A stretch of 58,786 nucleotides of DNA from a virus, in the IMG/VR virus record IMGVR_UViG_3300036846_001130, positions 1-58,786 of that record; one strand, given 5' to 3'. The position numbers were made by a program, and so were the translations under genes. The notes below the pieces were generated by a model that was not told the origin of the DNA, made no database searches, and worked only from the letters and a program-made list of their open reading frames with translations. Positions 1 through 58,786 of the stretch are shown here, piece after piece; within the stretch, counting starts at the first letter, position 1; each line of letters opens with the position of its first letter.

Positions 1-168
1 ACGCGGAACACGGCGGATTTTTCGGGAGCGCTTACCAGAGCGCTCCCGAAATCTTGTGCGGTGATCATCGCCCATCACTCGCATGATCCAGCGCCGCGCG
101 GTCTCGCGGCTCACGCCGTACTGCTCCGCGATCTCCTTCGGGCTGAGCCATCGTTCCAGCGGTGTCAT
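1..168 (-). CDS. Helix-turn-helix DNA-binding protein, partial (runs off left edge)
   Basis: Reading leftward from ATG at 166-168, 56 codons stay open to the window edge. The N-terminus (MTPLERWLSPKEIAEQYGVS, then RETARRWI) matches the excisionase/MerR-like winged HTH pattern (HTH_17): a polar helix, a turn at YGVS and a recognition helix with ARRW. The rest is very basic (RFRERSGKRSRK). The ATG overlaps the TGA of the gene at 165-656. It may be an excisionase-like regulator or a small DNA-binding packaging or recombination factor. The true length is unknown, and codons 40-50 lie in a perfect 13-bp hairpin. Confidence 0.6.
   Translation of the reverse strand, partial: MTPLERWLSPKEIAEQYGVSRETARRWIMRVMGDDHRTRFRERSGKRSRKIRRVPR
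20..51. repeat. 13-bp perfect inverted repeat with 6-nt loop
   Basis: Positions 20-32 pair with 39-51 (TTTCGGGAGCGCT / AGCGCTCCCGAAA) around the loop TACCAG. Neither strand has a downstream T-run, so it is not a standard intrinsic terminator. It lies inside the open minus-strand HTH frame. It could be a protein-binding site, an mRNA hairpin or a chance GC-rich repeat. Confidence 0.6.
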
Positions 169-656
169 GGTTCGTTTTTCCCTTTGCTGATCAGTTCGTG
201 CATATCGCGCACGGGCACCTCGATCAGCGGCTCGACGTCGGCCCGCGATTTCCGGATGGCTGGGAAGCAGCCGCTGATGGTCACGTCCTCGGCATCCACG
301 TTGGCCACCTCGATCCAGCGCACGCAGTCAGTGAAGCGCACCACAAACAGCGCGGGCACTCCCAGCCCGACTGCAGCCAGCGACAGGCCCAGCCACTTGC
401 GCACGCTGAAAAATACGGTCGGGTACTTCGCGCTGTCGTGCGCCCGGCACTTTAGTTCCAGTACCCCCACGATCCGGCCATCGCGTTCGGCCCACCAATC
501 AATCGGGGTGAGCTTGGCGAAGGAATGCAGCGTGCAGTTCCACGCCGCGCCCAGCAGCTCGCCGATCATCTGCTCGTTCTTCTCATCCTCAGGCGTCTTG
601 AAAATCGGTGTGCCATCAGAGTGAGTCGCCGGAGTCCGGCTGTAGTAGTCGTTCAT
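165..656 (-). CDS. Putative PD-(D/E)XK-fold nuclease, phage type
   Basis: 163 aa, starting MNDYYSRTPATHSDGTPIFK. The core holds PIDWWAERDGR followed by GVLELKCRAH. This is the D...(12-20)...E-x-K arrangement of PD-(D/E)XK nucleases (D about 57, ELK about 72-74), followed by SVRKW and PALFVVRFTD as further beta-strands of the fold. ATG 654-656 is preceded by GAAGG, and the longer frame upstream has no plausible start. It overlaps both neighbours by 4 nt, so it is translationally coupled. It may process recombination or replication intermediates. A catalytically dead or purely structural relative is possible. Confidence 0.6.
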   Translation of the reverse strand: MNDYYSRTPATHSDGTPIFKTPEDEKNEQMIGELLGAAWNCTLHSFAKLTPIDWWAERDGRIVGVLELKCRAHDSAKYPTVFFSVRKWLGLSLAAVGLGVPALFVVRFTDCVRWIEVANVDAEDVTISGCFPAIRKSRADVEPLIEVPVRDMHELISKGKNEP

Positions 657-829
657 ACCTTCGAATCGGAATCGAAATGCACCGTCTCGGTCTCCAGAAT
701 GTGCCGGGCATACATCGCGAGGATTTCCCAGATCGAGCAGTTGCCCTTGTACTGTGAGGGCAGCTGCTCCCACCACGCATGCGCCTTCCGCTTCTCCTCG
801 CCTGTAAGCGTCTTGGGGTTCGCGTTCAT
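653..829 (-). CDS. Small protein of unknown function
   Basis: 58 aa (MNANPKTLTGEEKRKAHAWW...). ATG at 827-829 sits 11 nt after GGAGAG. A GTG 18 nt upstream is an alternative start. The protein is hydrophilic, with the aromatic segment HAWWEQL and an acidic C-terminus. Its stop overlaps the start of the PD-(D/E)XK-like gene. Not recognised. Confidence 0.6.
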   Translation of the reverse strand: MNANPKTLTGEEKRKAHAWWEQLPSQYKGNCSIWEILAMYARHILETETVHFDSDSKV

Positions 830-1026
830 AGCACGTCTCTCCACCACCGGGCGCTATCCGCCCGGCGTGTGGTCCCGATCCCTTCGTCAGAAGCGCCGGA
901 TACCAGTGGCGGCGGTGCTTCGCCGCGCCGGGAGTCCGATCCTCCGCACTCTGACGAAGGGGTCGCGGCCTGCAGATACTCGCCAACGATCTCGTCGATG
1001 GCTGACTCTGCGGGGTGCGAGTTCAT
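826..1026 (-). CDS. Small protein of unknown function
   Basis: 66 aa starting MNSHPAESAIDEIVGEYLQA: a short amphipathic helix, then a low-complexity S/G/R-rich segment and a C-terminal ARWWRDVL. No strong SD is visible. Its TGA overlaps the next start by 4 nt, which supports coupled translation. Not recognised. Confidence 0.5.
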   Translation of the reverse strand: MNSHPAESAIDEIVGEYLQAATPSSECGGSDSRRGEAPPPLVSGASDEGIGTTRRADSARWWRDVL

Positions 1027-1030
1027 GGCG

Positions 1031-1846
1031 TCACGCGACAATGTCCGCACCTTCCAGCTCCTTCTCGAAGTACTCCTTGATCGATTTGATGGCTTCCATC
1101 TTCCACGCTCCGCCATCGGCCTCGAACAGCGCGCAGCTGGGCATCTGGCCGGAGCGCGAGCGTAGCCGCAGGATGAAGTCGGTCGAGGGCTGCGCGACCT
1201 CATGGAACGTGCGGAAGGGTGCGAGGCTCACGCGCGGCGAGACTTTTTCTTCGGTTTTTGAAACCATTCCTTGCTTTGTGACGACCTGCTGCGAGTAGCC
1301 ATCATCATTCGAGATAGTCACCGCTTCGGCGGCGAGGCTGCTCACTAGCTTCACGACTTTCGCGTGGACCGACCCAAAGGCCGCATCATCGAACAGCGTC
1401 AGGAGGCCGATGACAAATTCGTCCGGGTCCATCCATTGGCCAAAGCGGAAGCGCGGCGCATCGTTTGGAATCTGCGCGTGCACCAGCGCCGGGCGGCGGT
1501 TCCACTCGTCCACCTCTGCGGCCATCATCCACACCGAGGAGTGATCCTGAATCTGGATGATCACGGATTGCTCAGCGCGGTCGTGCAGCTTGTACAGATC
1601 GCGCAGCCCGGCGAGTGTCTGCACCGTGATGGGCGTGATCAGCGGAGTCTTGATCTCGACCAGCTGCTTATCGGAATAGACGCGGCCATCTTCCTCGACT
1701 CGCATCGATGGTTCAGCGAGCGAAACGATTTTTTCAACGAACTCTTTCAACATGCCATCCTCCTGTGCTGCGGCTGCCCCCAGATTGCGGGGCATCAGTC
1801 CGACGCTCTGGTTGTACTGCTCGAATATTTGTCGTGGTGGTCCCAT
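1031..1846 (-). CDS. Conserved phage protein of unknown function
   Basis: 271 aa from ATG 1844-1846, preceded by AGGTGAAGCC. In-frame sequence further upstream is antisense to the glycosidase gene's end and was discarded. Features are an alpha/beta middle (TPITVQTLAGLRDLYK, then VIIQIQDHSSVWMMA), a motif FRFGQWMDPDEFVIGL and a C-terminal beta-rich part with DDGYSQQVVTKQG. The layout resembles a family of phage-encoded early proteins near recombination genes, but I cannot name it safely. It lies just downstream of the secreted glycosidase. Confidence 0.65.
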   Translation of the reverse strand: MGPPRQIFEQYNQSVGLMPRNLGAAAAQEDGMLKEFVEKIVSLAEPSMRVEEDGRVYSDKQLVEIKTPLITPITVQTLAGLRDLYKLHDRAEQSVIIQIQDHSSVWMMAAEVDEWNRRPALVHAQIPNDAPRFRFGQWMDPDEFVIGLLTLFDDAAFGSVHAKVVKLVSSLAAEAVTISNDDGYSQQVVTKQGMVSKTEEKVSPRVSLAPFRTFHEVAQPSTDFILRLRSRSGQMPSCALFEADGGAWKMEAIKSIKEYFEKELEGADIVA

Positions 1847-1854
1847 GGCTTCAC

Positions 1855-3045
1855 CTACTGCAGGTAAATCGGCTTCAGGCCGAGATGCACTTTTTGGTCT
1901 GCAATCGGCGTTGTGGTCCCGGTGATATCGGTCTGCTTGGTGAATTTCGTTTGTCCCAGCGCGTACTCTTTCGTCGAGCAGCAACTGGAAGTGCATGTCT
2001 GCGAGCTGTCCCAGAGCACCATGCCATTGCCCACCAGCATGCGATAGACGGTGCCCTCGACGCGCACCTTCGAGGTTGACTTTTCCTGCAGCCAGCCCGT
2101 GATGGTGTTCCACGCTGTGCCCGCAAGATTGGCCTGCAGGCCGAGGTTGTCATTCGCGTCCCAAAAATAGATGTACTGTCGCTCCAGTGGAACGCTTGCC
2201 CGCAGCATCAGTTCACGCGCAGCAAAAGAGGCGAGCGTATCCGGGTCGGTGATGGCGTCGCCCGTGGTGATACCGTGCTCGTCATCCCAGATCGCCGCGT
2301 CGATCTTGTCGCGCGCCAACTCGTCGACCACCATCTGCCATACCGCGAGGAAATTTTCAGGCGGGTAGTTGGGCTTGGCCCGCATGTGGACGTTGACGAT
2401 GTCGAACATCTCATGCCACGGGTGCGCCTCCACCAAAGGCCGGAAGTGAGAACTCATGGAGACCCCATGGAACGAGGGCGAGAGAATCACAGCGGCGGGG
2501 TCAATCGAGCGAATGATGGTCGCCGCTTCCTTCGCGTAGTCCGCCATCTGCTGGATGGTTCCCGTCCAGAAACACTTGCAGTCCGGTTCGTTCCATGTCT
2601 CATAGAAGGCGATGCGGCCCTTGTAGCGCGTCACCAGCGCCGTCACGAATGCTTTGTAGTCTTCGAGCTTCGGGATGGAGCAGGCATTCGGGAACGTGCT
2701 ATTCAGGCACTGCGGCGGCGGAGCCGGGTCAATCGCCGCCCATGTCGGAGTGCCGCCGAAGGTGTACAGCACATCCTGCTTCTGCGCTTCCGCCTTCGAA
2801 ATCCAGTCGTCCATCTTCGCCCAGTCGTAAACGTCGCGCGCGGCCTGAATGTGCATCCACTTCACGCCGTCATCCCACAGCCGGATACCTCTGCCGACCG
2901 CGAGCTTGCTGTTGCCGTCTATGCCGGGAATAGTCGAGAGCTTGTTATAGGTGAGGCTGAAAAACTTCAGGTTGACAGACGTTTGCTGCGCGGAACAGAG
3001 AGTGCAGCACAGGATGAATAGCAGCATGGCCCCAAGTCTTTTCAT
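1855..3045 (-). CDS. Secreted clan GH-A-like glycoside hydrolase
   Basis: 396 aa. Residues 1-19 form a Sec signal peptide (basic start, LLFILCC core, cleavage near CSAQ). A TIM-barrel-type region follows, with YETWNEPD (E153, expected acid/base) and AIWDDEHG (E256, expected nucleophile), the two-glutamate pattern of clan GH-A families such as GH5, GH39 and GH51. A short Cys-containing beta-rich tail occupies about 330-396. Retaining hydrolysis of a plant or bacterial polysaccharide outside the cytoplasm is the likely role. An exported enzyme in a phage early operon is unusual and suggests an auxiliary gene for capsule or biofilm breakdown. The exact substrate cannot be read. Confidence 0.75.
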   Translation of the reverse strand: MKRLGAMLLFILCCTLCSAQQTSVNLKFFSLTYNKLSTIPGIDGNSKLAVGRGIRLWDDGVKWMHIQAARDVYDWAKMDDWISKAEAQKQDVLYTFGGTPTWAAIDPAPPPQCLNSTFPNACSIPKLEDYKAFVTALVTRYKGRIAFYETWNEPDCKCFWTGTIQQMADYAKEAATIIRSIDPAAVILSPSFHGVSMSSHFRPLVEAHPWHEMFDIVNVHMRAKPNYPPENFLAVWQMVVDELARDKIDAAIWDDEHGITTGDAITDPDTLASFAARELMLRASVPLERQYIYFWDANDNLGLQANLAGTAWNTITGWLQEKSTSKVRVEGTVYRMLVGNGMVLWDSSQTCTSSCCSTKEYALGQTKFTKQTDITGTTTPIADQKVHLGLKPIYLQ

Positions 3046-3230
3046 TTTCGCTTCCTCCTCATCGAAAGCTTGCTCGCCAGTCGCTTCCTGCCGAGAAAAT
3101 CTCTGATCACCTGCGCCGCCGACATGCGCGAGGTTTGATCGCTCGGCATCTTCGGATAGCGCAACACGTCGACCGCGAGCAGCAGCGCGGCGTGCAAACC
3201 GCTACGAGCCTGCTGCCTGCGTCTTGCCAT
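3042..3230 (-). CDS. Small basic protein, unknown
   Basis: 62 aa (MARRRQQARSGLHAALLLAV...), ending KLSMRRKRK. ATG 3228-3230 has GGAG 10 nt upstream. Both ends are strongly basic with a hydrophobic segment between, so it could bind nucleic acid or associate with the membrane. Its start overlaps the end of the preceding gene by 29 nt and its stop overlaps the glycosidase ATG. Confidence 0.5.
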   Translation of the reverse strand: MARRRQQARSGLHAALLLAVDVLRYPKMPSDQTSRMSAAQVIRDFLGRKRLASKLSMRRKRK

Positions 3231-3564
3231 CGGTGGCTGGCTCCTCGTCGCCAAACAACAGCTCCTGTCGCAGATCGCGGGAGAACGCGGTATACACGCC
3301 TTCTCGCTTCGCCAGATAAATCGACCCGGTCACTGACGAGGCATCGAGCGCGCACGGCGAGGCCTTGCAGTTGAGGGCCACGCTCGCCCCGCTCCGATCA
3401 GGGAAGGGCGTGAAGACGAACTCCATCGTTACCTTGCGCGGCTTCGTGGCTGAGGTATTCGGGTCGGCGATGTTGGCGATGATCTTCGCCATTTCGTGCG
3501 CGAAAATTTCCTTGACCGAGCCTTTGCAAATTGTGAGTAGCGTGAGTTCTTGAGCTTCCATCAT
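3202..3564 (-). CDS. Phage 'replication terminator protein' family-like
   Basis: 120 aa. The pattern AKIIANIADPNTSATKPRKV followed by a beta-strand TMEFVFTPFPDRS, then SVALNCKASP and a late YLAKREG strand, matches proteins in Firmicutes phages annotated as replication terminator protein (NIxDPNTxxxxxRxVTxxxxxxPxxxR). The biochemical role of that family is not established. The start is one of two adjacent ATGs (3564 or 3561) after AGGGGG. It is clustered with other nucleic-acid genes in the minus operon. Confidence 0.6.
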   Translation of the reverse strand: MMEAQELTLLTICKGSVKEIFAHEMAKIIANIADPNTSATKPRKVTMEFVFTPFPDRSGASVALNCKASPCALDASSVTGSIYLAKREGVYTAFSRDLRQELLFGDEEPATDGKTQAAGS

Positions 3565-3803
3565 TGCCCCCTGCATCGCCTGTGTTTGTGCTGCTGCATG
3601 GCATAAACGCCATTGCCCAGCACGCCCAGCACGGCCATGAATTTGATCCCGTTGCCCTTTTCACTCTGATTGAGCAGGTTGACTACGTCTTTCATCAGCT
3701 CGGTGCTCTCTTCCATCTCCTGCTCGGTCATGGTCTCTCTGCAGCCATGCGCGATGTCATGCGCCTGCTGGAGCATTTTGATAACTTGGCAATGTTCGCT
3801 CAC
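3561..3803 (-). CDS. Small protein with one membrane-like segment
   Basis: 80 aa. An N-terminal helical part contains CQVIKMLQQAHDIAHGC and acidic EQEMEESTELMKDVV. A short hydrophobic stretch near residues 53-69 (IKFMAVLGVLGNGVYAM) and a basic tail HKHRRCRGQ follow. It could be a small holin-like or membrane-associated protein, but the segment is short and glycine-rich. Its TGA overlaps the next ATG. Confidence 0.5.
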   Translation of the reverse strand: MSEHCQVIKMLQQAHDIAHGCRETMTEQEMEESTELMKDVVNLLNQSEKGNGIKFMAVLGVLGNGVYAMQQHKHRRCRGQ

Positions 3804-4160
3804 CTAAAATTCCTCGAACTGCCAGCTCTGATCCGGCATCAGCGTCGCCGCCACAAACTTCAGCGGGAACAAATCGGCAGCGCATTTCACCTTCACCCGG
3901 CTGTCTTCCTGCCAGCCCGCGCGCTCCGCTCCGCGCCAGTAGGCCTTCACTTCGTGCGCCTCGATGTGGAAGTCGGCGGCCACCACGATGAAGTCGGGCG
4001 TGTACCACGTCCGGTCGGCCAGCCGCAGCTTCCAGCACTCATAACCCCACCACAGAATTTCTCCGGTGATCAGACGGTCCTGCAGGTGCCGCGAGTACTT
4101 TTCCTCGGTGTGATTCATCTCGCGGTGCTGCATGATGGCGAGGCCTCGAATTCCTGTCAC
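3804..4160 (-). CDS. DUF1064-like PD-(D/E)XK nuclease
   Basis: 118 aa. The segment TEEKYSRHLQDRLITGEILW, then WKLRLADRTWYTPDF and EAHEVKAYWRGA fits the phage DUF1064 family: an early Glu, the PDF strand end (catalytic Asp) and the E-x-K-like EVK. The C-terminal helix ARVKVKCAADLFP-type segment is present here as SRVKVKCAADLFP. Such proteins are predicted Holliday-junction or flap endonucleases in phage recombination sets. GTG at 4158-4160 follows GAAAGGA, with ATGs at 4133 and 4118 as alternatives. It overlaps the preceding gene by more than 100 nt. Confidence 0.7.
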   Translation of the reverse strand: MTGIRGLAIMQHREMNHTEEKYSRHLQDRLITGEILWWGYECWKLRLADRTWYTPDFIVVAADFHIEAHEVKAYWRGAERAGWQEDSRVKVKCAADLFPLKFVAATLMPDQSWQFEEF

Positions 4161-4344
4161 CGCAGATTTCCTTTCGCAGTTGATGATCCGTGCGCAGCTC
4201 TGTCTGCGCGATTGTTCCTCCTCGAATCCACGCGATCAGGCGATGGTCGAGGTTCATGTGATCCGCCAGCTCTGCCCAGCTATCGAAGGTTTCACCGCAC
4301 GGCCCTACTGCTCTAGAGGACTGAATCGCGCAGATGAATTTCAT
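4039..4344 (-). CDS. Small C2H2-like zinc-finger protein with long overlapping tail
   Basis: 101 aa. Residues 1-38 carry a Cys-Cys...His-His-like finger (C5, C17, then HMNLDH) typical of phage mini-proteins. The remainder, from about residue 62, lies opposite the beginning of the DUF1064-like gene in another frame and looks like low-complexity overprinting. ATG 4342-4344 overlaps the XRE regulator's last codons. The tail may be real overlapping coding, or the downstream gene may start later. Confidence 0.45.
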   Translation of the reverse strand: MKFICAIQSSRAVGPCGETFDSWAELADHMNLDHRLIAWIRGGTIAQTELRTDHQLRKEICGDRNSRPRHHAAPRDESHRGKVLAAPAGPSDHRRNSVVGL

Positions 4345-4729
4345 TCGATGGCTCCGGTGGCGGCGACTGCAGCAATGGCTCCAAAAACTTGGCCAGCGGT
4401 TCATCGAACGCTTTGGCCAGTTGTTCCAGTTCCGTCAGTCGCGGGTTCTTTCTCAACTCCTCCAGCTGATACAAATTGCTGAAGGGCATCTTGGCGCGAT
4501 CCGCGAAGGCGCGCAGGGTGAGATTCTGCTCCCTGCGGCGCTGCGCCAGATAGCGCCCGAATCGTCCGAGCAGGTTCTCCACCTGCTCCTTACGTCGCCG
4601 TTGCTTCTTCCGCAGAACGTGCCCCACCCTTGTACGTCCGTTCTTTCGTAGCCTCATCCTCAACTCTGTGCCGCGTGATGTTCTTGCTTTGCGGTTCCTG
4701 CTCCTCTGCTTCCCCCGTGCGGACCCCAC
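4313..4729 (-). CDS. XRE-family helix-turn-helix regulator
   Basis: 138 aa. A strongly basic N-terminal extension precedes a classic HTH_3 domain at about residues 58-115: LGRYLAQRRREQNLTLRAFA, then DRAKMPFSNLYQLEELRKNP and LTELEQLAKAFDEPLAKFL. This is the lambda-repressor/434-Cro fold, with the turn-recognition segment KMPFSNLYQLE. GTG 4727-4729 lies 12 nt after AGGAG; ATG at 4657 is an alternative that would drop the extension. As the only obvious XRE regulator here it is a candidate to bind the repeated operator at 12.6-18.2 kb, but nothing in the sequence proves the pairing. It ends with a proline-rich tail. Confidence 0.8.
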   Translation of the reverse strand: MGSARGKQRSRNRKARTSRGTELRMRLRKNGRTRVGHVLRKKQRRRKEQVENLLGRFGRYLAQRRREQNLTLRAFADRAKMPFSNLYQLEELRKNPRLTELEQLAKAFDEPLAKFLEPLLQSPPPEPSNEIHLRDSVL

Positions 4730-4738
4730 GACGCGCGC

Positions 4739-4912
4739 TTACTCCTGTGCGATGTGATAGCTCGCGCCATGGAATTCGTGGGTCTTGCCGTTTTTATCCG
4801 TGAAGGTGAGGTTTTCCCCGTCGCCGTTCACGTCGCTGCAACCGTCGAATACATCGCGTGCTTGCGATGTGGTCACGGTCACCGTGTACTTGTCATCGTC
4901 CATGTGTCCCAC
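4739..4912 (-). CDS. Small protein of unknown function
   Basis: 57 aa. GTG 4910-4912 sits 9 nt after a strong AGGAGG, better placed than the in-frame ATG at 4903. The sequence is acidic with a beta-rich pattern (YTVTVTTSQARDVFDG, NLTFTDKNGKTHEF), possibly a small beta-barrel. It lies immediately downstream of the annealing-protein gene and upstream of the XRE gene. Confidence 0.55.
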   Translation of the reverse strand: MGHMDDDKYTVTVTTSQARDVFDGCSDVNGDGENLTFTDKNGKTHEFHGASYHIAQE

Positions 4913-4925
4913 TTCGTTTTTCCTC

Positions 4926-6011
4926 CTATTCGAAATTGAGTGGTACGCCTTTTGTTTCGTCCTTTGCTTCTGGAGCGGAGCCGGGCTGAGCGCCAGCAGA
5001 GTCCGGCTCCTTCCCTGATGCAGGGGGGTGCGCCCCCTCCTGCACTTCCGGTGCAGGCGCAGAAGGGGTCTCCTGCGCCTGCGAGGCAGCTTCCGCTTGA
5101 ACTGCCTCAATCTTTTCCTCGACGGCCTTCTTCTGCCGCTTGGGTGCAGAGCGCAGCGGGCCGATCTCGATCCCGGTTGCCTCCGCATATTTCTCTTTGA
5201 TGGTGGCCACGTTGCTCTTGCTCTTGTCGGCCAGCTTGGTGTCCTCGGTGGACTCCGGCGCGAAGGCGCGCTCGGCGGTGATCTCGTTCTCGCGAATCGC
5301 GTTGTAGATTCCGCGCAGGGTGACGAGGTGATCGAGCATGATGTCCTCGATGCCCTTCACGCCCAGCTTGGCGAAGACCTGCTCCGGCTTTACCCCTTGC
5401 AGCTGGAACTGCTTGATGGCTGCCTGTCGCCGCGCGTCGAGAGTCTTGATGTCGCCCGCGACGGCCTTGCGCGCTTCGGCATAGACCTTGCGCCAGATCG
5501 CTTTCGGGATGCCGCGCAGGATCGCATTGCGCAGTGCAATCGAGCAGGCTGCATTCGAGGTGGTGCCGATCATGTCGGAGTTAAAGCGCTCGCCTTTCTT
5601 GTTGGTGATGCGGCGCTTCACCTCATAGGCAATCGCAACGTTGGCTTCGAGATCAAAGAACGTTCCCATGGCAGTGACGAACTCTTCGTCCTCGCCAATC
5701 ACGCGCGCCCCGCACCGCGAATTGCCCCAGCTGTAAGCCATGACCTCGGCAAAGCGCACGCTGGGGCCTTCGATCACCTTGCCCCCGCGCGGCAGCGCGA
5801 AGATGCACTCGTCGGCAGTCTCTCCATCGGCGGTTACCAGCTGGGTGGCAGTAGTCAGCAGCTTGGTGATGGCGCGCGGGTACTTCTTCGCGGTCGCAAT
5901 CTGCTGATCGATCTCGGCTTTCTGGATGGTGGCCAGCGTGCCCGAATCCATCAGCTGTGCGGGTGCGAGCAGTTCCTGCTCGCTCTCGTCGTCAAACTCT
6001 TCCGTTACCAT
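4926..6011 (-). CDS. Putative single-strand annealing/recombination protein (phage conserved family)
   Basis: 361 aa. The core (about residues 28-240) has the pattern KAEIDQQIATAKKYPR, ECIFALPRGGKVIEGPSVRF, AYSWGNSRCGARV and SNAACSIALRNAILRGIPKA. This block is conserved among many phage proteins encoded beside YqaJ-type exonucleases. The C-terminal 100 residues are a Pro/Ala/Glu-rich tail. The likely role, judged from gene neighbourhood, is ssDNA annealing partnered with the exonuclease at 6819-7934. ATG 6009-6011 overlaps the upstream gene by 7 nt. Family function is inferred, not proven. Confidence 0.65.
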   Translation of the reverse strand: MVTEEFDDESEQELLAPAQLMDSGTLATIQKAEIDQQIATAKKYPRAITKLLTTATQLVTADGETADECIFALPRGGKVIEGPSVRFAEVMAYSWGNSRCGARVIGEDEEFVTAMGTFFDLEANVAIAYEVKRRITNKKGERFNSDMIGTTSNAACSIALRNAILRGIPKAIWRKVYAEARKAVAGDIKTLDARRQAAIKQFQLQGVKPEQVFAKLGVKGIEDIMLDHLVTLRGIYNAIRENEITAERAFAPESTEDTKLADKSKSNVATIKEKYAEATGIEIGPLRSAPKRQKKAVEEKIEAVQAEAASQAQETPSAPAPEVQEGAHPPASGKEPDSAGAQPGSAPEAKDETKGVPLNFE

Positions 6012-6313
6012 TGCGGTGCCCTCATTCCTTCGTGTTTGCGCAACTCGCGCAGGGTTCGCCTCGGCACATGCACGTCGCCGACGCGGCCTTTAGGTTCGGT
6101 GCAGCCCTTGCCGCAGGTGCCGAGAATCTTGTCGTGAATGCAGAAGACGACAGGCGCGAACATGGTGCGCACGTTGTCGAGGGCCTGCTCGATGCCCGAG
6201 CCGTGATTGCGCCCGCCGCAGATGCAGTTACACTTTCCCTTCGTCGCGTTGTAGCAGCGCGCGTCGCATCTCTGCGTTGGCCCCTGCCCGACTTTTTGTG
6301 TCATCAAAATCAC
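6005..6313 (-). CDS. Cysteine-rich zinc-binding-like protein
   Basis: 102 aa. The N-terminal part contains RCDARCYNATKGKCNCICGG followed by RNHGSG: six cysteines and a histidine, consistent with one or two metal sites. The second half ends with basic RRTLRELRKHEG. GTG 6311-6313 overlaps the methyltransferase stop and is preceded by GGGAG; ATG 6304 is an alternative. The Cys-x-CGGxNHGxG block looks conserved in phages, but no function is known to me. Confidence 0.6.
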   Translation of the reverse strand: MILMTQKVGQGPTQRCDARCYNATKGKCNCICGGRNHGSGIEQALDNVRTMFAPVVFCIHDKILGTCGKGCTEPKGRVGDVHVPRRTLRELRKHEGMRAPQW

Positions 6314-6822
6314 AGTTGCAGGACTCCCAGCCCGTAGCTTCCCGATTCGTAAATCGGATACTTGCCGATCCCCTCCCCGTACTCATCGAGCGCTTGCCGC
6401 ACCCCTGCGCCTGCGAGGTCGGTGTCGTGCATGAGAATCAGGCCGCTGCCCTTTTTCACCAGCGCGCCGTAAGTCTTCAATTCGTAGCGCGTTGTTTCCA
6501 GCGTGTGATCGCTGTCGATAAAGAGCACATCGAGCAGCGGGGGCAGCGCTTCGAGAATCCGGCGCGCGTCGATGACCGAGTGCCCGTTGAGAAACGTCCA
6601 TTGCGGGTCATCCGCGTACAGGTGGCCGCAGTTGCACACATCGAGGCTCCAGAGGTGCCCGCCATTCCCTTTCAGGCCCACCAGCAGGGCCGCTGTGGAC
6701 ACTCCCGTGCGGACTCCGATCTCGAAGACGTCGCCCTTCGCGAAATTCTTGAGTGTGTCGAGGTGCCCGCTGATGTCGGTCCCACCTTGCCGGGCAGATT
6801 CGTAAACGTCGGCTGCGCTCAT
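6310..6822 (-). CDS. Class I SAM-dependent methyltransferase (Methyltransf_24/CmcI-like)
   Basis: 170 aa. Motif I is FEIGVRTGVSTAALL (about residues 33-47; E-x-G-x-x-x-G-x-S-T). The motif II region is GGHLWSLDVCNC, followed by LDVLFIDSDHTLE and LILMHDTDL, the order seen in small Rossmann-fold methyltransferases of the cephalosporin-hydroxylase/CmcI and glycan O-methyltransferase type. It has no DNA-methyltransferase NPPY/DPPY motif, so base methylation is unlikely and a sugar or small-molecule acceptor is more plausible. It lies between the exonuclease and the Cys-rich protein with 4-nt overlaps. Confidence 0.75.
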   Translation of the reverse strand: MSAADVYESARQGGTDISGHLDTLKNFAKGDVFEIGVRTGVSTAALLVGLKGNGGHLWSLDVCNCGHLYADDPQWTFLNGHSVIDARRILEALPPLLDVLFIDSDHTLETTRYELKTYGALVKKGSGLILMHDTDLAGAGVRQALDEYGEGIGKYPIYESGSYGLGVLQL

Positions 6823-7934
6823 GCGACCCTCTTGTCGTGCAGGGCATAGACCCGCAGCGCGCGGGTGCCTGTGGGCCTGCTCACAAAATATTTCTTGTAG
6901 ATTTCCGGCTGTTCTTCCTTCAGGCGTGAGATGTCCATGCCCCGATAGATGTGATCGCGCAGGTACACCTTCCAGTGCTGGTTGACCAGCACCGCCTCCT
7001 GATCGCCGATCAGTTCCTTGATGCGCCGGGTCACCAGTTGCAGCGCGCCCAGCTCGTCGGGATCGTCGCTCTCATTGCTGAGCGCTTCCATCTCGGAGAG
7101 GATCAGGGCACGGTCAGCCAGCGCCTGATCGAGTTCATCATTCGCCATGGGAGTCAGCGCGGTCTTGCCTTCACGCTCGGCGAGCAAGCGATGGTACTCC
7201 TCAGGGTCGAGAGTCTCGCCGCGACAGGTCAGCCGGAAGGGGCAGACCTTGCAGCGCTTGTCATCCGCATCGCGCAGTTGTGGAGGCAGGTCGCCCGCCC
7301 TCAGCCGCGCCCAGAATTCCGGTACAGCGTGCTCGAACAGCAGCATGGCGTCGGGATCGCGGGCCACATCGAAATGCTTCAGGGGCAGCTCGCCGAAGAC
7401 GCCGAGCACAATGAACACGCCCCACTGATGCCCGGTGCAGAACATACTCCACTGCAGCTGCAGGCTGTGCGCTGTGGGCAGACCGTTGCGCAGAATGTTC
7501 AGGAAAGGCCCTTCGCCGTGCGTCTTGATCTCGGCATCGCCTGTGCCGCGCTCGTCGAGGGCCACGACGATGCGGTCGGTGTGGACGGCTGCGCCGGGAA
7601 AGTCCGGATGACGCACCAGCCGCGCCCGGCGCAGCAGGGAGCGCCCGGTGGCGTTCATGTAGAGCCGGGCCGCAAGGTCTTCGAGCAGGTGCCCGCGATG
7701 CAGGATACCGCGCATCCCAATCGCGCGCTCTTTGGCGGTCGCGGTGGGCACGTCTTCGGGGGTCTGCAGCTTGCGATAGGCTAACGCCCGCGCGCATCCC
7801 CGCCCGTAGTGCGACTGATAGAGCAGCTCAAAGGCCTCGCTGCCTCCGATGAAGGTATGTCGCAACTCCGCATCCGGAGCAGCTGAATCGATTTGAGCAA
7901 GGCGAGGCTGGTCGCCCGAGGTACTGGCTGCCAT
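6819..7934 (-). CDS. YqaJ/RecB-family exonuclease with Cas4-like Fe-S cysteines
   Basis: 371 aa. Motifs in order are IGGSEA (29-34), HRGHLLED (79-86, active-site Glu/His helix), VHTDRIV with Asp120, and DAEIKTH (E135-x-K137), followed by a QLQWSM helix (about 159-164). This is the lambda-exonuclease/YqaJ/RecB nuclease order. Cys48 (GCARALAY) plus Cys228, Cys231 and Cys237 (CKVCPFRLTC) reproduces the C...CxxCxxxxxC spacing of Cas4/AddB-type 4Fe-4S nucleases. The likely role is resecting dsDNA 5' ends for the annealing protein at 4926-6011. ATG 7932-7934 was chosen; GTG 7952 is possible. Confidence 0.85.
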   Translation of the reverse strand: MAASTSGDQPRLAQIDSAAPDAELRHTFIGGSEAFELLYQSHYGRGCARALAYRKLQTPEDVPTATAKERAIGMRGILHRGHLLEDLAARLYMNATGRSLLRRARLVRHPDFPGAAVHTDRIVVALDERGTGDAEIKTHGEGPFLNILRNGLPTAHSLQLQWSMFCTGHQWGVFIVLGVFGELPLKHFDVARDPDAMLLFEHAVPEFWARLRAGDLPPQLRDADDKRCKVCPFRLTCRGETLDPEEYHRLLAEREGKTALTPMANDELDQALADRALILSEMEALSNESDDPDELGALQLVTRRIKELIGDQEAVLVNQHWKVYLRDHIYRGMDISRLKEEQPEIYKKYFVSRPTGTRALRVYALHDKRVA

Positions 7935-8013
7935 GACGTTCCGACTCCACAAACGGGATCGTCCGGGCGTTGGCTGGTAGGCTGTGCCGATAAGGCTAAC
8001 GCGGAATTCCGTG

Positions 8014-8042
8014 AGCCTACTCGCCCTCGCGTTTCATGTCAA
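8014..8042 (-). promoter_or_regulatory. Candidate promoter with overlapping palindrome upstream of the exonuclease operon
   Basis: On the minus strand TTGACA (8037-8042) is followed by a 17-bp spacer and TAGGCT (8014-8019). The -10 is overlapped by an imperfect inverted repeat running down to about 7993 (AGGCT...GGAATTCC...AGCCT). This differs from the repeated operators at 12.6-18.2 kb. It would drive the exonuclease, methyltransferase and annealing-protein genes. The -10 match is weak. Confidence 0.4.
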
Positions 8043-8090
8043 GCAATTCTTGATTTGTACGCGGAACACCGCGCCCAGCGCGGGGAATCA

Positions 8091-8951
8091 CTATCCGGCG
8101 AGGATGCCGGGCATGGTTTTGGCGGGGCATGCTGCGAGAGTTTTCCTCAGGATTTCCACCTCGCGGATTTGCGAGAAAATCTGAAAGCCGGAAGTCTGCA
8201 AAGCGAGCCGTTCAGGGAGCTTAGCCACCAGATCGCGGCAGGCCTCTGCGAGGTCCTCATAGGGCACATTGCGCAGTGCTGTGGTAAACACCTCCGGGAA
8301 GTCATCAGAAATTTCGCTCACTACCGCTTTTAGGTTGGACAGCAGGTAGGACACCCTCACCCATTCGAACAGTTTCGGGGAATCGTAGTAGTGCATATTC
8401 AGGACGACTTTGCTTTGCGCGATGGCTTTATCGCGCAGCCAGCCAAAGGTTTGGATGGCGGCCACGTTCAGGCCTTTCTGCTTCAGCTGCTCGATGATCG
8501 CGGCCCGGCGCGGGCTGAGCACGCCATAGAAAAGCACGTCGATGTCCTGATGGGCGGCGGGCGGGATGCGAGTCAGCTCGCGCACATATCCGACTGGGAC
8601 ATACTCGGCCTCGATCCCGTGCTCTTGCCAGTACTTCATGTTCGCCGTGCTGTAGTCCCACACCCGGCAGCGCTGCAGCAGCTTGTCCGACAGGTTCGCC
8701 GCAGGGTGCCCGCCGATCTGTTCGAGGTTGTAGAGGATCGTGCCGTCAGGGAATTCGGTCTCGCTGCTGGCGAGGTGTGGCCCCAGCACGATGTTCTGCG
8801 CGCCCACCAGAAAGCCGTTCGCCTTGTGACTCACCTGATGACCCAGCGCGAGCAGGCCATAGGCGAGAGTCTCGGTCACCTCGTTGAAGGCCTGCGTGAA
8901 GAAGCGGCCCCGATCCGTCTGGGGCCGCATGATGGTGAGATGGAACCGCAT
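8091..8951 (-). CDS. Glycosyltransferase, GT-B-like
   Basis: 286 aa. It has an N-terminal acceptor-domain-like half (ETLAYGLLALGHQV, then TILYNLEQIGG). The second half has YVPVGYVREL, IDVLFYGVLSPRRAAIIEQL, then KVVLNMHYYDSPKLFEWVRV and AVVSE. The strand-turn-helix and the E-x(n)-E/R pattern in the latter resemble the nucleotide-sugar-binding end of GT4-type enzymes. It probably transfers a sugar to a host surface glycan or a virion component. No signal peptide is present. It lies 11 nt downstream of the PEP-CTERM gene, suggesting a shared surface-related transcript. Confidence 0.7.
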   Translation of the reverse strand: MRFHLTIMRPQTDRGRFFTQAFNEVTETLAYGLLALGHQVSHKANGFLVGAQNIVLGPHLASSETEFPDGTILYNLEQIGGHPAANLSDKLLQRCRVWDYSTANMKYWQEHGIEAEYVPVGYVRELTRIPPAAHQDIDVLFYGVLSPRRAAIIEQLKQKGLNVAAIQTFGWLRDKAIAQSKVVLNMHYYDSPKLFEWVRVSYLLSNLKAVVSEISDDFPEVFTTALRNVPYEDLAEACRDLVAKLPERLALQTSGFQIFSQIREVEILRKTLAACPAKTMPGILAG

Positions 8952-8961
8952 AGTGTGACTT

Positions 8962-9591
8962 TTAAATCACACTTTTCAATTTTCGCCGGACCAGCCCGCC
9001 GATGGCGAGCAGGCCCGCGCCCAGCATCCCGAGGGTGCCCGGCTCCGGCGTCGGCGTGATCCGGATATTCTGGCCCGTGATGTTGATGTCGCCGGAAGCC
9101 AGCGTCCCCGAGCCGTTGAAGAATCCGGTGCCTGTGTTCATGGTCAGCTGCACGGTTGCGCCCTCCACGGTGATCCCGGTGAACCATGTGCCCTTGAGCG
9201 CAGCTGTGAGCGTGTACTGGTGCGTTCCATTCGAGAGCGTGATCAGCGTCCACGTGGCTGGCTCACTGAAGGTGCCCGTGAAGATTGCGCCGTTGGGAAT
9301 CCCGTCTGTGCCATTGCCGATGATACTGAAAGACCCGCCCGCATCGAACACGCCCCCGTGCTGCAGGTCGCCCGAGATCAGGGAGTTGGTCGAGAAGCTG
9401 ACCGTGCCCAAGTTACCCGTGAGCAGGCCCGAAGACCCGCTGTTGATGCTGGTCAGGATGGAGCCGCTCAAGGTCAGCCCGGCGTTGCTGCCCGTGAGTG
9501 GTCCCCCAGAATTGCTGAAGTCCACACTGCTGGCGAGCACTGGAGTCGCGAGCAGCATGAGACCGAGCAAAAGCAAAACTGCGAACTTCAT
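8962..9591 (-). CDS. PEP-CTERM-sorted exported protein
   Basis: 209 aa. Residues 1-20 are a clear signal peptide (MKFAVLLLLGLMLLATPVLA). The middle is a Ser/Thr/Gly-rich beta-type domain (about 21-175). Residues 178-209 carry the tripartite PEP-CTERM signal: PEP (182-184), a hydrophobic helix LGMLGAGLLAIGGL and a basic tail VRRKLK. In bacteria this signal directs proteins to an exosortase for processing at the envelope. ATG 9589-9591 follows GGAGG. Such proteins are normally host surface or biofilm proteins, so finding one between phage genes suggests acquisition from, or mimicry of, a host that has exosortase. Confidence 0.85.
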   Translation of the reverse strand: MKFAVLLLLGLMLLATPVLASSVDFSNSGGPLTGSNAGLTLSGSILTSINSGSSGLLTGNLGTVSFSTNSLISGDLQHGGVFDAGGSFSIIGNGTDGIPNGAIFTGTFSEPATWTLITLSNGTHQYTLTAALKGTWFTGITVEGATVQLTMNTGTGFFNGSGTLASGDINITGQNIRITPTPEPGTLGMLGAGLLAIGGLVRRKLKSVI

Positions 9592-10205
9592 TTTGAGCCT
9601 CCATTGGCTGCGCTCCGTTCGAGAATCGCGTTTACTGTCTGACGATAGCGGCGCTCGTCTTGCCAGTCCGGCGCTTTTCTCCAAGACTGATCGCGCAGTG
9701 GCCGATATTCTACTTCGCATCCGGCGATCTCGCCAACAATCATTCCTTCGCGGTCGAGGAACCGCTGGGCAGCCGGGAAGGCGAGGAAGTCGGGCAGCAC
9801 GATTCCCTTCTGAGGGCGGTTAGCCTGACAGAGCGAGGCATCGACGAGCACGTCCTGCACATGGCAGACCACGTGCCCTCCGAAAGCGGGGTAGCCGCGC
9901 GCCAGAGACTCCAGCGCGCTCTCCGGCACGATTCCGAGGCACCATGCTCCCGTCGCTTCCATCCACCTGCGCACGGCCTCCTTATCGTCGGGAATGACCA
10001 TCCCTGCGTCGCGGCATTCCACGAACCTACGATTGCGGATGATCACGCTGACGGCCAGCCCTCGCGGGTTAAAGCCATGATGCCGCAGCACCCGGCAGAG
10101 TACGGCCACGGTCGCGACGCAGCAGTTGGGTGCGCAGACCTTGAGCATCTCCTCGCGCACCACGGGCTGCAGGCGTTCAAGGATGTCGCTCAGGCGCGGG
10201 GTCAC
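9588..10205 (-). CDS. Putative papain-like/transglutaminase-fold protein
   Basis: 205 aa. A possible Cys-His-Asp triad is visible: CAPNCCVATVAVLCRVL (C28/C29 at the start of a helix), GGHVVCHVQD (H111) and VLVDASLCQANRP (D122). The strand pair GGHVVCHVQDVLVDAS is the signature of the transglutaminase/papain-like core. GTG 10203-10205 follows GGAGGCGGAG. Its stop overlaps the PEP-CTERM gene start and its start overlaps the upstream membrane gene. It might be an amidase or peptidase, or an inactive scaffold. Residue roles are predicted only. Confidence 0.5.
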   Translation of the reverse strand: MTPRLSDILERLQPVVREEMLKVCAPNCCVATVAVLCRVLRHHGFNPRGLAVSVIIRNRRFVECRDAGMVIPDDKEAVRRWMEATGAWCLGIVPESALESLARGYPAFGGHVVCHVQDVLVDASLCQANRPQKGIVLPDFLAFPAAQRFLDREGMIVGEIAGCEVEYRPLRDQSWRKAPDWQDERRYRQTVNAILERSAANGGSK

Positions 10206-10366
10206 GGTCTCCGCCTCCACATCTCGAAGGCCATGCCCGCGCCCACGATGACCACATACAGCACCACTGCGGCGAGCATCAAGAGTAACGCCGCGCCGGG
10301 ATGATGCCAGAGCAGGCTCCAGCGCGCCCGTTCCAGCGCCCACGTCTGCCGGAGAAATTCGCTCAC
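10202..10366 (-). CDS. 54-aa single-span membrane protein
   Basis: GTG 10364-10366 overlaps the upstream TGA (GTGA). The protein starts MSEFLRQTWALERARW, followed by a hydrophobic span of about 20 residues (ALLLMLAAVVLYVVIVGAGM) and a basic end MWRRRP. This N-out/C-in-type single pass could act as a small envelope or lysis-accessory protein. The 4-nt overlaps on both sides support translation. Confidence 0.6.
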   Translation of the reverse strand: MSEFLRQTWALERARWSLLWHHPGAALLLMLAAVVLYVVIVGAGMAFEMWRRRP

Positions 10367-10554
10367 GGCTGGATCACCTCCACGTCGGCGATGGGAATCT
10401 CGATGCGGCGCTTGCCCACGATGGGCGGAATGAGAACCGCGATCTTGGGGCGCTTGGGCGGCTCCGGGCGCTCGAAGTACGCGGCGTGCCAGCCGTTCTT
10501 GTAATACCGCACAAGGGTGCCCTCCCTCAAATTGAGAATCTCGCTGTGCTCCAT
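10363..10554 (-). CDS. Small protein of unknown function
   Basis: 63 aa (MEHSEILNLREGTLVRYYKN...). A short beta-barrel-like pattern (EGTLVRYYKNGWHAAYF...IEIPIADVEVIQP) recalls KOW or SH3-like mini-domains. ATG 10552-10554 follows AGGAGG. Confidence 0.6.
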   Translation of the reverse strand: MEHSEILNLREGTLVRYYKNGWHAAYFERPEPPKRPKIAVLIPPIVGKRRIEIPIADVEVIQP

Positions 10555-10558
10555 GGCT

Positions 10559-10738
10559 CTATCGACCTCCTTTGCGCTTGGCGATCTTCCAGCCGCCCTT
10601 CTTCTTCCAGTCCTGCTCAGGAATATTAAACACATCAGCGGTCGCGGCATAGTCTGTGCCGCACTTGGGACAGACTCCGTTGACCAGCTCGACCACCTCG
10701 ACTCGCTTGTTGAGACACTCACCGCAGCACATTGCCAT
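10559..10738 (-). CDS. 59-aa zinc-ribbon protein
   Basis: CCGEC near residue 4 and CPKCG near residue 24 form a four-cysteine zinc ribbon. A basic C-terminus (WKKKGGWKIAKRKGGR) follows. ATG 10736-10738 is preceded by AGGAGGGAACA, an excellent SD. It could bind nucleic acid or a polymerase. It is the first gene after a terminator, so it probably has its own, unidentified, promoter. Confidence 0.65.
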   Translation of the reverse strand: MAMCCGECLNKRVEVVELVNGVCPKCGTDYAATADVFNIPEQDWKKKGGWKIAKRKGGR

Positions 10739-10842
10739 TGTTCCCTCCTGAGAACATTATCTCACCCGCGTTTTCGCGAATGTGCGTTTCAGGCCCTGTT
10801 CATGCGGGTTAGAGCGAGGTCAGCGTTGCAGGCAAAGGAAAT

Positions 10843-10878
10843 AAAAAAGGCTTGACAGGTCATCGCCCCCGTCAAGCC
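10843..10878 (-). terminator. Intrinsic terminator, minus strand
   Basis: Minus-strand stem GGCTTGAC/GTCAAGCC (10871-10878 with 10849-10856), a 14-nt G-rich loop, then six T residues (10843-10848 read as complement). It ends the transcript of the gene at 10926-11213 and separates the operator-controlled array from the recombination operon. On the plus strand the same stem is followed by CTCTTCCCGTTTTT, so it may work weakly in both directions. Confidence 0.75.
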
Positions 10879-10925
10879 CTCTTCCCGTTTTTGTAGTCTA
10901 GTGAATGGATTGCGGCAATTATACC

Positions 10926-11213
10926 TCAGGGCTTCATAGCTTGAGCCGGGTTCGTGTGGGCGAGGGCGAACTGGTAGCCGCAATTCAGGCCACAGAAGCG
11001 GTTGTTGCCGAACCTGCCATAGGTGCCTTTGAAAATCTTGTGCTCGCGCTCGAAGGCCCGGCGCTTTGCGCCGTCATAGTCCTCGCTGAACCACGGGCGC
11101 TCCACGTCGTAGCCGTAATTCGGGCGCAGCTCGCGGTTGCAGTGTAGGCAGCGCGGGCGCAGGCCGACAGCTCTCGGCTTGAGCTTCGTGGCCTTCGTGA
11201 CCTGTACGCTCAC
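10926..11213 (-). CDS. Zinc-finger-like protein
   Basis: 95 aa. It contains RCLHCNRELRP (CxxC) and RFCGLNCGYQFA (CxxxC), flanking an aromatic and charged region with AKRRAFEREHKIFKG. GTG 11211-11213 overlaps the previous stop (GTGA). The spacing suggests one zinc site bridging N- and C-terminal halves. It is the last gene of the operator-controlled leftward array and is followed by a terminator at 10843-10878. Confidence 0.65.
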   Translation of the reverse strand: MSVQVTKATKLKPRAVGLRPRCLHCNRELRPNYGYDVERPWFSEDYDGAKRRAFEREHKIFKGTYGRFGNNRFCGLNCGYQFALAHTNPAQAMKP

Positions 11214-11761
11214 AGCTGCACCGCTCCGCCCGTCTCGGCCATGATGATCGCGAGCTTCACCGCGTCGGCGATAGTCTCCTCGCCTTCGAGGAGCAGAGCG
11301 CCCGGCGAGAGTGGATGGATGTTCCCGCCCTCTTGCCAGAATTTGCTGATCGCTTTCAGGACGATGAGCATCTGCGGCCCGGCCTCTTTCGCGAGCCTCA
11401 CTTTGTATTCGGCGGCAGCCTGTGCGAGTCGCTCTTTCTCCTCCTGCGCAAGTTTTCGCTCGCACTTTTCGAACAGCCGCCCAGCTTCGGCTTGGGCCAT
11501 GGCATCCTCCACCATGGCCTTGTTCTTGGCGATCCTCGCATCGAGGTAGCGGACCTCGTTCCGATACCGTCCGGTTCTGGGGTGCTTGTCTGTCGGCGGA
11601 ACCGTTTTGTAAACGGCAGGGTAACCTCGCCCGCTCCCGATTGCGGGCGTTACTTCGAGGCTCGGGATGCGCAACCAGACGTGGTAGTGATCCTGCTTCC
11701 ACGACCACGATAGGCTGTACTGCTCGCCGCTGCGTCCTACGCTTACGTTGTGGACTGGCAT
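11210..11761 (-). CDS. Protein with central coiled coil, unknown
   Basis: 183 aa. An N-terminal beta-rich part (MPVHNVSVGRSGEQYSLSWS...) leads to a charged helix of about 60 residues (NKAMVEDAMAQAEAGRLFEK and KLAQEEKERLAQAAAEYKVR), then an alpha-helical end. It begins with the shared leader AAAGGAGCACAGACGA. Not recognised; it could be structural or a protein-protein adaptor. Confidence 0.65.
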   Translation of the reverse strand: MPVHNVSVGRSGEQYSLSWSWKQDHYHVWLRIPSLEVTPAIGSGRGYPAVYKTVPPTDKHPRTGRYRNEVRYLDARIAKNKAMVEDAMAQAEAGRLFEKCERKLAQEEKERLAQAAAEYKVRLAKEAGPQMLIVLKAISKFWQEGGNIHPLSPGALLLEGEETIADAVKLAIIMAETGGAVQL

Positions 11762-11814
11762 TCGTCTGTGCTCCTTTCGGAATTTTCTCGCTCTTTGGTG
11801 CCCGGCGAAAACTT

Positions 11815-12627
11815 TTACTCTGTCGCCGCTTGTTCTGGTTGTGCTACCGCCTCGGCTGCGGGTGGCACTAGAGCCTTCACGCTCTCCGGCAGTTTCTCGG
11901 CGTAGCCCACCCAGCTGCCCCCGCTCCAGCTGAAGCCTGCGGCCTTGAGTTCGTTCAGGATTTCACGCTCCGGTTTTTCGGCGAAGGTGACCTGCGCCCA
12001 GCTGTTGCCGTGGCCGCCCGTCTTGATGAGCACTCCGCCCGGCGCTGCCTCGGCGTCTGCCGTTCGCTTCTGCCGGGCCTTCACCGCTTCGAGGCGCTTG
12101 CGGTCTGCGGTGATCCTGCCGCCCAGATTGGAGAGTTCGTAAGGCAGGTGAGGCGCTTTGCCCCAGTAGCTGCCTGCTGCCGCTAGCTTCACCTTGAGCG
12201 CTTCGAGATCGAGGCCCAGAGCTTTGAGGCCTTCGGCATCGCCCTTTTTGTACAGCTTGTTGACCAGCTTCATGCGCTCGCGCTCAGCTTCGCGCTCCGC
12301 GATGCGTTTCTCCAGCTCCTCGACCGCGTCGGAGTCGTCGGAGAAAATCGAGTTATCCAGCGCCCGCTCGATCCCATCGGCTGCGCTGCGGTGATGGTCG
12401 GCCAGTTTGCCCAGCTCGACCGATTTGCCCATCTTATTCCACGCCCGGTCGCGGTAATTGCGGTCGCGTTTCTCGCTGTGGTGGCCGACGAGGATTGGTT
12501 GACCCATCGGGATGATCGACATCATGTCGTGGGATTGCTTCGATAGGCTGGTGGAGCGGTCCTCAGCTTTGTCCGCCCACTCCAGCCGCTTCTCCATTTT
12601 CCGTTCGAGTCGCTCACGTCTGGTCAT
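11815..12627 (-). CDS. DUF3560-like protein
   Basis: 270 aa. The block SIIPMGQPILVGHHSEKRDR near residues 37-56 followed by a charged coiled region is characteristic of DUF3560 proteins, which occur on phages and plasmids with unknown function. Long helices (about 85-190) carry heptad-like charge patterns. The C-terminal domain (KTGGHGNSWAQVTFAEKPER..ILNELKAAGFSWSGGSWVG) is a small alpha/beta unit often seen in this family. ATG 12625-12627 lies 31 nt from promoter 12658-12686 and uses the leader AAGGAGCACAGCGAA. Confidence 0.75.
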   Translation of the reverse strand: MTRRERLERKMEKRLEWADKAEDRSTSLSKQSHDMMSIIPMGQPILVGHHSEKRDRNYRDRAWNKMGKSVELGKLADHHRSAADGIERALDNSIFSDDSDAVEELEKRIAEREAERERMKLVNKLYKKGDAEGLKALGLDLEALKVKLAAAGSYWGKAPHLPYELSNLGGRITADRKRLEAVKARQKRTADAEAAPGGVLIKTGGHGNSWAQVTFAEKPEREILNELKAAGFSWSGGSWVGYAEKLPESVKALVPPAAEAVAQPEQAATE

Positions 12628-12657
12628 TTCGCTGTGCTCCTTGTTGACTACAGTTTA

Positions 12658-12686
12658 ATAATAGACTCGGTGCGCCTATTTGTCAA
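12658..12686 (-). promoter_or_regulatory. Operator-containing promoter 1 (for 11815-12627)
   Basis: TTGACA (12681-12686), 17-bp spacer AATAGGCGCACCGAGTC, TATTAT (12658-12663). The spacer plus -10 contains one good half-site of the repeated operator and a diverged second half (GAGTCTAT). It starts 31 nt before the DUF3560-like ATG. Confidence 0.85.
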
Positions 12687-13150
12687 GAGTTTTTGATTGG
12701 CTCCGAGGTCTGCCGGATGTGGCAGTTCCCGCGATACTGCCAGCCTTCGGCAGTTTTCTTGATGGTCGGGAAAGTGGGCCTCCCATTCACATGGCTGTAA
12801 GGTTCGCCGACTTGAATCAGCGCGCTCAGATGGGTGGCGGGTGGCAGAACACAGAGGAAATAGTCGGCCATGTCCTCATCGACTAGATCGCCGACCTGCA
12901 GGAACTCGTTCAGGTTCTGCCTGCTCTCGCCCCACTGCTTGCGAGTTTTGATGGTCTTCGGTTCGCCCGGTCGTTTGACGATCCAGCCAGACGCGCTGTA
13001 CTCGGTGCCGCATTCGCAGAAAACCCCGCCGCGCTCGGGCATGGAAACCTTTTTGCCGCAGATGCAGACGAGGTACATCGGTGCGGGAACTCCCACCGGA
13101 TACCCCTCCTCGCGAATCAGAGCCTTTTTCATGAATCCGCTGTAAGACAT
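12683..13150 (-). CDS. Zinc-ribbon-containing protein, unknown
   Basis: 155 aa. MYLVCICGKKVSMPERGGVF then CECG gives a C-x-C...C-x-C zinc knuckle (about residues 28-48). The rest has helical QWGESRQNLNEFLQVGDLVD and beta segments. It starts with the leader AAAGGAGCACAGCGAA at 13151 and lies downstream of 13172-13405 without a separate promoter, so the two form an operon. Its last codons overlap promoter 1. Confidence 0.65.
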   Translation of the reverse strand: MSYSGFMKKALIREEGYPVGVPAPMYLVCICGKKVSMPERGGVFCECGTEYSASGWIVKRPGEPKTIKTRKQWGESRQNLNEFLQVGDLVDEDMADYFLCVLPPATHLSALIQVGEPYSHVNGRPTFPTIKKTAEGWQYRGNCHIRQTSEPIKNS

Positions 13151-13171
13151 TTCGCTGTGCTCCTTTCAGGT

Positions 13172-13405
13172 TTAGAAAAGTTGTGCTTGCCCGGTCGCTG
13201 CCCGGTCGTGCTCCGGCTTAACCCAGTTTTTGTAGTACTCCGACCAGACCATACCTTCGGCCTTGTTTTTCGCGGTGCAGGCCTTGCAGTAATCGCCGCG
13301 CAACAGCCTGCCCATTTCCGGGTGGCACTTGGGGCAATGATCGCAGCGCCAGCAGCATCGCGGGCCGCGCCCCCCGCCGTGCATCCCACAAGTTACGAAT
13401 CCCAT
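13172..13405 (-). CDS. Cys-rich zinc-binding-like small protein
   Basis: 77 aa with CCWRCDHCPKCHPEMG and DYCKACTAKNKAEG, eight or more cysteines plus histidines, giving likely two zinc sites. The end contains WSEYYKNWVKPEHDR, a plausible interaction helix. ATG 13403-13405 follows GGGGCACAGCGA, a variant of the shared leader, 29 nt from promoter 2. Confidence 0.65.
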   Translation of the reverse strand: MGFVTCGMHGGGRGPRCCWRCDHCPKCHPEMGRLLRGDYCKACTAKNKAEGMVWSEYYKNWVKPEHDRAATGQAQLF

Positions 13406-13433
13406 TCGCTGTGCCCCTTTCCCTTACAGATAC

Positions 13434-13462
13434 AGAATAGACGCACCGCGTCCATTTGTCAA
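13434..13462 (-). promoter_or_regulatory. Operator-containing promoter 2 (for 13172-13405 and 12683-13150)
   Basis: TTGACA (13457-13462), 17-bp spacer AATGGACGCGGTGCGTC, TATTCT (13434-13439). The palindrome TGGACGCggTGCGTCTA is a variant of the repeated operator with both half-sites present. The -35 overlaps the stop codon of the upstream gene. Confidence 0.85.
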
Positions 13463-13671
13463 GAAGTTTCTTCTACAGCAGGCCTCCCGACTTGGCCGTC
13501 GCGCAGGGGCGAATTCGCCCACGCCCGGCAGGTGCGGCGGGCGCATCTCTGCGGCAGTTCCTTGCCTTCGCTAATCCAGACGTGCTTGCAGTCCTCGCAG
13601 TACAGGATGAGCACTTTGCGTGCCCGCAATGCCTTCTGCAGGTCGCTCCAGTTGGTGATTTCCCTCAGCAT
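13459..13671 (-). CDS. Zinc-ribbon-like small protein
   Basis: 70 aa. ILYCEDCKHVW and RCARRTCRAW provide a four-Cys ribbon (about residues 25-50). The N-terminal helix SDLQKALRARKV precedes it. ATG 13669-13671 overlaps the previous gene by 7 nt. Not recognised beyond the metal motif. Confidence 0.6.
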   Translation of the reverse strand: MLREITNWSDLQKALRARKVLILYCEDCKHVWISEGKELPQRCARRTCRAWANSPLRDGQVGRPAVEETS

Positions 13672-13928
13672 GTCTCCCCCTTCAGCCTGACCTGTGTCAG
13701 GTACAGTTCTCTGGTATTGCCGTGAACGTCGTGCACCGCCAGCTTGATGCCTTCCGCGCCGTCAACCCACGCCGCGTCGATGGTCGCCAGCATCTCGCCG
13801 CTGAGGTTGGGCCGCAATCCAACCCAGATGCGACCGTTTACATCGTCCTTGCTGGCAGTGCTGCCATACTCCGGTTTTGGCACAATCATCTTGCCCAGCA
13901 GTTGATTCGATAGCCCGCCTTTTGCCAT
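13665..13928 (-). CDS. Small beta-rich protein, unknown
   Basis: 87 aa (MAKGGLSNQLLGKMIVPKPE...). It contains NGRIWVGLRPNLSGEMLATI and beta segments near the end (IKLAVHDVHGNTRELYLTQVRL). It abuts the next gene at 13929. No family recognised. Confidence 0.6.
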   Translation of the reverse strand: MAKGGLSNQLLGKMIVPKPEYGSTASKDDVNGRIWVGLRPNLSGEMLATIDAAWVDGAEGIKLAVHDVHGNTRELYLTQVRLKGETC

Positions 13929-14114
13929 CTAACTCCTCCTCGGTGGAAAGTGTGTGACTCCGGTGCGCGGGTCGGTCCAAGCTTTGCCGTAGTGCATCGC
14001 ATCGGCCAACTGCCAGTCGAGGATCGCGTCCTCGCGCAACAGGCGGCCTGCAATCTCTTCCAGCTGGGCGAGCAATTCGGCCCGGCGCGCGTAATAGCTG
14101 CAGTCGTGAATCAC
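13929..14114 (-). CDS. Small helical protein, unknown
   Basis: 61 aa starting MIHDCSYYARRAELLAQLEE, a single amphipathic helix rich in Leu/Glu/Arg, then LDWQLADAMHYGKAWTDP. GTG 14112-14114 overlaps the stop of the tiny membrane gene upstream (GTGA). Confidence 0.55.
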   Translation of the reverse strand: MIHDCSYYARRAELLAQLEEIAGRLLREDAILDWQLADAMHYGKAWTDPRTGVTHFPPRRS

Positions 14115-14227
14115 GCTGCCAGCCTGCGATACTTGATCATGGCTGACAGGGCGAAAGTGCTGAGCACGATACCCGCGTAAAACAGCATTGTGGCCATCTG
14201 TTCGAGATTCAGAGTGTTATCGGTCAT
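14111..14227 (-). CDS. 38-aa membrane microprotein
   Basis: ATG 14225-14227 follows a perfect copy of the shared leader (AAGGAGCACAGCGA), which supports translation. The protein has MTDNTLNLEQMATMLF, then a hydrophobic stretch YAGIVLSTFALSAMI and a basic end KYRRLAA, so it is a single-pass membrane peptide. It is in the operon behind promoter 3. Confidence 0.6.
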   Translation of the reverse strand: MTDNTLNLEQMATMLFYAGIVLSTFALSAMIKYRRLAA

Positions 14228-14255
14228 TCGCTGTGCTCCTTGTACTCAGAATTTA

Positions 14256-14498
14256 TCAACTCAATTCGGACATCAGCTCTAAGCCATAGTTCTCGGCGGT
14301 GATTTTGAAGTGGAAAACCAGATCATTCCAGTTGCCTTCGGCGAACCGGACATAGCCGTCGTGATCGATGTAGTTCCAGCCGGACACGATGCGCGACTTG
14401 TGCCCGAGTATCACGTTCACCGCGCGCGGCACGCGCTCGATTTTCCAGCGGTACTCGCGGCCTTCGGAATCCTTGAGGCGGATGGCCAAGTTTTTCAT
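14256..14498 (-). CDS. Small protein of unknown function
   Basis: 80 aa (MKNLAIRLKDSEGREYRWKI...). ATG 14496-14498 with GGGGGAAACA is preferred: an in-frame TTG at 14516 would overlap the -10 box of promoter 3. It is rich in aromatic residues (WNYIDHDGYVRF, NWNDLVFHFK), suggesting a compact beta fold. Confidence 0.65.
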   Translation of the reverse strand: MKNLAIRLKDSEGREYRWKIERVPRAVNVILGHKSRIVSGWNYIDHDGYVRFAEGNWNDLVFHFKITAENYGLELMSELS

Positions 14499-14515
14499 TT
14501 GTTTCCCCCAATTCA

Positions 14516-14544
14516 AGAATAGACATAGCGCGTCTATTTGTCAA
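14516..14544 (-). promoter_or_regulatory. Operator-containing promoter 3 (for 14256-14498 to 13459)
   Basis: TTGACA (14539-14544), 17-bp spacer AATAGACGCGCTATGTC, TATTCT (14516-14521). The first half-site is close to consensus; the second is diverged (ATGTCTAT). It overlaps the 3' end of gene 14534-14806, so it is an internal promoter of a dense array. Confidence 0.85.
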
Positions 14545-14806
14545 CAGGTTTTCGCGGTCGGGGGCCTCGACCGAAGTGCACCGCCACTGTATTGGAGAGG
14601 TCTGCAATGCCGGGCGTGCCATGTGCACCGCCCATGTTCAGGACCCAGCCCCCGTGCGCGCTGCGCATCACCGCGCGCCCGGTCGCTTGCTTCCACTCCT
14701 GCCCCTCGCGCCCGATGCCTGCGGGCACAAGGATGGTCACCTTGTCCCCGTGGCGGATGCGAGCAAACTCGGCGTCGGTCACGGTCACCACTTTCGAGTT
14801 TTCCAT
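14534..14806 (-). CDS. Small protein of unknown function
   Basis: 90 aa. It starts MENSKVVTVTDAEFARIRHG and contains KVTILVPAGIGREGQEWKQA, a beta-strand/turn pattern, then GGWVLNMGGAHGTPG. ATG 14804-14806 is preceded by GCGAGGCATAAC. It belongs to the operon from promoter 4. Confidence 0.6.
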   Translation of the reverse strand: MENSKVVTVTDAEFARIRHGDKVTILVPAGIGREGQEWKQATGRAVMRSAHGGWVLNMGGAHGTPGIADLSNTVAVHFGRGPRPRKPVDK

Positions 14807-14807
14807 G

Positions 14808-15038
14808 TTATGCCTCGCTTTCGTAGTCTTCCGGATGCGGCACTCGCGGCCCGGTGTAAGCCGGGTTCGCGTACCACACATCACGGTCGCTCAGAATCCA
14901 AGCCTGCTCTGGATGCTCAGCCCCCTTGCGACTGGCAAACTCGCGATCCTCATCCGCGATGCTCATGGGAAAGCTCTGCTCCTCGCGTACCAAATCGAAA
15001 TATTCCTCTTCCGTCAGGGGCAAATCGCGCCAGCTCAT
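14808..15038 (-). CDS. Acidic small protein, unknown
   Basis: 76 aa, very acidic (MSWRDLPLTEEEYFDLVREE..., ending HPEDYESEA). Acidic small phage proteins sometimes mimic DNA or inhibit host enzymes, but nothing specific is visible. ATG 15036-15038 overlaps the TGA of the preceding gene by 4 nt. Confidence 0.6.
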   Translation of the reverse strand: MSWRDLPLTEEEYFDLVREEQSFPMSIADEDREFASRKGAEHPEQAWILSDRDVWYANPAYTGPRVPHPEDYESEA

Positions 15039-15283
15039 ACTTTCCTCGCTTTCGGTCGCTTGCCGTGTAACTCGGGATAGTGCACGGTGGTGGTGTAATC
15101 CGGGCGGTGATCAGTGGGCGGATATTTCCCGATAGCTAAGGTGTCCCAGTACGCTGGGGAGTGGCTCTTGCCATTGTCCGAGCAGTAGTCACAGGCGCAG
15201 CCGCCCGGAATTTCCCGCCACAATTCCCGTGGCAGCGGGACGAAAATCGTATCCTTTACGCGCTTGATCGGGGTGCTTAACAT
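15035..15283 (-). CDS. Conserved phage small protein with Cys cluster
   Basis: 82 aa. It contains IFVPLPRELWREIPGGCACD then YCSDNG (C-x-C-x-x-C), and AYWDTLAIGKYPPTDHRPDY, a phrase typical of phage proteins of unknown function. The leader AGAGGAGCACAGCAA precedes ATG 15281-15283, 29 nt from promoter 4. Confidence 0.65.
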   Translation of the reverse strand: MLSTPIKRVKDTIFVPLPRELWREIPGGCACDYCSDNGKSHSPAYWDTLAIGKYPPTDHRPDYTTTVHYPELHGKRPKARKV

Positions 15284-15311
15284 TTGCTGTGCTCCTCTCG
15301 ACTACAATTCC

Positions 15312-15340
15312 AGTATAGGTACGATGCGCCTATTTGTCAA
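15312..15340 (-). promoter_or_regulatory. Operator-containing promoter 4 (for 15035-15283 and downstream)
   Basis: TTGACA (15335-15340), 17-bp spacer AATAGGCGCATCGTACC, TATACT (15312-15317). The first half-site is perfect; the second half is GTACCTAT rather than GCGCCTAT. The -35 lies inside the last codons of gene 15337-15597. Confidence 0.85.
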
Positions 15341-15597
15341 GCGAAAATATACTCGATGCAAGAGTGCACCATGTAGTAGCAAGGCCGTCCCTTGTAGGTG
15401 CTGCGGTAGTAGCTCACAGCCCAATCCCGAGAGAGAACTAGGCCGCCGCGCTGGTATCCCATCTGGCTGGCAAGTTCCCGCCAATCGCAGTGCCGGGCGA
15501 AAGTGCCGAAAGTGATCTCGCGGGCCGTGTCGGTCATGGCGTTGATGGCCTCAGCGGTCGAGTTCACACAGCAGGTGAGATATTGGAACTTGGGCAT
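15337..15597 (-). CDS. Small protein of unknown function
   Basis: 86 aa (MPKFQYLTCCVNSTAEAINA...), helical at the N-terminus, with DWRELASQMGYQ and an aromatic end (SYYRSTYKGRPCYYMVHSCI). Four cysteines are present but not in a ribbon pattern. ATG 15595-15597 lies directly after the stop of the upstream gene. Confidence 0.6.
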   Translation of the reverse strand: MPKFQYLTCCVNSTAEAINAMTDTAREITFGTFARHCDWRELASQMGYQRGGLVLSRDWAVSYYRSTYKGRPCYYMVHSCIEYIFA

Positions 15598-15598
15598 T

Positions 15599-16084
15599 TT
15601 ACTTCGCCTCCAGTCGTTTCATCTTGTTGGCGCAGCGCAGGCAGGCAGGAACTTCGCCCAGCACTGGGTGCGGCATCTTGGTGGTGGCTTCGTGAGTGCA
15701 CATCGCGAAGACTTGGCAGGCCGGGCGCGGAATGTACTTGATCCCCGCATCCTGCGCCTCGATTTTGCGGCACAGCTGATCGACCTCGGTGCCTGCGCCA
15801 ATCCACTCTTCGAGGTTGATGGTGTAATCCGCGAGCACATCGAAGCCGTCATTGCCGTAAACGAATTGCGCATAGCCCGCGCGCTTGCCGTCGCGGTACG
15901 TGATCAGAACGTCTTCGTCGGTCGCCTGCAGCCCCTTGTAGAGCTTGCGCTCGTCCGAGGTGCGCTCTACTTCCATCTCATCGCCGCCGTTATTGATGGC
16001 CAATTCAAAGCCTGCCCGCAGTAGCGAATCCACCGTCAGCCGGGCGATTCGTTTCTCTGCGTTGATTCGTTTTTTAAGTTCCAT
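15599..16084 (-). CDS. Zinc-ribbon-tailed protein, unknown
   Basis: 161 aa from ATG 16082-16084. Longer readings would start inside promoter 5. The N-terminal half has a helix ELKKRINAEKRIARLTVDSL and INNGGDEMEVERTSDER. The middle carries beta segments ITYRDGKRAGYAQFVYGNDG. The C-terminus has CQVFAMCTHEAT...PACLRCANKMKRLE, two CxxxxC/CxxC pairs. It is the first leftward gene from the divergent control region. Confidence 0.65.
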   Translation of the reverse strand: MELKKRINAEKRIARLTVDSLLRAGFELAINNGGDEMEVERTSDERKLYKGLQATDEDVLITYRDGKRAGYAQFVYGNDGFDVLADYTINLEEWIGAGTEVDQLCRKIEAQDAGIKYIPRPACQVFAMCTHEATTKMPHPVLGEVPACLRCANKMKRLEAK

Positions 16085-16101
16085 TGTTTTCACCCAAGAA
16101 C

Positions 16102-16130
16102 AGAATAGGCGCATTGCGTCCATCTGTCAA
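16102..16130 (-). promoter_or_regulatory. Operator-containing promoter 5 (leftward arm of divergent control region)
   Basis: TTGACA (16125-16130), 17-bp spacer GATGGACGCAATGCGCC, TATTCT (16102-16107). The palindrome TGGACGCAATGCGCCTA matches the operator with one half-site perfect. It is back to back with promoter 6 with 24 bp between the two -35 boxes, so one protein cluster could control both arms. Confidence 0.9.
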
Positions 16131-16154
16131 GCCCTAAAATTAAATTCTTTTCTC

Positions 16155-16183
16155 TTGACAAATAGGCGCATTGGCCCTATTCT
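16155..16183 (+). promoter_or_regulatory. Operator-containing promoter 6 (rightward arm of divergent control region)
   Basis: TTGACA (16155-16160), 17-bp spacer AATAGGCGCATTGGCCC, TATTCT (16178-16183). It reads into the zinc-ribbon gene 16208-16375, 25 nt downstream. The interval between promoters 5 and 6 (16131-16154) is A/T-rich and gene-free. Confidence 0.9.
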
Positions 16184-16207
16184 CAGAGTGTAGCAAGGAG
16201 GAAACAA

Positions 16208-16375
16208 ATGGCCAAGATGGCTCTCAAGTGCAACGAATGCGGCAAGGCCTTCCGGGTCTCCGACTCCAATCCTGATCCGCAATGCCCGCGCTGCAATAGT
16301 GTGGATTTCGAAGTCGAGGGCGTGATTCGGTTCTATCGGCCCGCCAAGCCTGTCAGCCCTGCGGAGGTGCGGTAA
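16208..16375 (+). CDS. 55-aa zinc-ribbon protein
   Basis: Reads MAKMALKCNECGKAFRVSDS then QCPRCNSVDFEVEGV: two CxxC pairs 16 residues apart, a classical rubredoxin/FmdB-type zinc ribbon. ATG 16208 follows AAGGAGGAAACAA. It is the first gene of the rightward array, controlled by promoter 6. Its TAA overlaps the next ATG (TAATG). Confidence 0.75.
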   Translation: MAKMALKCNECGKAFRVSDSNPDPQCPRCNSVDFEVEGVIRFYRPAKPVSPAEVR

Positions 16376-16485
16376 TGATCGCGTTCGCAAACTTCATCGA
16401 AATGATTCTCGACTTTTTCAGCAGTGCAGTGCCCGTGCCGATAGAGCGCCGGGTGGTGTACCGAAATTACGCGGAGGTGATGTGA
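16375..16485 (+). CDS. 36-aa microprotein
   Basis: Starts MIAFANFIEMILDFFSSAVP and continues with VPIERRVVYRNYAEVM. A hydrophobic amphipathic N-terminal helix is followed by a charged tail. It shares TAATG with the upstream stop and TGATG with the next start, so it is a coupled mini-gene. A GGAGGTG sequence near its end serves as SD for the next gene. Function unknown. Confidence 0.5.
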   Translation: MIAFANFIEMILDFFSSAVPVPIERRVVYRNYAEVM

Positions 16486-16793
16486 TGGCGGCAGCAACCT
16501 ACGGCACCATGACGTTCAGCGAATATCAGGAATTCTCCCGCAACCTGCGGGAGCGGGCAGAGCGGCTCTCGCAGCGCATACGCGAGCAGGCGCGGGACCT
16601 CGGCGAGCGGGAACTGGGCAGCGGGCGCGATATGGCCTTTCTCGCGGCCCACAACTGGCAGGGGCAGCGCTGGATGTCTCCCTTGCAGAACCGGGCAGCG
16701 CGTTTGATCCTCTGGCTGCAAGAGCAGAGTTTCCTCCCCAGCCGCATGGCCGACCGCATCCTCAACCGCGCATGGCGCAAAGTTTCCGCTTGA
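16485..16793 (+). CDS. Arg-rich helical protein, unknown
   Basis: 102 aa. Long helices rich in Arg/Glu (NLRERAERLSQRIREQARDL) precede MAFLAAHNWQGQRWMSPLQN and a basic end. It may bind nucleic acid. ATG 16485-16487 is in the TGATG overlap; the GTG 3 nt earlier is less likely. The TTGACA of promoter 7 overlaps its last codons. Confidence 0.65.
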   Translation: MAAATYGTMTFSEYQEFSRNLRERAERLSQRIREQARDLGERELGSGRDMAFLAAHNWQGQRWMSPLQNRAARLILWLQEQSFLPSRMADRILNRAWRKVSA

Positions 16794-16819
16794 CACAATA
16801 GGCGCATTGCGCCTATACT
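16790..16819 (+). promoter_or_regulatory. Operator-containing promoter 7, with the perfect operator
   Basis: TTGACA (16790-16795), 18-bp spacer and TATACT (16814-16819). The operator ATAGGCGCATTGCGCCTAT at 16798-16816 is a perfect 19-bp palindrome (9+1+9). It drives 16837-17151, 18 nt downstream. Confidence 0.9.
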
Positions 16820-16836
16820 GTAATCGAGGTGAAAAG

Positions 16837-17151
16837 ATGAAATGCATCCTTTGCAAAGCGCCCGCGCTACCGGGTCTGATCTATTGCGCACCGCACTATG
16901 AACACGCCTCACGTCTCACCCTCGCCGAGAAACTGGCTGAGCAACGCGCAGCTGGTTGGATCGCCGACATCCCTCTGCCGGGCTTTGAACGGGTCGAGGG
17001 CGAACGGGCTGCGGTGATGGCCACCGAGCAGGGCGAGCAGCTGAGCGCCGAACTGCTCAAGCCGAAGGCCAGCATCGAAGCGAAAGCAGGCGCAATCGAA
17101 ACGCTGTCACCACTATTCCGGGGCCATGGCCCACAGGGGGAACTGTTCTGA
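16837..17151 (+). CDS. Zinc-finger-tagged small protein
   Basis: 104 aa from ATG 16837, with GAGGTGAAAAG upstream; an earlier in-frame start would lie inside promoter 7. The N-terminus MKCILCKAPALPGLIYCAPH has CxxC...CxxH-type metal ligands. The rest is a helical segment (LTLAEKLAEQRAAGW) and an acidic region ending SPLFRGHGPQGELF. Function unknown. Confidence 0.65.
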   Translation: MKCILCKAPALPGLIYCAPHYEHASRLTLAEKLAEQRAAGWIADIPLPGFERVEGERAAVMATEQGEQLSAELLKPKASIEAKAGAIETLSPLFRGHGPQGELF

Positions 17152-17327
17152 TGAAACGCGAAGACTTTGATTTAATCGCCCGCTCACTCTCCGACTCCTT
17201 ACGCGCAGCCATCAACCCGACCGAGCGCAAGACTGTGAAGGCCGTGGCCTTTACCCTCGCCGCCAACCTGAGCGAGTCGCCTGCCTTCGATCCCGACAGA
17301 TTCCTGCGGCTCGCGGGGGCACGCTGA
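17151..17327 (+). CDS. 58-aa conserved phage-type small protein
   Basis: Reads MKREDFDLIARSLSDSLRAA, then TVKAVAFTLAANLSESPAFD and PDRFLRLAGAR. The FDxDRFLxxxG ending is a signature seen in small phage proteins of unknown role. TGATG overlaps at both ends tie it to its neighbours. Confidence 0.65.
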   Translation: MKREDFDLIARSLSDSLRAAINPTERKTVKAVAFTLAANLSESPAFDPDRFLRLAGAR

Positions 17328-17554
17328 TGAAAATCACGGCGCAAGTTTTGAATGGGGCCACGGGCGAGGTCAGAGAAGTAATCGCCAACATCGCCGCAGC
17401 CAGCGAGCAGGAAGCCGTTGACAAACTGTTCGCCCGCGCTCGCCGCGACGATTACTACTACCGCTTTCTCGGGAGCAGCGGTGTGATCCCTCCGACTGAT
17501 CCCACTGCAGCCTCAGTGCTCCACGAAACTATGACGTACTGGGCGCGCGAATAG
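17327..17554 (+). CDS. Small protein of unknown function
   Basis: 75 aa. The N-terminal beta-alpha pattern is ITAQVLNGATGEVREVIANI, then ASEQEAVDKLFARARRDDYY, ending HETMTYWARE. It is the last gene of the promoter-7 unit. No family recognised. Confidence 0.6.
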   Translation: MKITAQVLNGATGEVREVIANIAAASEQEAVDKLFARARRDDYYYRFLGSSGVIPPTDPTAASVLHETMTYWARE

Positions 17555-17569
17555 GTTACCAAAGACTTC

Positions 17570-17599
17570 TTGACTCTATAGGCGCATCGCGTCTATTCT
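17570..17599 (+). promoter_or_regulatory. Operator-containing promoter 8 (for 17627-18178)
   Basis: TTGACT (17570-17575), 18-bp spacer containing ATAGGCGCATCGCGTC, TATTCT (17594-17599). Both half-sites are near consensus (one mismatch in the second). The -35 differs from the others at its last base. Start codon 28 nt downstream. Confidence 0.85.
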
Positions 17600-17626
17600 C
17601 AAGATGGACAAAGGAGCACAGCGAAA

Positions 17627-18178
17627 ATGCCAATCATCCACATGAGAAGTAAAGCGGAAGACATCCCAGCCGATGCGGTGAACGTGCGCAAGCTGGAAGA
17701 GTACAGCGGGCAGAAGATGGACCTGTGGCTGTACGATTCGCACGTCGGCCTGTGCGTGAAGGAATACGAGCGCAACGGCTACAACGATTCCGACTTTTAC
17801 ATGGTCGTCTGGAACGAGGAACTGGGCAAGCCCGAGTCCATCGAGTTCGCCTCCACGCGCGGCTGGTCCTACCCTTGCATGGGTTCGCGAGTCGATGCCA
17901 GCCCGGAAGTGCTCGCCAAGTACAGCGCATGGGAAGCCGAAGAAGCCCGCAAGTATCGCGAGGCCCGGATGGCGGAGGAGGCAGCCCGCCCGGCGCGGGG
18001 CAAGATGCTCAAGGTAGTCAAGGGGCGCAAGGTGCCGAAGGGCACCACGGGCGAATGCATCTGGATTGGTGACGGGCGCTGGGGCAAGCGCGTAGGCATC
18101 AAGGATGCGGCAGGAACGGCCCACTGGACCGCCATCGCCAACGTCGAAGTAGTGACGGGAACGGAGGTGACCAGCTAA
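17627..18178 (+). CDS. Protein of unknown function with KOW-like tail
   Basis: 183 aa. The N-terminal part has AVNVRKLEEYSGQKMDLWLY and VWNEELGKPESIEF. A charged helix (KYSAWEAEEARKYREARMAE) links to a C-terminal beta unit (GKMLKVVKGRKVPKGTTGEC, then GVKDAAGTAHW-like GIKDAAGTAHWTAIANVEVV), which resembles a KOW/SH3-like strand pattern. ATG 17627 follows the shared leader AAAGGAGCACAGCGAAA. Confidence 0.65.
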   Translation: MPIIHMRSKAEDIPADAVNVRKLEEYSGQKMDLWLYDSHVGLCVKEYERNGYNDSDFYMVVWNEELGKPESIEFASTRGWSYPCMGSRVDASPEVLAKYSAWEAEEARKYREARMAEEAARPARGKMLKVVKGRKVPKGTTGECIWIGDGRWGKRVGIKDAAGTAHWTAIANVEVVTGTEVTS

Positions 18179-18187
18179 GTTTTCCCC

Positions 18188-18216
18188 TTGACACACAGGC
18201 GCATTGCGTCTATTAT
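18188..18216 (+). promoter_or_regulatory. Operator-containing promoter 9 (for 18241-18900 and 18897-19370)
   Basis: TTGACA (18188-18193), 17-bp spacer CACAGGCGCATTGCGTC, TATTAT (18211-18216). Operator core AGGCGCATTGCGTCTAT has one mismatch per half. The start codon lies 25 nt beyond the -10. Confidence 0.85.
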
Positions 18217-18240
18217 TGAGTTGTGAGAGGAGCACAGCGA

Positions 18241-18900
18241 ATGAAACGAATCGAGTCGAATGGCAAGGGCAGTTACATTCTGGGCCGGGTGGCCCTGCGC
18301 AGCACCAAATCCTTCACCCAGCATTACGAGTGCGCGGCATGGCATAAGACGGTCGAGTGCCCGCCGCAGGTTGTGGAGTTACGCTTCACGCTGCACGGCG
18401 ATGGAGGCTATCCCAGCTTCTATGCGACCTTTGCGGGCAAGGTGACCAGTTCGAATTTCGTACCGCTGTTTGGCGGGGTGCGCTGCGGCTCGGGCGGGAT
18501 CGACGAAGAGGTCGGCAAGGATGCGACGCACACGGTGTGCTTCGAGGCGCAGCATCATCTCGCCGGGTCGGTGCTGAACCGCTCCGACTTCACCTACAGC
18601 TTTGATCTCGATCTCGATCTGGTGTCGATTGAATGGACGGTATGGAAGTCGGCAGGCTACCTGCCCGACGACATCCTGTACCGCGAGGGCGAGCCGTGGC
18701 ACAATCTGGCGACGACCAACCTGAAGGCCATGATCACGCCGCACGATCCCAAGCTCATCGAGGCCTTGCGCTATAGCGCGGAGGCCACGCTGCGCGATCA
18801 TCCTGAGGCCATTCCGGGCGAGTTCACGCGCTACTGGGAACACCGCCGCGATTACATGGCGGCGCTGCTGACCCGGCTCCCGAAGGAGGACGCGAAGTGA
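18241..18900 (+). CDS. Protein of unknown function
   Basis: 219 aa from ATG 18241 after GAGAGGAGCACAGCGA. An in-frame GTG at 18223 would fall at the predicted transcription start. The first half is beta-rich (VVELRFTLHGDGGYPSFYATFAG type pattern), with a repeated Asp/Leu strand (SFDLDLDLVSIEWTVW). The C-terminal part is helical (LIEALRYSAEATLRDHPEAI). No family recognised. It is coupled to 18897-19370 by a 4-nt overlap. Confidence 0.65.
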   Translation: MKRIESNGKGSYILGRVALRSTKSFTQHYECAAWHKTVECPPQVVELRFTLHGDGGYPSFYATFAGKVTSSNFVPLFGGVRCGSGGIDEEVGKDATHTVCFEAQHHLAGSVLNRSDFTYSFDLDLDLVSIEWTVWKSAGYLPDDILYREGEPWHNLATTNLKAMITPHDPKLIEALRYSAEATLRDHPEAIPGEFTRYWEHRRDYMAALLTRLPKEDAK

Positions 18901-19370
18901 CCAAAGCGGAGCGCGAGCTGAAGCGGTATCTCGAATTGCTGCGCGACTGCGGGCTGTGCCTGCCGCATGGCATTGCGCTCGATGCCGATGCGGCTCGCCG
19001 CGCGGTGCTGCCGGGCTGGCACTACAAGGGGCCTGCCGACCTGTTGCTGCGCGAGGGCCAGTTCTACCCTCCGCCTGCGACCGTGCACCCGTGGAAGCAT
19101 GCCCTGCCGCAGGCCTGCTTTCGCAATGCGGCGCTGTACGCCATCGAGCACGGCATGCGCTACGTCGAAGGTTATGCGGGCGTGATCATCCCGGTGCATC
19201 ACGGCTGGTGTGTGGACGCGCATGGCCGGGTGATCGAGGTGACTTGGAAGGAACCCGGCTACGTGTACTTTGGGGTCGAGTTTCCCCCGTGCAAGGTGAT
19301 GAAGGGGGCAGTGCTGTTCAATCCCCGGCAGGGCACGAAGCTCTACCGCAAGCCCCTCGCCGCGCGTTAG
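18897..19370 (+). CDS. Conserved phage protein with possible papain-like triad
   Basis: 157 aa. QACFRNAALYAIEHGMRYVE has Cys74 at the start of a helix, followed by YAGVIIPVHHGWCVD (His101/102) and GRVIEVTWKEPG (Glu114). This Cys-His-acid order and strand pattern resemble NlpC/transglutaminase-like folds. The block MRYVEGYA...VHHGWCVDxxGRVIEVTW recurs in phage hypothetical proteins. GTG 18897 overlaps the previous stop. It could be a peptidase, an acyltransferase or a non-catalytic relative. Confidence 0.55.
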   Translation: MTKAERELKRYLELLRDCGLCLPHGIALDADAARRAVLPGWHYKGPADLLLREGQFYPPPATVHPWKHALPQACFRNAALYAIEHGMRYVEGYAGVIIPVHHGWCVDAHGRVIEVTWKEPGYVYFGVEFPPCKVMKGAVLFNPRQGTKLYRKPLAAR

Positions 19371-19382
19371 AAGCCTGCCTGC

Positions 19383-19412
19383 TTGACAATTCTCTTTTTC
19401 AGGGTGTAGTGT
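19383..19412 (+). promoter_or_regulatory. Candidate promoter without operator
   Basis: TTGACA (19383-19388), 18-bp spacer, TAGTGT (19407-19412). The -35 is perfect and the -10 weak. It has no copy of the palindrome, so it would escape control by the operator-binding protein. It reads into the structured gap at 19413-19628 and the initiator gene. Confidence 0.4.
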
Positions 19413-19605
19413 GTCGGGGTTCTTCTGCTTCCCAGCGTAGAACACCTGCCGGGTGAGAGGTGATAGCCTCACTCGGCGACTTGCCGAATCGAAGGTGATA
19501 GCTCGGTTGGGCAAGAGCAATCGTTTCTCGCCTCGTCGCGGACCACTGAACGAGGGCGACGCCTGACTTGCGTGCAAAGCGAGATCAGCGCGTCGCCTGC
19601 CTTTT
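19413..19605 (+). ncRNA. Candidate structured RNA or leader
   Basis: The gap before the initiator gene holds several potential stems: GTTCT/AGAAC, GTGAG/CTCAC around 19455-19475, CGGC/GCCG near 19480, and GGCGACGC (19555-19562) with GCGTCGCC (19590-19597), followed by CTTTTTCTC. The 9-mer GGTGATAGC occurs twice. This may be a small RNA ending at the last stem, or an attenuator of the initiator mRNA. No known RNA class was recognised. Confidence 0.35.
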
Positions 19606-19628
19606 TCTCAACTCTGAAGAGAGGGCCA

Positions 19629-20663
19629 GTGGCACGCTACAGAACTGTCAAACCCGAGTTATTCACCGACGAGAAGCTGGCGAAGTGTTCCATTCCTGCC
19701 CGTCTGCTGTTCATCGGCCTGCTGTGTTTCTCCGAGGACATGGGGCGCAGGCGTTACAACCCTGCCCGCATCATGATGGAAGTTTTCCCCGGCGACGGTA
19801 CCGAGATCACTCCCGGCACTATCGATGACCTCGTCGGCGAACTCGCGAAGGTCGGCGTCGTTGAACTCTACGAGGTGAAGCGCAAGCGCTACCTGCGCAT
19901 TCCTCATTTCCTTGATCACCAGTACGTGCGCAAGCCTTCCCACTGCACTGCTCCGCCTGCGCCTTCCGAAGGTCCGGACGCGGTTATCTGCTTGTGTGCC
20001 AACTGCAAGATGGAGCTGGCTAAAAGTAATGGTCGAATGTTCCTGCAGGAACGTACCTCACTAGGACCTCACTCGGAACGCACTAGTGACGCACTGGTAC
20101 CTCACTCGGACGACACTAGTGAGGTACGAGTGCCGACAGGAATTGGAATTGGAATTGGAGTAAGTACTCTCTATGGTAAGAGTAGAGAAGATTTATACAC
20201 ACACGGTGCACTGCCGGAAAGCGCTGAGGATGCCGACCCTCAAGGCTATGCTCCCAGCGAGGAAAACCGTCGCGCTCAGTCCGGAGCACTCGACGAAATT
20301 GCTAGGAAGATGATCGCGCTGCTTCAAATCCCTCCTAACTCATTGAATCTACATATAGTTACTGACACACTCAAGGTCAGGGCGAGGACCAAAAACTTCA
20401 GTCTAGAGGCATCTGCCCAGCAACTTACTGCAAAGGCAGCACTTATCGGCGCTGAGAATCCTCCCGAGGACTGGAACGATTGGTTCTTCGATGCGCGCTA
20501 TGAGTATGTGCCGCAAGGGGATAGCAGGCTAGGCGACAAGCGCCTCGAAGCACGGGCAACCTGTGGCGGCCCGAGGTGCTATGAGGGCTGGGAGCCTGTG
20601 CGGATCGGGACCGAGATGCGCGCCCGCAGGTGCCCGGACTGTGTGAGGCTTTGGCATGTCTGA
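19629..20663 (+). CDS. Replication initiator/replisome organiser
   Basis: 344 aa from GTG 19629 (SD AAGAGAGGG). The N-terminal winged-helix-like region MARYRTVKPELFTDEKLAKC, then ARLLFIGLLCFSEDMGRRRY and IDDLVGELAKVGVVELYEV is typical of phage replisome-organiser proteins. The middle (about residues 140-180) is a low-complexity linker coded by repeated DNA, ending in GIGIGIG. The C-terminal part has helices and a zinc-type cluster (TCGGPRCYEGW, RRCPDCVRLW). It probably binds the origin inside its own gene and recruits the helicase encoded 0.8 kb downstream. Confidence 0.75.
   Translation: MARYRTVKPELFTDEKLAKCSIPARLLFIGLLCFSEDMGRRRYNPARIMMEVFPGDGTEITPGTIDDLVGELAKVGVVELYEVKRKRYLRIPHFLDHQYVRKPSHCTAPPAPSEGPDAVICLCANCKMELAKSNGRMFLQERTSLGPHSERTSDALVPHSDDTSEVRVPTGIGIGIGVSTLYGKSREDLYTHGALPESAEDADPQGYAPSEENRRAQSGALDEIARKMIALLQIPPNSLNLHIVTDTLKVRARTKNFSLEASAQQLTAKAALIGAENPPEDWNDWFFDARYEYVPQGDSRLGDKRLEARATCGGPRCYEGWEPVRIGTEMRARRCPDCVRLWHV
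20053..20205 (+). repeat. Iteron-like repeats and AT-rich tract inside the initiator gene (candidate origin)
   Basis: Copies of GTACCTCACTNGG lie at 20053-20066, 20066-20077 (ACCTCACTCGGA) and 20097-20110, with an inverted copy at 20114-20127. Related CGCACTAGTG and CGCACTGGT units lie between them. Immediately downstream are three tandem GGAATT units and an A/T-rich tract (about 20158-20205). Iterons within the initiator gene followed by an AT-rich element is the lambda O/ori arrangement. Confidence 0.55.
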
Positions 20664-20963
20664 ATTGTGTCCAGTGCCGCGCGTTTTGGCCATAAGTCCT
20701 TTCGATACGCTAGTGTCGGGGGTTCGCTCCGAACCCTTCGCAGCCGCGCATGGCAGGCGCATCGCGTCTAATCCTCGATTTTCGCTGAGGGGTCCGACCC
20801 TCCGCCATTACCCGACCCACCCGTCACCCCCAACGCCGGGCGGCGGCCTGTTTAAATTTAACCTCCTCCACTCTCCACCGTATACGAAAAATCGTATGCA
20901 AGTTGTTGCAAAACTGAGGGTTGGGAGTCTCAAAATTTTAAAAAATTCTGGAGAAAAAATGCT
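20664..20963. other. 300-bp gap: hairpins, degenerate operator, AT-rich leader
   Basis: No convincing gene; an open frame from 20656 lacks recognisable features and runs into the next gene. The gap holds a 7-bp hairpin GGGTTCG/CGAACCC (20720-20736), an operator-like AGGCGCATCGCGTCT (20755-20769), a GAGGG/CCCTC hairpin near 20790, an ATACGA-AAAA-TCGTAT inverted repeat (20882-20897) and A/T-rich stretches at 20851-20860 and 20932-20960. It probably controls the genes at 20964 and 21443. Confidence 0.5.
20755..20769 (+). promoter_or_regulatory. Degenerate copy of the repeated operator
   Basis: AGGCGCATCGCGTCT is identical to the core of promoter 8's operator, but the flanks lack ATAT-type ends. 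No TTGACA lies at the expected spacing (GCGCAT instead). It may be a stand-alone repressor site upstream of the RHH-like/DnaB genes. Confidence 0.4.
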
Positions 20964-21446
20964 ATGGAGACGATGCGGATCAATTTGCCGGGCGAGCTGA
21001 AGCAGTGGCTGAAGGCGGAGGCAAAGCGTCGAGGGTTGAGCATGCGGGCGTTCGCGGTGGGGCTACTTTGGGGGTCATTTGAGGGGTCATTCAAGAGTCC
21101 GATTAAGAGTCCGGATCGGGCCTCTGGGACAAAACAGGGACAAAAGCGGGACTCCGAGGGCTGGGTCGCGGAGGATCATCCGGGCCGGGCTGAGTTTGTG
21201 GCGAAGGCGAGGGAGCACCACCGGGCGAAGGGGTACAGGTTCAGTCTGGAGGGTTGGCTGGGTCACTACGACTCGAACGGGGGGCGGGTGGGAAAGAATC
21301 CGATGAAAAGCTGGAAGGGATCGATGGTGACGTTTGAGAAGAACCGGGTGGAGATGGAGCCGGAGTCAGGGAAGGCGGTCACGCCGCCCAACCCGGCAGA
21401 GATTCGGCGGGCGCAGGAAGCCCGCGCGCGAGGAGAAGGCGTATGA
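20964..21446 (+). CDS. RHH-like N-terminus joined to replisome-organiser-type C-terminal segment
   Basis: 160 aa. Residues 1-35 (MRINLPGELKQWLKAEAKRR, GLSMRAFAVGLLW) have the strand-helix-helix pattern of Arc/CopG ribbon-helix-helix proteins. Residues about 70-125 contain RAEFVAKAREHHRAKGYRFS, WLGHYDSNGGRVGKNPMKSW and KGSMVTFEKN, the NPMKxWKxxxxTFxKN motif found at the C-terminus of phage replication-initiation and DnaT-like proteins. ATG 20964 follows GGAGAAAAA. It probably assists helicase loading; its stop overlaps the DnaB start. Confidence 0.65.
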   Translation: METMRINLPGELKQWLKAEAKRRGLSMRAFAVGLLWGSFEGSFKSPIKSPDRASGTKQGQKRDSEGWVAEDHPGRAEFVAKAREHHRAKGYRFSLEGWLGHYDSNGGRVGKNPMKSWKGSMVTFEKNRVEMEPESGKAVTPPNPAEIRRAQEARARGEGV

Positions 21447-22723
21447 ACAGCACATGGGAGGAGACTCTGCTGGAGGCGTTGCTGGTGACGGACTATGGGC
21501 ACGGGGTGGATGAGGCGATTGCGGCGGGGGTGACGTCGGACGATTTCATTCAGTCGGACTGCCGGGCGCTGTGGCGGGCCATGACGGAGCTGCAGGCCCG
21601 AGGCGAGCCGATTCAGACGCTGGGCCTGCTCGATGAGATGGTCAGCGCCGGGGTCAAGGAGGCGGACGGGGTGGCGACGCTGGCCCGGACGATGGACGGC
21701 GCGCCTGTCGGCGGCAGGATCAAATATCTGGCGGGGAAGGTGCGCGACGCCGCCAATCAGCGGCGCTTCGAGAAGACGGTAGAGCTGGCCAACACCCGGC
21801 TGGCGGAAGGCGAGGACGAAGCTTGGGTGCGCAACGAGCTGCTCGACGGGATCGCGAACATCGAGGCGAACAAGCTGGAAGCGCGCGATTACTCGCTCGC
21901 CGAGATTCAGCCTCCTACCATGCAGGCCATGGCGGATCGGCTCAATGGGGATCAGGCTCAGCAGGGGCTGCCCACTTCGCTCGCGGACCTCGATCTGGCT
22001 ACCACCGGAATCAATCCCGAGGAGCTGTGGGTCTGTGGCGGGCTGCAGGGACGGGGCAAGACGGCTTTCGGCTTACAGGTGGCGCTGCACGTTGTGGGCA
22101 AGGGCTTCCCGGTTTATCTGGTATCGCTGGAGATGACCCGCGCGGCCATCTTCCGCAGGCTGCTGCGCATCAAGTTCGGCTCCGGCGTGCTGGCCAGTCC
22201 CGGCCAGCGCTGGCAGGAAGTCTATGACTACTCCGAGGACTTGCGCCGCCTGCCGCTCTACATCGCCGACTCGGCTTCACTGGAGGCCTCCGAGATCGCC
22301 GCCCGCGCCCGCATGGCCATCCAGCGCCGTGGCATCCGCCTGATTGTCATCGATTACCTGCAGCTCATCCACGCCGAAGGCAAGGATCGCCGCGAATCGG
22401 TGGGCAACGCGGCCAACATCCTGCGCGTGCTGGCGAAGGATACGGGCGTGCCCGTGCTGCTGCTCTCGCAGCTGCGCAGGCCGCTCTCCCTCGACGACCG
22501 CCCCACCATGATCGATCTCAAGGAGTCAGGCGACATCGAAGGGCATGCCCACGTGGTGCTGCTGATCTACCGCCGCTATGACCGCCAGACCTCGGCCTTC
22601 ACCTGTGAGGACGAGATCATCATCGGTAAACAGCGCGAGGGTCCGGTGGGCAGCGTGCCCGTGACTTTCTTGGGCGAGCATGGCATCTTCCAGCCCCGCA
22701 TGGGAGAAGGAACCGACTTTTAG
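21443..22723 (+). CDS. dnaB: DnaB-family replicative helicase
   Basis: 426 aa, close to normal DnaB length. An N-terminal helical domain (about 1-140) precedes the RecA-like ATPase: Walker A GGLQGRGKTA (199-208), SLEMTRAAIFRRLL (H1a), Walker B IVIDYLQLI (301-309), then LLLSQLRRPL and LKESGDIEGHAHVVLLIYR, the DnaB motif H4 region. It unwinds DNA at the phage fork in the cytoplasm. ATG 21443 overlaps the previous stop by 4 nt. No separate loader is obvious apart from the neighbours on each side. Confidence 0.95.
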   Translation: MNSTWEETLLEALLVTDYGHGVDEAIAAGVTSDDFIQSDCRALWRAMTELQARGEPIQTLGLLDEMVSAGVKEADGVATLARTMDGAPVGGRIKYLAGKVRDAANQRRFEKTVELANTRLAEGEDEAWVRNELLDGIANIEANKLEARDYSLAEIQPPTMQAMADRLNGDQAQQGLPTSLADLDLATTGINPEELWVCGGLQGRGKTAFGLQVALHVVGKGFPVYLVSLEMTRAAIFRRLLRIKFGSGVLASPGQRWQEVYDYSEDLRRLPLYIADSASLEASEIAARARMAIQRRGIRLIVIDYLQLIHAEGKDRRESVGNAANILRVLAKDTGVPVLLLSQLRRPLSLDDRPTMIDLKESGDIEGHAHVVLLIYRRYDRQTSAFTCEDEIIIGKQREGPVGSVPVTFLGEHGIFQPRMGEGTDF

Positions 22724-22739
22724 ACAAGGAGAGTCTATT

Positions 22740-23081
22740 ATGACGAAAGCGAAGCCGCCCCTGAACCTGACGCCGCGAAACCTGAAAGGACCGAAACCTT
22801 TAACCGTCTCCGAGGCGTGGGCGCAGCTCATGCGCGCCCGTCGCGAGGATAACCGCTTCCCCCGGCTCTCGGCGCGGGTGCGCTATGCCGTCGACCGCAT
22901 CGGTGGCCTGCCTGCCCTCAAGCGCATGGCGGATGAGGAGCTGGTCTTTTTGCTGCGCGATTTCGCGGCGGCCTATAACGAGTGGCCCCTGCCGGACGAT
23001 GGCGGCGTGGCCCGGCCTGCGGAGCGGGTGCGCCGGGTGGCAGGATCGAGCGCCCCGCTGATCAATGGGAGGGCGGAGTGA
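22740..23081 (+). CDS. Small protein after the helicase, unknown
   Basis: 113 aa from ATG 22740 (SD AAGGAGAG). The N-terminus is basic and Pro-rich (TKAKPPLNLTPRNLKGPKPL), then a helical region SEAWAQLMRARREDNRFPRL and LPALKRMADEELVFLLRDFA. The position right behind DnaB suggests a replication accessory, but no family is recognised. Confidence 0.65.
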   Translation: MTKAKPPLNLTPRNLKGPKPLTVSEAWAQLMRARREDNRFPRLSARVRYAVDRIGGLPALKRMADEELVFLLRDFAAAYNEWPLPDDGGVARPAERVRRVAGSSAPLINGRAE

Positions 23082-23281
23082 GCGGGAGCATGCAGGAATC
23101 GCGCCGCTGTCTGAAGTTTTTTTACCGGGTGATGGAACGCATCGCCGAGGAGAATCTGGATCAGGCGCGTTCCCGAAATCTGGCTCGCGCTGCCCTCGAT
23201 CTGGGGTGGACCGATTTTGCCGATGCCCTCATCGCAGCCGGGCTACGCTTTTCCAAAGCCGGGAAGGAAAGACTGAAATGA
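23078..23281 (+). CDS. Small helical protein, unknown
   Basis: 67 aa. GTG 23078 overlaps the previous TGA (GTGA) behind GGGAGG; ATG 23090 is an alternative. It contains CLKFFYRVMERIAEENLDQA and SRNLARAALDLGWTDFADAL, two helices with a hydrophobic face. No recognised family. Confidence 0.6.
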   Translation: MSGSMQESRRCLKFFYRVMERIAEENLDQARSRNLARAALDLGWTDFADALIAAGLRFSKAGKERLK

Positions 23282-23448
23282 CCCACACCTGCCCGGCCTG
23301 CGGCAGGGAGTGGGAGTGCGCCTGCACCGACATAGTCAAGCGCGAGCACGCTTTGCTGTTCGGCGGGCATGAAGAGGAAATTGCCTGCTCGGAAAAGTGT
23401 GCCCGGCATCTGCTGGCCCTGCGGAATTTTTTAAGGAGGCATCGCTGA
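23278..23448 (+). CDS. 56-aa zinc-finger protein
   Basis: THTCPACGREWECACTDIVK has C-x-x-C plus C-x-C, and EIACSEKCARHLL adds two more cysteines and histidines, so a compact metal-binding protein. ATG overlaps the previous stop by 4 nt. Confidence 0.6.
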   Translation: MTHTCPACGREWECACTDIVKREHALLFGGHEEEIACSEKCARHLLALRNFLRRHR

Positions 23449-23450
23449 TC

Positions 23451-23714
23451 ATGATGATGATGAGCCGGATTCCCTCGACAAAATGCGAGAGCTGTCACTG
23501 GCGCTATCCCATGGCCCTGCTCAGCCCTTATCACTCCAGCGCGGGCAACGTCGGCCCGGTGTGCGGCATCTGCGCGTTGCTGATGTCCAACAAGGATTTA
23601 GGTATTGAGCGCCTGAAATTCACCGGGCCGCACGCCGAGCATCTGCGGCAGATGGCCCTGACATGGCGGGAGCGTCATCCTGACCTCGCGCCCCCTGCGG
23701 AGGCCACGTCATGA
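23451..23714 (+). CDS. Zinc-finger-like small protein
   Basis: 87 aa. KCESCHWRYPM (CxxC) and VCGICALLM (CxxC) frame a single zinc site. Helices RLKFTGPHAEHLRQMALTWR follow. The start is one of four consecutive ATGs after TAAGGAGGC. The poly-ATG run (ATGATGATGATG) is unusual and could allow alternative initiation. Confidence 0.6.
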   Translation: MMMMSRIPSTKCESCHWRYPMALLSPYHSSAGNVGPVCGICALLMSNKDLGIERLKFTGPHAEHLRQMALTWRERHPDLAPPAEATS

Positions 23715-24265
23715 CGACGACGAAGCTCGACATCACCTGCCGGGAGTGTGGCCGCAATATCGAGCAGGTCGAGCCGGGCCGCCTCGGCTGCCCTTACGGC
23801 TGCGAGTGTGGCTTCCCTATCCGGCCCGAGTATCGTGCCCTGCTGGTCCGCCTCACCTGCCCCTGCTGCGGGGAGTGTGATCTCGATGTGCGCCTCGTCC
23901 CCGCGCTGCTCAGGCTGTGGAACCTGACCGAGGGGGCAGGCCTTGAAATCCTCTCCGGCTACCGCTGCAGCAAGTACAATCGCAGCCAGCCGCGCGGCTT
24001 TCCCAAGCTGGCCCACGCGCAGGGCCGGGCGGCAGACCTGAAGATTCCCGGCAAGACCCAGCGCGAGGCTTTTGCCCTTGCCGAGAGCGTGCCCGAGTTC
24101 CGCGCGGGCGGCATCGGGGCGCATGACGATGGCTCCCTGCACGTCGATGTGCGGGTCTTTCCCACCCGCTGGGCGCGGGTCGCGGGCAAGTATGTCAGCC
24201 TCAGCCAGCTGGAGTGGCGCGAGGAGCCAGCCTTTGTTCTTGACAGGAAACAAACGGTGGAGTAA
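23711..24265 (+). CDS. M15-family peptidase with N-terminal zinc ribbon (endolysin-like)
   Basis: 184 aa. Residues 1-55 hold cysteine pairs (TCREC, GCPYGCECG, CPCCGEC). The catalytic domain has LSGYRCSKYN, then HAQGRAADL (H102, D109) and GAHDDGSLHVDVR (H144), the His-Asp-His zinc set of Peptidase_M15_3 (L-alanyl-D-glutamate or D-Ala-D-Ala-type carboxypeptidases). It probably cuts cell-wall peptides. It lies in the early/replication region, far from any holin, and has no signal peptide, so export would need another route. Overlaps the previous gene by 4 nt. Confidence 0.75.
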   Translation: MTTTKLDITCRECGRNIEQVEPGRLGCPYGCECGFPIRPEYRALLVRLTCPCCGECDLDVRLVPALLRLWNLTEGAGLEILSGYRCSKYNRSQPRGFPKLAHAQGRAADLKIPGKTQREAFALAESVPEFRAGGIGAHDDGSLHVDVRVFPTRWARVAGKYVSLSQLEWREEPAFVLDRKQTVE

Positions 24266-24322
24266 GAAAAATGCAAGCTTCAGACCCCGGAGTCTAACTT
24301 CCCGTGAAAGGAAATCAAATCA

Positions 24323-25105
24323 GTGAGGAGAAATGTGAATGGCCACGAACAAAGTAATCCCCATCTTCAGGCGGGCCTCGCAACAGGCTACCTTTGCCGC
24401 CGTACCGAAGAAGAGTTACGAACCATCGCAGCAGCGACAGGCAGTATCGTTTCTGCGACAGAACTTGGAAACTGGCTGGGAAGGTTTCTTCTTTCAAAAT
24501 CTGAGGCGCACACGAACGGGCTGGACCATCACCAACGTGTGTCCCAAGTGCGGGGAGATGCCGCCGAAGGATATGCACTCGCCGCTGGCGCGGAGGAGAT
24601 TCATGTTCGCCCACGCTATAAGCGCGCACTGAGTGTCGAGGCTCGCGCCGCGATTGCGAAGGCGCAACGCAAACGCTGGCGGCTGGCCAAGAAGGCGGCG
24701 CTCGGCGGGCACAAGGGACCGCTGCAGAGCTTCAAGCCCGCCTCGCGCTCGCACTCCATCGCCAAAGCGCACGGGCAGAAAACTTACTGGGCCGGGATGA
24801 CGCCGGAGGAGCGTTCGAAGGAGATGCTGCGCCGCGTGAAAGTGCGCAAGGGCGACGCCCGGCCTGTGGGCCGTCCGAAGCTGAACCCGCGCGTCGGGAA
24901 CATACTGCCCAAAGGCTTCTGGCAGAACGAAACCACCCGCCTGCTGGCCAAAGGTCCCACCCCTCGCGCCGAAGTGAACGCGGCCCTGCTCAAGGTCAAG
25001 CCCGGCAAGAAGAATGCGATCACGGTGGCGCTGGCGACCATGAAGCGCCATGGCGTGATCCGTGAGGCGGACGGCATCATGACGCTGGGCGAGGCCCGCG
25101 CATGA
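24323..25105 (+). CDS. Basic DNA-binding-like protein; N-terminal third uncertain
   Basis: 260 aa if it starts at GTG 24323 (SD GAAAGGAAA). The confident part is from about residue 100: RALSVEARAAIAKAQRKRWR, then Lys/Arg-rich AKKAALGGHKG, MTPEERSKEMLRRVKVRKG and a final helical-turn-helical part (GKKNAITVALATMKRHGVIR, wHTH-like). The first 100 residues overlap a better-looking zinc-ribbon gene in another frame (24339-24632), so translation may really start near 24600 or follow a -1 frameshift. A role with DNA is plausible from its charge. Confidence 0.6.
   Translation: MRRNVNGHEQSNPHLQAGLATGYLCRRTEEELRTIAAATGSIVSATELGNWLGRFLLSKSEAHTNGLDHHQRVSQVRGDAAEGYALAAGAEEIHVRPRYKRALSVEARAAIAKAQRKRWRLAKKAALGGHKGPLQSFKPASRSHSIAKAHGQKTYWAGMTPEERSKEMLRRVKVRKGDARPVGRPKLNPRVGNILPKGFWQNETTRLLAKGPTPRAEVNAALLKVKPGKKNAITVALATMKRHGVIREADGIMTLGEARA
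24339..24632 (+). CDS. Zinc-ribbon-like protein in overlapping frame
   Basis: 97 aa from ATG 24339 with GTGAGGAGAAATGTGA upstream. It contains a helix region, GFFFQNLRRTRTGWTITNVC, then PKCGEMPPKDMHSPLARRRF with CxxC. It fully overlaps the 5' part of 24323-25105 in the +1-shifted frame. The composition looks coding, so one of the two overlapping N-termini is probably spurious, or the pair is joined by frameshift. Confidence 0.5.
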   Translation: MATNKVIPIFRRASQQATFAAVPKKSYEPSQQRQAVSFLRQNLETGWEGFFFQNLRRTRTGWTITNVCPKCGEMPPKDMHSPLARRRFMFAHAISAH

Positions 25106-25389
25106 CCCCTGCCCGCCTCTATCGCGACTTCCTGAAGCTGCCGGGTGGCAGCCAGTGGCAGTTCGTCGCCATGGTGGAATTGTGGCGGCAGAGGCGAAAA
25201 GAAAAACTGTACGGCGTGGCGCGCGCGATCAATCACGAATTCGGTTTCGACTGGACCGACCCGCGCACAGGCCGGACTTACCCAGCGCCAGAGAAAGCGA
25301 AGTTGAGTCATGGAAGTCGAGCTGTTGCACATCCATCACGGCGACAAGAAAAAGAAAATCGACACCTCGGTCGCCGCAGGAAAAAATGA
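25102..25389 (+). CDS. Small protein of unknown function
   Basis: 95 aa. MTPARLYRDFLKLPGGSQWQ, then a Trp/Arg helix ALVELWRQRRKEKL-like stretch (MVELWRQRRKEKLYGVAR). The end is basic (RQEKENRHLGRRRKK) and overlaps the next gene by 80 nt in another frame. ATG overlaps the previous stop. The tail may be an artefact of the overlap. Confidence 0.5.
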   Translation: MTPARLYRDFLKLPGGSQWQFVAMVELWRQRRKEKLYGVARAINHEFGFDWTDPRTGRTYPAPEKAKLSHGSRAVAHPSRRQEKENRHLGRRRKK

Positions 25390-25657
25390 AGTCGAGCGCC
25401 TGCTGAAAACCCTCTGCGAGCAGAAGTGCGCGATCTTCCTCGAACGCGGCAAGGAAACCTATCGGCTCACAGGCTACGACAAGGACACTGATCAGCTGAT
25501 CGTCGAGCGCCCCCGCCGCGCCGGGCGCAAACCCAAAAATTTGCCTCCAGCCGTCGACCGCATGACGGTGAAAGAGGCGGAGCGCGCCTATTGCCGGGTG
25601 GATGCCGCCAGCGCGAAGGTGACCGCCGTGGCTCCGGTCGCGGGCGGATCGAGGTGA
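25310..25657 (+). CDS. Small protein of unknown function
   Basis: 115 aa (MEVELLHIHHGDKKKKIDTS...). A beta-alpha pattern with FLERGKETYRLTGYDKDTDQ and a basic, Pro-rich middle (RPRRAGRKPKNLPPAVDRMT). SD upstream is weak because the start lies in the preceding gene. Confidence 0.55.
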   Translation: MEVELLHIHHGDKKKKIDTSVAAGKNEVERLLKTLCEQKCAIFLERGKETYRLTGYDKDTDQLIVERPRRAGRKPKNLPPAVDRMTVKEAERAYCRVDAASAKVTAVAPVAGGSR

Positions 25658-25661
25658 TGTC

Positions 25662-26672
25662 ATGGCCTCGATTCCGGTCGACATTTCTGCCGCCCAAGCT
25701 ACCCGCCTCGGCTTCCGCAGCGCCCGCCAGATGCAGCGCCTCGGGGACCGCGCGTTCCGCAGGCGCGCCCTGAAGCAGGCCGCCCTCGAAGCCGTCCTCG
25801 ACGCCGAGGATGACATCATCGCGGATCGCATGGCACAGCTCAAGGTCATCTGCGGCGTCACTATCGCGGAGCAGGACCTCTCCGACGCCATCCAGAATTA
25901 CCTCACCCTGATGGCCTTCCGCACCGCGCAGGGCGTGGAGGTCAGCTATGAGGAGGCGCATGCCGCCATCAACCAGATTGCCGAGGAGCACGGCTTTCTC
26001 TCCGGCGTCCCTATCCCCATCGTGCGCCGCGACGGGAATGAGGCTCCCGATCTGGTGATGGCGGCAGGGGTGCCGCTGGCCGAACTGTTTCACATGAATC
26101 AGGCCCAGCGCCGGGCGGAGCGCACCGAACTCGAAGGCAACCTGCTGCGCTCCCATCTCCGGGTGCGCAATTCGTGGCACATGCTGGGCGATCAGACTAT
26201 CGCCGTGGTCGAGACCGAGAAGGGACCGATGGCGCTGCCCGAGTACGATGCGGGCACACGCCTGCGCAAGCTCATCACCGGGCATCAGGTGCGCTTCCAT
26301 GCCCACCAGCGTGCCGAGGCGGAGATGAAGGCCCTCGAATCGCTGCGCGCCCGCATCTCGGAATCGCAGTTTGACAGCTATGTGCTCTCCGGCATTTTTC
26401 CCGAGCGCTCGCCGCGCTCCGATGTCTGGTACTTTTTTCGCAAGGGCCTGCCCACGCTGGCAGTTTCGTTTCACGGCCAGCATGCGGAAAATGGCAAGGT
26501 GCTGTGTGCCCTCTGCCTGCATCCCATGGGCTACTATCAGGGCACCCACGTCGGGCTGATGATTCCCACCGACGAGGTCATCGCTCACCTGCTCTTGATG
26601 CGCGCCGACGAAAGAAAATTCTGGGCGAAGTCGGGACAGTGGCGAGCGGAAGATACCCGGAGCGGAATATGA
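25662..26672 (+). CDS. Conserved phage-type protein, unknown
   Basis: 336 aa. The N-terminal 110 residues are helical (HTH-like RSARQMQRLGDRAFRRRALK). The C-terminal half has VLSGIFPERSPRSDVWYFFR, LPTLAVSFHGQHAENGKVLC, ALCLHPMGYYQGTHVGLMIP and LLLMRADERKFWAKSGQW. CALC is a lone CxxC. The layout, with a soluble alpha/beta C-terminal domain, suggests an enzyme or binding protein, but I cannot assign it. ATG follows GAGGTGAT. Confidence 0.65.
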   Translation: MASIPVDISAAQATRLGFRSARQMQRLGDRAFRRRALKQAALEAVLDAEDDIIADRMAQLKVICGVTIAEQDLSDAIQNYLTLMAFRTAQGVEVSYEEAHAAINQIAEEHGFLSGVPIPIVRRDGNEAPDLVMAAGVPLAELFHMNQAQRRAERTELEGNLLRSHLRVRNSWHMLGDQTIAVVETEKGPMALPEYDAGTRLRKLITGHQVRFHAHQRAEAEMKALESLRARISESQFDSYVLSGIFPERSPRSDVWYFFRKGLPTLAVSFHGQHAENGKVLCALCLHPMGYYQGTHVGLMIPTDEVIAHLLLMRADERKFWAKSGQWRAEDTRSGI

Positions 26673-27412
26673 GTTACTTCGATCCCCCCGACAAAACGCA
26701 ATCGGTCTCGGCCCGTCTGGCGAAGACTCTACATCCTGCGCTGCCCCCGCTGCCCGGCCAGATGAAGGCGCGCCCCATCGACGAGCGCGGCTTTCCCGTG
26801 CCGTGGTTTGTGCAGTGGTTCCACGCCGATGGCAGCAAGGCCAAGCTCGATTACGGGGTCCTGCCCGGCGACTATCCCGACTTTCGCGTGATCGATTCCC
26901 GCAAGATGAAGCGCGCGGTCGAAGAACAGCTGTGCTGGGTGTGTGGCGGCCCGCTGGGAAAATTTCTGGCCTTCACCATCGGCCCCATGTGCGCCGTCAA
27001 CCGCACCTCGGGCGAGCCTCCGGCGCATCGCGCCTGCGCCGAATTTTCCGCGCGCGCCTGCCCCTTCCTCACCAAGCCGAAAGTGGAGCGCCGGGAAAAC
27101 GATTTGCCCATGCCCGAGGAAATTCGGGTGCATCCCGGCATGCTGACGCGCAATCCGGGCGTGGCCATGGTCTGGATCACGACTTACTATCGGCTGCACC
27201 AAGACCCGAATGGAGTGCTGTTCCGCATCGGCCCTCCGGTCGAGGTGCTCTATTTTTGCGAAGGGCGTCCGGCCACGCGCGCCGAGGTTATGCACTCGAT
27301 TGATACCGGAATGCCCATGCTGCGCGAGGTGGCGGAGAAGCAGGGAGCGGAAGCGCTCACCGCGCTGAATGCGATGTACGAGGAAGCGATCCTGCTGGTG
27401 CCTGCGCGGTGA
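26669..27412 (+). CDS. Conserved hypothetical zinc protein (phage/actinobacterial type)
   Basis: 247 aa. The conserved block ARPIDERGFPVPWFVQWFHA, FRVIDSRKMKRAVEEQLCWV, CGGPLGKFLAFTIGPMCAVN, RTSGEPPAHRACAEFSARAC and PFLTKP occurs in many phage and bacterial hypothetical proteins. Its Cys/His positions (CWVCGGPL, GPMCAV, HRACAE, ARACPF) suggest a metal centre. ATG 26669 overlaps the previous stop. The reading frame extends further upstream but only as the other strand's shadow. Confidence 0.7.
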   Translation: MSYFDPPDKTQSVSARLAKTLHPALPPLPGQMKARPIDERGFPVPWFVQWFHADGSKAKLDYGVLPGDYPDFRVIDSRKMKRAVEEQLCWVCGGPLGKFLAFTIGPMCAVNRTSGEPPAHRACAEFSARACPFLTKPKVERRENDLPMPEEIRVHPGMLTRNPGVAMVWITTYYRLHQDPNGVLFRIGPPVEVLYFCEGRPATRAEVMHSIDTGMPMLREVAEKQGAEALTALNAMYEEAILLVPAR

Positions 27413-27579
27413 AAACCACGGTGCGGGTGCTTCACATTGTCTGCATCGAGGCGATGTGCTGGCTGGCAGGCGTAATCGGGATCAAACTGCTCGCCGAGGA
27501 GTGGTTGCGCATCGGGTTTGCGATTGGCTGGCTCGGCTTGTTCGCCCGCAGACTGAGGAGATACGGGCAGCTGTGGTGA
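27409..27579 (+). CDS. 56-aa two-span membrane protein
   Basis: GTG 27409 overlaps the previous stop (GTGA). Hydrophobic segments VLHIVCIEAMCWLAGVIGIK and IGFAIGWLGLF flank a charged AEEWLR, and the tail is basic (ARRLRRYGQLW). The shape fits a small holin or membrane regulator, though its neighbours give no support for lysis. Confidence 0.6.
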   Translation: MKTTVRVLHIVCIEAMCWLAGVIGIKLLAEEWLRIGFAIGWLGLFARRLRRYGQLW

Positions 27580-27589
27580 GGAGGATCGC

Positions 27590-28381
27590 ATGAAAACCTT
27601 ACGCGAAAGTTTAGGCAAGCCTGTGCTGTTCCATTGGGTCGGCTGGGCAGGCAAGAACGGCGAGACCGCAGATCAGACGCTGGAGGGCTATATCTCAACC
27701 GACCCCGACGTGATCGCCCGTCAGTTGCAATGCATGCGCGCATTCGGCGGCGAGGGCGCGGGCGTAATCGGCCTCACCTACGGGCCGACCGCGTCGCCCT
27801 TCATGCACGAAGCCTCGCGCAGAATGGGCATGGCGTGCAACGCCACCGGGATGCCCTTCGCGCTTTGCTACGACCCATGGACCACGAAGAATACCGCCGA
27901 CAAGTCGCAGGCCATGATCGACGCGCTGAAGAATCCCGACACGCAGGAACTGCTCAACATGGATTGCTACCTGCCGGGCAAGCCTGTGCTCGACTTCAAC
28001 ACGGGCGCGAACAAGGACAAGGTGCTCGCTGCCGTGCCCGGCATCCAGTACTGGCAAAAGGACGTTGACTACGACTGGAACCTGATTCCGCCCAAGCCCA
28101 ACAAGACGCAGTTGCCGTGCGGCTACATTCAGTTCGACGACGGCACCGGAGAGGATCGAAACAAGCAGTGCTGGAATCAGTCGCAGCCCGTGCGCCTCGT
28201 CGCCTCGAAGGGCGGGCAGATGTTCTGGGGCCGCGACATGAGTGCGGGCACCTACATCCAGATCGTGACGTGGAATGACTACCATGAGCAGACCGCAGTC
28301 GAGCCGTGGGCCTCGCTCGCGACTGGAATCCGAATCGGGAAGGAAATCATTTTTCAAAGGAAACCATTTTTCAATGAGTAA
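27590..28381 (+). CDS. GH71/GH99-like glycoside hydrolase domain protein
   Basis: 263 aa. HWVGWAGKNG early and QIVTWNDYHEQTAVEPW (about 225-240) match the TIM-barrel glucanase/endo-mannosidase type GH71/GH99, where TWNDYGE carries catalytic residues; here the Gly is replaced by His (NDYHE). Intermediate segments include LTYGPTASPFMHEASRRMG and YDPWTTKNTADK. No signal peptide is present. The length is shorter than typical GH71 enzymes (>350), so it may be a single-domain or virion-associated form. SD GAGGATCGC precedes ATG 27590. Confidence 0.6.
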   Translation: MKTLRESLGKPVLFHWVGWAGKNGETADQTLEGYISTDPDVIARQLQCMRAFGGEGAGVIGLTYGPTASPFMHEASRRMGMACNATGMPFALCYDPWTTKNTADKSQAMIDALKNPDTQELLNMDCYLPGKPVLDFNTGANKDKVLAAVPGIQYWQKDVDYDWNLIPPKPNKTQLPCGYIQFDDGTGEDRNKQCWNQSQPVRLVASKGGQMFWGRDMSAGTYIQIVTWNDYHEQTAVEPWASLATGIRIGKEIIFQRKPFFNE

Positions 28382-28613
28382 GGACGCTGGTGCCCGTCGC
28401 ATGAGTGAAATTCCAGCCGGAGCACGCGAGAATGCGAACTACATCACCTGCCCCCATGGGCACAAGGTCTTTGTAATCTGGTCCTCGCAGTTTAAGAAAT
28501 TTGCCTTCACCTGCGATGAGTGCGAGGAACATTCGGTGCGCGCCATTTCGCCCATGACCGGGCACGTGGTGGAGGTGCGAGTCGTGAGCAGGATGAGAAG
28601 GCGGGAGGTTTGA
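28374..28613 (+). CDS. Zinc-finger small protein
   Basis: 79 aa. ITCPHGHKVFVIWSSQFKKF then AFTCDECEEHS gives C-x-x-x-H...C-x-x-C ligands. Overlaps the GH gene end by 8 nt. A second ATG at 28401 is an alternative start. Confidence 0.6.
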   Translation: MSKDAGARRMSEIPAGARENANYITCPHGHKVFVIWSSQFKKFAFTCDECEEHSVRAISPMTGHVVEVRVVSRMRRREV

Positions 28614-28616
28614 GCA

Positions 28617-28874
28617 GTGAGTAAGGATAAGGACAATCCTGTCAATACAAAATTGCCCGGCTATGAAGTGCATCACGCGGGAGCGGAGCGCGCCCTGCGT
28701 GTAATCGCGGGAGCCATCGACGAAGAGATGCCGCCCGGCTTCGGCTTCGCGCTTTTCATCTTCGACTACGGCGAGCACGGCAACATGTTCTACATTTCGA
28801 GCGCCCAGCGCGACGATATGGTCAAGACCCTGAAAGAATTCATCGCCAAGCAGGAGGGAGAAAAGCATGCCTGA
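28617..28874 (+). CDS. Conserved phage small protein
   Basis: 85 aa. ALRVIAGAIDEEMPPGFGFA, LFIFDYGEHGNMFYISSAQR and DDMVKTLKEFIAKQEGE form a compact alpha/beta protein that recurs in phage genomes, unknown function. GTG 28617 is right behind the upstream stop. Confidence 0.7.
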   Translation: MSKDKDNPVNTKLPGYEVHHAGAERALRVIAGAIDEEMPPGFGFALFIFDYGEHGNMFYISSAQRDDMVKTLKEFIAKQEGEKHA

Positions 28875-29088
28875 GCTGGACGACGAAGATAAGCAGCTGT
28901 TCCGCGAGGTGCGCCGTCAGGAAATTATCGACGACGCCGTCATGGCCGCCGACCACATCATCCTCAAAGGCTCCGATGGCTCACTGGAAGAGACCAACTT
29001 CCTCACCGCGAAGGTGGCGCACCGTTTCATGGAAAAGGCGCTCATGCCCTATTCCCACGCGATTCTGAAAAAGGACATCGGACTATGA
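28867..29088 (+). CDS. Acidic small protein, unknown
   Basis: 73 aa with an acidic helix start (MPELDDEDKQLFREVRRQEI) and hydrophobic middle. Overlaps its neighbours by 8 and 4 nt. No family recognised. Confidence 0.6.
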   Translation: MPELDDEDKQLFREVRRQEIIDDAVMAADHIILKGSDGSLEETNFLTAKVAHRFMEKALMPYSHAILKKDIGL

Positions 29089-29504
29089 ACAAACTGTACG
29101 GCGAAGACGAGCACAGCAAATTCCTGCTCTGCATTCTGGAGCCGGGCAACATCCACCGCCTGACCACGGAGCGCCAGCCCATCGAGATCAACCTCAACGA
29201 CAAGGACGGGCCATGGGCCAAAGGCCTGCCCGCGAAGGTGACCATTCACATCGCCTATTCGGAGACTCCGGTCTCGGACGCCAGCGAGCTGCGCAAGCTG
29301 ATGCCCGATCTCAAGATCAAGGATCGCCGCGCGGCGGTGGTGGCCGCGAAGCGCCCGCATTGCCCCGAATGCAAGTCGACGGTGGAGGAGCTGGGGGTGT
29401 GGCGCAGCGAGGAGTCGCCGCTGTGGATCGTCTTCTGCGCGTCGTGCGGCGCAGTCTTCGGAACGACGCCGCCCGTCGCCGGGCTGGAGAAGAAAAAACC
29501 ATGA
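29085..29504 (+). CDS. Zinc-ribbon-containing protein
   Basis: 139 aa. The N-terminal alpha/beta part contains CILEPGNIHRLTTERQPIEI. The C-terminal ribbon is HCPECKSTVEELGVW, then IVFCASCGAVFG (two CxxC pairs). Position and ribbon suggest an accessory interaction protein. Confidence 0.6.
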   Translation: MNKLYGEDEHSKFLLCILEPGNIHRLTTERQPIEINLNDKDGPWAKGLPAKVTIHIAYSETPVSDASELRKLMPDLKIKDRRAAVVAAKRPHCPECKSTVEELGVWRSEESPLWIVFCASCGAVFGTTPPVAGLEKKKP

Positions 29505-29845
29505 ACTCGCTCCACTGGACGCAATTAGCCTCCGCTCTCTGCCTCATCGCCGCCGTTGTCGTGAACCTCGTTCTTACCCTGCGAAGTGTTCGGGAGTTGC
29601 GCGAGAACCGCGCCATCCGTGAAATTCTCTGGGCCTATGAGCGCGAGATGAAGGAAAGAGGAGTAACCCTGCCGCCGCGCTGCGCATGGTGCTGTGAAGT
29701 TCTGCCCGACCACGTAGGGAAATGCCCTTTGAGATGGGAGTACCCCGACGCACTGCTGACTTCGCGCTTCACCCGGCCCAAGATCAAATACTTTCCCAAC
29801 GGCGAGCAGCCGCCCGACACGGGCGACAAGAGGAAAATGAATTGA
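29501..29845 (+). CDS. Membrane-anchored zinc-finger-like protein
   Basis: 114 aa. A transmembrane helix covers residues 8-27 (QLASALCLIAAVVVNLVLTL). Charged RELRENRAIREILWAYEREM follows, then RCAWCCEVLPDHVGKCPLRW with four Cys and a His. A topology with a cytoplasmic metal domain is plausible. ATG 29501 overlaps the previous stop. Confidence 0.6.
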   Translation: MNSLHWTQLASALCLIAAVVVNLVLTLRSVRELRENRAIREILWAYEREMKERGVTLPPRCAWCCEVLPDHVGKCPLRWEYPDALLTSRFTRPKIKYFPNGEQPPDTGDKRKMN

Positions 29846-30132
29846 GCAAAACCGTAAAACGCGGAGACGTCATCGCGCAGGAGATGGAGCTGGGCGAGGT
29901 GATGGACAATGATTCGGTGACCCTCGCCTTCATCAAGCTTTTCAAAAACGGGAGCGAGGGGCGCGTCGCCATTCTCTGGTCGACTGACATATTTACCAAT
30001 CCCGAGCTGCCCTTGCCTGATGAATTGCGCGAGGGGCTGGTGTATGCCCTGCGCCTGCACGCTGACAAGCTCGAATCGCGCGAGACCGATGCGCGCGCGC
30101 AGGAGCATGCCCGGCGACCGGGTCAGGCATGA
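29842..30132 (+). CDS. Small protein of unknown function
   Basis: 96 aa from TTG 29842, behind AAGAGGAAAA. MSKTVKRGDVIAQEMELGEV then beta segments (VTLAFIKLFKNGSEGRVAIL) and a Glu/Arg-rich C-terminal helix. The TTG is the first start in-frame after the upstream stop; earlier in-frame codons lie antisense to coding. Confidence 0.55.
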   Translation: MSKTVKRGDVIAQEMELGEVMDNDSVTLAFIKLFKNGSEGRVAILWSTDIFTNPELPLPDELREGLVYALRLHADKLESRETDARAQEHARRPGQA

Positions 30133-30326
30133 GCTACCGCGAAGAGAACGGCGAGGTGGTGCTCACCCTGAGCGCGGATGATTATTGGCTGCTGCTGCTG
30201 CTGCTCGGCCTCGCGGTGGGGACGCTGCTGCCCGATCCAACTCCGGTCGACCGTGCGATCCGAATGATCAATCGGTTGAATGAAGGCAACCCGCAATTTA
30301 CGCCGTATCAGGTGAAGCCATCATGA
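30129..30326 (+). CDS. Small membrane-like protein
   Basis: 65 aa with a leucine-rich segment DDYWLLLLLLGLAVGTLL (about 17-34), then PDPTPVDRAIRMINRLNEGN. A single membrane helix is likely. ATG overlaps the previous stop. Confidence 0.55.
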   Translation: MSYREENGEVVLTLSADDYWLLLLLLGLAVGTLLPDPTPVDRAIRMINRLNEGNPQFTPYQVKPS

Positions 30327-30586
30327 GCGGGGAGCCGATCTGCGATTTTTGCAGCGCGCCCTTGCCCGTGCGAGTGTTCAAGGCCGGGCTGCCGGGACTA
30401 AATTCCAGAGGCTCATGGATGGCGTGTTCCGCCTGTAGCACAATGATTGACGCCGGGCAATGGGATCGCCTGCTGCTGCACGCCGTCGACCGCTTCGCGC
30501 TGAAATATTCCATCATGCCGCGCCGCATCCTGACCGACACCGTGAAGCGCTCGCACGATCTGTTTCGCGCGCACTGGAAGAAATGA
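30323..30586 (+). CDS. Zinc-finger small protein
   Basis: 87 aa. ICDFCSAPLPVRVFKAG and WMACSACSTMIDAGQW carry two CxxC pairs with the CDFCSxP signature used in many acidobacterial phage-like proteins. A helix (DRLLLHAVDRFALKYS) follows. ATG overlaps the previous stop. Confidence 0.65.
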   Translation: MSGEPICDFCSAPLPVRVFKAGLPGLNSRGSWMACSACSTMIDAGQWDRLLLHAVDRFALKYSIMPRRILTDTVKRSHDLFRAHWKK

Positions 30587-30924
30587 GCGCCTTCGATGAT
30601 CTCTTCGACGATCCGGAGCTGGCGCGCTATCTGGAGCACGCGGAGAAGGACATGCTGCCCAAAATGAAATCTTCGGCGCTCACCATCATCATCACGGCAG
30701 AGCCGGACATCAAGCTGTGCTGCGAAGTGGGCGCTGCCGTGATGTACGACAAGCCCTTCGTTCTGCTGGTGCCTCCGGGCCGCCGCGTCCCCGCCAACCT
30801 GCGCAGGCTCGCCTCGGTCATCGTCGAGGGCGACGTTACCGATCCGGGGGTCATGAAGCGGCTGCAGCGCGCTTTGGAGAACGTAATGAAAAACGACGCA
30901 CGCTGTAAGGAGCCGATCCAATGA
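30583..30924 (+). CDS. Small Rossmann-like protein (deoxyribosyltransferase-like fold)
   Basis: 113 aa. TIIITAEPDIKLCCEVGAAV, then MYDKPFVLLVPPGRRVPANL and ASVIVEGDVTDPGVMKRLQR: strand, Glu-containing helix, strand and loop recall the minimal fold of nucleoside 2-deoxyribosyltransferase/TIR-like proteins, with EVG in the active-site position. A catalytic role is not proven; it may modify nucleotides or be an anti-defence relative. Confidence 0.5.
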   Translation: MSAFDDLFDDPELARYLEHAEKDMLPKMKSSALTIIITAEPDIKLCCEVGAAVMYDKPFVLLVPPGRRVPANLRRLASVIVEGDVTDPGVMKRLQRALENVMKNDARCKEPIQ

Positions 30925-31130
30925 GCGAAGCCGCCGCCGATCTGGAGCAGAAATATCCGTGGATTCCATGGCGCAGTCCCGTGCTGATGATGACCCCGAA
31001 GCGCAATGGCTACGCCTGCCGCTTGTGCATTGGGCGGCTGGGCTTCCGCGCTTGCGATGCGGAGTCTTGTCCGTTTCTCTTCGATACCGCGACCGAGTGC
31101 GAACGTCACATTGCGGAGTGTCACCCATGA
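30921..31130 (+). CDS. C2H2/CxxC zinc-finger protein
   Basis: 69 aa. MTPKRNGYACRLCIGRLGFR then CDAESCPFLFDTATECERHI and AECH give a C-x-x-C...H-x3-CH-like finger. This AC[RK]xCIxxxGL phrase recurs in phage hypothetical proteins. Confidence 0.65.
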   Translation: MSEAAADLEQKYPWIPWRSPVLMMTPKRNGYACRLCIGRLGFRACDAESCPFLFDTATECERHIAECHP

Positions 31131-31330
31131 GCGAAGCCTGTCACCTGCGGCAAGGCATTTTTGCCCGCTGGTTTATTTTTCACCCCGAGAACCGCTTTCG
31201 CGGATGGAGTGGCAGCCAGTGGGTGGAGTGCAGCCCCGAGGGCCTGCCCACGCACATCCAAGTCTGCAACTTCGAGAGCGAAGAAGAAGCCCGCGCCTAT
31301 TGCCAAGAGCATGGACTAATCCCCGATTGA
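31127..31330 (+). CDS. Small protein of unknown function
   Basis: 67 aa from ATG 31127 (overlapping stop). An aromatic core IFARWFIFHPENRFRGWSGS and a helix ESEEEARAYCQEHGLIPD, which resembles short WGR- or nucleotide-binding-like phage proteins, but no assignment is possible. Confidence 0.6.
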   Translation: MSEACHLRQGIFARWFIFHPENRFRGWSGSQWVECSPEGLPTHIQVCNFESEEEARAYCQEHGLIPD

Positions 31331-31364
31331 GGGCTATAGTCCTCAGCATTGGAGGGTAGCCACC

Positions 31365-33482
31365 ATGCGGACGCTGATTCTGGGAGTGTTTTTGCTGGGG
31401 ATCACCAGCGCACAGGCGCAACGACAGGAGCCGCAGCCACAGGACTGGGGTTCTCCCACGCTGGATGCGGTCCTTGCTCCACCGGAAGTTTCCGTCAGCG
31501 CAGCGCCCACCAGCGGCGCAGCTCCGCTCATCGTGAACCTCGCAGTGCAGTGCGACACGTGCGCGAGCTACCGCTGGGACTGGGGCGATCCCGGCAACAA
31601 GTATCAGGTCGCGGGCGCGAATCAGTGGCACACTTACAATTCGCCGGGCACCTTCACTGCCACCGTCACCGGGACCGATCAGCAGGGCCAGACCGCGACG
31701 GCTTCCATTGTGGTGACCGTGCAGTCGCTGGTTCCGCTGGGCGAGAATGATTACTGCGCCAAAGGCGATGTCTGGATTGGACCGAAGATGGACCGCGCTG
31801 CGCATCTGCCCGTGGCCTGCATTTACACCGGACTCGACGGCTCGCCCTCGACGGGAAATAAAATCATCGTCAGCGAGGCCACCATCACCGCCCTGAATCT
31901 GGCAGCCTCGGCGGCCACCTGTGGCGATACGATTCTCATCCCGGCGACCTTCGAGGCGCAGATTTCCACGTGGACGCTGCCCGCCCGGCCTTGCGATGCG
32001 GACAGCTGGATCACCATCCGCACCGCCGCTGACGACAGTGAGCTGCCCCCGGAGCACGTGCGCCTGACGCCGTGCTATGCGGGCCTCGCCTCGCTGCCCG
32101 AGCGCCCGGCGTATCAATGCCCCACGGTCAAGCGCGTGATTCCCAAGCTCTACGCCAAAGGCTCCGCTGACGTGATCTCTTTCGCGGCAGGCGCAAATCA
32201 CTACCGCTTCATCGGCCTTGAGATCGCGCGCACGCCGGGCACGGGCATCAACTACGGGCTGATCGAGACCACCGGAGCGGACCACATCATCTTCGACCGC
32301 ATGTGGATTCACGGCTCCGACTACGGCGAGGACTCGAAGAACGGCGTCTTTCTCGCTGACTCCACCAACATCGCCATCGTCAATTCCTACATGACCGAGT
32401 TCAAGTGCGGTCCCACAGCCTGCGTCGACGGGCACGCTGTGTCGGGCGCGGATGGCAAGCTGGAGATCGAGGGCGTGTGGAAGTTCTATAACAATTTCGT
32501 CGAAGCCTCGACCGAGAACATGCTGTTCGGTGGCTCAACGAAGGGCGTCGCCACGCCCACCGACTTCGAGGTGCGCCTCAATCACTTCTTTAAGCGCCCT
32601 TCGTGGAATCCCAAGCATCCCGACTTCGTGCCTCCGGTGCCCCGCTCGAAAGGCTACATCGTCAAAAATCTCTTCGAGCTGAAGAATGCGCAGCGCGTGC
32701 TGTTCGAGGGCAATTACGGGGAGTACAGCTGGGGCGGATTCTCCCAGACGGGCTGGTCGATGGTACTGACCTCGCGGGGATCATGGGCAGCGGTCGCGGA
32801 CGTGACCATCCGCTTCAATAAATTTTCTCACGTCGGAAGTGGCTTCCAGCTGATCGCAGCCCTGACGCCGCAGCCCCGTGCTGATTCGAAAGAGGCGGCA
32901 CGCTGGAGTCTGCACGACAACGTGATCGACGACATGGATGCCGCGTTTTACCTCGGCAGCGGGCAGGCCTTCTCGATGATCAGCGAGTACACCGCACGCA
33001 CGCCGCTCAACAACGTCACCATCAGTCACAACACTTTTTTCAATTCCACCCCGCAGCCGGGCAACATGTTCAACCTCGGCGTCGAGGCGGCGAATCCGCA
33101 GAAGCCATTCCAGATTCACGTGACCGACAACATCATGCGGGCGGCGAAGTATTCCGTGTGGTCCACAGGCAAGGGAACCTGTGTGGTCTCGGGCAAGCCG
33201 TGGACAACCTTCACCCAGTGCTACGACACGTTCCACATCGCCAACAATGTGCTCGCAGGTTATGCCGACCCGAAGTTCAGTCAGGGATTCTTTCCCGGCA
33301 ACTTCCAGACCACCGACCCAATGGGCAGCATGGACTCCATCCAGTTTGTAAACTGGAACAATGGCAAGGATGGCGACTATCACCTGCAGCCCACCTCGCC
33401 CTATCACAACGCGGCCAGCGATGGCACCGACCTCGGAGCCAACATCGACGCCGTCAATCAGGCGGTAAAGCTCGCCTACTGA
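31365..33482 (+). CDS. Exported PKD-domain/right-handed beta-helix protein
   Basis: 705 aa. Signal peptide 1-19 (MRTLILGVFLLGITSAQAQ). A PKD-like Ig domain (about 35-125: SAAPTSGAAPLIVNLAVQCD, RWDWGDPGN, FTATVTGTDQQGQTATASI). The rest (about 130-700) is rich in Asn/Val/Ile strands (FYNNFVEAS, IRFNKFSHVGSGF, NVTISHNTFFNSTPQPGN, HVTDNIMRAAKYSV), the ladder of pectate-lyase-type parallel beta-helices. It probably binds or cleaves polysaccharide outside the cell, or is a virion depolymerase whose N-terminus looks like a signal peptide. ATG follows GGAGGG. Confidence 0.7.
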   Translation: MRTLILGVFLLGITSAQAQRQEPQPQDWGSPTLDAVLAPPEVSVSAAPTSGAAPLIVNLAVQCDTCASYRWDWGDPGNKYQVAGANQWHTYNSPGTFTATVTGTDQQGQTATASIVVTVQSLVPLGENDYCAKGDVWIGPKMDRAAHLPVACIYTGLDGSPSTGNKIIVSEATITALNLAASAATCGDTILIPATFEAQISTWTLPARPCDADSWITIRTAADDSELPPEHVRLTPCYAGLASLPERPAYQCPTVKRVIPKLYAKGSADVISFAAGANHYRFIGLEIARTPGTGINYGLIETTGADHIIFDRMWIHGSDYGEDSKNGVFLADSTNIAIVNSYMTEFKCGPTACVDGHAVSGADGKLEIEGVWKFYNNFVEASTENMLFGGSTKGVATPTDFEVRLNHFFKRPSWNPKHPDFVPPVPRSKGYIVKNLFELKNAQRVLFEGNYGEYSWGGFSQTGWSMVLTSRGSWAAVADVTIRFNKFSHVGSGFQLIAALTPQPRADSKEAARWSLHDNVIDDMDAAFYLGSGQAFSMISEYTARTPLNNVTISHNTFFNSTPQPGNMFNLGVEAANPQKPFQIHVTDNIMRAAKYSVWSTGKGTCVVSGKPWTTFTQCYDTFHIANNVLAGYADPKFSQGFFPGNFQTTDPMGSMDSIQFVNWNNGKDGDYHLQPTSPYHNAASDGTDLGANIDAVNQAVKLAY

Positions 33483-33487
33483 GGATT

Positions 33488-33643
33488 ATGGAACACTCCG
33501 AGCGCTCGCTGCTGCTGGATGCCATTGTGCTGTACGAGAAACTCAAGAGCGAGGGCGGTCTGCTGGACGCTGAGGTCGAGAACTGGGAGCGCTGGAAGCG
33601 CCTCGCCCTCGGTGTTTTGTATCCCAACGGGACGACCCAGTAA
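33488..33643 (+). CDS. 51-aa helical protein
   Basis: ATG 33488, 8 nt after the stop codon of the beta-helix gene, with GAGGATT as SD. Reads MEHSERSLLLDAIVLYEKLK then VENWERWKRLALGVLYPNG, a helical hairpin. No recognised family. Confidence 0.5.
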   Translation: MEHSERSLLLDAIVLYEKLKSEGGLLDAEVENWERWKRLALGVLYPNGTTQ

Positions 33644-33802
33644 AATTTCGCTTGCGCTTTCGAGGGTTGAGGGTGCATCCTCTGAAGCCAATGAGGGTAT
33701 CATCCCCTCATTTCCCCAAAACGAGACTGCGCGCCAGAGCAGTCCGGGCCTGCGCGAGCCTTCCCGCGACCTGATGACCTCGACCGTAGGTGTCACTGCC
33801 GG
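33644..33802. other. 159-bp gap with imperfect hairpins
   Basis: Contains GCTT..GAGG/CCTC..AAGC (about 33656-33688) and ATGAGGG/CCCTCAT (33691-33697 with 33705-33711), the latter followed by TTT. These could form a weak terminator between the beta-helix unit and the collagen-like unit. No gene seen. Confidence 0.35.
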
Positions 33803-34099
33803 ATGCATTCCAACGGTATTTGCATTCTCAGCCCCAGCCAAGCTTTCCAGCTTGAAACAGACGGGATCATTCCCGACTGCCGCCAGCATCGCCACCTTTC
33901 GCGGGGCAAGGCCATAGGCCTGATCGAGGACCACTTCGTTTTTCGCGACGATCAGGGCGACTATGTGCGCTATCTCGAAGCGCGCTGGGTGGGCAAAGGC
34001 AAAAAATATGTGACATTCATACGCTCCCGCGAGTGGAAGCGCATGGACTCGGCAGGCACCACGGTCATGCAGCTGGTCCCGGCTGGGGGCGCGTGGTGA
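33803..34099 (+). CDS. Small protein of unknown function
   Basis: 98 aa (MHSNGICILSPSQAFQLETD...). Beta-rich centre with FVFRDDQGDYVRYLEARWVG and YVTFIRSREWKRMDSAGTTV. SD is weak. The stop overlaps the next gene's GTG (GTGA), arguing for real translation. Confidence 0.55.
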   Translation: MHSNGICILSPSQAFQLETDGIIPDCRQHRHLSRGKAIGLIEDHFVFRDDQGDYVRYLEARWVGKGKKYVTFIRSREWKRMDSAGTTVMQLVPAGGAW

Positions 34100-35643
34100 A
34101 GCGCTGGCCGCTCTTACTCACCCTCGTTTTCTTCCCTCTCTTCGCCCACTCCCAGACCGCTACCGTTTCCGGCAATTTGTATCTCCCGCCCGGCACCGCC
34201 GCCCAGAATTCCATGATGCGCATGCAGCTGGTGTACTGCGGCGGGAACTCGGGACGGGTTCCTGCTCCGCCCGGCAGCGGAACACCCGCCACAATCATCA
34301 GCTTCCTACCCTTCGATGTGCACGTCGACAACGCCGGGCACTGGACCACTGCGCTCTACGGCAACGACGCCATCATCTGCGGCACCGATCTCAGCGGCGG
34401 CTCGCGCTGGCGCATGAAGCCGATCTTCAACGGGGTGAGCGGCGCGGCGGTCGACTATCAGGTCGAATCCGGCACCAGCTTCTCGCCGGACACGGCACTG
34501 CAATGCTCGGTGACCCGCACCACGAACTGCGCGGTCAACTATCCCTACACGACGCCACCTCCGCCGCCCGTTCAAGGGCCGCCCGGTCCTCCCGGTCCTG
34601 CAGGCCCACCCGGCTCTGCGGGCGGCGGTGTAAATTCCGGCACCGCGACGCACCTTGCGCTCTATCCCGTCAATGGCACTACAGTCGGCCCCTCGGCGGG
34701 CGCGACCGATGACGGCGCGACTCTGGGCTATACCGGAGACACCTACGTCGCGGGCACTTCCACCGTCGACAATCAGGTGCTGATTGCGGGCGCGTATCTG
34801 GTCGATAGTCCGATCCCCGGCTCGCCCATGGCCGCCGCTCCGGACGCATCGCATACCGATTTCGGCGTCTCCAGCGACGGGTGGCTCTATGAATCCGCCA
34901 ACGGCCTGCCCATCGCCAAGATTTGCACTTCAGGGGATGCTACCTGCGGGGTGAACGCCACCATCAACGGGCAGACCCTCACGCCGGGCGGCACGGTTAA
35001 CGTGAACGCGGGCGCAGCCAATCATTCGCTGGCGCTGAATCAGGGGAGCGGCAACGCCATCGCGGGCCTGCCCCTGCTCGCCAACCAGATCGCGGTGGGC
35101 CGCAGCGCGATCCTCGATCCCGTGGCCTCGACTATCCCGACCTGTCCGAACGGCCTCGCATTTTCGGGCAGCCTGCCCCTGACCTGCGTCGCCTCGGGCA
35201 AGGCCGATCAGGGCAGCGGAATTTTCACCATCAATGTCGACGTGCCCGTGAGCGCGTCAACCGATACTACTTGGCTCACCAAGACCGTGACCATGCCGAG
35301 TTCGGGCTGCCCCTGCCGGGTTTTTCTGAGCTACGGCGTTTACTACGCCGCGACCGACAGCGTGGCCTTCTTTGCGTGGGTGGACGACAGCATCAACGGA
35401 CCCATCGGCAGCGCGCAGGGCAATCAAAGCGGATCAGCCTCGGGCGGCTCCGGCCTGAACGGCTCCAGCTTCACCAAAACCACCTACACCAATTCGACTG
35501 CAGTCGTGTTCCGCGCGCGGGTGTGGACGACCGGAACAACCATGATCGTCAAGGCTGGCCCGGCGCACGCCAGCGGCGGAGTCTGGCAGAACTCTTGGCT
35601 CAATATCGTGATCTTCACTTCCACGGGCACGGCCATCCCATGA
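34096..35643 (+). CDS. Exported collagen-like/fibre-type protein
   Basis: 515 aa from GTG 34096. Signal peptide 1-19 (VKRWPLLLTLVFFPLFAHSQ). A beta domain covers about 20-150, then a short collagen-like stretch PPPPPVQGPPGPPGPAGPPG, and a fibre-like unit (NSGTATHLALYPVNGTTVG, DDGATLGYTGDTYV) shared with 35640-36701. The C-terminal domain (about 380-515) is a Ser/Thr/Gly-rich jelly-roll (TDTTWLTKTVTMPSSGCPCR). It may be a receptor-binding fibre or an exported surface adhesin. Confidence 0.65.
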   Translation: MKRWPLLLTLVFFPLFAHSQTATVSGNLYLPPGTAAQNSMMRMQLVYCGGNSGRVPAPPGSGTPATIISFLPFDVHVDNAGHWTTALYGNDAIICGTDLSGGSRWRMKPIFNGVSGAAVDYQVESGTSFSPDTALQCSVTRTTNCAVNYPYTTPPPPPVQGPPGPPGPAGPPGSAGGGVNSGTATHLALYPVNGTTVGPSAGATDDGATLGYTGDTYVAGTSTVDNQVLIAGAYLVDSPIPGSPMAAAPDASHTDFGVSSDGWLYESANGLPIAKICTSGDATCGVNATINGQTLTPGGTVNVNAGAANHSLALNQGSGNAIAGLPLLANQIAVGRSAILDPVASTIPTCPNGLAFSGSLPLTCVASGKADQGSGIFTINVDVPVSASTDTTWLTKTVTMPSSGCPCRVFLSYGVYYAATDSVAFFAWVDDSINGPIGSAQGNQSGSASGGSGLNGSSFTKTTYTNSTAVVFRARVWTTGTTMIVKAGPAHASGGVWQNSWLNIVIFTSTGTAIP

Positions 35644-36701
35644 AAAAGGCTCTGATCCTCCTCTTCATCGCGGGGTGTGTGCTGCTGGCCGCGCAGGTGG
35701 GACGCGACCGCAACGACCGGATCGAGCGCACCACCAGCTATAGCCACACGGGCGGCAAATCAGCTTCGGGCTATACGAAATTCGGCGGCGCAGGAGGCGG
35801 AGGAGGGGGCGGCGGCGGAGTCTCGCCCGGCACCGCCAACCAGATCGCGTTCTATGCCACGACAGGCTCGACGGTATCAGGCGACACGCGCCTATTAGAT
35901 GACGGCAGCCAGCTGAAATACTCCGGCTCGCAGGTCTGCACTGCTGCCAACGGCGCATGCGGTGGTGGCGGAGGCGGCGGCTCGGTGGGCACGGGCATCC
36001 CGACGCCGACCGGGACCGCGCATTCTTTCATCTTCAACAACTCAACCGCCATCTCGGCATCGAGCGGGAACAACTCGCCGGGCGGGCTGTGGTCGCAGCT
36101 GGGCGGAGCCTTCGCGGTAGGCAGCAACGTGGCAGGAGCCGGGACCGGAGGGGCCGGACAACTGGCTTACTACGCTCTGGCCACTGGGGTCGGAGGCGGG
36201 AACGCTTCTCTCGCCGAGGATGCGGTCAGCCAGCAGGGCACGCTCAACCTGTTCGGCATGTATACCTTCACGGGCAGCCAGAACAGCACGGCCACCGATC
36301 AAATCGTTTTCTTGGGGATGAGCACGGCGCTCTATGGCACGCTCAACGCGGTTCATCCTGCCGGGCTGATCTTTGCTTTCCGCTATGCAGGCGCGGGCGC
36401 GGGCGGTACGGACACGCACTGGAATGCTTACGTCTCGACCGACGCGACGCACTTCACCGAAGTCGATACCGGGATCAGCATCGACACCGCGCAGCACCAG
36501 TGGGCCATCGCGAAGAATGGCACAGGCGGCCTCGACTACTACATCGACGGCACCAAGAAGGCGACTATCGCGTCCGGCTCGACCGGATTTCCCTCCGGAG
36601 CTGCGCTCAACACGCCCGTGTACTGCGTGAGCAATATCGCGACGCCTTCGGTGACGCACAGTTTGTTCATCAGTTCGATTCGCTGGTGGCCGCTCGAATG
36701 A
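35640..36701 (+). CDS. Exported Gly-rich/LamG-like fibre protein
   Basis: 353 aa from ATG 35640. The start MKKALILLFIAGCVLLAAQ is signal-like with a possible lipobox IAGC. Poly-Gly runs appear twice. The segment SPGTANQIAFYATTGSTVSG, then LDDGSQLKYSG matches a unit in the upstream gene. The C-terminal half (about 215-353: TFTGSQNSTATDQIVFLGMS, FAFRYAGAG, YIDGTKKATIASGSTGFP) resembles a LamG/ConA-like carbohydrate-binding jelly-roll. Likely host-surface binding. Confidence 0.65.
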   Translation: MKKALILLFIAGCVLLAAQVGRDRNDRIERTTSYSHTGGKSASGYTKFGGAGGGGGGGGGVSPGTANQIAFYATTGSTVSGDTRLLDDGSQLKYSGSQVCTAANGACGGGGGGGSVGTGIPTPTGTAHSFIFNNSTAISASSGNNSPGGLWSQLGGAFAVGSNVAGAGTGGAGQLAYYALATGVGGGNASLAEDAVSQQGTLNLFGMYTFTGSQNSTATDQIVFLGMSTALYGTLNAVHPAGLIFAFRYAGAGAGGTDTHWNAYVSTDATHFTEVDTGISIDTAQHQWAIAKNGTGGLDYYIDGTKKATIASGSTGFPSGAALNTPVYCVSNIATPSVTHSLFISSIRWWPLE

Positions 36702-36720
36702 AATTTGTGAGGAGGATTCT

Positions 36721-36945
36721 ATGCCAGTTCAAACGGTAAACACCTACGCCTTCTGCGTGAAGCGCCTCTCGGGGATCAGCAGCTCCGGCGTGCAGAACGG
36801 GCAATACGAAGGCGAGCAAGTCTACGTCGTCGCCACTTCGCTGGCGAATGCGCAGGCCACGCTGGCCGCAAACTACGGCTCCGATCTCGGCCCGGTAACC
36901 GGAGGAGCCGCGAAGACTCCGGGGGCCATCACCCAGTTGGCGTGA
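36721..36945 (+). CDS. Tandem paralogue family member 1
   Basis: 74 aa (MPVQTVNTYAFCVKRLSGIS...). Pattern [PA]VQTxNxYxxxVKxL, then a second strand VYVVATSLANAQATLAANYG and SDLGPVTGGAAKTPGAI. First of three adjacent, similarly built small genes; SD GAGGAGG. Function unknown; the location before terminase suggests a virion role. Confidence 0.65.
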   Translation: MPVQTVNTYAFCVKRLSGISSSGVQNGQYEGEQVYVVATSLANAQATLAANYGSDLGPVTGGAAKTPGAITQLA

Positions 36946-36955
36946 GGAGGGACAA

Positions 36956-37225
36956 ATGGCAGTTCAAACGACGAACGTTTACCGCTGTACGGCTGTGCTC
37001 AAATCGGCGAGCCAGACGGGCGCTCACGCCGCCGAGATAGTGGTGTGCGCGCAGAATGCAGCTGGGGCGCAGGCCGTGGTGGCCGCCGTCTTCGGCAGTG
37101 ATCTCAACTTCATACGCGGCCCGGTGCTAGCCATGCAGGGCGTGTACACCACCATGACCGGAAGCTTGCTGGATGCGCCGCTTGACCATCAGCGCGGCGA
37201 GCATGTGGCGCACGCCAAAAACTGA
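36956..37225 (+). CDS. Tandem paralogue family member 2
   Basis: 89 aa. MAVQTTNVYRCTAVLKSASQ aligns with members 1 and 3, then EIVVCAQNAAGAQAVVAAVF and GSDLNFIRGPVLAMQGVYTTMTGSL. It shares the RGPVLxxxGxxTTMTGSL ending with member 3 but has its own basic tail (QRGEHVAHAKN). Confidence 0.65.
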   Translation: MAVQTTNVYRCTAVLKSASQTGAHAAEIVVCAQNAAGAQAVVAAVFGSDLNFIRGPVLAMQGVYTTMTGSLLDAPLDHQRGEHVAHAKN

Positions 37226-37237
37226 AAAGGGGGAGCC

Positions 37238-37546
37238 ATGGCAGTCCAAATCATGAACGTCTACCGCTCTACCGTCGTCCTGAACTCTCTGATCGATGGG
37301 GGCTACGGCATGGCCGGAATCGAAGTCGCGGTGATCGCGGAAAGCCCGGACGCGGTGATGCCAATTCTGCAGGCCCAGTACGGCAGTGACATCGCGAGCG
37401 TCCGTGGTCCGGTGCTGGTCGTCGAGGGAGCTTTGACCACCATGACCGGGTCACTGCGGAAGGCACCAGCGGCACCAGCTCCGCCGCCTGCCGATGAAGA
37501 AGAGAGCGAGCATCATCCGGCCAAGCACGCCGCGAAAAAAAACTGA
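37238..37546 (+). CDS. Tandem paralogue family member 3
   Basis: 102 aa. MAVQIMNVYRSTVVLNSLID, VAVIAESPDAVMPILQAQYG and SDIASVRGPVLVVEGALTTMTGSL match member 2. An acidic, Pro/Ala-rich tail follows (APPPADEEESEHHPAKH). Three tandem copies suggest duplication with divergence. Confidence 0.65.
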   Translation: MAVQIMNVYRSTVVLNSLIDGGYGMAGIEVAVIAESPDAVMPILQAQYGSDIASVRGPVLVVEGALTTMTGSLRKAPAAPAPPPADEEESEHHPAKHAAKKN

Positions 37547-37599
37547 AGCCGCCGCCGCGTCCGGCCAAAAAGAAAGTTCCAACGAGGAGAAGGTGAGTC

Positions 37600-38034
37600 A
37601 TGGGTGCAGGCAATCCGGAAAATCTGACCAGCAAGGGCAAGCGCTGGGAAAAAGGCCAGTCGGGCAATCCTTCCGGCAGGCCCACGCGCATGTTCACGCT
37701 GGTCACCATGGCGCTGCGCGAGAAGCTGGCTGCGGTCGATCCCAAGACCAAGAAGACCTACGCGCAGCGCATTGCCGACCTGCTGCTCAACTGCGCCATC
37801 GATCCCGATCCCGAGCTGGACAAGACGCGCATCATGGCGCTGTCGGAGATCATCGACCGCTGCGAAGGCAAGCCCAAGCAGCAGCTCGATGTCAACGACG
37901 TTACCGCTGAGCTGCGCGCCCGCTCCGATGAAGACCTGATGTTCAAGCTGGAGCACGGCTACTGGCCGGAGGACGCCTCCATGGAGAAACGCAACCGCAG
38001 GATTCTGGAAGCAGGCAAAGAAATTACGCAGTGA
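37600..38034 (+). CDS. terS: Terminase small subunit-like (DUF5681)
   Basis: 144 aa. GKRWEKGQSGNPSGRPTR is the DUF5681 signature found in small terminase and DNA-binding phage proteins, followed by helical ALREKLAAVDPKTKKTYAQR and DELRARSDEDLMFKLEHGYW-type segments. ATG 37600 follows GAGGAGAAGG. The stop overlaps the large-subunit gene. It recognises packaging DNA and loads the motor in related phages. Confidence 0.75.
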   Translation: MGAGNPENLTSKGKRWEKGQSGNPSGRPTRMFTLVTMALREKLAAVDPKTKKTYAQRIADLLLNCAIDPDPELDKTRIMALSEIIDRCEGKPKQQLDVNDVTAELRARSDEDLMFKLEHGYWPEDASMEKRNRRILEAGKEITQ

Positions 38035-38720
38035 GTGATACCGCACTTTCGCTCGGCAACCGCGAGCGCGTCATCACCGACATCCTGATCAAGCAGGAAC
38101 TGGAACGCAGGCGGATATGGACACTGTGTGCCCAAAAAGTCGCGAGCTTCGAGGCCGGGCCGATGCTCTGGTTGACCAAGCACACGGCCACCGAGGATTT
38201 GCACTGGCTGCAAAAGGGCACGCCTCCGGTCGCGCCTTTTCCGGCGAAGCCCTATCTGCTGGTGGCGATGAGCTACCTGCTCACCAACGACACGATTTTC
38301 ATTCCCAAGTCGCGGGAGATGATGACGTCGTGGCTGGTGTGCGGCTACATCTCTTGGATGTGCCAGTGGCTGCCGCACATCTTCTGGATTCTGCAGACCG
38401 AGAAGGAAGACAAGGCCACGCAGCTGATCGACTACTGCCGCATTCTCTACAACCGCCAGCCCGACTGGATGAAGGAACGCAATCCGCTGGTGGTCTCGAA
38501 CTCGGTCGAGATCACGCGGGCCAACGGCTCGCACGTGCTCGCGGTTCCGCAGGGAGAGAACCAAGTTCGTTTGTTTCACCCTTACGGCTACATGCAGGAC
38601 GAAAGCGCCTTCCTGCCTGAAGCCGAGCAATCGTTCAACGCGGTGCGCCCGGTCTGCAAGCAAATCGTGGCGGTCTCTTCGGATGAAATCGGCTGGTTCC
38701 ACAACGAGTGCAAGCGCTGA
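38031..38720 (+). CDS. terL: Terminase large subunit, N-terminal ATPase half (split gene)
   Basis: 229 aa, half of a normal large terminase. Walker A-like FIPKSREMMTSWL (92-100, deviant P-loop with conserved K94), Walker B YMQDESAF with DE at 190-191 and a coupling motif VSSDEIGWF (216-217). The nuclease domain is missing: the frame ends at CKR and a complete nuclease half lies at 40517-41566. GTG/ATG 38031 overlaps the small-subunit stop. The motor must assemble from two chains. Confidence 0.85.
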   Translation: MSDTALSLGNRERVITDILIKQELERRRIWTLCAQKVASFEAGPMLWLTKHTATEDLHWLQKGTPPVAPFPAKPYLLVAMSYLLTNDTIFIPKSREMMTSWLVCGYISWMCQWLPHIFWILQTEKEDKATQLIDYCRILYNRQPDWMKERNPLVVSNSVEITRANGSHVLAVPQGENQVRLFHPYGYMQDESAFLPEAEQSFNAVRPVCKQIVAVSSDEIGWFHNECKR

Positions 38721-39079
38721 TGCTGACTTCTGGGGGTTACACCATCAGGCCGGACGGTTCGCTGGTGATCTCGACCACGCTGCAAGCGGGAGCGAGTAAG
38801 ACCACCAGAGGTTTGATTTTCAATCCAGATGGTTCGCTGTTCACGGCCACCCTTACCATGCCGACCGGGAGCTATGTCAGTTCCGAGGGATGGCGCTATG
38901 ACCCGAACGGCGCACTGGTGACCAACGTGACCAAGAAAGCCGGAGCATTTCTAAATTCTGACGGCTTCACTCTTAATCCGAATGGTGCTGTCTTGATTTC
39001 GGGAACTAAGCAGGCGGGCGCAGTCACCACCAGCCGCCAGCTCACCTTCAACCCGGATGGTTCTCTGTTCGCATACTAG
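38720..39079 (+). CDS. Repeat protein inside the terminase split
   Basis: 119 aa built of about four and a half 25-residue repeats. The pattern is G-phi-x-phi-N/R/D-P-D/N-G-S/A-L-x(5-7)-T-x-x-A/T-G-A-x(3)-S (GGYTIRPDGSLVISTTLQAG, GLIFNPDGSLFTATLTMPTG, GWRYDPNGALVTNVTKKAG, GFTLNPNGAVLISGTKQAG, QLTFNPDGSLFAY). A solenoid or small beta-propeller is likely. ATG 38720 overlaps the ATPase stop (TGATG). No known family. Confidence 0.65.
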   Translation: MLTSGGYTIRPDGSLVISTTLQAGASKTTRGLIFNPDGSLFTATLTMPTGSYVSSEGWRYDPNGALVTNVTKKAGAFLNSDGFTLNPNGAVLISGTKQAGAVTTSRQLTFNPDGSLFAY

Positions 39080-39089
39080 GAGGCAAACT

Positions 39090-39242
39090 GTGATCTCAAT
39101 CATCCTGCTCGTATTCGCGTTCGTCCTTGCATGTCTCGCGGCGAAGAATATCGGCGCGCCGAACTGGTCTCTGGGCTGGGCCGCCATCGCGTTCTATTTT
39201 TTGAGCCTTCTGCTCGGCAGCATAGGCACGCACTGGCACTGA
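39090..39242 (+). CDS. 50-aa two-span membrane protein
   Basis: GTG 39090 after TAGGAGGC. MISIILLVFAFVLACLAAK and AIAFYFLSLLLGSIG form two hydrophobic helices joined by NIGAPNWSLGW. The topology matches a frequent phage mini-membrane protein (class of unknown role, sometimes holin-like). Confidence 0.6.
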   Translation: MISIILLVFAFVLACLAAKNIGAPNWSLGWAAIAFYFLSLLLGSIGTHWH

Positions 39243-39255
39243 AGGGAGTTAAGTC

Positions 39256-39486
39256 ATGGCAATCCTGTCAGAGGCCGCCAAGAGAGCGGTGCCGAAATCG
39301 GAGCGCGGCGTGCCCGGCAAATCCGGCACAGGCAGCTATCCCATGCCCAATGCCCGGCATGCTGCAGCCGCTGTGGGCTTCGCCGCGATGCATCACGGTG
39401 CAGCCTTCGCTTCCAAGATTCGCGCCAAAGCCCGCAGGCTGGGATTCGCGGGCGGCAAAAAGAAATCGGCGTTTTACGGAGAGTGA
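39256..39486 (+). CDS. Small basic conserved phage protein with C-terminal AFYGE
   Basis: 76 aa. The body has VPGKSGTGSYPMPNARHAAA and FAAMHHGAAFASKIRAKARR, resembling the family often encoded next to terminase and portal genes. It ends GGKKKSAFYGE, the same terminal tag as two neighbours. SD AAGGGAG precedes ATG 39256. Confidence 0.6.
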   Translation: MAILSEAAKRAVPKSERGVPGKSGTGSYPMPNARHAAAAVGFAAMHHGAAFASKIRAKARRLGFAGGKKKSAFYGE

Positions 39487-39489
39487 AAC

Positions 39490-40122
39490 ATGTTCGGCGA
39501 TCCCGATCAGCGCGACCACATGCTGGCAGGTATCAAGCGGGCCTATAACTCGCCGAAGACACCGGAACACTTGCGCCCGCATCTCGGGCGACGACTACAA
39601 GGAGGCACCATGGCATTCCCACCTCGCAAAACGATTGTTGGTCCGCTCGGACGCTCGCCGATTGTGACGCGCACCTCGCGTACCGCGACCACGCCGATCA
39701 AAACTTTGGTCGGCTCGACTGTGCGCCCTCCGGTGAAAACACAGGTGGGCAATCTGGCTGCGCCTCGACCGAAAACACTGGTCGGCAATCTGGCAGCTCC
39801 GCCTCCGAAGACCACACCCGCGAATCTGGGCAAGGGCGGGACCAAGCCGCTGGGCATGCCTGCGGCAGATCGCGGCGCGATCCAGACCACGAACCCGATC
39901 TCCAGCTCGCGTAGCTTCGGCATGAGCGACGGTAATCCCGGTCGCAGCGTGTCCCCGATGCCGAAGCCTGCCGGAGGTCCGGTCAATCCCACTTTCGACT
40001 TCAAGCGCGCTCTGAATGACACCTCGATTCAGGACGGCGGCATGGGACCGACTGCCAAGCGCATGGGGCGCGCTCCGAGTCGCGGGTCGCGCACCCGGCG
40101 CAGCGCATTCTTCGGCGAATGA
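39490..40122 (+). CDS. Proline/basic repeat protein with C-terminal AFFGE
   Basis: 210 aa. Repeats of K-T-x-V-G-x-L-x-x-P (IKTLVGSTVRPP, VKTQVGNLAAPRP, KTLVGNLAAPPPKT) cover about 70-120, then a low-complexity Gly/Pro/Ser region and a basic end TRRSAFFGE. Likely disordered; could bind nucleic acid or act as a virion linker. ATG follows GTGAAAC with weak SD. Confidence 0.55.
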   Translation: MFGDPDQRDHMLAGIKRAYNSPKTPEHLRPHLGRRLQGGTMAFPPRKTIVGPLGRSPIVTRTSRTATTPIKTLVGSTVRPPVKTQVGNLAAPRPKTLVGNLAAPPPKTTPANLGKGGTKPLGMPAADRGAIQTTNPISSSRSFGMSDGNPGRSVSPMPKPAGGPVNPTFDFKRALNDTSIQDGGMGPTAKRMGRAPSRGSRTRRSAFFGE

Positions 40123-40125
40123 GCC

Positions 40126-40335
40126 ATGGCAAGAGTCTCGGCTGCGTCCGTCGACTACATGGAATTGCAGGGGGCACGCAAGGATGCCGACTGCGATCAC
40201 GTCGTGGTGAAGGGCGGAGTCAGTTCGCGGCTGGGTTGCTGCAATGACTTCCGCCCTGATCCCGGCACGCAGGCCTTCAAGTGTGGAACCTGTCAGCACC
40301 TCGTCCGCATCCACGATCCTCTGTACGCGCGGTGA
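40126..40335 (+). CDS. Conserved phage protein with zinc ribbon
   Basis: 69 aa. DYMELQGARKDADCDHVVVK, then CCNDFRPDPGTQAFKCGTCQ with CC and CxxC. The string YMxLQGARxDADC...GGVSSxxGCCNxF...F(R/K)CGTC is a conserved phage-type block near terminase genes. Confidence 0.7.
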   Translation: MARVSAASVDYMELQGARKDADCDHVVVKGGVSSRLGCCNDFRPDPGTQAFKCGTCQHLVRIHDPLYAR

Positions 40336-40338
40336 ACC

Positions 40339-40527
40339 ATGCCCACTGAACATTTCAAATCGCAAGAGGCCTATCGCAAGTGGACGGCCTACCGCCACAT
40401 TCACGGCATCCCGGCCCCGAATCTGAAGACTGCCATCGTGGCAGGGAAGCCGCACAAGGTGAAGCACAGCGAGCTGTCGCTGCCTGCGATGCGGGAAAAG
40501 AAGCGCGAAGCTTTTTATGGCGAATGA
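40339..40527 (+). CDS. Conserved phage protein with C-terminal AFYGE
   Basis: 62 aa. HFKSQEAYRKWTAYRHIHGI and GKPHKVKHSELS match a small phage family (SxEAYRKW...GKxHKVKHS). It ends KKREAFYGE. The stop lies 11 nt inside the next gene: the ATG of the terminase nuclease half is embedded in the AFYGE codons. Confidence 0.65.
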   Translation: MPTEHFKSQEAYRKWTAYRHIHGIPAPNLKTAIVAGKPHKVKHSELSLPAMREKKREAFYGE

Positions 40528-41566
40528 CAACGTAGAGCATCCCCACATCGGGATGTCTTCGTGGAAAAACCATCACGGGATCACCATCCTGCGGCTGCAC
40601 TACAGTGCCGATCCGGACAAAGGCGAAGGCGAGACCACCTACGTCAAGGAAATCAACAAGCATCTCTCGCCGTGGGCGCTGACCGCTTACGGGCGCATGA
40701 CCGATCCCACGCTGTACCTGAAAGAGTACGAGATCGATGCCGAGGCCACGCTGGGCGCGAAGCTGTTCCAGTTCACCGAGGAGGTCACAGTCGAGCCAGT
40801 GCGCGAGATTCCGCCCGAGTGGACGCGGCGCATGTCGGTCGATCCGCATCCCGGCATCCCGCACGCCCACCTTTGGGCCGCTACCGATCCATGGGGAGAT
40901 CGCTGGTACTACCGCGAAGTGTGGCCTTCGAAGGTTTGCTACGAGTGGAGGAACGGCATTCTCTACGGCAAGCCCGGCCCCTGCCCGCAGGATGAGCGCG
41001 GGCCGAACATCCTTGAGTACGCACAGACCATCAAGTACCTCGAATCCGCCGAGAACCCGGAGAATCGGCAGGGCAAGGAAGCGTTCGAGGAGGAAATTTT
41101 CGCGCGCGTGATCGACTACGCGGCGCGCGCCTTCGGCAAGGGCACCAACGACGACCCTGAGCAGGAAAACTATCAGCAGCGCTACGAGAAGCACCTCAGT
41201 GATCTCGAAGTAAGCCGTCCCTACTTCGATGACGCCAAGAAAGATCGACAGGTCGGCGTCGAGGTAGTGAATGAGGGCCTGAAGATCATCGAGCGCATGG
41301 GCAACGATGGCGAGTATCACAAGACCAGCCGCATTCACATTCTCGGCGAGCGCTGCCCTGAGCTGATCCACCAGCTGAAAAGCAATCGCCGCCAGCTGCT
41401 TTCGCCGCTACAGATCGAGCGGCAGGACCCCACAGGCAAGCCCGTGAAGGTTCGCAACCACATGACCGACAACCTGCGTTACATCGAGATGGCCAATCCC
41501 ATCTACGTGGCGAAGGAAGTTTTTTACGACTCTTTCCAGCCTGTTGCTCGCGGATTTTCTTACTAG
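40517..41566 (+). CDS. terL: Terminase large subunit, C-terminal nuclease half (split gene)
   Basis: 349 aa. HGITILRLHYSADPDKGEGE, LYLKEYEIDAEATLGAKLFQ then the RNase H-like start HLWAATDPWGDRWYYREVWP (D124), ARVIDYAARAFG and SRPYFDDAKKDRQVGVEVVN. The sequence picks up where the ATPase half ends and finishes with a C-terminal domain (LIHQLKSNRRQLLSPLQIER). No Walker motifs. ATG 40517 overlaps the preceding gene by 11 nt. Confidence 0.8.
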   Translation: MANDNVEHPHIGMSSWKNHHGITILRLHYSADPDKGEGETTYVKEINKHLSPWALTAYGRMTDPTLYLKEYEIDAEATLGAKLFQFTEEVTVEPVREIPPEWTRRMSVDPHPGIPHAHLWAATDPWGDRWYYREVWPSKVCYEWRNGILYGKPGPCPQDERGPNILEYAQTIKYLESAENPENRQGKEAFEEEIFARVIDYAARAFGKGTNDDPEQENYQQRYEKHLSDLEVSRPYFDDAKKDRQVGVEVVNEGLKIIERMGNDGEYHKTSRIHILGERCPELIHQLKSNRRQLLSPLQIERQDPTGKPVKVRNHMTDNLRYIEMANPIYVAKEVFYDSFQPVARGFSY

Positions 41567-41568
41567 CC

Positions 41569-44289
41569 ATGGCAGCCCGCCAGAGACCCATTCTTGAGAA
41601 CGAGCACCGACTCGTCACCGACATCATTGAGCGGCGCAACGAGAGCCGCAAGTGGATGCGGAAGAACATGCACGACGAGATGACCGAGGTATGGCGCGCC
41701 ATCAAGTGCAAGACCGCGCCGATTTTCAAGAAGGACCGGGCAGGCGTCGACACACAGGCGGAAGACAAATCGCGCACCAACGTGGCGATGCCCGACCTGA
41801 ACATCATCTATCGCCGCAACGCGGCGCGCATGACCGCCGCGCCCTATCGCCTGCGCTACACCGGAGGCGATCCCCTGACCGCCGAGATGCTTTCCAGCCT
41901 CGCCATGCAGCAGTACGCGCGCTCCGATGAGCCGTTCCACGATGTGCGCTGCGTGCTGGCCTCGGAGGCCTTCGGCTGGGGCTACACCAAACTTTACTGG
42001 GACAAGCTGGTGCGCACGATGACCTTCCGCAAGGCCATCATGAAGGGCAATGACGTCGTCTACCGTGACCGGGGTTCGATCATGCGCTCGCAGGGCGCGA
42101 ACGACAACGAGATCGAGGAAGCCATCGGCGCGATGGGGCCGGAGATGGACGACACCGAGATCGCGCGCTTCATGGCGAAAAGCGGCACGGAGGTGCAGGT
42201 GCCGCAGGAGACCACCCAGTATGAAGGCCCGCTCGTAAAGTGGATTTTCAATGGCGACCTGTACATCGAGCCGAATGCGCCCACGCTGGAGCGGTCGAGC
42301 TACTGCATCGAGCAGTTCACCGAGAACGATTTCTGGCTGGAAAAAATGTCGCGGCTTACCTACGAGGACCCCGACAGTGGCGAGGAAGTCTCCGCCTTCG
42401 ATCCCGAAGCGCTGCAGGAACTGATCGACACCGGAGGCGATACCGAGACCAAAGATCAGGAGCCGGGTGACGATCTGCGCGACATGTTCAACGCCGCCAT
42501 CGGGCGGGAGCGCGAGCAGGAGTATTACCTGCCGAAGAATCTGCGCCCGCGCAAAAAGTTCAACATCATCGAGCAACACTCACAGGATCGCGACGATGGC
42601 AGGTTCTACATTTCGTGGTGCTCGGAGAAGTGGCGTGACCGACTGCTGGGCCGTATGCCCTACCAGTTCGATCTCTACGGCAAATATCAGTACACCGACA
42701 TGTGCCCGCTGCCCGACCTGATCCTCAGCTACGGCGATTCCACGCCCCGCCTGCTGCGTCACATTTACATGATGCACAACCTGACGGTCGCGCAGAATTT
42801 CGATTACGTGACCAACCTGCTGAAGCCTTTCCTGCTCCGCCGTATGGGCGTGAACATCGAGCCAGAAGTGGTGGTGCGCGGACTCTTCCGTGAGCTGCAG
42901 GTCGCCGACCTGAACGGCGTGAAGCTGCTGCAGGAACCGCCGCTGCCTGCGGGCGCATTCGAACGCGAGGCCCAGCTGATGCGCATGATGGCGCTGGCTG
43001 AGCCATCGCTCACCTCGACCGAGAGTGGCACGGGAGCCAACCCGCAGGCGGGCAAGACGGCGACCACCGCGCTGCTGGCTTCGAAGTCTGCCGACGCTCT
43101 TACGCAATTCAAGCTGGACGGGCGCAATCGCTACCTGCGCGAACTGGGCCTCAAGAAGCTGTGGATGAATCAGCAGGGCCGCGAGCAGAACCAGCGCTGG
43201 ACGGTGGAGGCGCGCTACTGGGGAGAAGGCCTGCGCAAACGGGTCGAGGCCATCGAAGGCCCGCCGCCCGACTGGGCAATGACCGAGCGCTATGGCGGCA
43301 AGGTCTCGGCGATCAAGCTCGATCCGATGGACATTCAGGAAGATTTCGAAGTCGAGCCGGAGGCAGGTTCCTATCTGGCCGTCGACGACGAGATGCGCCA
43401 GCAGGCGGCGCAGAATCTCACGCAGGTCGCGATGGGCAATCCCGACATCATCGACCGCCGCAAGGTGATCCGCTTTCAGATGTCGACCATTCGCGGCATC
43501 GGCAACCCTGACGATTATTTCCTGCCCGAGATGCAAGGGCCGCCACCGCCACCGCCGCCGAAGATCAACGTGAACATTCAGGTGCCGATGGACAAGATGC
43601 CGAGCGACGTGGTGAATCAGCTGCTGCCGGAAATCGGCCTGCAGCCTTCGCAGATGCTGGAACACAAAGACGCGATGAGCGCGGTGACGCAGGCAGGCGA
43701 GGCTTCCGAAGCTGCCGACTCGATGATGAGTCCCGGCGAGAGCGAGCAGCAGGAACATGAGATGGGGGCCGAGCATGCCATGCAGGTCTCCGATCAGGCG
43801 CACGAAGCTGGGCTGCAGAGCGATCAGCAGGACCACGACATGCTCATGAAGGTGCATCAGGCCGCGCACGAACGCACCCAGCAGGATCGCGAGCACCGCA
43901 ACGCTCTCGATCAGAATGCGCAGCAGCACGTGCACTCCGTGGTACAGGCCGAGCAGCAGCACAGGCACGCGCTCACGCAAGGAGTGCAGCAGCAGGCGGG
44001 ACAAGCCGCGCAGAAAGGCGCAGAGATCGCCTCGAAGGAGCGCCAGCAAGGTGCCGGGCTGAAGTCGCAGGAACGCATCGCCAGCCAGCGCAACAAGCCC
44101 AATGGAAAACCCAACGGCAAACCGAAGGCTGCGGGCGGTGGCGAGAAGCAAACGCAGCCGCCGATGGTGCTGCACCTGAAGATCGATCACGGCACTGAAG
44201 GCGCTCCCAAGCGCACCAAGAAAACCGTGAAGCTGATTCGCGGCGAGGACGGCGTGACCACAGGCGCGGAGATCAACGAGGAAGAGTGA
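41569..44289 (+). CDS. Portal protein with long Q/H-rich tail
   Basis: 906 aa. The core (about 1-660) has typical portal features: NVAMPDLNIIYRRNAARMTA, LFQTEKDRAGVDTQAE-like N-terminus (KKDRAGVDTQAEDKSRTNVA), a wing/stem region with RLGRMPYQFDLYGKY-type segment and a crown. Residues about 680-830 are unusually Gln/His/Glu-rich (HVHSVVQAEQQHRHALTQGV, EQQDHDMLMKVHQAAHERTQ-like) with heptad-like spacing, then Lys-rich ends. Large size resembles the P22-type portal. It forms the dodecameric DNA channel. Starts 3 nt after the terminase stop. Confidence 0.8.
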   Translation: MAARQRPILENEHRLVTDIIERRNESRKWMRKNMHDEMTEVWRAIKCKTAPIFKKDRAGVDTQAEDKSRTNVAMPDLNIIYRRNAARMTAAPYRLRYTGGDPLTAEMLSSLAMQQYARSDEPFHDVRCVLASEAFGWGYTKLYWDKLVRTMTFRKAIMKGNDVVYRDRGSIMRSQGANDNEIEEAIGAMGPEMDDTEIARFMAKSGTEVQVPQETTQYEGPLVKWIFNGDLYIEPNAPTLERSSYCIEQFTENDFWLEKMSRLTYEDPDSGEEVSAFDPEALQELIDTGGDTETKDQEPGDDLRDMFNAAIGREREQEYYLPKNLRPRKKFNIIEQHSQDRDDGRFYISWCSEKWRDRLLGRMPYQFDLYGKYQYTDMCPLPDLILSYGDSTPRLLRHIYMMHNLTVAQNFDYVTNLLKPFLLRRMGVNIEPEVVVRGLFRELQVADLNGVKLLQEPPLPAGAFEREAQLMRMMALAEPSLTSTESGTGANPQAGKTATTALLASKSADALTQFKLDGRNRYLRELGLKKLWMNQQGREQNQRWTVEARYWGEGLRKRVEAIEGPPPDWAMTERYGGKVSAIKLDPMDIQEDFEVEPEAGSYLAVDDEMRQQAAQNLTQVAMGNPDIIDRRKVIRFQMSTIRGIGNPDDYFLPEMQGPPPPPPPKINVNIQVPMDKMPSDVVNQLLPEIGLQPSQMLEHKDAMSAVTQAGEASEAADSMMSPGESEQQEHEMGAEHAMQVSDQAHEAGLQSDQQDHDMLMKVHQAAHERTQQDREHRNALDQNAQQHVHSVVQAEQQHRHALTQGVQQQAGQAAQKGAEIASKERQQGAGLKSQERIASQRNKPNGKPNGKPKAAGGGEKQTQPPMVLHLKIDHGTEGAPKRTKKTVKLIRGEDGVTTGAEINEEE

Positions 44290-44699
44290 TCGCCTCAGGC
44301 ATTGCAACCAGCTACAAGCGGGAAATTCTCGACGGCATCCACGATGCTGGTGACGAATACATGATCGCTCTCTTCAGCGCGGGCGCGGACATCGGGCCGG
44401 ACACCAAGAGTTACACCGGGCAGGATGGCGAAGTGCACGGCTCCGGCTACGTGAAGGGCGGGCAGCAACTTAAAGGGCGCGCCTCAGGGACATCGGGCAC
44501 GACAGCCTACGTGACATTTTCGAACCCGCGCTGGTCTGGCGCATCGTTCACCGCGCGCGGCGCGCTGATCTACAACGCGAGCAAGGAAGATCGCGCGGTC
44601 GCGGTGATGAATTTCGGGCAGGACTACACCTGCACCAGCGGCGAGTTCGCCGTCAGCCTTCCGGCAGCAGGCAAGGACGCAATCGTGGTGGTGGCATAA
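44286..44699 (+). CDS. Conserved virion-type protein
   Basis: 137 aa. SGIATSYKREILDGIHDAGD, YMIALFSAGADIGPDTKSYT, SGTSGTTAYVTFSNPRWSGA and SFTARGALIYNASKEDRAVA form a beta-rich structural fold seen in phage baseplate/fibre regions. GTG 44286 follows GAGGAAGA. Confidence 0.65.
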   Translation: MIASGIATSYKREILDGIHDAGDEYMIALFSAGADIGPDTKSYTGQDGEVHGSGYVKGGQQLKGRASGTSGTTAYVTFSNPRWSGASFTARGALIYNASKEDRAVAVMNFGQDYTCTSGEFAVSLPAAGKDAIVVVA

Positions 44700-45917
44700 A
44701 TGGGCGTTTATACCCCAATTCGACACCTGTACAAGCCAGCGGACGGAGAGACAGGCTGGGGCGGTCTGGTCGATGCGAACTGGGATGATCTCGATACCGT
44801 TGCGGATAAATCCTACGTCGATACGCAGGACACTTCCACGCTGGCGAGCGCAAAAGCTTACACCGACGCAGAGATCGCGGCGCTGCCGCCTGCAGGGGTC
44901 ACCTCTGTCTTCACGCGCACGGGCGCTGTGGTGGCGGCGGCCATGGACTATGGGGCGGTCGACAACTTGGAGCTGGGCGACAACTCTGGCAGCTCAATCC
45001 TGTTCGACTCTGGCCTTAACGCCGTCGAAGTTCAGGCCGGAGGTGGTACCGGGCCAGTTACTGTTGCGGCTTCGCTGGTCGACCTGTCGACGTCGGTGAC
45101 CGAAGTCGATGTCCCGACGCCTGCGACAGCGGACAACTCAATCAAGGCCGCTTCCACTGCTTTCGTGAAAGCGCAGGGCTATCAGGCGACCGCACAGAAG
45201 GACGTCGCGAACGGCTACGCGGGCCTCGATGCGGGCGGAAAGCTGAAGACCGCTGAGGCTCCGACGTGGAACCAGAGCACGACTGGAAGCGCGGCCAGCC
45301 TGAGCGCGGCCTCTGCGCTGCCGAACGGGACGACGGGGACCACGCAGGCAGCGGGCGACAACAGCACGAAGCTGGCTACGACCGCCTACGCAGATGCGGA
45401 AGTTGCCACGTTCACCGGAACAAGCAACGCGGTGTTTTACGGGTTTACGGTGTACCGCCCTGCTACCCCAGATACGATTGCAACAGGCCCAGAGTGCGCT
45501 CCCAACGTCGTCTACTGCTTCCCTTTCATTCTGCCGTTCAAGTTCACCGTCAGGTCCATAGTCACGAAGATGGCCGCTGCGCTAGTAGGCACTTACGACG
45601 CAGGCCTGTTTGACGCATCCGGTAACAACGTGGTGAGTCTTGGGGGGCTGAGCACCAACACGACCGCGCCCACCACGACCACGGTTGCTGCCGCCACTTT
45701 GCCCCCCGGCCTCTACTACCTGTGCTTGTGTGCTTCGGTGGCCAACGTCAATTTTTTCGGCATCTCCAACGGAATCAGCGGCACGTTGAATTTCTCGACG
45801 TACTACACCGCCGCGAACCCCGCAATCAGCGGGGTTCTCCCCAGCACGCTAGGCGCGCTCACGGCGCAGAACAATACGAGCGTGTACCCACTTTTGGCGG
45901 TGTTCAGGAATAGCTGA
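44700..45917 (+). CDS. Tail fibre/receptor-binding protein
   Basis: 405 aa. N-terminal HLYKPADGETGWGGLVDANW, then trimeric fibre-like segments (SYVDTQDTSTLASAKAYTDA, TKLATTAYADAEVA). The C-terminal (about 250-405) has a beta sandwich (FYGFTVYRPATPDTIATGPE). Typical of a short tail fibre that recognises the host surface. Contiguous with 44286-44699. Confidence 0.75.
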   Translation: MGVYTPIRHLYKPADGETGWGGLVDANWDDLDTVADKSYVDTQDTSTLASAKAYTDAEIAALPPAGVTSVFTRTGAVVAAAMDYGAVDNLELGDNSGSSILFDSGLNAVEVQAGGGTGPVTVAASLVDLSTSVTEVDVPTPATADNSIKAASTAFVKAQGYQATAQKDVANGYAGLDAGGKLKTAEAPTWNQSTTGSAASLSAASALPNGTTGTTQAAGDNSTKLATTAYADAEVATFTGTSNAVFYGFTVYRPATPDTIATGPECAPNVVYCFPFILPFKFTVRSIVTKMAAALVGTYDAGLFDASGNNVVSLGGLSTNTTAPTTTTVAAATLPPGLYYLCLCASVANVNFFGISNGISGTLNFSTYYTAANPAISGVLPSTLGALTAQNNTSVYPLLAVFRNS

Positions 45918-45927
45918 GGGAATTTTT

Positions 45928-46218
45928 ATGGGACTAGCGACAGGTTCTCTAAAGCTCAGTTTTATCGACACCGGAACTTTTATTGTCATGCCCCCCACGG
46001 CGGATGTGCTGGGAACGCTGACCGCGCCCAGCGCGATCTCAACTGCAGCGAGCAAGGTCTATGCGGTGCCCTACGTCAACACGCCGACAGTGATTCTCAT
46101 CCCCACCACGAACTGCGGGGGCTTCTACCTGTCGGCATCGACCAACACGGGTTTCACCGTCACCTTCACCACTGCGGGGACGCACAAGTTCTCCTATCTG
46201 GTGATCAGTAACGACTGA
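45928..46218 (+). CDS. Small virion/fibre accessory protein
   Basis: 96 aa, beta-rich (LATGSLKLSFIDTGTFIVMP, VPYVNTPTVILIPTTNCGGF, FTVTFTTAGTHKFSYLVISN). Pattern similar to C-terminal fibre tips or chaperones. Located between two virion genes. Confidence 0.55.
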   Translation: MGLATGSLKLSFIDTGTFIVMPPTADVLGTLTAPSAISTAASKVYAVPYVNTPTVILIPTTNCGGFYLSASTNTGFTVTFTTAGTHKFSYLVISND

Positions 46219-46226
46219 AGGGAAAT

Positions 46227-46760
46227 GTGGCATGCGGAAACGGTTGGGGTCAGTCACCATGGGGCATTTCGCCGTGGGGCACGGGACAGGGCTGGGGCAC
46301 GGGACCGTGGGGCGGCGAGCCATGGGGCGGTTGCTACGTCACAGCGCAGCCGCAGCCTCCGCTGCAGACAGCAGGCTGGGAGCGGGTCTCCCGCTATTGG
46401 GAAGAACCCCGCCGCGAGCGGATTATCCGCAACGTCCTGTTCGCGGTCGAAGGCCTGCGGGCCAGAGCACGATGCGGCAAAGCGCAAATTCTCGCGGGCC
46501 GAGGCACATGGCTCCGCCTGCGTGCTCGCCGGGCACATTGCGAACTGGGTCTCGTCGAGGTTCACGCCGACAGCGCGCTGATCGCGCCTCTATTGCCCGC
46601 GATCCTGTGCGAATGCGGAGAGGTGGAAGTTAATGCGAACGCCGCAATGAATGTTTTCCCTGAGCGCTCAAGCATGGCAAACGTGGGGATCGCGAGCGTG
46701 CGCGCGGTGCGCAACCCGACCGACGAGGAAATTCTGATGATGCTGGCGGAGATTGTCTGA
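46227..46760 (+). CDS. Trp/Gly-rich N-terminal virion protein
   Basis: 177 aa. Residues 6-36 are repetitive (GWGQSPWGISPWGTGQGWG and GPWGGEPWGG), an unusual aromatic-Gly tract, then a compact alpha/beta domain (ILCECGEVEVNANAAMNVFP, RNPTDEEILMMLAEIV). GTG 46227 start with SD GAAGGGAAAT. Confidence 0.6.
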   Translation: MACGNGWGQSPWGISPWGTGQGWGTGPWGGEPWGGCYVTAQPQPPLQTAGWERVSRYWEEPRRERIIRNVLFAVEGLRARARCGKAQILAGRGTWLRLRARRAHCELGLVEVHADSALIAPLLPAILCECGEVEVNANAAMNVFPERSSMANVGIASVRAVRNPTDEEILMMLAEIV

Positions 46761-47014
46761 TGGATGCGTGGAGCGAGATGGAGCAGGGCGCAGTGGCAAA
46801 TTTTCTGGCCGCGCCGGGACCGCTGAAGAGTGGCCTCGAAAAGTTTGTCGGGAATCTCTCGGAGGATCACAAGACTGCATGCGCCCGCGCCATGGCGACA
46901 GTGCCGCGCAATCCCGAGCTGGCCGCCGATCACGCCGCGAAGGCGCAGCTGCTCGATGAATTCTGGAGCACGCTGACCGATGTTCTCTCCGGAGAACGCG
47001 GCACACAAGTTTAG
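46760..47014 (+). CDS. Small helical protein, unknown
   Basis: 84 aa (MDAWSEMEQGAVANFLAAPG...). Helical with ACARAMATVPRNPELAADHA. ATG overlaps the previous stop. It precedes the scaffold gene and may be a head accessory. Confidence 0.55.
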   Translation: MDAWSEMEQGAVANFLAAPGPLKSGLEKFVGNLSEDHKTACARAMATVPRNPELAADHAAKAQLLDEFWSTLTDVLSGERGTQV

Positions 47015-47059
47015 GTAAGACCCTCGCGGGAGCCAACCCCGCGCGGTTAGGAGGAGTCA

Positions 47060-48403
47060 ATGGCCGACGAATCAACGGCTGCGGTGAGCCAACCACCGGA
47101 GACCGAAGAATCGCAACAAGGGACGCCGAGTACTGATTACTCATCGTTCCTAGGACCGCCATCTGCTGAAGTCGATCTCTCTGCGGAAGAACGTCCCGCA
47201 CCCGGCGCAGAGCAACAGGCTGAAGGCGAGCCGGAACTTTCCGGCGAGCCAGAGCAAGAGGGCGAGCCACAAGAAGAACAGGAAGCGGAAGCGGAAGCCG
47301 CACCCGAAGTCGAAGCTGAGGCAGAGGCTGAACAGCCACCCTCCGTGGAGGAACGCCTTAAAGACCTCACTCAGCGCGAATCTGATGAGTACGCGCAACG
47401 CTATCCCAGTGCGTGGAAGGCACTGCAGGACCCGAAGACGCCCGAGGACCTGAAGCACCTTCTGCTCGACAAGATCGACGGCGATCACGAAATTCAACGG
47501 CGCATCGCCCAAGAACAGGCACTCGCGGAAGAGGAAGGGGAGCCAACCCCCGAGTACGAAGCCGAAGTGCCGCAAACCGCTGCTGCTACGCCGGAAGCTA
47601 TCGCTGAGCAGCGCACCGCGTACTACAGCCAGATTGACAATCTGGTGAAGACGCAATTCGATCCGCAATCTGTCAAAGAAGTCGGAGACAGTCTGCTGCG
47701 CATGTTCAATGTGAACGTGAAGGCGCTGCAGGACCCGAACGTTTCGCCGGAAGACAAGGCGGTACTGCAGGGGCTTGTCAGCAGTGTGCAGCGTGAGGCT
47801 CCGGTCCTCGCCCGCTTCATGGCGGATGCTGTGGCCACCGTCGTCCCTCATGTGGTGAGACCTGCCATCGAAGCAGCGATGCCGGGCTTCACCGAGATGT
47901 ATGAGCGGCAGATGTATGGCAACGCATACGAGAACGTTCGCGCTCAGACCGATGAGCGTGGCCGCCCACTGTATCCGGGCCTGCCCGCGTATCCCATGGT
48001 CGCAGGAACTCCGGAGGCGCAAGCCTTCGCGGACAAAATGCGAGCCGCTGCGCAAGAGGTACCGGGCTTTGACGAGATGACGTTCCGCGACAAGGCGGGC
48101 AGGCTTCTGCCCGACCAGCAGCAGGCGCAGATCAAGTACACGATTCTGCTCCGGCACATGGCGGGACAGCGGGTGAATCCGGCAGTAGTGGCACAAGCCG
48201 TTGAAACAGGGCGCAGGCTCGCCGGGCGCGCGGATAATCGCCGCGCCGCCGCGCGAGTAGCGGGAGCGGGACAAAGAACAGCTGGCCCTCCGGGCCGAGG
48301 CGGAGCCGAAGACGAAGACCCGATGTTGGCTGCACTCGATGCCGAGATTTCCCGGCAGGAAGTGAACTACAGGCAGCCCGTTCGGGGTCGTAGCGGACGC
48401 TGA
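47060..48403 (+). CDS. Capsid scaffold-like protein
   Basis: 447 aa. Residues about 40-120 are extremely Glu/Pro-rich with coiled potential (EEQEAEAEAAPEVEAEAEAE). The middle (180-380) has helices such as TQFDPQSVKEVGDSLLRMFN, and the end contains a basic region. Acidic scaffolds of this length precede SU10/DUF5309-type capsid genes. It shapes the procapsid and is expelled. ATG follows TAGGAGGAGTCA. Confidence 0.75.
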   Translation: MADESTAAVSQPPETEESQQGTPSTDYSSFLGPPSAEVDLSAEERPAPGAEQQAEGEPELSGEPEQEGEPQEEQEAEAEAAPEVEAEAEAEQPPSVEERLKDLTQRESDEYAQRYPSAWKALQDPKTPEDLKHLLLDKIDGDHEIQRRIAQEQALAEEEGEPTPEYEAEVPQTAAATPEAIAEQRTAYYSQIDNLVKTQFDPQSVKEVGDSLLRMFNVNVKALQDPNVSPEDKAVLQGLVSSVQREAPVLARFMADAVATVVPHVVRPAIEAAMPGFTEMYERQMYGNAYENVRAQTDERGRPLYPGLPAYPMVAGTPEAQAFADKMRAAAQEVPGFDEMTFRDKAGRLLPDQQQAQIKYTILLRHMAGQRVNPAVVAQAVETGRRLAGRADNRRAAARVAGAGQRTAGPPGRGGAEDEDPMLAALDAEISRQEVNYRQPVRGRSGR

Positions 48404-48436
48404 AGCAAGGGGGAGCAGCGCTAGGAGGAATAACCC

Positions 48437-49639
48437 GTGGCTGTTCGAGGCATTTCGACCTTTAACTCCTTCGTGACCGAAACGTCGAACGTGCGCGACG
48501 TGTCGACTCGCTTGCTCAACCTTGAGCCTGACCGCACACCGCTCTATGTCCTGACCAACAACTCGAAGCGCAAGGTGAGTGTGTTCGCACCGCGCATTGA
48601 GTTCTTTGAAGATGCCGATCTGGTGATGCTGGGCGCATCGAACGGCACCGTTTTCTTCAGCAACGCTTCCTCGACCGTGGGCGTGGCCGATGTCACCATC
48701 TTTGGCATTGGCGATGTCGTCGCGGTCCAGAAAGTGGCGGAGAGCACCGCGACCGTCGAGGAATTGATTCAGGTCATCGGTCTCTCGCAAGGTGCCGGGA
48801 CGGCGGGAACCCTCACCGTCACGCGCGGCTTTGCCCTGACCACCATCGACACCATCAGCCAGACTGCGACGCTCAAGATTCTGGGCGTGGCGCAGTCAGA
48901 AGTCGGAGCCATCCAGAATCCGCGCACACCCGTGAAGTCTCCCAAGACCAGCGGCGCGCAGATTTTTGAGTGGCCGATGCAAATCTCGCGCACGGCGGCG
49001 GCTACCAAGATTTACGGTGACCGTCCGGAACGCGCTCGCATTCAGTGGCTGGGAATGCGGCGCACCAAGCTGGAGATCGAGAACGCTGGCTTGTTTGGCA
49101 GCTACTCGGAGACCTTGAACGGCACCGCATCGATGTACACCTCGATGGGCGTGCGCTCGATCATCTCCAGCTTCTTGAGTGATGCCGGAGGCACGACCAC
49201 TCCGACCACCCTGAAGGTCTTCCTCGACTGGTCGCGTATGGCGTTCCGTTATGGTTCGCCGGAAAAACTGCTGATGGCCGCGCCGCTGGTGAAAGAGGGC
49301 CTCGACTATTGGGCGGCAGGCAAGCAGTTTGTGCGCGCGGAGGATAAAGTCTTCGGCGTCTCGCTGAAGCGCTTCGTCACTTCGAACGGCAACTGGCTGA
49401 TCGCCAACAACTACAACATGGACGGAGGCGTCGCCGATGAGGCGATTGGCATTGACCTGCCTTCGGTCGAGTACTGCCCGCTGGTGAACAACGGACAGAA
49501 CCTCGACACTCGCCTCTATCCCGACTACGACCCCACCAATCCGAAACTGCTGAAGGATTTGATCCTGACGCAGGCGGGCTGGCGTGTCTGGCATCAGGCG
49601 CGTCACGCACGCATTTACGATTTTCAGGCCTTCGCCTGA
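48437..49639 (+). CDS. Major capsid protein, SU10/DUF5309 type
   Basis: 400 aa, HK97-like fold predicted. Segments RGISTFNSFVTETSNVRDVS, TPLYVLTNNSKRKVSVFAPR, IEFFEDADLVMLG; then EIENAGLFGSYSETLNGTAS and DWSRMAFRYGSPEKLLMAAP, KRFVTSNGNWLIANNYNMDG and VEYCPLVNNGQNLDTRLYPD match the SU10-like MCP pattern. It forms the shell. A strong terminator follows the stop. Confidence 0.85.
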   Translation: MAVRGISTFNSFVTETSNVRDVSTRLLNLEPDRTPLYVLTNNSKRKVSVFAPRIEFFEDADLVMLGASNGTVFFSNASSTVGVADVTIFGIGDVVAVQKVAESTATVEELIQVIGLSQGAGTAGTLTVTRGFALTTIDTISQTATLKILGVAQSEVGAIQNPRTPVKSPKTSGAQIFEWPMQISRTAAATKIYGDRPERARIQWLGMRRTKLEIENAGLFGSYSETLNGTASMYTSMGVRSIISSFLSDAGGTTTPTTLKVFLDWSRMAFRYGSPEKLLMAAPLVKEGLDYWAAGKQFVRAEDKVFGVSLKRFVTSNGNWLIANNYNMDGGVADEAIGIDLPSVEYCPLVNNGQNLDTRLYPDYDPTNPKLLKDLILTQAGWRVWHQARHARIYDFQAFA

Positions 49640-49667
49640 GAAGCTGTTTTACCTGAGCCAAAGCCTA

Positions 49668-49695
49668 GGGGTGCGAGAGATCGCACCCCGTTTTT
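49668..49695 (+). terminator. Strong intrinsic terminator after the capsid gene
   Basis: Perfect 9-bp stem GGGGTGCGA/TCGCACCCC with loop GAGA and downstream G plus TTTTT (49691-49695). It ends or attenuates the capsid transcript while leaving a downstream tail operon to be read through or started anew. Confidence 0.9.
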
Positions 49696-49707
49696 CTGGA
49701 GATCACA

Positions 49708-50226
49708 ATGCTGAACGTGCGAGGAATCAAAGCAAAAAACTGGGAAGCAGTCTGCATCATGTGCGGCAAGAAATTCAAATACGCGGATGGCTTCGAGTGC
49801 GAGGCGCAGCCGGGCCGCCACAGCGTCGAGCCTAAAGAGTATTTCCACCTCGGAGCGGGACACATTCAATCCAAGCGCGACCGCGACCAGTTCACTCCCA
49901 GCGTGAACCTCGTCTCCGACATTGAAATTCGCGACAAGGTCACGGGGCAGGTGACCCGCATCGAGGGCCTGATTGTCCACTTCCGCGCGCGCGGACGCTA
50001 CGAGACTTCCGACCCGCTGGAGCAGTACCACCTCGACCTGCATCCTGCGGTGAGGTCGGGCACGGAAGGTCTGGAGGCGTGGGAAAAGATGTTCTATTCG
50101 CCGGAGCAGCAGACCGCCAAAGCGCAGGCCAAGCTGGCCGAGCTGCAGAAAGAAATCCGCGAGTCGAATGCTCTGCTCGATCTGACCAAGCAGAAGAAGG
50201 AAAAAGATGTCGTGGGAGTGCGGTAA
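49708..50226 (+). CDS. Head-tail region protein with zinc motif
   Basis: 172 aa. N-terminal AVCIMCGKKFKYADGFECEA with CxxC and a third Cys, then beta segments (SDIEIRDKVTGQVTRIEGLI) and a charged C-terminal coiled helix (KAQAKLAELQKEIRESNALL). Overlaps 50207-50596 by 20 nt. Probably a completion or chaperone factor; no family recognised. Confidence 0.6.
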   Translation: MLNVRGIKAKNWEAVCIMCGKKFKYADGFECEAQPGRHSVEPKEYFHLGAGHIQSKRDRDQFTPSVNLVSDIEIRDKVTGQVTRIEGLIVHFRARGRYETSDPLEQYHLDLHPAVRSGTEGLEAWEKMFYSPEQQTAKAQAKLAELQKEIRESNALLDLTKQKKEKDVVGVR

Positions 50227-50596
50227 CTGCGGGCAGCAAGCCTCGCGCGGCGCGGTCAGCTTCGACCGTAAAGGGAATCCAGTGCGGGAGCGCTGCTCGA
50301 ACTGCGCTCCCGAAGAATTCGATGGAGCCTTCCGCATGCCCAGCGACGACAAAGTCTACACCGGGCCGCAGGCGATGCCGAACCTCTACAAGCGCGACCG
50401 CAACGATGTGTTTCAGGCGAAGGATGAACTCATCGCGGACACCGCTGCGCTGTGGGATGAAGGACCGACCGAGCGCGCCCGCCGTCACAAGCAACAGACC
50501 CGGCGCACCGAGCCAATGAGCAAAGAAGAGATCGAGAGCGCCAACCACTGGGGCCGCGAGGTGCTGGCTCCGGTGATACGTGAAGGCATGAAATGA
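50207..50596 (+). CDS. Zinc-ribbon-containing protein, unknown
   Basis: 129 aa. WECGNCGQQASRG and RCSNCAPEEF give a four-Cys ribbon. The rest is acidic/charged (SKEEIESANHWGREVLAPV). Between capsid and glycosyltransferase genes; possible structural accessory. Confidence 0.6.
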   Translation: MSWECGNCGQQASRGAVSFDRKGNPVRERCSNCAPEEFDGAFRMPSDDKVYTGPQAMPNLYKRDRNDVFQAKDELIADTAALWDEGPTERARRHKQQTRRTEPMSKEEIESANHWGREVLAPVIREGMK

Positions 50597-51576
50597 AAGA
50601 CGACCTCGAAGCCTTCCAGAAAGAAGCGCAGCGCGTCCAGAGCTTGGACCCGGTCATTCTCGAAAATCAGAAGCGCCGGGTGCAAAGCTTGCTGAAGCTG
50701 CCGGAGGGCCGCGAGGCCTTGCGGCGCGAGCTGGGCTACGACTTTCTCTTCGCCGATGACGCGCTCAAGGATGGCCGCCCGCTGGTGAGCCTGCTGGTGC
50801 CTACGCGCAGCGGGCCTAAGCCGGAAACCTCGAAAGCGGTGGATGCCATGATGCGCGCCTCGCGGCCTCACTGCATTCTCACGCCCGAGCCGGGCATCTC
50901 GCAGAGCGTGGTGCACTGGTCGCGCAATGATCTCATCCTCAAGCTGCGCAAATCGGGCCGCCCGGCTGACTATGTGCTGTTCATGGATGACGACATGACG
51001 CCGCCGCCCGATGCGCTGGTGAAGCTGCTGGCCCATGATCAGGACATTGTGGCCGGAGCCTGCACCGTGCGCACGGACCCGCCGCTGCCCAACTTCCGCA
51101 TCTGGATGCCGGACGTTCTCAGCTTTCGCACGGCCTTTGAGTGGACCGATCAGAACGGCATGCGGATGGGTGAGGGTTTGGTCGAGGTGGGCGGCGTGGG
51201 CGCGGCTTTCATGCTCATCACCACCAGCGCTCTCGACAAAATCGGCGAGTACTACCTCTCTTGCCAGTTCGAGCGCAAGTACATGGGCATGAGCGACGAG
51301 GTGGCGCGCGATCTCGAAGCGGGCCGCCGCCGCTATGCGAAAGAAACTGGAAACGAATTCTGGTTTGAGTTCCTGAAGCATCCTCTCGGCGATGGGGAGT
51401 TCGGCGAGGACCTCAGCTTCTGTTTCAAGGCGCGCGAGTGCGGCTACAAGATTTACGTCGACACCAGCGTGTGTCCCGGCCACATCGGCTCCTATGCCTA
51501 CGGCATTCCCGATTTCCTCAGCTACCAGTGCGAACTGCTGGCGCGTGAAGCAGTGAAGGAAGAGGTTGCACCATGA
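50593..51576 (+). CDS. GT2-like glycosyltransferase in the structural operon
   Basis: 327 aa. SLLVPTRSGPKPETSKAVDA start of a GT-A fold, DYVLFMDDDM (MDDD 131-134, metal-binding DxD type), then EVGGVGAAFMLITTSALDKI and the later FGEDLSFCFKARECGYKIYV (acidic ED near 276, acceptor-side motif) with VCPGHIG. No membrane segment or signal. It may glycosylate a virion protein or host target. ATG 50593 overlaps the previous stop. Confidence 0.7.
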   Translation: MKDDLEAFQKEAQRVQSLDPVILENQKRRVQSLLKLPEGREALRRELGYDFLFADDALKDGRPLVSLLVPTRSGPKPETSKAVDAMMRASRPHCILTPEPGISQSVVHWSRNDLILKLRKSGRPADYVLFMDDDMTPPPDALVKLLAHDQDIVAGACTVRTDPPLPNFRIWMPDVLSFRTAFEWTDQNGMRMGEGLVEVGGVGAAFMLITTSALDKIGEYYLSCQFERKYMGMSDEVARDLEAGRRRYAKETGNEFWFEFLKHPLGDGEFGEDLSFCFKARECGYKIYVDTSVCPGHIGSYAYGIPDFLSYQCELLAREAVKEEVAP

Positions 51577-52646
51577 GCACCCTGATCCCGGCACCCAGAC
51601 TCGGCGGCTGGACGCGCAGCATGCTGATCGAATTGGCCGACCGCCGCACCGAGCGCCGAGGCTCGAAGACGCTTGACCTGAATTCCGAGTTCCTGATGGC
51701 GCTGCAGATGCTGTGCATGGAGCGGCGCTGGTTCTGGCGACGGCGCACGGCATTTTTCCAGATGCTGCCGAACCAGTGGCAGTACGATCTCTCGCTGGTG
51801 CCGCCTGTGCCGTTGACGGTGAGCAGCGCTACCGCGACTTTCACGGATGGACTCTCCCCGAATTCGATCTTTGCGACCTATACCGTGCTCTCGACGGTGG
51901 GAGTGTTCGTAGGTCAGAACGTGCAGGTGACGGGGTGCAACAGCATCGCGGGCGCGCCTGCCGATTTCTTCAATGGCACTTTCCCTGTGACGGCTGTCGG
52001 TCCCGGCAACGTCGTGCAGTGCATCGTGGGCACCACTCCCGGCACCAACACAGGCATGTTCACCTACAACGCGGTGCAAGGCTCGATGCTTTCGACGGTC
52101 GCTTTCCAGTCTCCCGACGCCGGAGACCTGCAGCAGTTCGTGAAGCATGGGGTGCGCTACTACCCGAATCCCGGCAACTGGTCGCAGTGGGGCGAGATCA
52201 CGCCGCTGTTCGAGCGCGACCTGCAGACCAGCGCCATGTGGTCGAATCTCTATCGCCCTACTCCCGCACCACCGCAGCAGTACTTCCTGAGGCCCGGCGC
52301 GTTTCTTGTGCTGTGCCTCACTCCAGTTCCCGATCAGGGCTATCCCATCAGCATCGATTTCTGGAGCGTGCCCAAAATCGTGGACGCCATCGACGAGCAG
52401 ATTCCGCTGGTGCCTGCGTTCCTGCATCACGTCTTGCTGAAATGTCTTGAGGCGCAAATCTTCCGCTACACGCTGGGCGAGGGTGCGGCGAAATATCAGG
52501 CCGCCATGGGCGAGTACACGGCGCTGGTCGCCAAATATTCCGGCATGGATGGCATGGTGCCGGGCGAGCACATCGATTGGTCGGCTGATGACGATTACGA
52601 AAGCACCTTCGAGAACGCGCAGAACTCAGTCCAGAGCACGCGCTGA
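51573..52646 (+). CDS. Head-tail adaptor/connector protein
   Basis: 357 aa. WTRSMLIELADRRTERRGSK, then SEFLMALQMLCMERRWFWRR and a helical C-terminal part (KCLEAQIFRYTLGEGAAKYQ, AAMGEYTALVAKYSGMDGMV) as in podovirus gp4-type adaptors. An inserted beta domain (about 75-165: SATATFTDGLSPNSIFATYT) is unusual. It docks to the portal. Overlaps the GT stop by 4 nt. Confidence 0.6.
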   Translation: MSTLIPAPRLGGWTRSMLIELADRRTERRGSKTLDLNSEFLMALQMLCMERRWFWRRRTAFFQMLPNQWQYDLSLVPPVPLTVSSATATFTDGLSPNSIFATYTVLSTVGVFVGQNVQVTGCNSIAGAPADFFNGTFPVTAVGPGNVVQCIVGTTPGTNTGMFTYNAVQGSMLSTVAFQSPDAGDLQQFVKHGVRYYPNPGNWSQWGEITPLFERDLQTSAMWSNLYRPTPAPPQQYFLRPGAFLVLCLTPVPDQGYPISIDFWSVPKIVDAIDEQIPLVPAFLHHVLLKCLEAQIFRYTLGEGAAKYQAAMGEYTALVAKYSGMDGMVPGEHIDWSADDDYESTFENAQNSVQSTR

Positions 52647-55582
52647 TGCCCCCACTCAAAGCGATTGAGCAAGCCGAATTCGGCGGCGTTGATTCGCGGT
52701 CCAACCCGATCAACATGCCGATGAAGCGCTTCCTGATGGCGAAGAACTGGGTGCCGCGCCCCGATGGCCATCTGGAATTGCGCGAGGGTTACACGCAGCT
52801 CACGCCCGATCCCTACGTCACCGATGGAGCCGTGCATTCGATCACCAGCTACTTTGTCGCCACCCGCGCCAAAAACTTCGATACGTCTCTGCCCGATCCC
52901 GTCCCCCTCTTCGACCGCTACACTCCCTGCGTCTTCTTCTGGCGGGGCACCACGCCGTACCTGCGACGGCTGAGCGATGGTGACACGGTCATCGTGCCCG
53001 TTGATGGCGATCCCATCGCATCCTCACAGCGCTTTCAATATGCGCTGGGCAAAAACGGCTCGCTGTACATGCACAACGGCACCGACATGAAGTTTTTCGA
53101 TGGCGTGAAGCTGCGCGACATCGGGCTGCCGATCATGAGCACCGCAGGCCTTGCGGGAGTCAATGTGGAGGCGGGCTTCTCGGCTCCCGCTGCCAGCGAT
53201 CTGGCGAACGCCAGCATGACGCTAATCGACGATACCTCCGGACTCGGCGGCTGGTGGACGACGGGGCAGGATGGCTATTTGTTCTACGGATTTTTCGATA
53301 CCACTGACAACAGCTTCGCGCCCACCACTGCGCCGATTGGTGACACGCAGTATCCCCTCGCTGATCCGGCGACTCCTCTCGACAAGCAGCACCTGCAGAT
53401 CACGCCGATGCCCGACACTCCAGCCTCGACCACGCTAGGATTGATCTCGATCTCAATGACCGGGTCGGCGGGGCCACCCACAGCGGGCGCATGCTTCGTC
53501 AATTACCGCTACCGTACTCACCCTCCCGCAGCTCCCGATCCCACCTATCCCATGCCCGCAGCAACCATGACAGCGGTCAATCCCACCACGGTGAATGTAC
53601 ATTGTCCCGGCCATGGCCTCGCTCTCAGCGGTGTCGATCCGGCCCGCACCGGACTCTATGCATGGTATAAGGCGGTCCCCTACGTTTTCTGTCTGGAGCT
53701 GGTCGACCCCACCAACCTGCCCGCATGGGAAAATGGCGGGCCGTTCGTCATCGACAGCGTGGTCGACGCTGACAACTTCACTTTCAAGGTCCCCAGCGGC
53801 TCGGCCTCTGACTACGCGGCGTATTCCGGCACGGTGAACATCATCCTGATCACCGCTTTCCCGCAAGGCTCCACCACTCTCGGCCCCTTCGATGTTCCGT
53901 TTTCTCCATGGCGCAATCAGGGCCAGCAGATCAGCCGGGACGGCAAGCTTCTGGTTCCGTTCTCCGACTCGCCAAACTCTTCACTGCTGCCCGCCTCGAC
54001 CATCGGAGGCGCGCAGCCCGGCTATCAGTTCTATGTCGCGATCTTCAACCCCTACACCGGGCACGTGGGCAACCGCACGCCCATCGGGCCACGCCTCGCC
54101 AACAAAGGCGACAGCACGGTGATCATCACAGGCCTGCCTGCTATCGGTGGCCCTTTCTCTGCGCTGAGGGAGCATCTGCAGTGGGGGAATGGCAGCGAGC
54201 TGGAGAGGCTGCGGGGAAGCCGGATGCGGCGCAACATACGGCAGGGCAAAGTCGCTGCGCGCACCGTCACAACTTTCAGCGCGGAATGGTATCTGCTCAT
54301 TGGGCGCACGGGCGATGGTGGCGAGGTGCCCTATGCGGTGATCGACACCGATGGAAACTGGGTGTGGTACAACCCCACGCGCGACGCGGGCGGCACCGTC
54401 ACCCTGCAGTATGGCCAGATCGACGGCAATTCCGAGCTGCCCTTCACCAACTTCATCCCGCCCGCCTTCGCCAACTTCTGGCGCGAGGGAGATCGCCAGT
54501 GCGGCTCGGTGGCGAATCAACCCTTTGTCTATCGCAGCGCTGCGGAACTGGATGACACCACCGGAATCTTTGTGGGTGATCCGGCAGAGGCGTGGGACCC
54601 TTCGAAGATCGAGACCTTTCCCAGCGCGCACCCGATCATCGGCGGCTTCGGCAACATGCAGGAGTCGTGGGCGTTCTCGACAGGGGAAGTGGGTGTGCTT
54701 TCCGAACTCTCCGGCGAGGTGGTGTGGAACGGTCCTTACAACTTCGGGATTGCTGGACCTTTCGCCTTCGATACAGGCTGGCAGTCGCTGCCCTTCTGGG
54801 TCACGCACGATAAGCAACTCTGCACCATGATGCCCGGCTCCAGCGGGCCGATGGCGATCTCGACCGAATACGAGGCGGCGCTGCTGGCAAAAATCGGCGA
54901 TCTCTCGCAGACAGAGGTGGTCTATTTCCTCGACTCCGTGAAAATGATTGAGGTGCTGCGCATCAAGTGTGTCGATCAGGCGGGCAATCCCTTCGTGATC
55001 ATTCACGATTTCAACCTGCGCGATGACCTGAGTCCTTACGGGCAAGGTTATGAGGACGATTACCAAGCGCCGCTGAATTCCACCGTCTTCACCATGGTGC
55101 GAATTCGCGATGCCAACGATCAGCTGCAGGTCTGGGCGGGCGCGAGCGACGGCAACCTCTACCAGTTTTACTCAGGTGGTGACGACTTCGGCACTCCCTT
55201 CACGGCGGAATCGATCAGCTTGCGCTATCTGGGCGGCGAGCGCACTGCCTGCAAAACGCTGGAGTGGTACGGCGACGAAAATATCCAGTGGTACATCATC
55301 GACAAGATGGTCGGCATTGTTTCCGATTACACGCAGTGGATCGAGCTGAGCTTCGAAATGCGCCCCGTGCCCGGCGACGTCTACAACGCGCACTGGATGG
55401 CTGACCTGCAGCGCCCGGAGATGACGCACTGCTATTTGTGGGCACGCTTGGAGAGTCACGCAGTGGACGCGCTCGATCCCGCGAAGCCGATGGCACTGAG
55501 CGATCCGCCGCACCTGCCGCTGGAAACCTATGGCCGCCTCTATTTCGCCGCTCCGATTCTGGGCGATTCGAGGGGAAGATGA
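52646..55582 (+). CDS. Large tail nozzle/stabilisation-type protein
   Basis: 978 aa. The start IEQAEFGGVDSRSNPINMPM, then KNWVPRPDGHLELREGYTQL matches the N-terminus of podovirus tail nozzle (P22 gp10/T7 gp12-like) proteins. Long beta-rich repeats fill the rest, including WREGDRQCGSVANQPFVYRS and PYNFGIAGPFAFDTGWQSLP, consistent with propeller blades. It would complete the DNA-ejection channel. A direct homologue is not proven. Confidence 0.6.
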   Translation: MPPLKAIEQAEFGGVDSRSNPINMPMKRFLMAKNWVPRPDGHLELREGYTQLTPDPYVTDGAVHSITSYFVATRAKNFDTSLPDPVPLFDRYTPCVFFWRGTTPYLRRLSDGDTVIVPVDGDPIASSQRFQYALGKNGSLYMHNGTDMKFFDGVKLRDIGLPIMSTAGLAGVNVEAGFSAPAASDLANASMTLIDDTSGLGGWWTTGQDGYLFYGFFDTTDNSFAPTTAPIGDTQYPLADPATPLDKQHLQITPMPDTPASTTLGLISISMTGSAGPPTAGACFVNYRYRTHPPAAPDPTYPMPAATMTAVNPTTVNVHCPGHGLALSGVDPARTGLYAWYKAVPYVFCLELVDPTNLPAWENGGPFVIDSVVDADNFTFKVPSGSASDYAAYSGTVNIILITAFPQGSTTLGPFDVPFSPWRNQGQQISRDGKLLVPFSDSPNSSLLPASTIGGAQPGYQFYVAIFNPYTGHVGNRTPIGPRLANKGDSTVIITGLPAIGGPFSALREHLQWGNGSELERLRGSRMRRNIRQGKVAARTVTTFSAEWYLLIGRTGDGGEVPYAVIDTDGNWVWYNPTRDAGGTVTLQYGQIDGNSELPFTNFIPPAFANFWREGDRQCGSVANQPFVYRSAAELDDTTGIFVGDPAEAWDPSKIETFPSAHPIIGGFGNMQESWAFSTGEVGVLSELSGEVVWNGPYNFGIAGPFAFDTGWQSLPFWVTHDKQLCTMMPGSSGPMAISTEYEAALLAKIGDLSQTEVVYFLDSVKMIEVLRIKCVDQAGNPFVIIHDFNLRDDLSPYGQGYEDDYQAPLNSTVFTMVRIRDANDQLQVWAGASDGNLYQFYSGGDDFGTPFTAESISLRYLGGERTACKTLEWYGDENIQWYIIDKMVGIVSDYTQWIELSFEMRPVPGDVYNAHWMADLQRPEMTHCYLWARLESHAVDALDPAKPMALSDPPHLPLETYGRLYFAAPILGDSRGR

Positions 55583-56073
55583 AAAGCACTCTCGGGCCAC
55601 AAATCGGAGGCGATCATTCCAGCATGATGCAGGAGCGCGTGCGGTCGATCACCGCCATCCGGGCGCACGGCACGCAGCGCATTCCCGCTGCCCCGCGCGG
55701 GGTCGGAGTGCAACCTGCGCAAGGTGGCGCGGTGGTCACGTGGCATCTGCCGTCCAATTACGACGACGTGACGGGCTATCGCATCTACGTGGGGACCGAG
55801 AAAAATCTGTCATTACAGATTCGTGATCGCGGCACCCGGCAAATCTTTGTCCCGCTGGCTGCAGGGGCGACGCCCAAGCAAAACAATATTTTCATCAGTG
55901 TGGTCAACGGATTCCGCGAGGGACCGCGCCTGCAGGTGCAAGGCAGAGCGCTCGACAACGGCACCATGACGGAGCAGGTTGTGCCGCTGCCCGCGTTTGA
56001 TTTCGTGGAGCAATTCTCGGGCGGCCTCGATAAGACGCAGAGCGGGCAGCCCAGCGGCAAGAGGGTGCCATGA
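55579..56073 (+). CDS. Fibronectin III-like virion protein
   Basis: 164 aa. AAPRGVGVQPAQGGAVVTWH, LPSNYDDVTGYRIYVGTEKN and IFISVVNGFREGPRLQVQG show the W...Y...N pattern of FnIII strands B-G. Overlaps the nozzle-gene stop. FnIII domains decorate phage tails and bind sugars. Confidence 0.65.
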   Translation: MKSTLGPQIGGDHSSMMQERVRSITAIRAHGTQRIPAAPRGVGVQPAQGGAVVTWHLPSNYDDVTGYRIYVGTEKNLSLQIRDRGTRQIFVPLAAGATPKQNNIFISVVNGFREGPRLQVQGRALDNGTMTEQVVPLPAFDFVEQFSGGLDKTQSGQPSGKRVP

Positions 56074-56510
56074 AGGTGCAAATCTTCCAAATCTTTTTCA
56101 AGGCCAACGCCAGCGGCGAACTGGTTCCCACCGACAACGAGCTGTTCACTCTCGCCAGCGAATTCGCGGAGCAGTACATCGTCGACGAGGTGGAATTCCG
56201 CGATTACAAAAACACTTGGGTGGCCTGCGAGGTGAACGAGCAAGGCGAACCGATTCGCTGCCTCGGTCTTCTGGGCCTGCAGATGCGCGCCGATTTCCCG
56301 CTGTGCCGCTTCACCGACAATGCGGCGGTGGTCAAGCTGGTGCAACGCGCCAACGATTATTTGCATGACGTGCATGGAGCGCGCGGCAGCTACGCGCTGG
56401 TGCACTGCGCCGTGGATGATGCGCCGGAGCAACGGTGCACCGACTATCTGGATTGGATGAAGGCATTCGAACTCACGCCTGCAGATCGCTGGGCGATCCG
56501 GGTGCGCTGA
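56070..56510 (+). CDS. Tail/internal protein, GNAT-like features uncertain
   Basis: 146 aa. VQIFQIFFKANASGELVPTD, VDEVEFRDYKNTWVACEVNE and helical VVKLVQRANDYLHDVHGARG. The pattern of strand, helix, strand hints at a small acetyltransferase-like fold sometimes fused to phage proteins, but the acetyl-CoA Q/R-x-x-G-x-G/A motif is not visible. Annotated as unknown virion-region protein. Confidence 0.5.
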   Translation: MKVQIFQIFFKANASGELVPTDNELFTLASEFAEQYIVDEVEFRDYKNTWVACEVNEQGEPIRCLGLLGLQMRADFPLCRFTDNAAVVKLVQRANDYLHDVHGARGSYALVHCAVDDAPEQRCTDYLDWMKAFELTPADRWAIRVR

Positions 56511-56520
56511 GGAGGGCAAC

Positions 56521-57099
56521 ATGGGCGGCGGCGGCGTAAGTGGCGCACAGAAGAATACAGCAGCGGGGAACCTCGCGAACATGGCGACCACTGCCACTGG
56601 CAACATGAATCAGCAGTATGGGCAGGGCCAGCAGGCAGGCCAAGCCGCCACCGGATTTTTCGCCAACCGCTTGGCGAATGGTCTGCCCGGCTACCGCAAC
56701 ATGACCGACTTCAGCTCCGGCGACATCGCGCAGGCCTACGCACCGATCCGCGCGGACCTTATGCGCCGGACGGGCGGATACACCAGTACACCCTCGGGTT
56801 ATCGCGATGCGCTGTTCACCAATCTCGGAGCGCAACAGGGGCGAGCGTTCGACTCGACACTGATGCAGGCGCGGATGGCCAACGAGATGGCCAAGCAGCA
56901 AGGCGCTGCCGGGATGCAGGGCGAGCAGCAGATCGCAGGCAATCAGGCGCTCGGGTATGGATCGCTCGGAGCAGGCACGAATCAGTCGCTGCTCTACGGT
57001 CCTTCGAAGCCGACCGCGTGGGGCACTGTTGGCGGCCTTCTGCAGCAGGGCATGCAGACAGCTGGGGACTTGGCGAAGGCCGGAGCGTTTAAGGGATAA
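56521..57099 (+). CDS. Internal/ejection-type virion protein
   Basis: 192 aa, low-complexity Gly/Ala/Gln/Asn (GGGGVSGAQKNTAAGNLANM, GQGQQAGQAATGFF, QQGRAFDSTLMQARMANEM). Amphipathic helices recall ejected inner-virion proteins of podoviruses. SD GAGGAGGGC precedes ATG 56521. Confidence 0.55.
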   Translation: MGGGGVSGAQKNTAAGNLANMATTATGNMNQQYGQGQQAGQAATGFFANRLANGLPGYRNMTDFSSGDIAQAYAPIRADLMRRTGGYTSTPSGYRDALFTNLGAQQGRAFDSTLMQARMANEMAKQQGAAGMQGEQQIAGNQALGYGSLGAGTNQSLLYGPSKPTAWGTVGGLLQQGMQTAGDLAKAGAFKG

Positions 57100-57109
57100 G
57101 GAGCACGCT

Positions 57110-57337
57110 ATGGGAGCAGGCCTTAGCAAGATGGGAAATAATTTCCTGAGTAATTTCCAGACCCCGCAAGGGACTACTCCGGGTTCAGTGCTGGGTGGTA
57201 TCGGCGACATGGCGGACATCGCAGGGATAGGTGGGCAGAAACTGGGGCAGCAGCAGCAGCCCGCGCAGCCCGTCAATTTCAATCCGCCTCCGCAGGCCTT
57301 CATCGCGCCGCCTAAAAATCCGTTTTACGGAGGTTGA
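57110..57337 (+). CDS. Small Gln/Pro-rich virion protein
   Basis: 75 aa (MGAGLSKMGNNFLSNFQTPQ...). Ends IAPPKNPFYGG, similar to the FYGE tags at 39-40 kb. The leader AAGGAGCACGCT resembles a diverged version of the shared leader. Confidence 0.5.
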   Translation: MGAGLSKMGNNFLSNFQTPQGTTPGSVLGGIGDMADIAGIGGQKLGQQQQPAQPVNFNPPPQAFIAPPKNPFYGG

Positions 57338-57340
57338 GCT

Positions 57341-58786
57341 ATGACTTCACCGACACTGGACGACATTCTCACCAACCCGTACAACGCTGCGATGACATCG
57401 GCGGGCGTGGTCCCGCCAGCTCCATCGACGGCAGACTTGCCGCTCGATTCGCGCGCCGCTCCTGCCTTGCCAGTGTCAGGCGAGCCGCCCGTCAGCGCTC
57501 TCGCGCTCAGGAAATTCATTCCGCCCTCGGTGATGATGAAGCCTGAGCAGAGTCGTTTCGCGCTCACCAAAACAGAGTCCGGCCCTCCAGCTCCGGGCAT
57601 CAATCCCGGCTACACTCCGAGCTACGGAGAGCAGATGGCGGGCGTCGCTGCGGGCGTGCCCGGTTCAGCCGCTCCAATGACGAAACTCGGGAAGTTGCTC
57701 TACATCCTCAAGGGTGTGGGCACAGGTGGAATCGTTGGGTCGACGCAGCCCACGTTGGGCACGGGCTTCGAAGCGGCGGAGCAACATGGCATGCAGCAGC
57801 AACAGAACGAGCTGGGCCTCGCACAAGCGCGCCAGAATCTCTCGCAGGTGCAGACTCCATACGGGCCGATGCCCTACTCGCTGGCAAGGACGCTCCTGCC
57901 CGCGTACATCGCGGCGGAGTCGCGCGAGAATGTCGCGGACACTGCAGGCCAGTCGCGCCAAAAGGTCGCGCAGACTGCGGCGCTATCACGCGAGCAGGTT
58001 GCCAATATCATGGCGCAGGCGAAGAGGGATGTTGCCGGAGCGGCGGGAGTCACGGTCACGCCGGAACTGGCCAAGCAATACAATCTCCCGGCGAACTTCA
58101 TCGGGACGCGAGCCAAGATCACTGACCTTGCTGCAGCGGAACGCGCGGGAGTCTTCGAAAATATTCCGATGATGAGCGCGCAAGGGCTGGTCGTGGTCAA
58201 TCGAAAGACCGGGAAGGTGCGGCAAGCTACAGGCGACGAAGAACAGACCTATGCTCCCACCGCACTGGCTGCGCCGAAGGAGATCGCCGATCCCAACAAT
58301 CCGGGTAACACGGTCATCGTGCCCGCTGGTCAATCCTTTGGCGCGCAAGGTACTCAGTCCGCCTCGTTGCAGGTCCCCCGACAGGCGGCGAAGGCGGAAG
58401 TGCCCACAAAGATTGGCGACCAGAGAGTCGCCTTCACGACGATGATTCAGCACGCCGACCTTCTGCGCACAGCGATGAAGGCCTTGCGCAATGGCGACGT
58501 GCAAACCCTGAACCAACTGAAGAATGCTTTCCTGAATGAGTTCGGCTACGCTGGCCCGATCACGGCGGCGGCGATTGCGGACGCCTACAAGGGAGAGGTC
58601 AGCAACGTCATCAACAAAGGCCACATCACCGACACCGGGAGCGAGAAGATCGCGCACACTCTAAACCCGGAGAGTCAAAGTCCCGACGAGATGGAAGGTG
58701 TCATCGGCGCATATCAAGCGCTCGCGCAGTCGAAGATGAACATGCTGAACCAGCAAGAGCAGGATGCGATCAAGAAAGCGCAAAAG
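57341..58786 (+). CDS. Large internal virion protein, partial (runs off right edge)
   Basis: 482 codons stay open from ATG 57341 to the window end. N-terminal low-complexity Pro/Ala region, a coiled middle (GMQQQQNELGLAQARQNLSQ, ENVADTAGQSRQKVAQTAAL) and a helical C-terminal part (QHADLLRTAMKALRNGDVQT). Similar lengths and styles occur in podovirus internal core proteins. Starts 3 nt after the previous stop; GGAGGTTGAGCT gives the SD. Confidence 0.6.
   Translation, partial: MTSPTLDDILTNPYNAAMTSAGVVPPAPSTADLPLDSRAAPALPVSGEPPVSALALRKFIPPSVMMKPEQSRFALTKTESGPPAPGINPGYTPSYGEQMAGVAAGVPGSAAPMTKLGKLLYILKGVGTGGIVGSTQPTLGTGFEAAEQHGMQQQQNELGLAQARQNLSQVQTPYGPMPYSLARTLLPAYIAAESRENVADTAGQSRQKVAQTAALSREQVANIMAQAKRDVAGAAGVTVTPELAKQYNLPANFIGTRAKITDLAAAERAGVFENIPMMSAQGLVVVNRKTGKVRQATGDEEQTYAPTALAAPKEIADPNNPGNTVIVPAGQSFGAQGTQSASLQVPRQAAKAEVPTKIGDQRVAFTTMIQHADLLRTAMKALRNGDVQTLNQLKNAFLNEFGYAGPITAAAIADAYKGEVSNVINKGHITDTGSEKIAHTLNPESQSPDEMEGVIGAYQALAQSKMNMLNQQEQDAIKKAQK

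Follow-up and report, generated by a model that had tools for sequence, protein, structure and literature searches.

Nine sigma70-like promoters in the early region of this phage of soil bacteria (five on the minus and four on the plus strand, all between positions 12658 and 18216 of the window, as we call the whole 58.8-kb stretch of DNA that was analysed) share one palindromic site of 21 bp, AATAGRCGCA-N-TGCGYCTATT, which occupies the spacer and the -10 box, with the right half-site of each operator forming part of the -10 box itself. Judging from the sequence, we consider it reasonably probable that the nine sites serve as operators, of the Aca1/Aca10-like class, for a single dimeric HTH repressor that the phage encodes and that would control a transiently expressed early regulon of 24 genes. 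This is the best reading of the sites, and it is backed by palindromy beyond what a promoter needs, by spacers of optimal length, and by the match to verified Aca1 and Aca10 operators.

Between 10.9 and 19.4 kb, every one of the 24 genes lies behind one of these promoters, in agreement with the original prediction, which had described the region as built from small operons behind the sites. According to gene calls whose start codons were checked, fifteen small genes in five operons lie on the minus strand behind promoters 1–5 (10926–16084) and nine small genes in four operons on the plus strand behind promoters 6–9 (16208–19370). On the minus strand, promoter 1 (12658–12686, TTGACA-N17-TATTAT; operator 12660–12680, AATAGGCGCACCGAGTCTATT) heads g21, g20, and g19, of which g21 (11815–12627, minus strand) is a DUF3560 gene; promoter 2 (13434–13462; operator 13436–13456, AATGGACGCGGTGCGTCTATT) heads the gene at 13172–13405 and g22 (12683–13150); promoter 3 (14516–14544; operator 14518–14538, AATAGACGCGCTATGTCTATT) heads g28 to g24, from 14498 down to 13459; promoter 4 (15312–15340; operator 15314–15334, AATAGGCGCATCGTACCTATA) heads the gene at 15035–15283, g30, and g29; and promoter 5 (16102–16130; operator 16104–16124, GATGGACGCAATGCGCCTATT) heads the gene at 15599–16084 and g31. 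Back to back with promoter 5 stands promoter 6 (plus strand, 16155–16183; operator 16161–16181, AATAGGCGCATTGGCCCTATT), which heads g33 (zinc-ribbon-like), g34, and g35, and the plus strand continues with promoter 7 (16790–16819; operator 16797–16817, AATAGGCGCATTGCGCCTATA), heading the gene at 16837–17151, g37, and g38, promoter 8 (17570–17599; operator 17577–17597, TATAGGCGCATCGCGTCTATT), heading g39 (17627–18178), and promoter 9 (18188–18216; operator 18194–18214, CACAGGCGCATTGCGTCTATT), heading g40 (18241–18900) and g41 (18897–19370). The -35 box is TTGACA in eight of the nine and TTGACT in the other, the spacer is 18 bp long in promoters 7 and 8 and 17 bp in the other seven, and the -10 boxes read TATTCT, TATACT, or TATTAT. 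The tight gap to the start codon that had been reported is there, but the distance from -10 to ATG is 17–30 nt and not 18–31 nt, the earlier count having been inclusive.

The same set of promoters emerges from a search of the whole window. A strict scan (TTGACA with at most one mismatch, a spacer of 16–18 bp, and TA[TA]nnT) returned nine promoters, exactly the operator-bearing nine that had been predicted and no other, whereas 40 trinucleotide-preserving shuffles averaged 1.5 and gave 4 at most, and a looser rule (16–19 bp spacer) returned 11, nine of them with the operator site. When the window was searched with the exact 19-mer, allowing up to three mismatches, 11 strand-hits were obtained against 0.02 expected, amounting to six sites, five of which matched on both strands; the operator matrix finds all nine, with leave-one-out scores of 21.8–31.8 against a shuffle maximum of 15.5. 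The predicted palindromy extends to the inner pairs, outside the ends constrained by the -10 box, where 38 of 54 pairs are complementary against 17.4 ± 3.3 after shuffling, a value reached in none of 20,000 shuffles. The sites have a common consensus, although to call them near-identical was generous, as a site may diverge from it at as many as about five of its 19 positions, and only one matches it perfectly, the operator of promoter 7, which is the perfect 19-bp palindrome. Nine of the ten operator-like sites that the matrix detects in the window fall in promoters; the tenth (25572–25592, without assigned strand), which lies inside g49 without a promoter and scores 19.2 against the shuffle maximum of 15.5, may be a chance match. 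A further match at 20752, upstream of g43, looked interesting at first and was set aside, its symmetric matrix score of 12.0 being at chance level.

The assignment to a repressor class comes from comparison with acr-aca operons, both those of Aca1 (Pseudomonas phage DMS3/JBD30) and of Aca10, in which, as in the window, a strong sigma70-like promoter holds a spacer inverted repeat that reaches the -10 box; an inverted repeat within the core promoter, acting in repression, is common to all bacterial Aca families (PMC9410906). Applied to the DMS3 acr promoter, the window matrix scores 18.1 and 17.9 exactly at its two inverted repeats, the next best score being -10.9, a level of agreement attained by 0.02% of random palindromes; from -35 to -10 this promoter is identical to the window consensus at 22 of 29 positions in the same register, the half-site being TAGGCACA for Aca1 and TAGGCGCA in the window. 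The Aca10 operator (IR2, AATACGCTCATTGAGCGTATT; PMC9410881) is identical to the window site at 17 of 21 positions, both having a 10+1+10 layout, a resemblance that is not strong alone because the -10 box forces TAT, and palindromes drawn at random with AATA/TATT ends reach its score in 4.6% of cases. The window therefore has two hallmarks of an acr-aca locus, the inverted repeat within the core promoter and a repeat of a known Aca class, but acr-aca loci have one promoter and one operon each, against nine promoters here, and they include the aca gene in that operon, whereas the window encodes no Aca1 homologue (tblastn), and no recognisable HTH gene was found among the tested genes behind the nine promoters. 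No acr gene was recognised either, as the tested early genes matched no known Acr family, and PHROG and NCBIfam gave the early genes no informative names. Acr proteins are usually unrecognisable by sequence.

The promoter-operator was also found in two other phages. The strict promoter-operator pattern had no match in viral contigs; a relaxed pattern, scanned against the whole IMG/VR collection, found four contigs representing two independent phages (L212 and L213), and in both the operon behind the promoter-operator encodes an Aca1-family anti-CRISPR-associated protein (L213: E 1.5e-19 to the Aca1 structures 7vjn/7c0g/7fa3 and 56% to DMS3 gp31; L212: E 2e-6), with one small ORF ahead of the gene, as in acr-aca operons. 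Megablast of the window, and of two phages with parallel promoter sets, against named phages gave no match. The original prediction had named absence of the motif from related genomes as evidence against it, and the operator is indeed absent from all 13 structural relatives searched, the closest included; this is no refutation, because early-gene relatives keep the architecture with other operator sequences, some of them having 4–13 promoters with different embedded elements, parallel cases that we count in favour of the reading. Most clusters in AT-rich loci are promoter-like noise, with shuffles reaching clusters of five, and we retained L163, L169, and, after whole-contig reading, L188/G033. 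No convincing multi-promoter clusters were seen in the structural relatives G003, G008, G011, G012, and G015–G028, and an operator-like match in G021 (score 20.4) was rejected as isolated and outside a promoter.

We infer a burst followed by repression. On DNA entry the repressor would be absent and the nine strong promoters would fire together, yielding 24 small early proteins with, most likely, anti-defence or establishment functions; the repressor would then accumulate, bind all nine spacers, exclude RNA polymerase, and turn the regulon off, and such binding would also hold it silent in the lysogenic state. The original prediction had RNA polymerase blocked at every early unit at once, which is too strong because the site is missing from the promoter-like sequence of the replication operon (g42-dnaB) at 19382, but blocking at many early units is the best reading, and it has partial support in the sequence. 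The site closely resembles the one with which phages turn anti-CRISPR genes off, which makes these 24 small genes good candidates to act as a coordinated burst of counter-defence when infection begins.

The candidates for the cognate repressor are the XRE protein g8 and a gene off the contig, whose missing ends may hide another repressor gene, relatives being 66–69 kb long. The leading candidate in the window, g8 (XRE/HTH_3, 89 aa; 4313–4582, minus strand; HTH_3 E 7.5e-9), would gain a basic N-terminus if translated from an in-frame GTG some 45 bp further upstream; its AF2 model (pLDDT 82) is a five-helix XRE fold with Foldseek matches to C.BclI, C.Esp1396I, ClgR, and DdrO. Its similarity to TrbA is only weak, its orthologues are confined to G006 and G010, and the operator is absent upstream of the gene. 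A weaker candidate, g43 (20964–21446, plus strand), has a ribbon-helix-helix-like (RHH) N-terminus (FitA-like RHH, E 0.003, below the cut-off; beta-alpha-alpha in the AF2 model, pLDDT 48), but this low-confidence fold and its position in the replication operon leave it unsupported as the repressor.

The XRE fold of g8 would also suit a CI-type lysogeny repressor, with the nine promoters being lytic early promoters silenced in the prophage, a reading that is compatible with ours and that, as the primary account, we hold to be unlikely but worth keeping in view. Tyrosine integrases occur in relatives (above the Pfam cut-off in G003 and G012; weaker but full-length in G006 and G010), so the group is probably temperate, and control of many dispersed operators by one repressor has precedent in P1 C1, with 22 sites (PMC8546580), and SPbeta MrpR, with ten promoter peaks (PMC10516654). 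Against it, the window showed no divergent switch region of the cI/cro kind, the site is missing from the promoter of the replication operon, and the operator class fits acr-aca rather than a lysogeny switch, pointing to repressors associated with anti-CRISPR genes and to a transient burst on entry, either in place of such a switch or alongside it. Control by a host regulator (e.g., host LexA) or by a repressor encoded on a prophage or plasmid resident in the cell would accord with the lack of a clear cognate gene in the window and with the Aca-like repressors that bacteria can carry (PMC9410881). We nevertheless judge it improbable, since chromosomal targets would be expected and the pattern occurred in none of 396 Acidobacteriota genomes, although the exact pattern used fits only two of the nine window sites and is of low sensitivity. 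That a MerR-type activator, or a phage-specified sigma factor or polymerase, reads the site is very improbable, for although conservation runs through the spacer from -35 to -10 and the promoters of G014 have weaker -35 boxes, the window spacers are at the sigma70 optimum of 17–18 bp where MerR promoters need 19–20 bp, the -35 and -10 boxes are near consensus, and the element is a symmetric palindrome matching proven repressor operators.

The original prediction missed that there are precedents for placing an operator between the -35 and -10 boxes. Besides the Aca families, they include lambda OR1/OL1 and P22 Mnt/Arc, the latter being RHH proteins acting at one locus and not at nine promoters. 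The P22 Mnt operator (ATAGGTCCACGGTGGACCTAT) lies between -35 and -10 and starts with ATAGG, a resemblance that we dropped as evidence, its ATA/TAT being largely imposed by the -10 box. For the regulon as a whole, the early antidefence regulons of archaeal viruses (SIRV2 Aca8, PMC11065993) likewise place many small, mostly unknown early genes behind one regulatory sequence and a strong promoter, as do the 24 genes in nine operons here, and their regulatory sequence varies between viruses; SIRV2 has archaeal TATA/BRE elements and single genes, whereas the window has bacterial -35/-10 boxes, mostly multi-gene operons, and an Aca1-like palindrome. Establishment regulons of the pLS20 family (p576 Reg, PMC8708921) have several operons under one repressor, active transiently on entry until it builds up, but Reg is an RHH protein whose direct-repeat operators lie outside the spacer, either ahead of the -35 box or beyond the start. 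IncP KorA (PMC4889941, PMC11790492), one dimeric HTH protein, serves seven palindromic operators (GTTTAGCTAAAC) adjoining or overlapping the core promoter, but is plasmid-borne and cooperates with KorB. Among DUF3560-bearing plasmids, pPL2 has a TrfB/KorA-related gene nearby, but no promoter cluster of this kind was present in either of the plasmids tested. The stoperators of cluster A mycobacteriophages (L5; PMC6550527) also pair one repressor with many sites, and their operator varies between relatives with immunity specificity; the contrast originally drawn with them holds, as they are asymmetric, lie mostly outside promoters, and act on elongation.

Whereas the operator-in-spacer is classical, an Aca-type operator multiplied ninefold appears to be new for a tailed phage. 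Tentatively, we see here a repeated tailed-phage strategy, in which an operator-in-spacer promoter would be copied to 4–13 operons under a single Aca-like repressor, the homologous early genes kept, and the operator sequence swapped to give a specificity akin to that of immunity, the window representing an Aca1-type operator with a repressor other than Aca1. This raises the evolutionary question of how one repressor and nine operators could change specificity jointly. If the proposed regulon is correct, the shared promoter-operator would mark 24 small genes, and dozens more in parallel phages, as members of a single, jointly regulated programme of entry, and would open a sequence-only route to the anti-defence genes of bacterial phages, as recently for archaeal viruses.

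The window spans an entire IMG/VR virus record, listed as linear and 58,786 bp long. Its stretch from 12658 to 18216 contains nine sigma70-like promoters; five are oriented along the minus strand and four along the plus strand, and the innermost pair stands back to back at 16102-16183. Embedded in each is an odd palindrome of 21 bp with the consensus AATAGRCGCA-N-TGCGYCTATT. It begins directly 3' of the -35 box and terminates within the -10 box, whose TAT closes the right half-site; spacers measure 17 bp in seven promoters and 18 bp in two, and start codons follow the -10 box at 17-30 nt. The nine promoters of the original prediction, with their strands and 17-18 bp spacers, were all recovered by a strict scan of the whole window, which returned nine matches, precisely the promoters bearing the putative operator (shuffled sequence: mean 1.5, maximum 4). 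The palindrome placed in the spacer and -10 box is borne out by the inner pairs, namely those free of promoter-box constraint, which are complementary in 38 of 54 cases against 17.4 +/- 3.3 after shuffling. A 19-mer search with up to three mismatches gave 11 matches over both strands, representing six of the nine sites, where 0.02 were expected; one additional site, without a promoter, lies within a gene (25572-25592).

The region from 10.9 to 19.4 kb was predicted to consist of small operons behind these sites, and it is indeed occupied by nine operons of one to five small genes each (24 in total). Among the early genes tested, recognisable domains are limited to g21 (DUF3560, E 7e-36) and the zinc-ribbon-like g33. 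The DUF3560 gene (11815-12627) has relatives in many phages and on 319 plasmids, of which 177 are conjugative, a distribution that suggests a function in entry or establishment. The claim that every early unit carries the site stands for the nine operons but not for the replication operon adjoining them 3' (replication initiator g42, RHH-like g43 and DnaB g44), whose promoter-like sequence lacks it. Upstream of g43, an inverted repeat (ATACGA-AAAA-TCGTAT, 20882-20897) is possibly that gene's own operator. An extended ribosome-binding site, AAGGAGCACAGCGAAATG, which exceeds the length that Shine-Dalgarno pairing requires, recurs at many early genes (12625-12642, 13148-13165, 13402-13419, 14224-14241, 15281-15299, 17610-17626 and 18225-18243); a similar one, AGGAGCACGGCAATG, is present in the related phage record G010.

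The class of the operator is indicated by its likeness to those of anti-CRISPR-associated (Aca) repressors. Over the anti-CRISPR (acr) promoter of Pseudomonas phage DMS3, the Aca1 reference, the window matrix finds only the two inverted repeats (18.1 and 17.9; next -10.9), and this promoter, aligned with the window consensus in an identical register, agrees with it at 22 of 29 positions from -35 to -10. Identity to the Aca10 operator is 17/21; the latter, AATACGCTCA-T-TGAGCGTATT, sits in a TTGCAA-N16-TATTCT promoter (PMC9410881), and an inverted repeat within the core promoter, together with repression, is reported for all bacterial Aca families (PMC9410906). A relaxed promoter-operator pattern scanned across all viral contigs matched four, representing two independent phages with acr-aca-like operons composed of a promoter with operator, one small ORF and an Aca1-family gene. 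In L213 (11995-12418), the promoter TTGACA-CAATAGGCGCGCAGCGCC-TATTGT precedes a 44-aa ORF (MIPDTDQGGG...) and a 71-aa protein of PHROG 3865, the Aca1 family, which matches three Aca1 structures at E 1.5e-19 and DMS3 gp31 at 56%. In L212 (1564-2192), TTGACG-AATAGGCGCAATGCGCC-TATAGT precedes a 79-aa ORF (MSTQYEVEKFG...) and an Aca1 homologue with a weaker match (E 2e-6). Both small ORFs are candidate anti-CRISPRs. The two phages are uncultivated and unrelated to each other; no gene recognisably common to them and the window was found, one weak match to g31 (E 0.001) apart.

The expectation that the motif recurs in related genomes holds for the architecture, with other operators, in early-gene relatives, but not for the window operator in structural relatives: none of those gathered with g76 as query (16 loci, later 46) carries it. 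Four plus-strand early promoters of the related record G006 have another, weakly palindromic common spacer element, TAGACAGGnTCACCCTC, which is tentative, as automatic clustering did not distinguish it from shuffles, and one G010 promoter has a perfect spacer palindrome, AACCsAACGTTsGGTT. DUF3560 as query led to G014 (104 kb; L048-L053), where 13 minus-strand promoters (between 152 and 20717, and 97626-99717) have a common element, TTTACATCAATCnGATTCGTGCTATTCT (TTTACATCAATCnGATTcGTGCTATTCTATAtcTG). G014 encodes homologues of g21 (62%), g39 (57%), g41 and g16, and the g39 homologue lies directly behind one of these promoters; the same gene thus stands behind different embedded elements in the two phages. 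Surveying some 60 DUF3560 loci, a sample biased by its bait, yielded three more records: G032 (L198-L203), with ten near-identical promoters (ACAAAC-N8-GTTTGT; TTGACAAACACACCATAGTTTGTTATACTTAAAGAGTGGTCAGG; 1051 to 99536), a conserved downstream leader and an HTH gene (L169 8915-9319) directly behind the promoter at 8856; G033 (L204-L209), a 115-kb phage of 65% GC with eleven promoters of the GACC..GGG type (TTGACA-CTGACCC..GGGG-TAGGTT; 441 to 114327); and G031, with four promoters (TTATRATCAAGCTTGATTATAA), one directly followed by an HTH-like gene. Across these phages, the operator-in-promoter architecture recurs with different operators; it was not seen at the majority of the loci surveyed.

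Within the window, the sole clear HTH protein found, and the leading candidate there for the repressor, is g8 (4313-4582; HTH_3, E 7.5e-9), with a predicted XRE fold (pLDDT 82) whose nearest Foldseek matches are the restriction controller proteins C.BclI and C.Esp1396I, together with ClgR/DdrO, and with a weak resemblance to TrbA in NCBIfam. Among the relatives, G006 and G010 alone, the pair with common or palindromic spacer elements, encode g8 orthologues, in which residues of the putative recognition helix are altered; none was found in 15 other records, many of them partial. An autoregulated repressor would be expected in an operator-headed operon, and g8 does not lie in one. The alternative candidate is an Aca-like gene in a missing part of the genome. 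The window measures 59 kb against 66-69 kb in relatives and has no tyrosine integrase, whereas four structural relatives have one (two above cut-off; integrase region at 45269-46702 in G006 and 45347-46921 in G010), so the integrase segment is probably missing; the record is probably several kb short at its ends (1-165 and 58348-58786), the integrase region included. Control of the sites by a host regulon is argued against by the exact, albeit insensitive, pattern occurring in 0 of 396 genomes of Acidobacteriota, probably the host phylum since the sole cellular-genome match to g76 is an Acidobacteriota MAG. Use of the sites by an activator is argued against by spacers at the sigma70 optimum.

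Placing an operator within the promoter spacer is a classical arrangement. Precedents for a single repressor with many operators are P1, with 22 sites (PMC8546580), SPbeta (PMC10516654), cluster A phages (PMC6550527) and IncP plasmids (PMC4889941, PMC11790492); those for multi-operon entry regulons are pLS20-family plasmids (PMC8708921) and archaeal viruses (PMC11065993). We found no precedent for an Aca-type operator over nine tailed-phage promoters, which, in a search of open-licence papers only, is weak evidence. The window promoters would work like an acr-aca promoter, but the operons are not classed as acr-aca because an aca gene was sought in them and not found. Our main explanation, by analogy, is an Aca-like control of the nine operons: strong constitutive early promoters would be active on entry and then be shut off by a repressor, in Aca systems the product of the same operon, and nine copies of the promoter would apply this entry-then-off control to a whole gene set.
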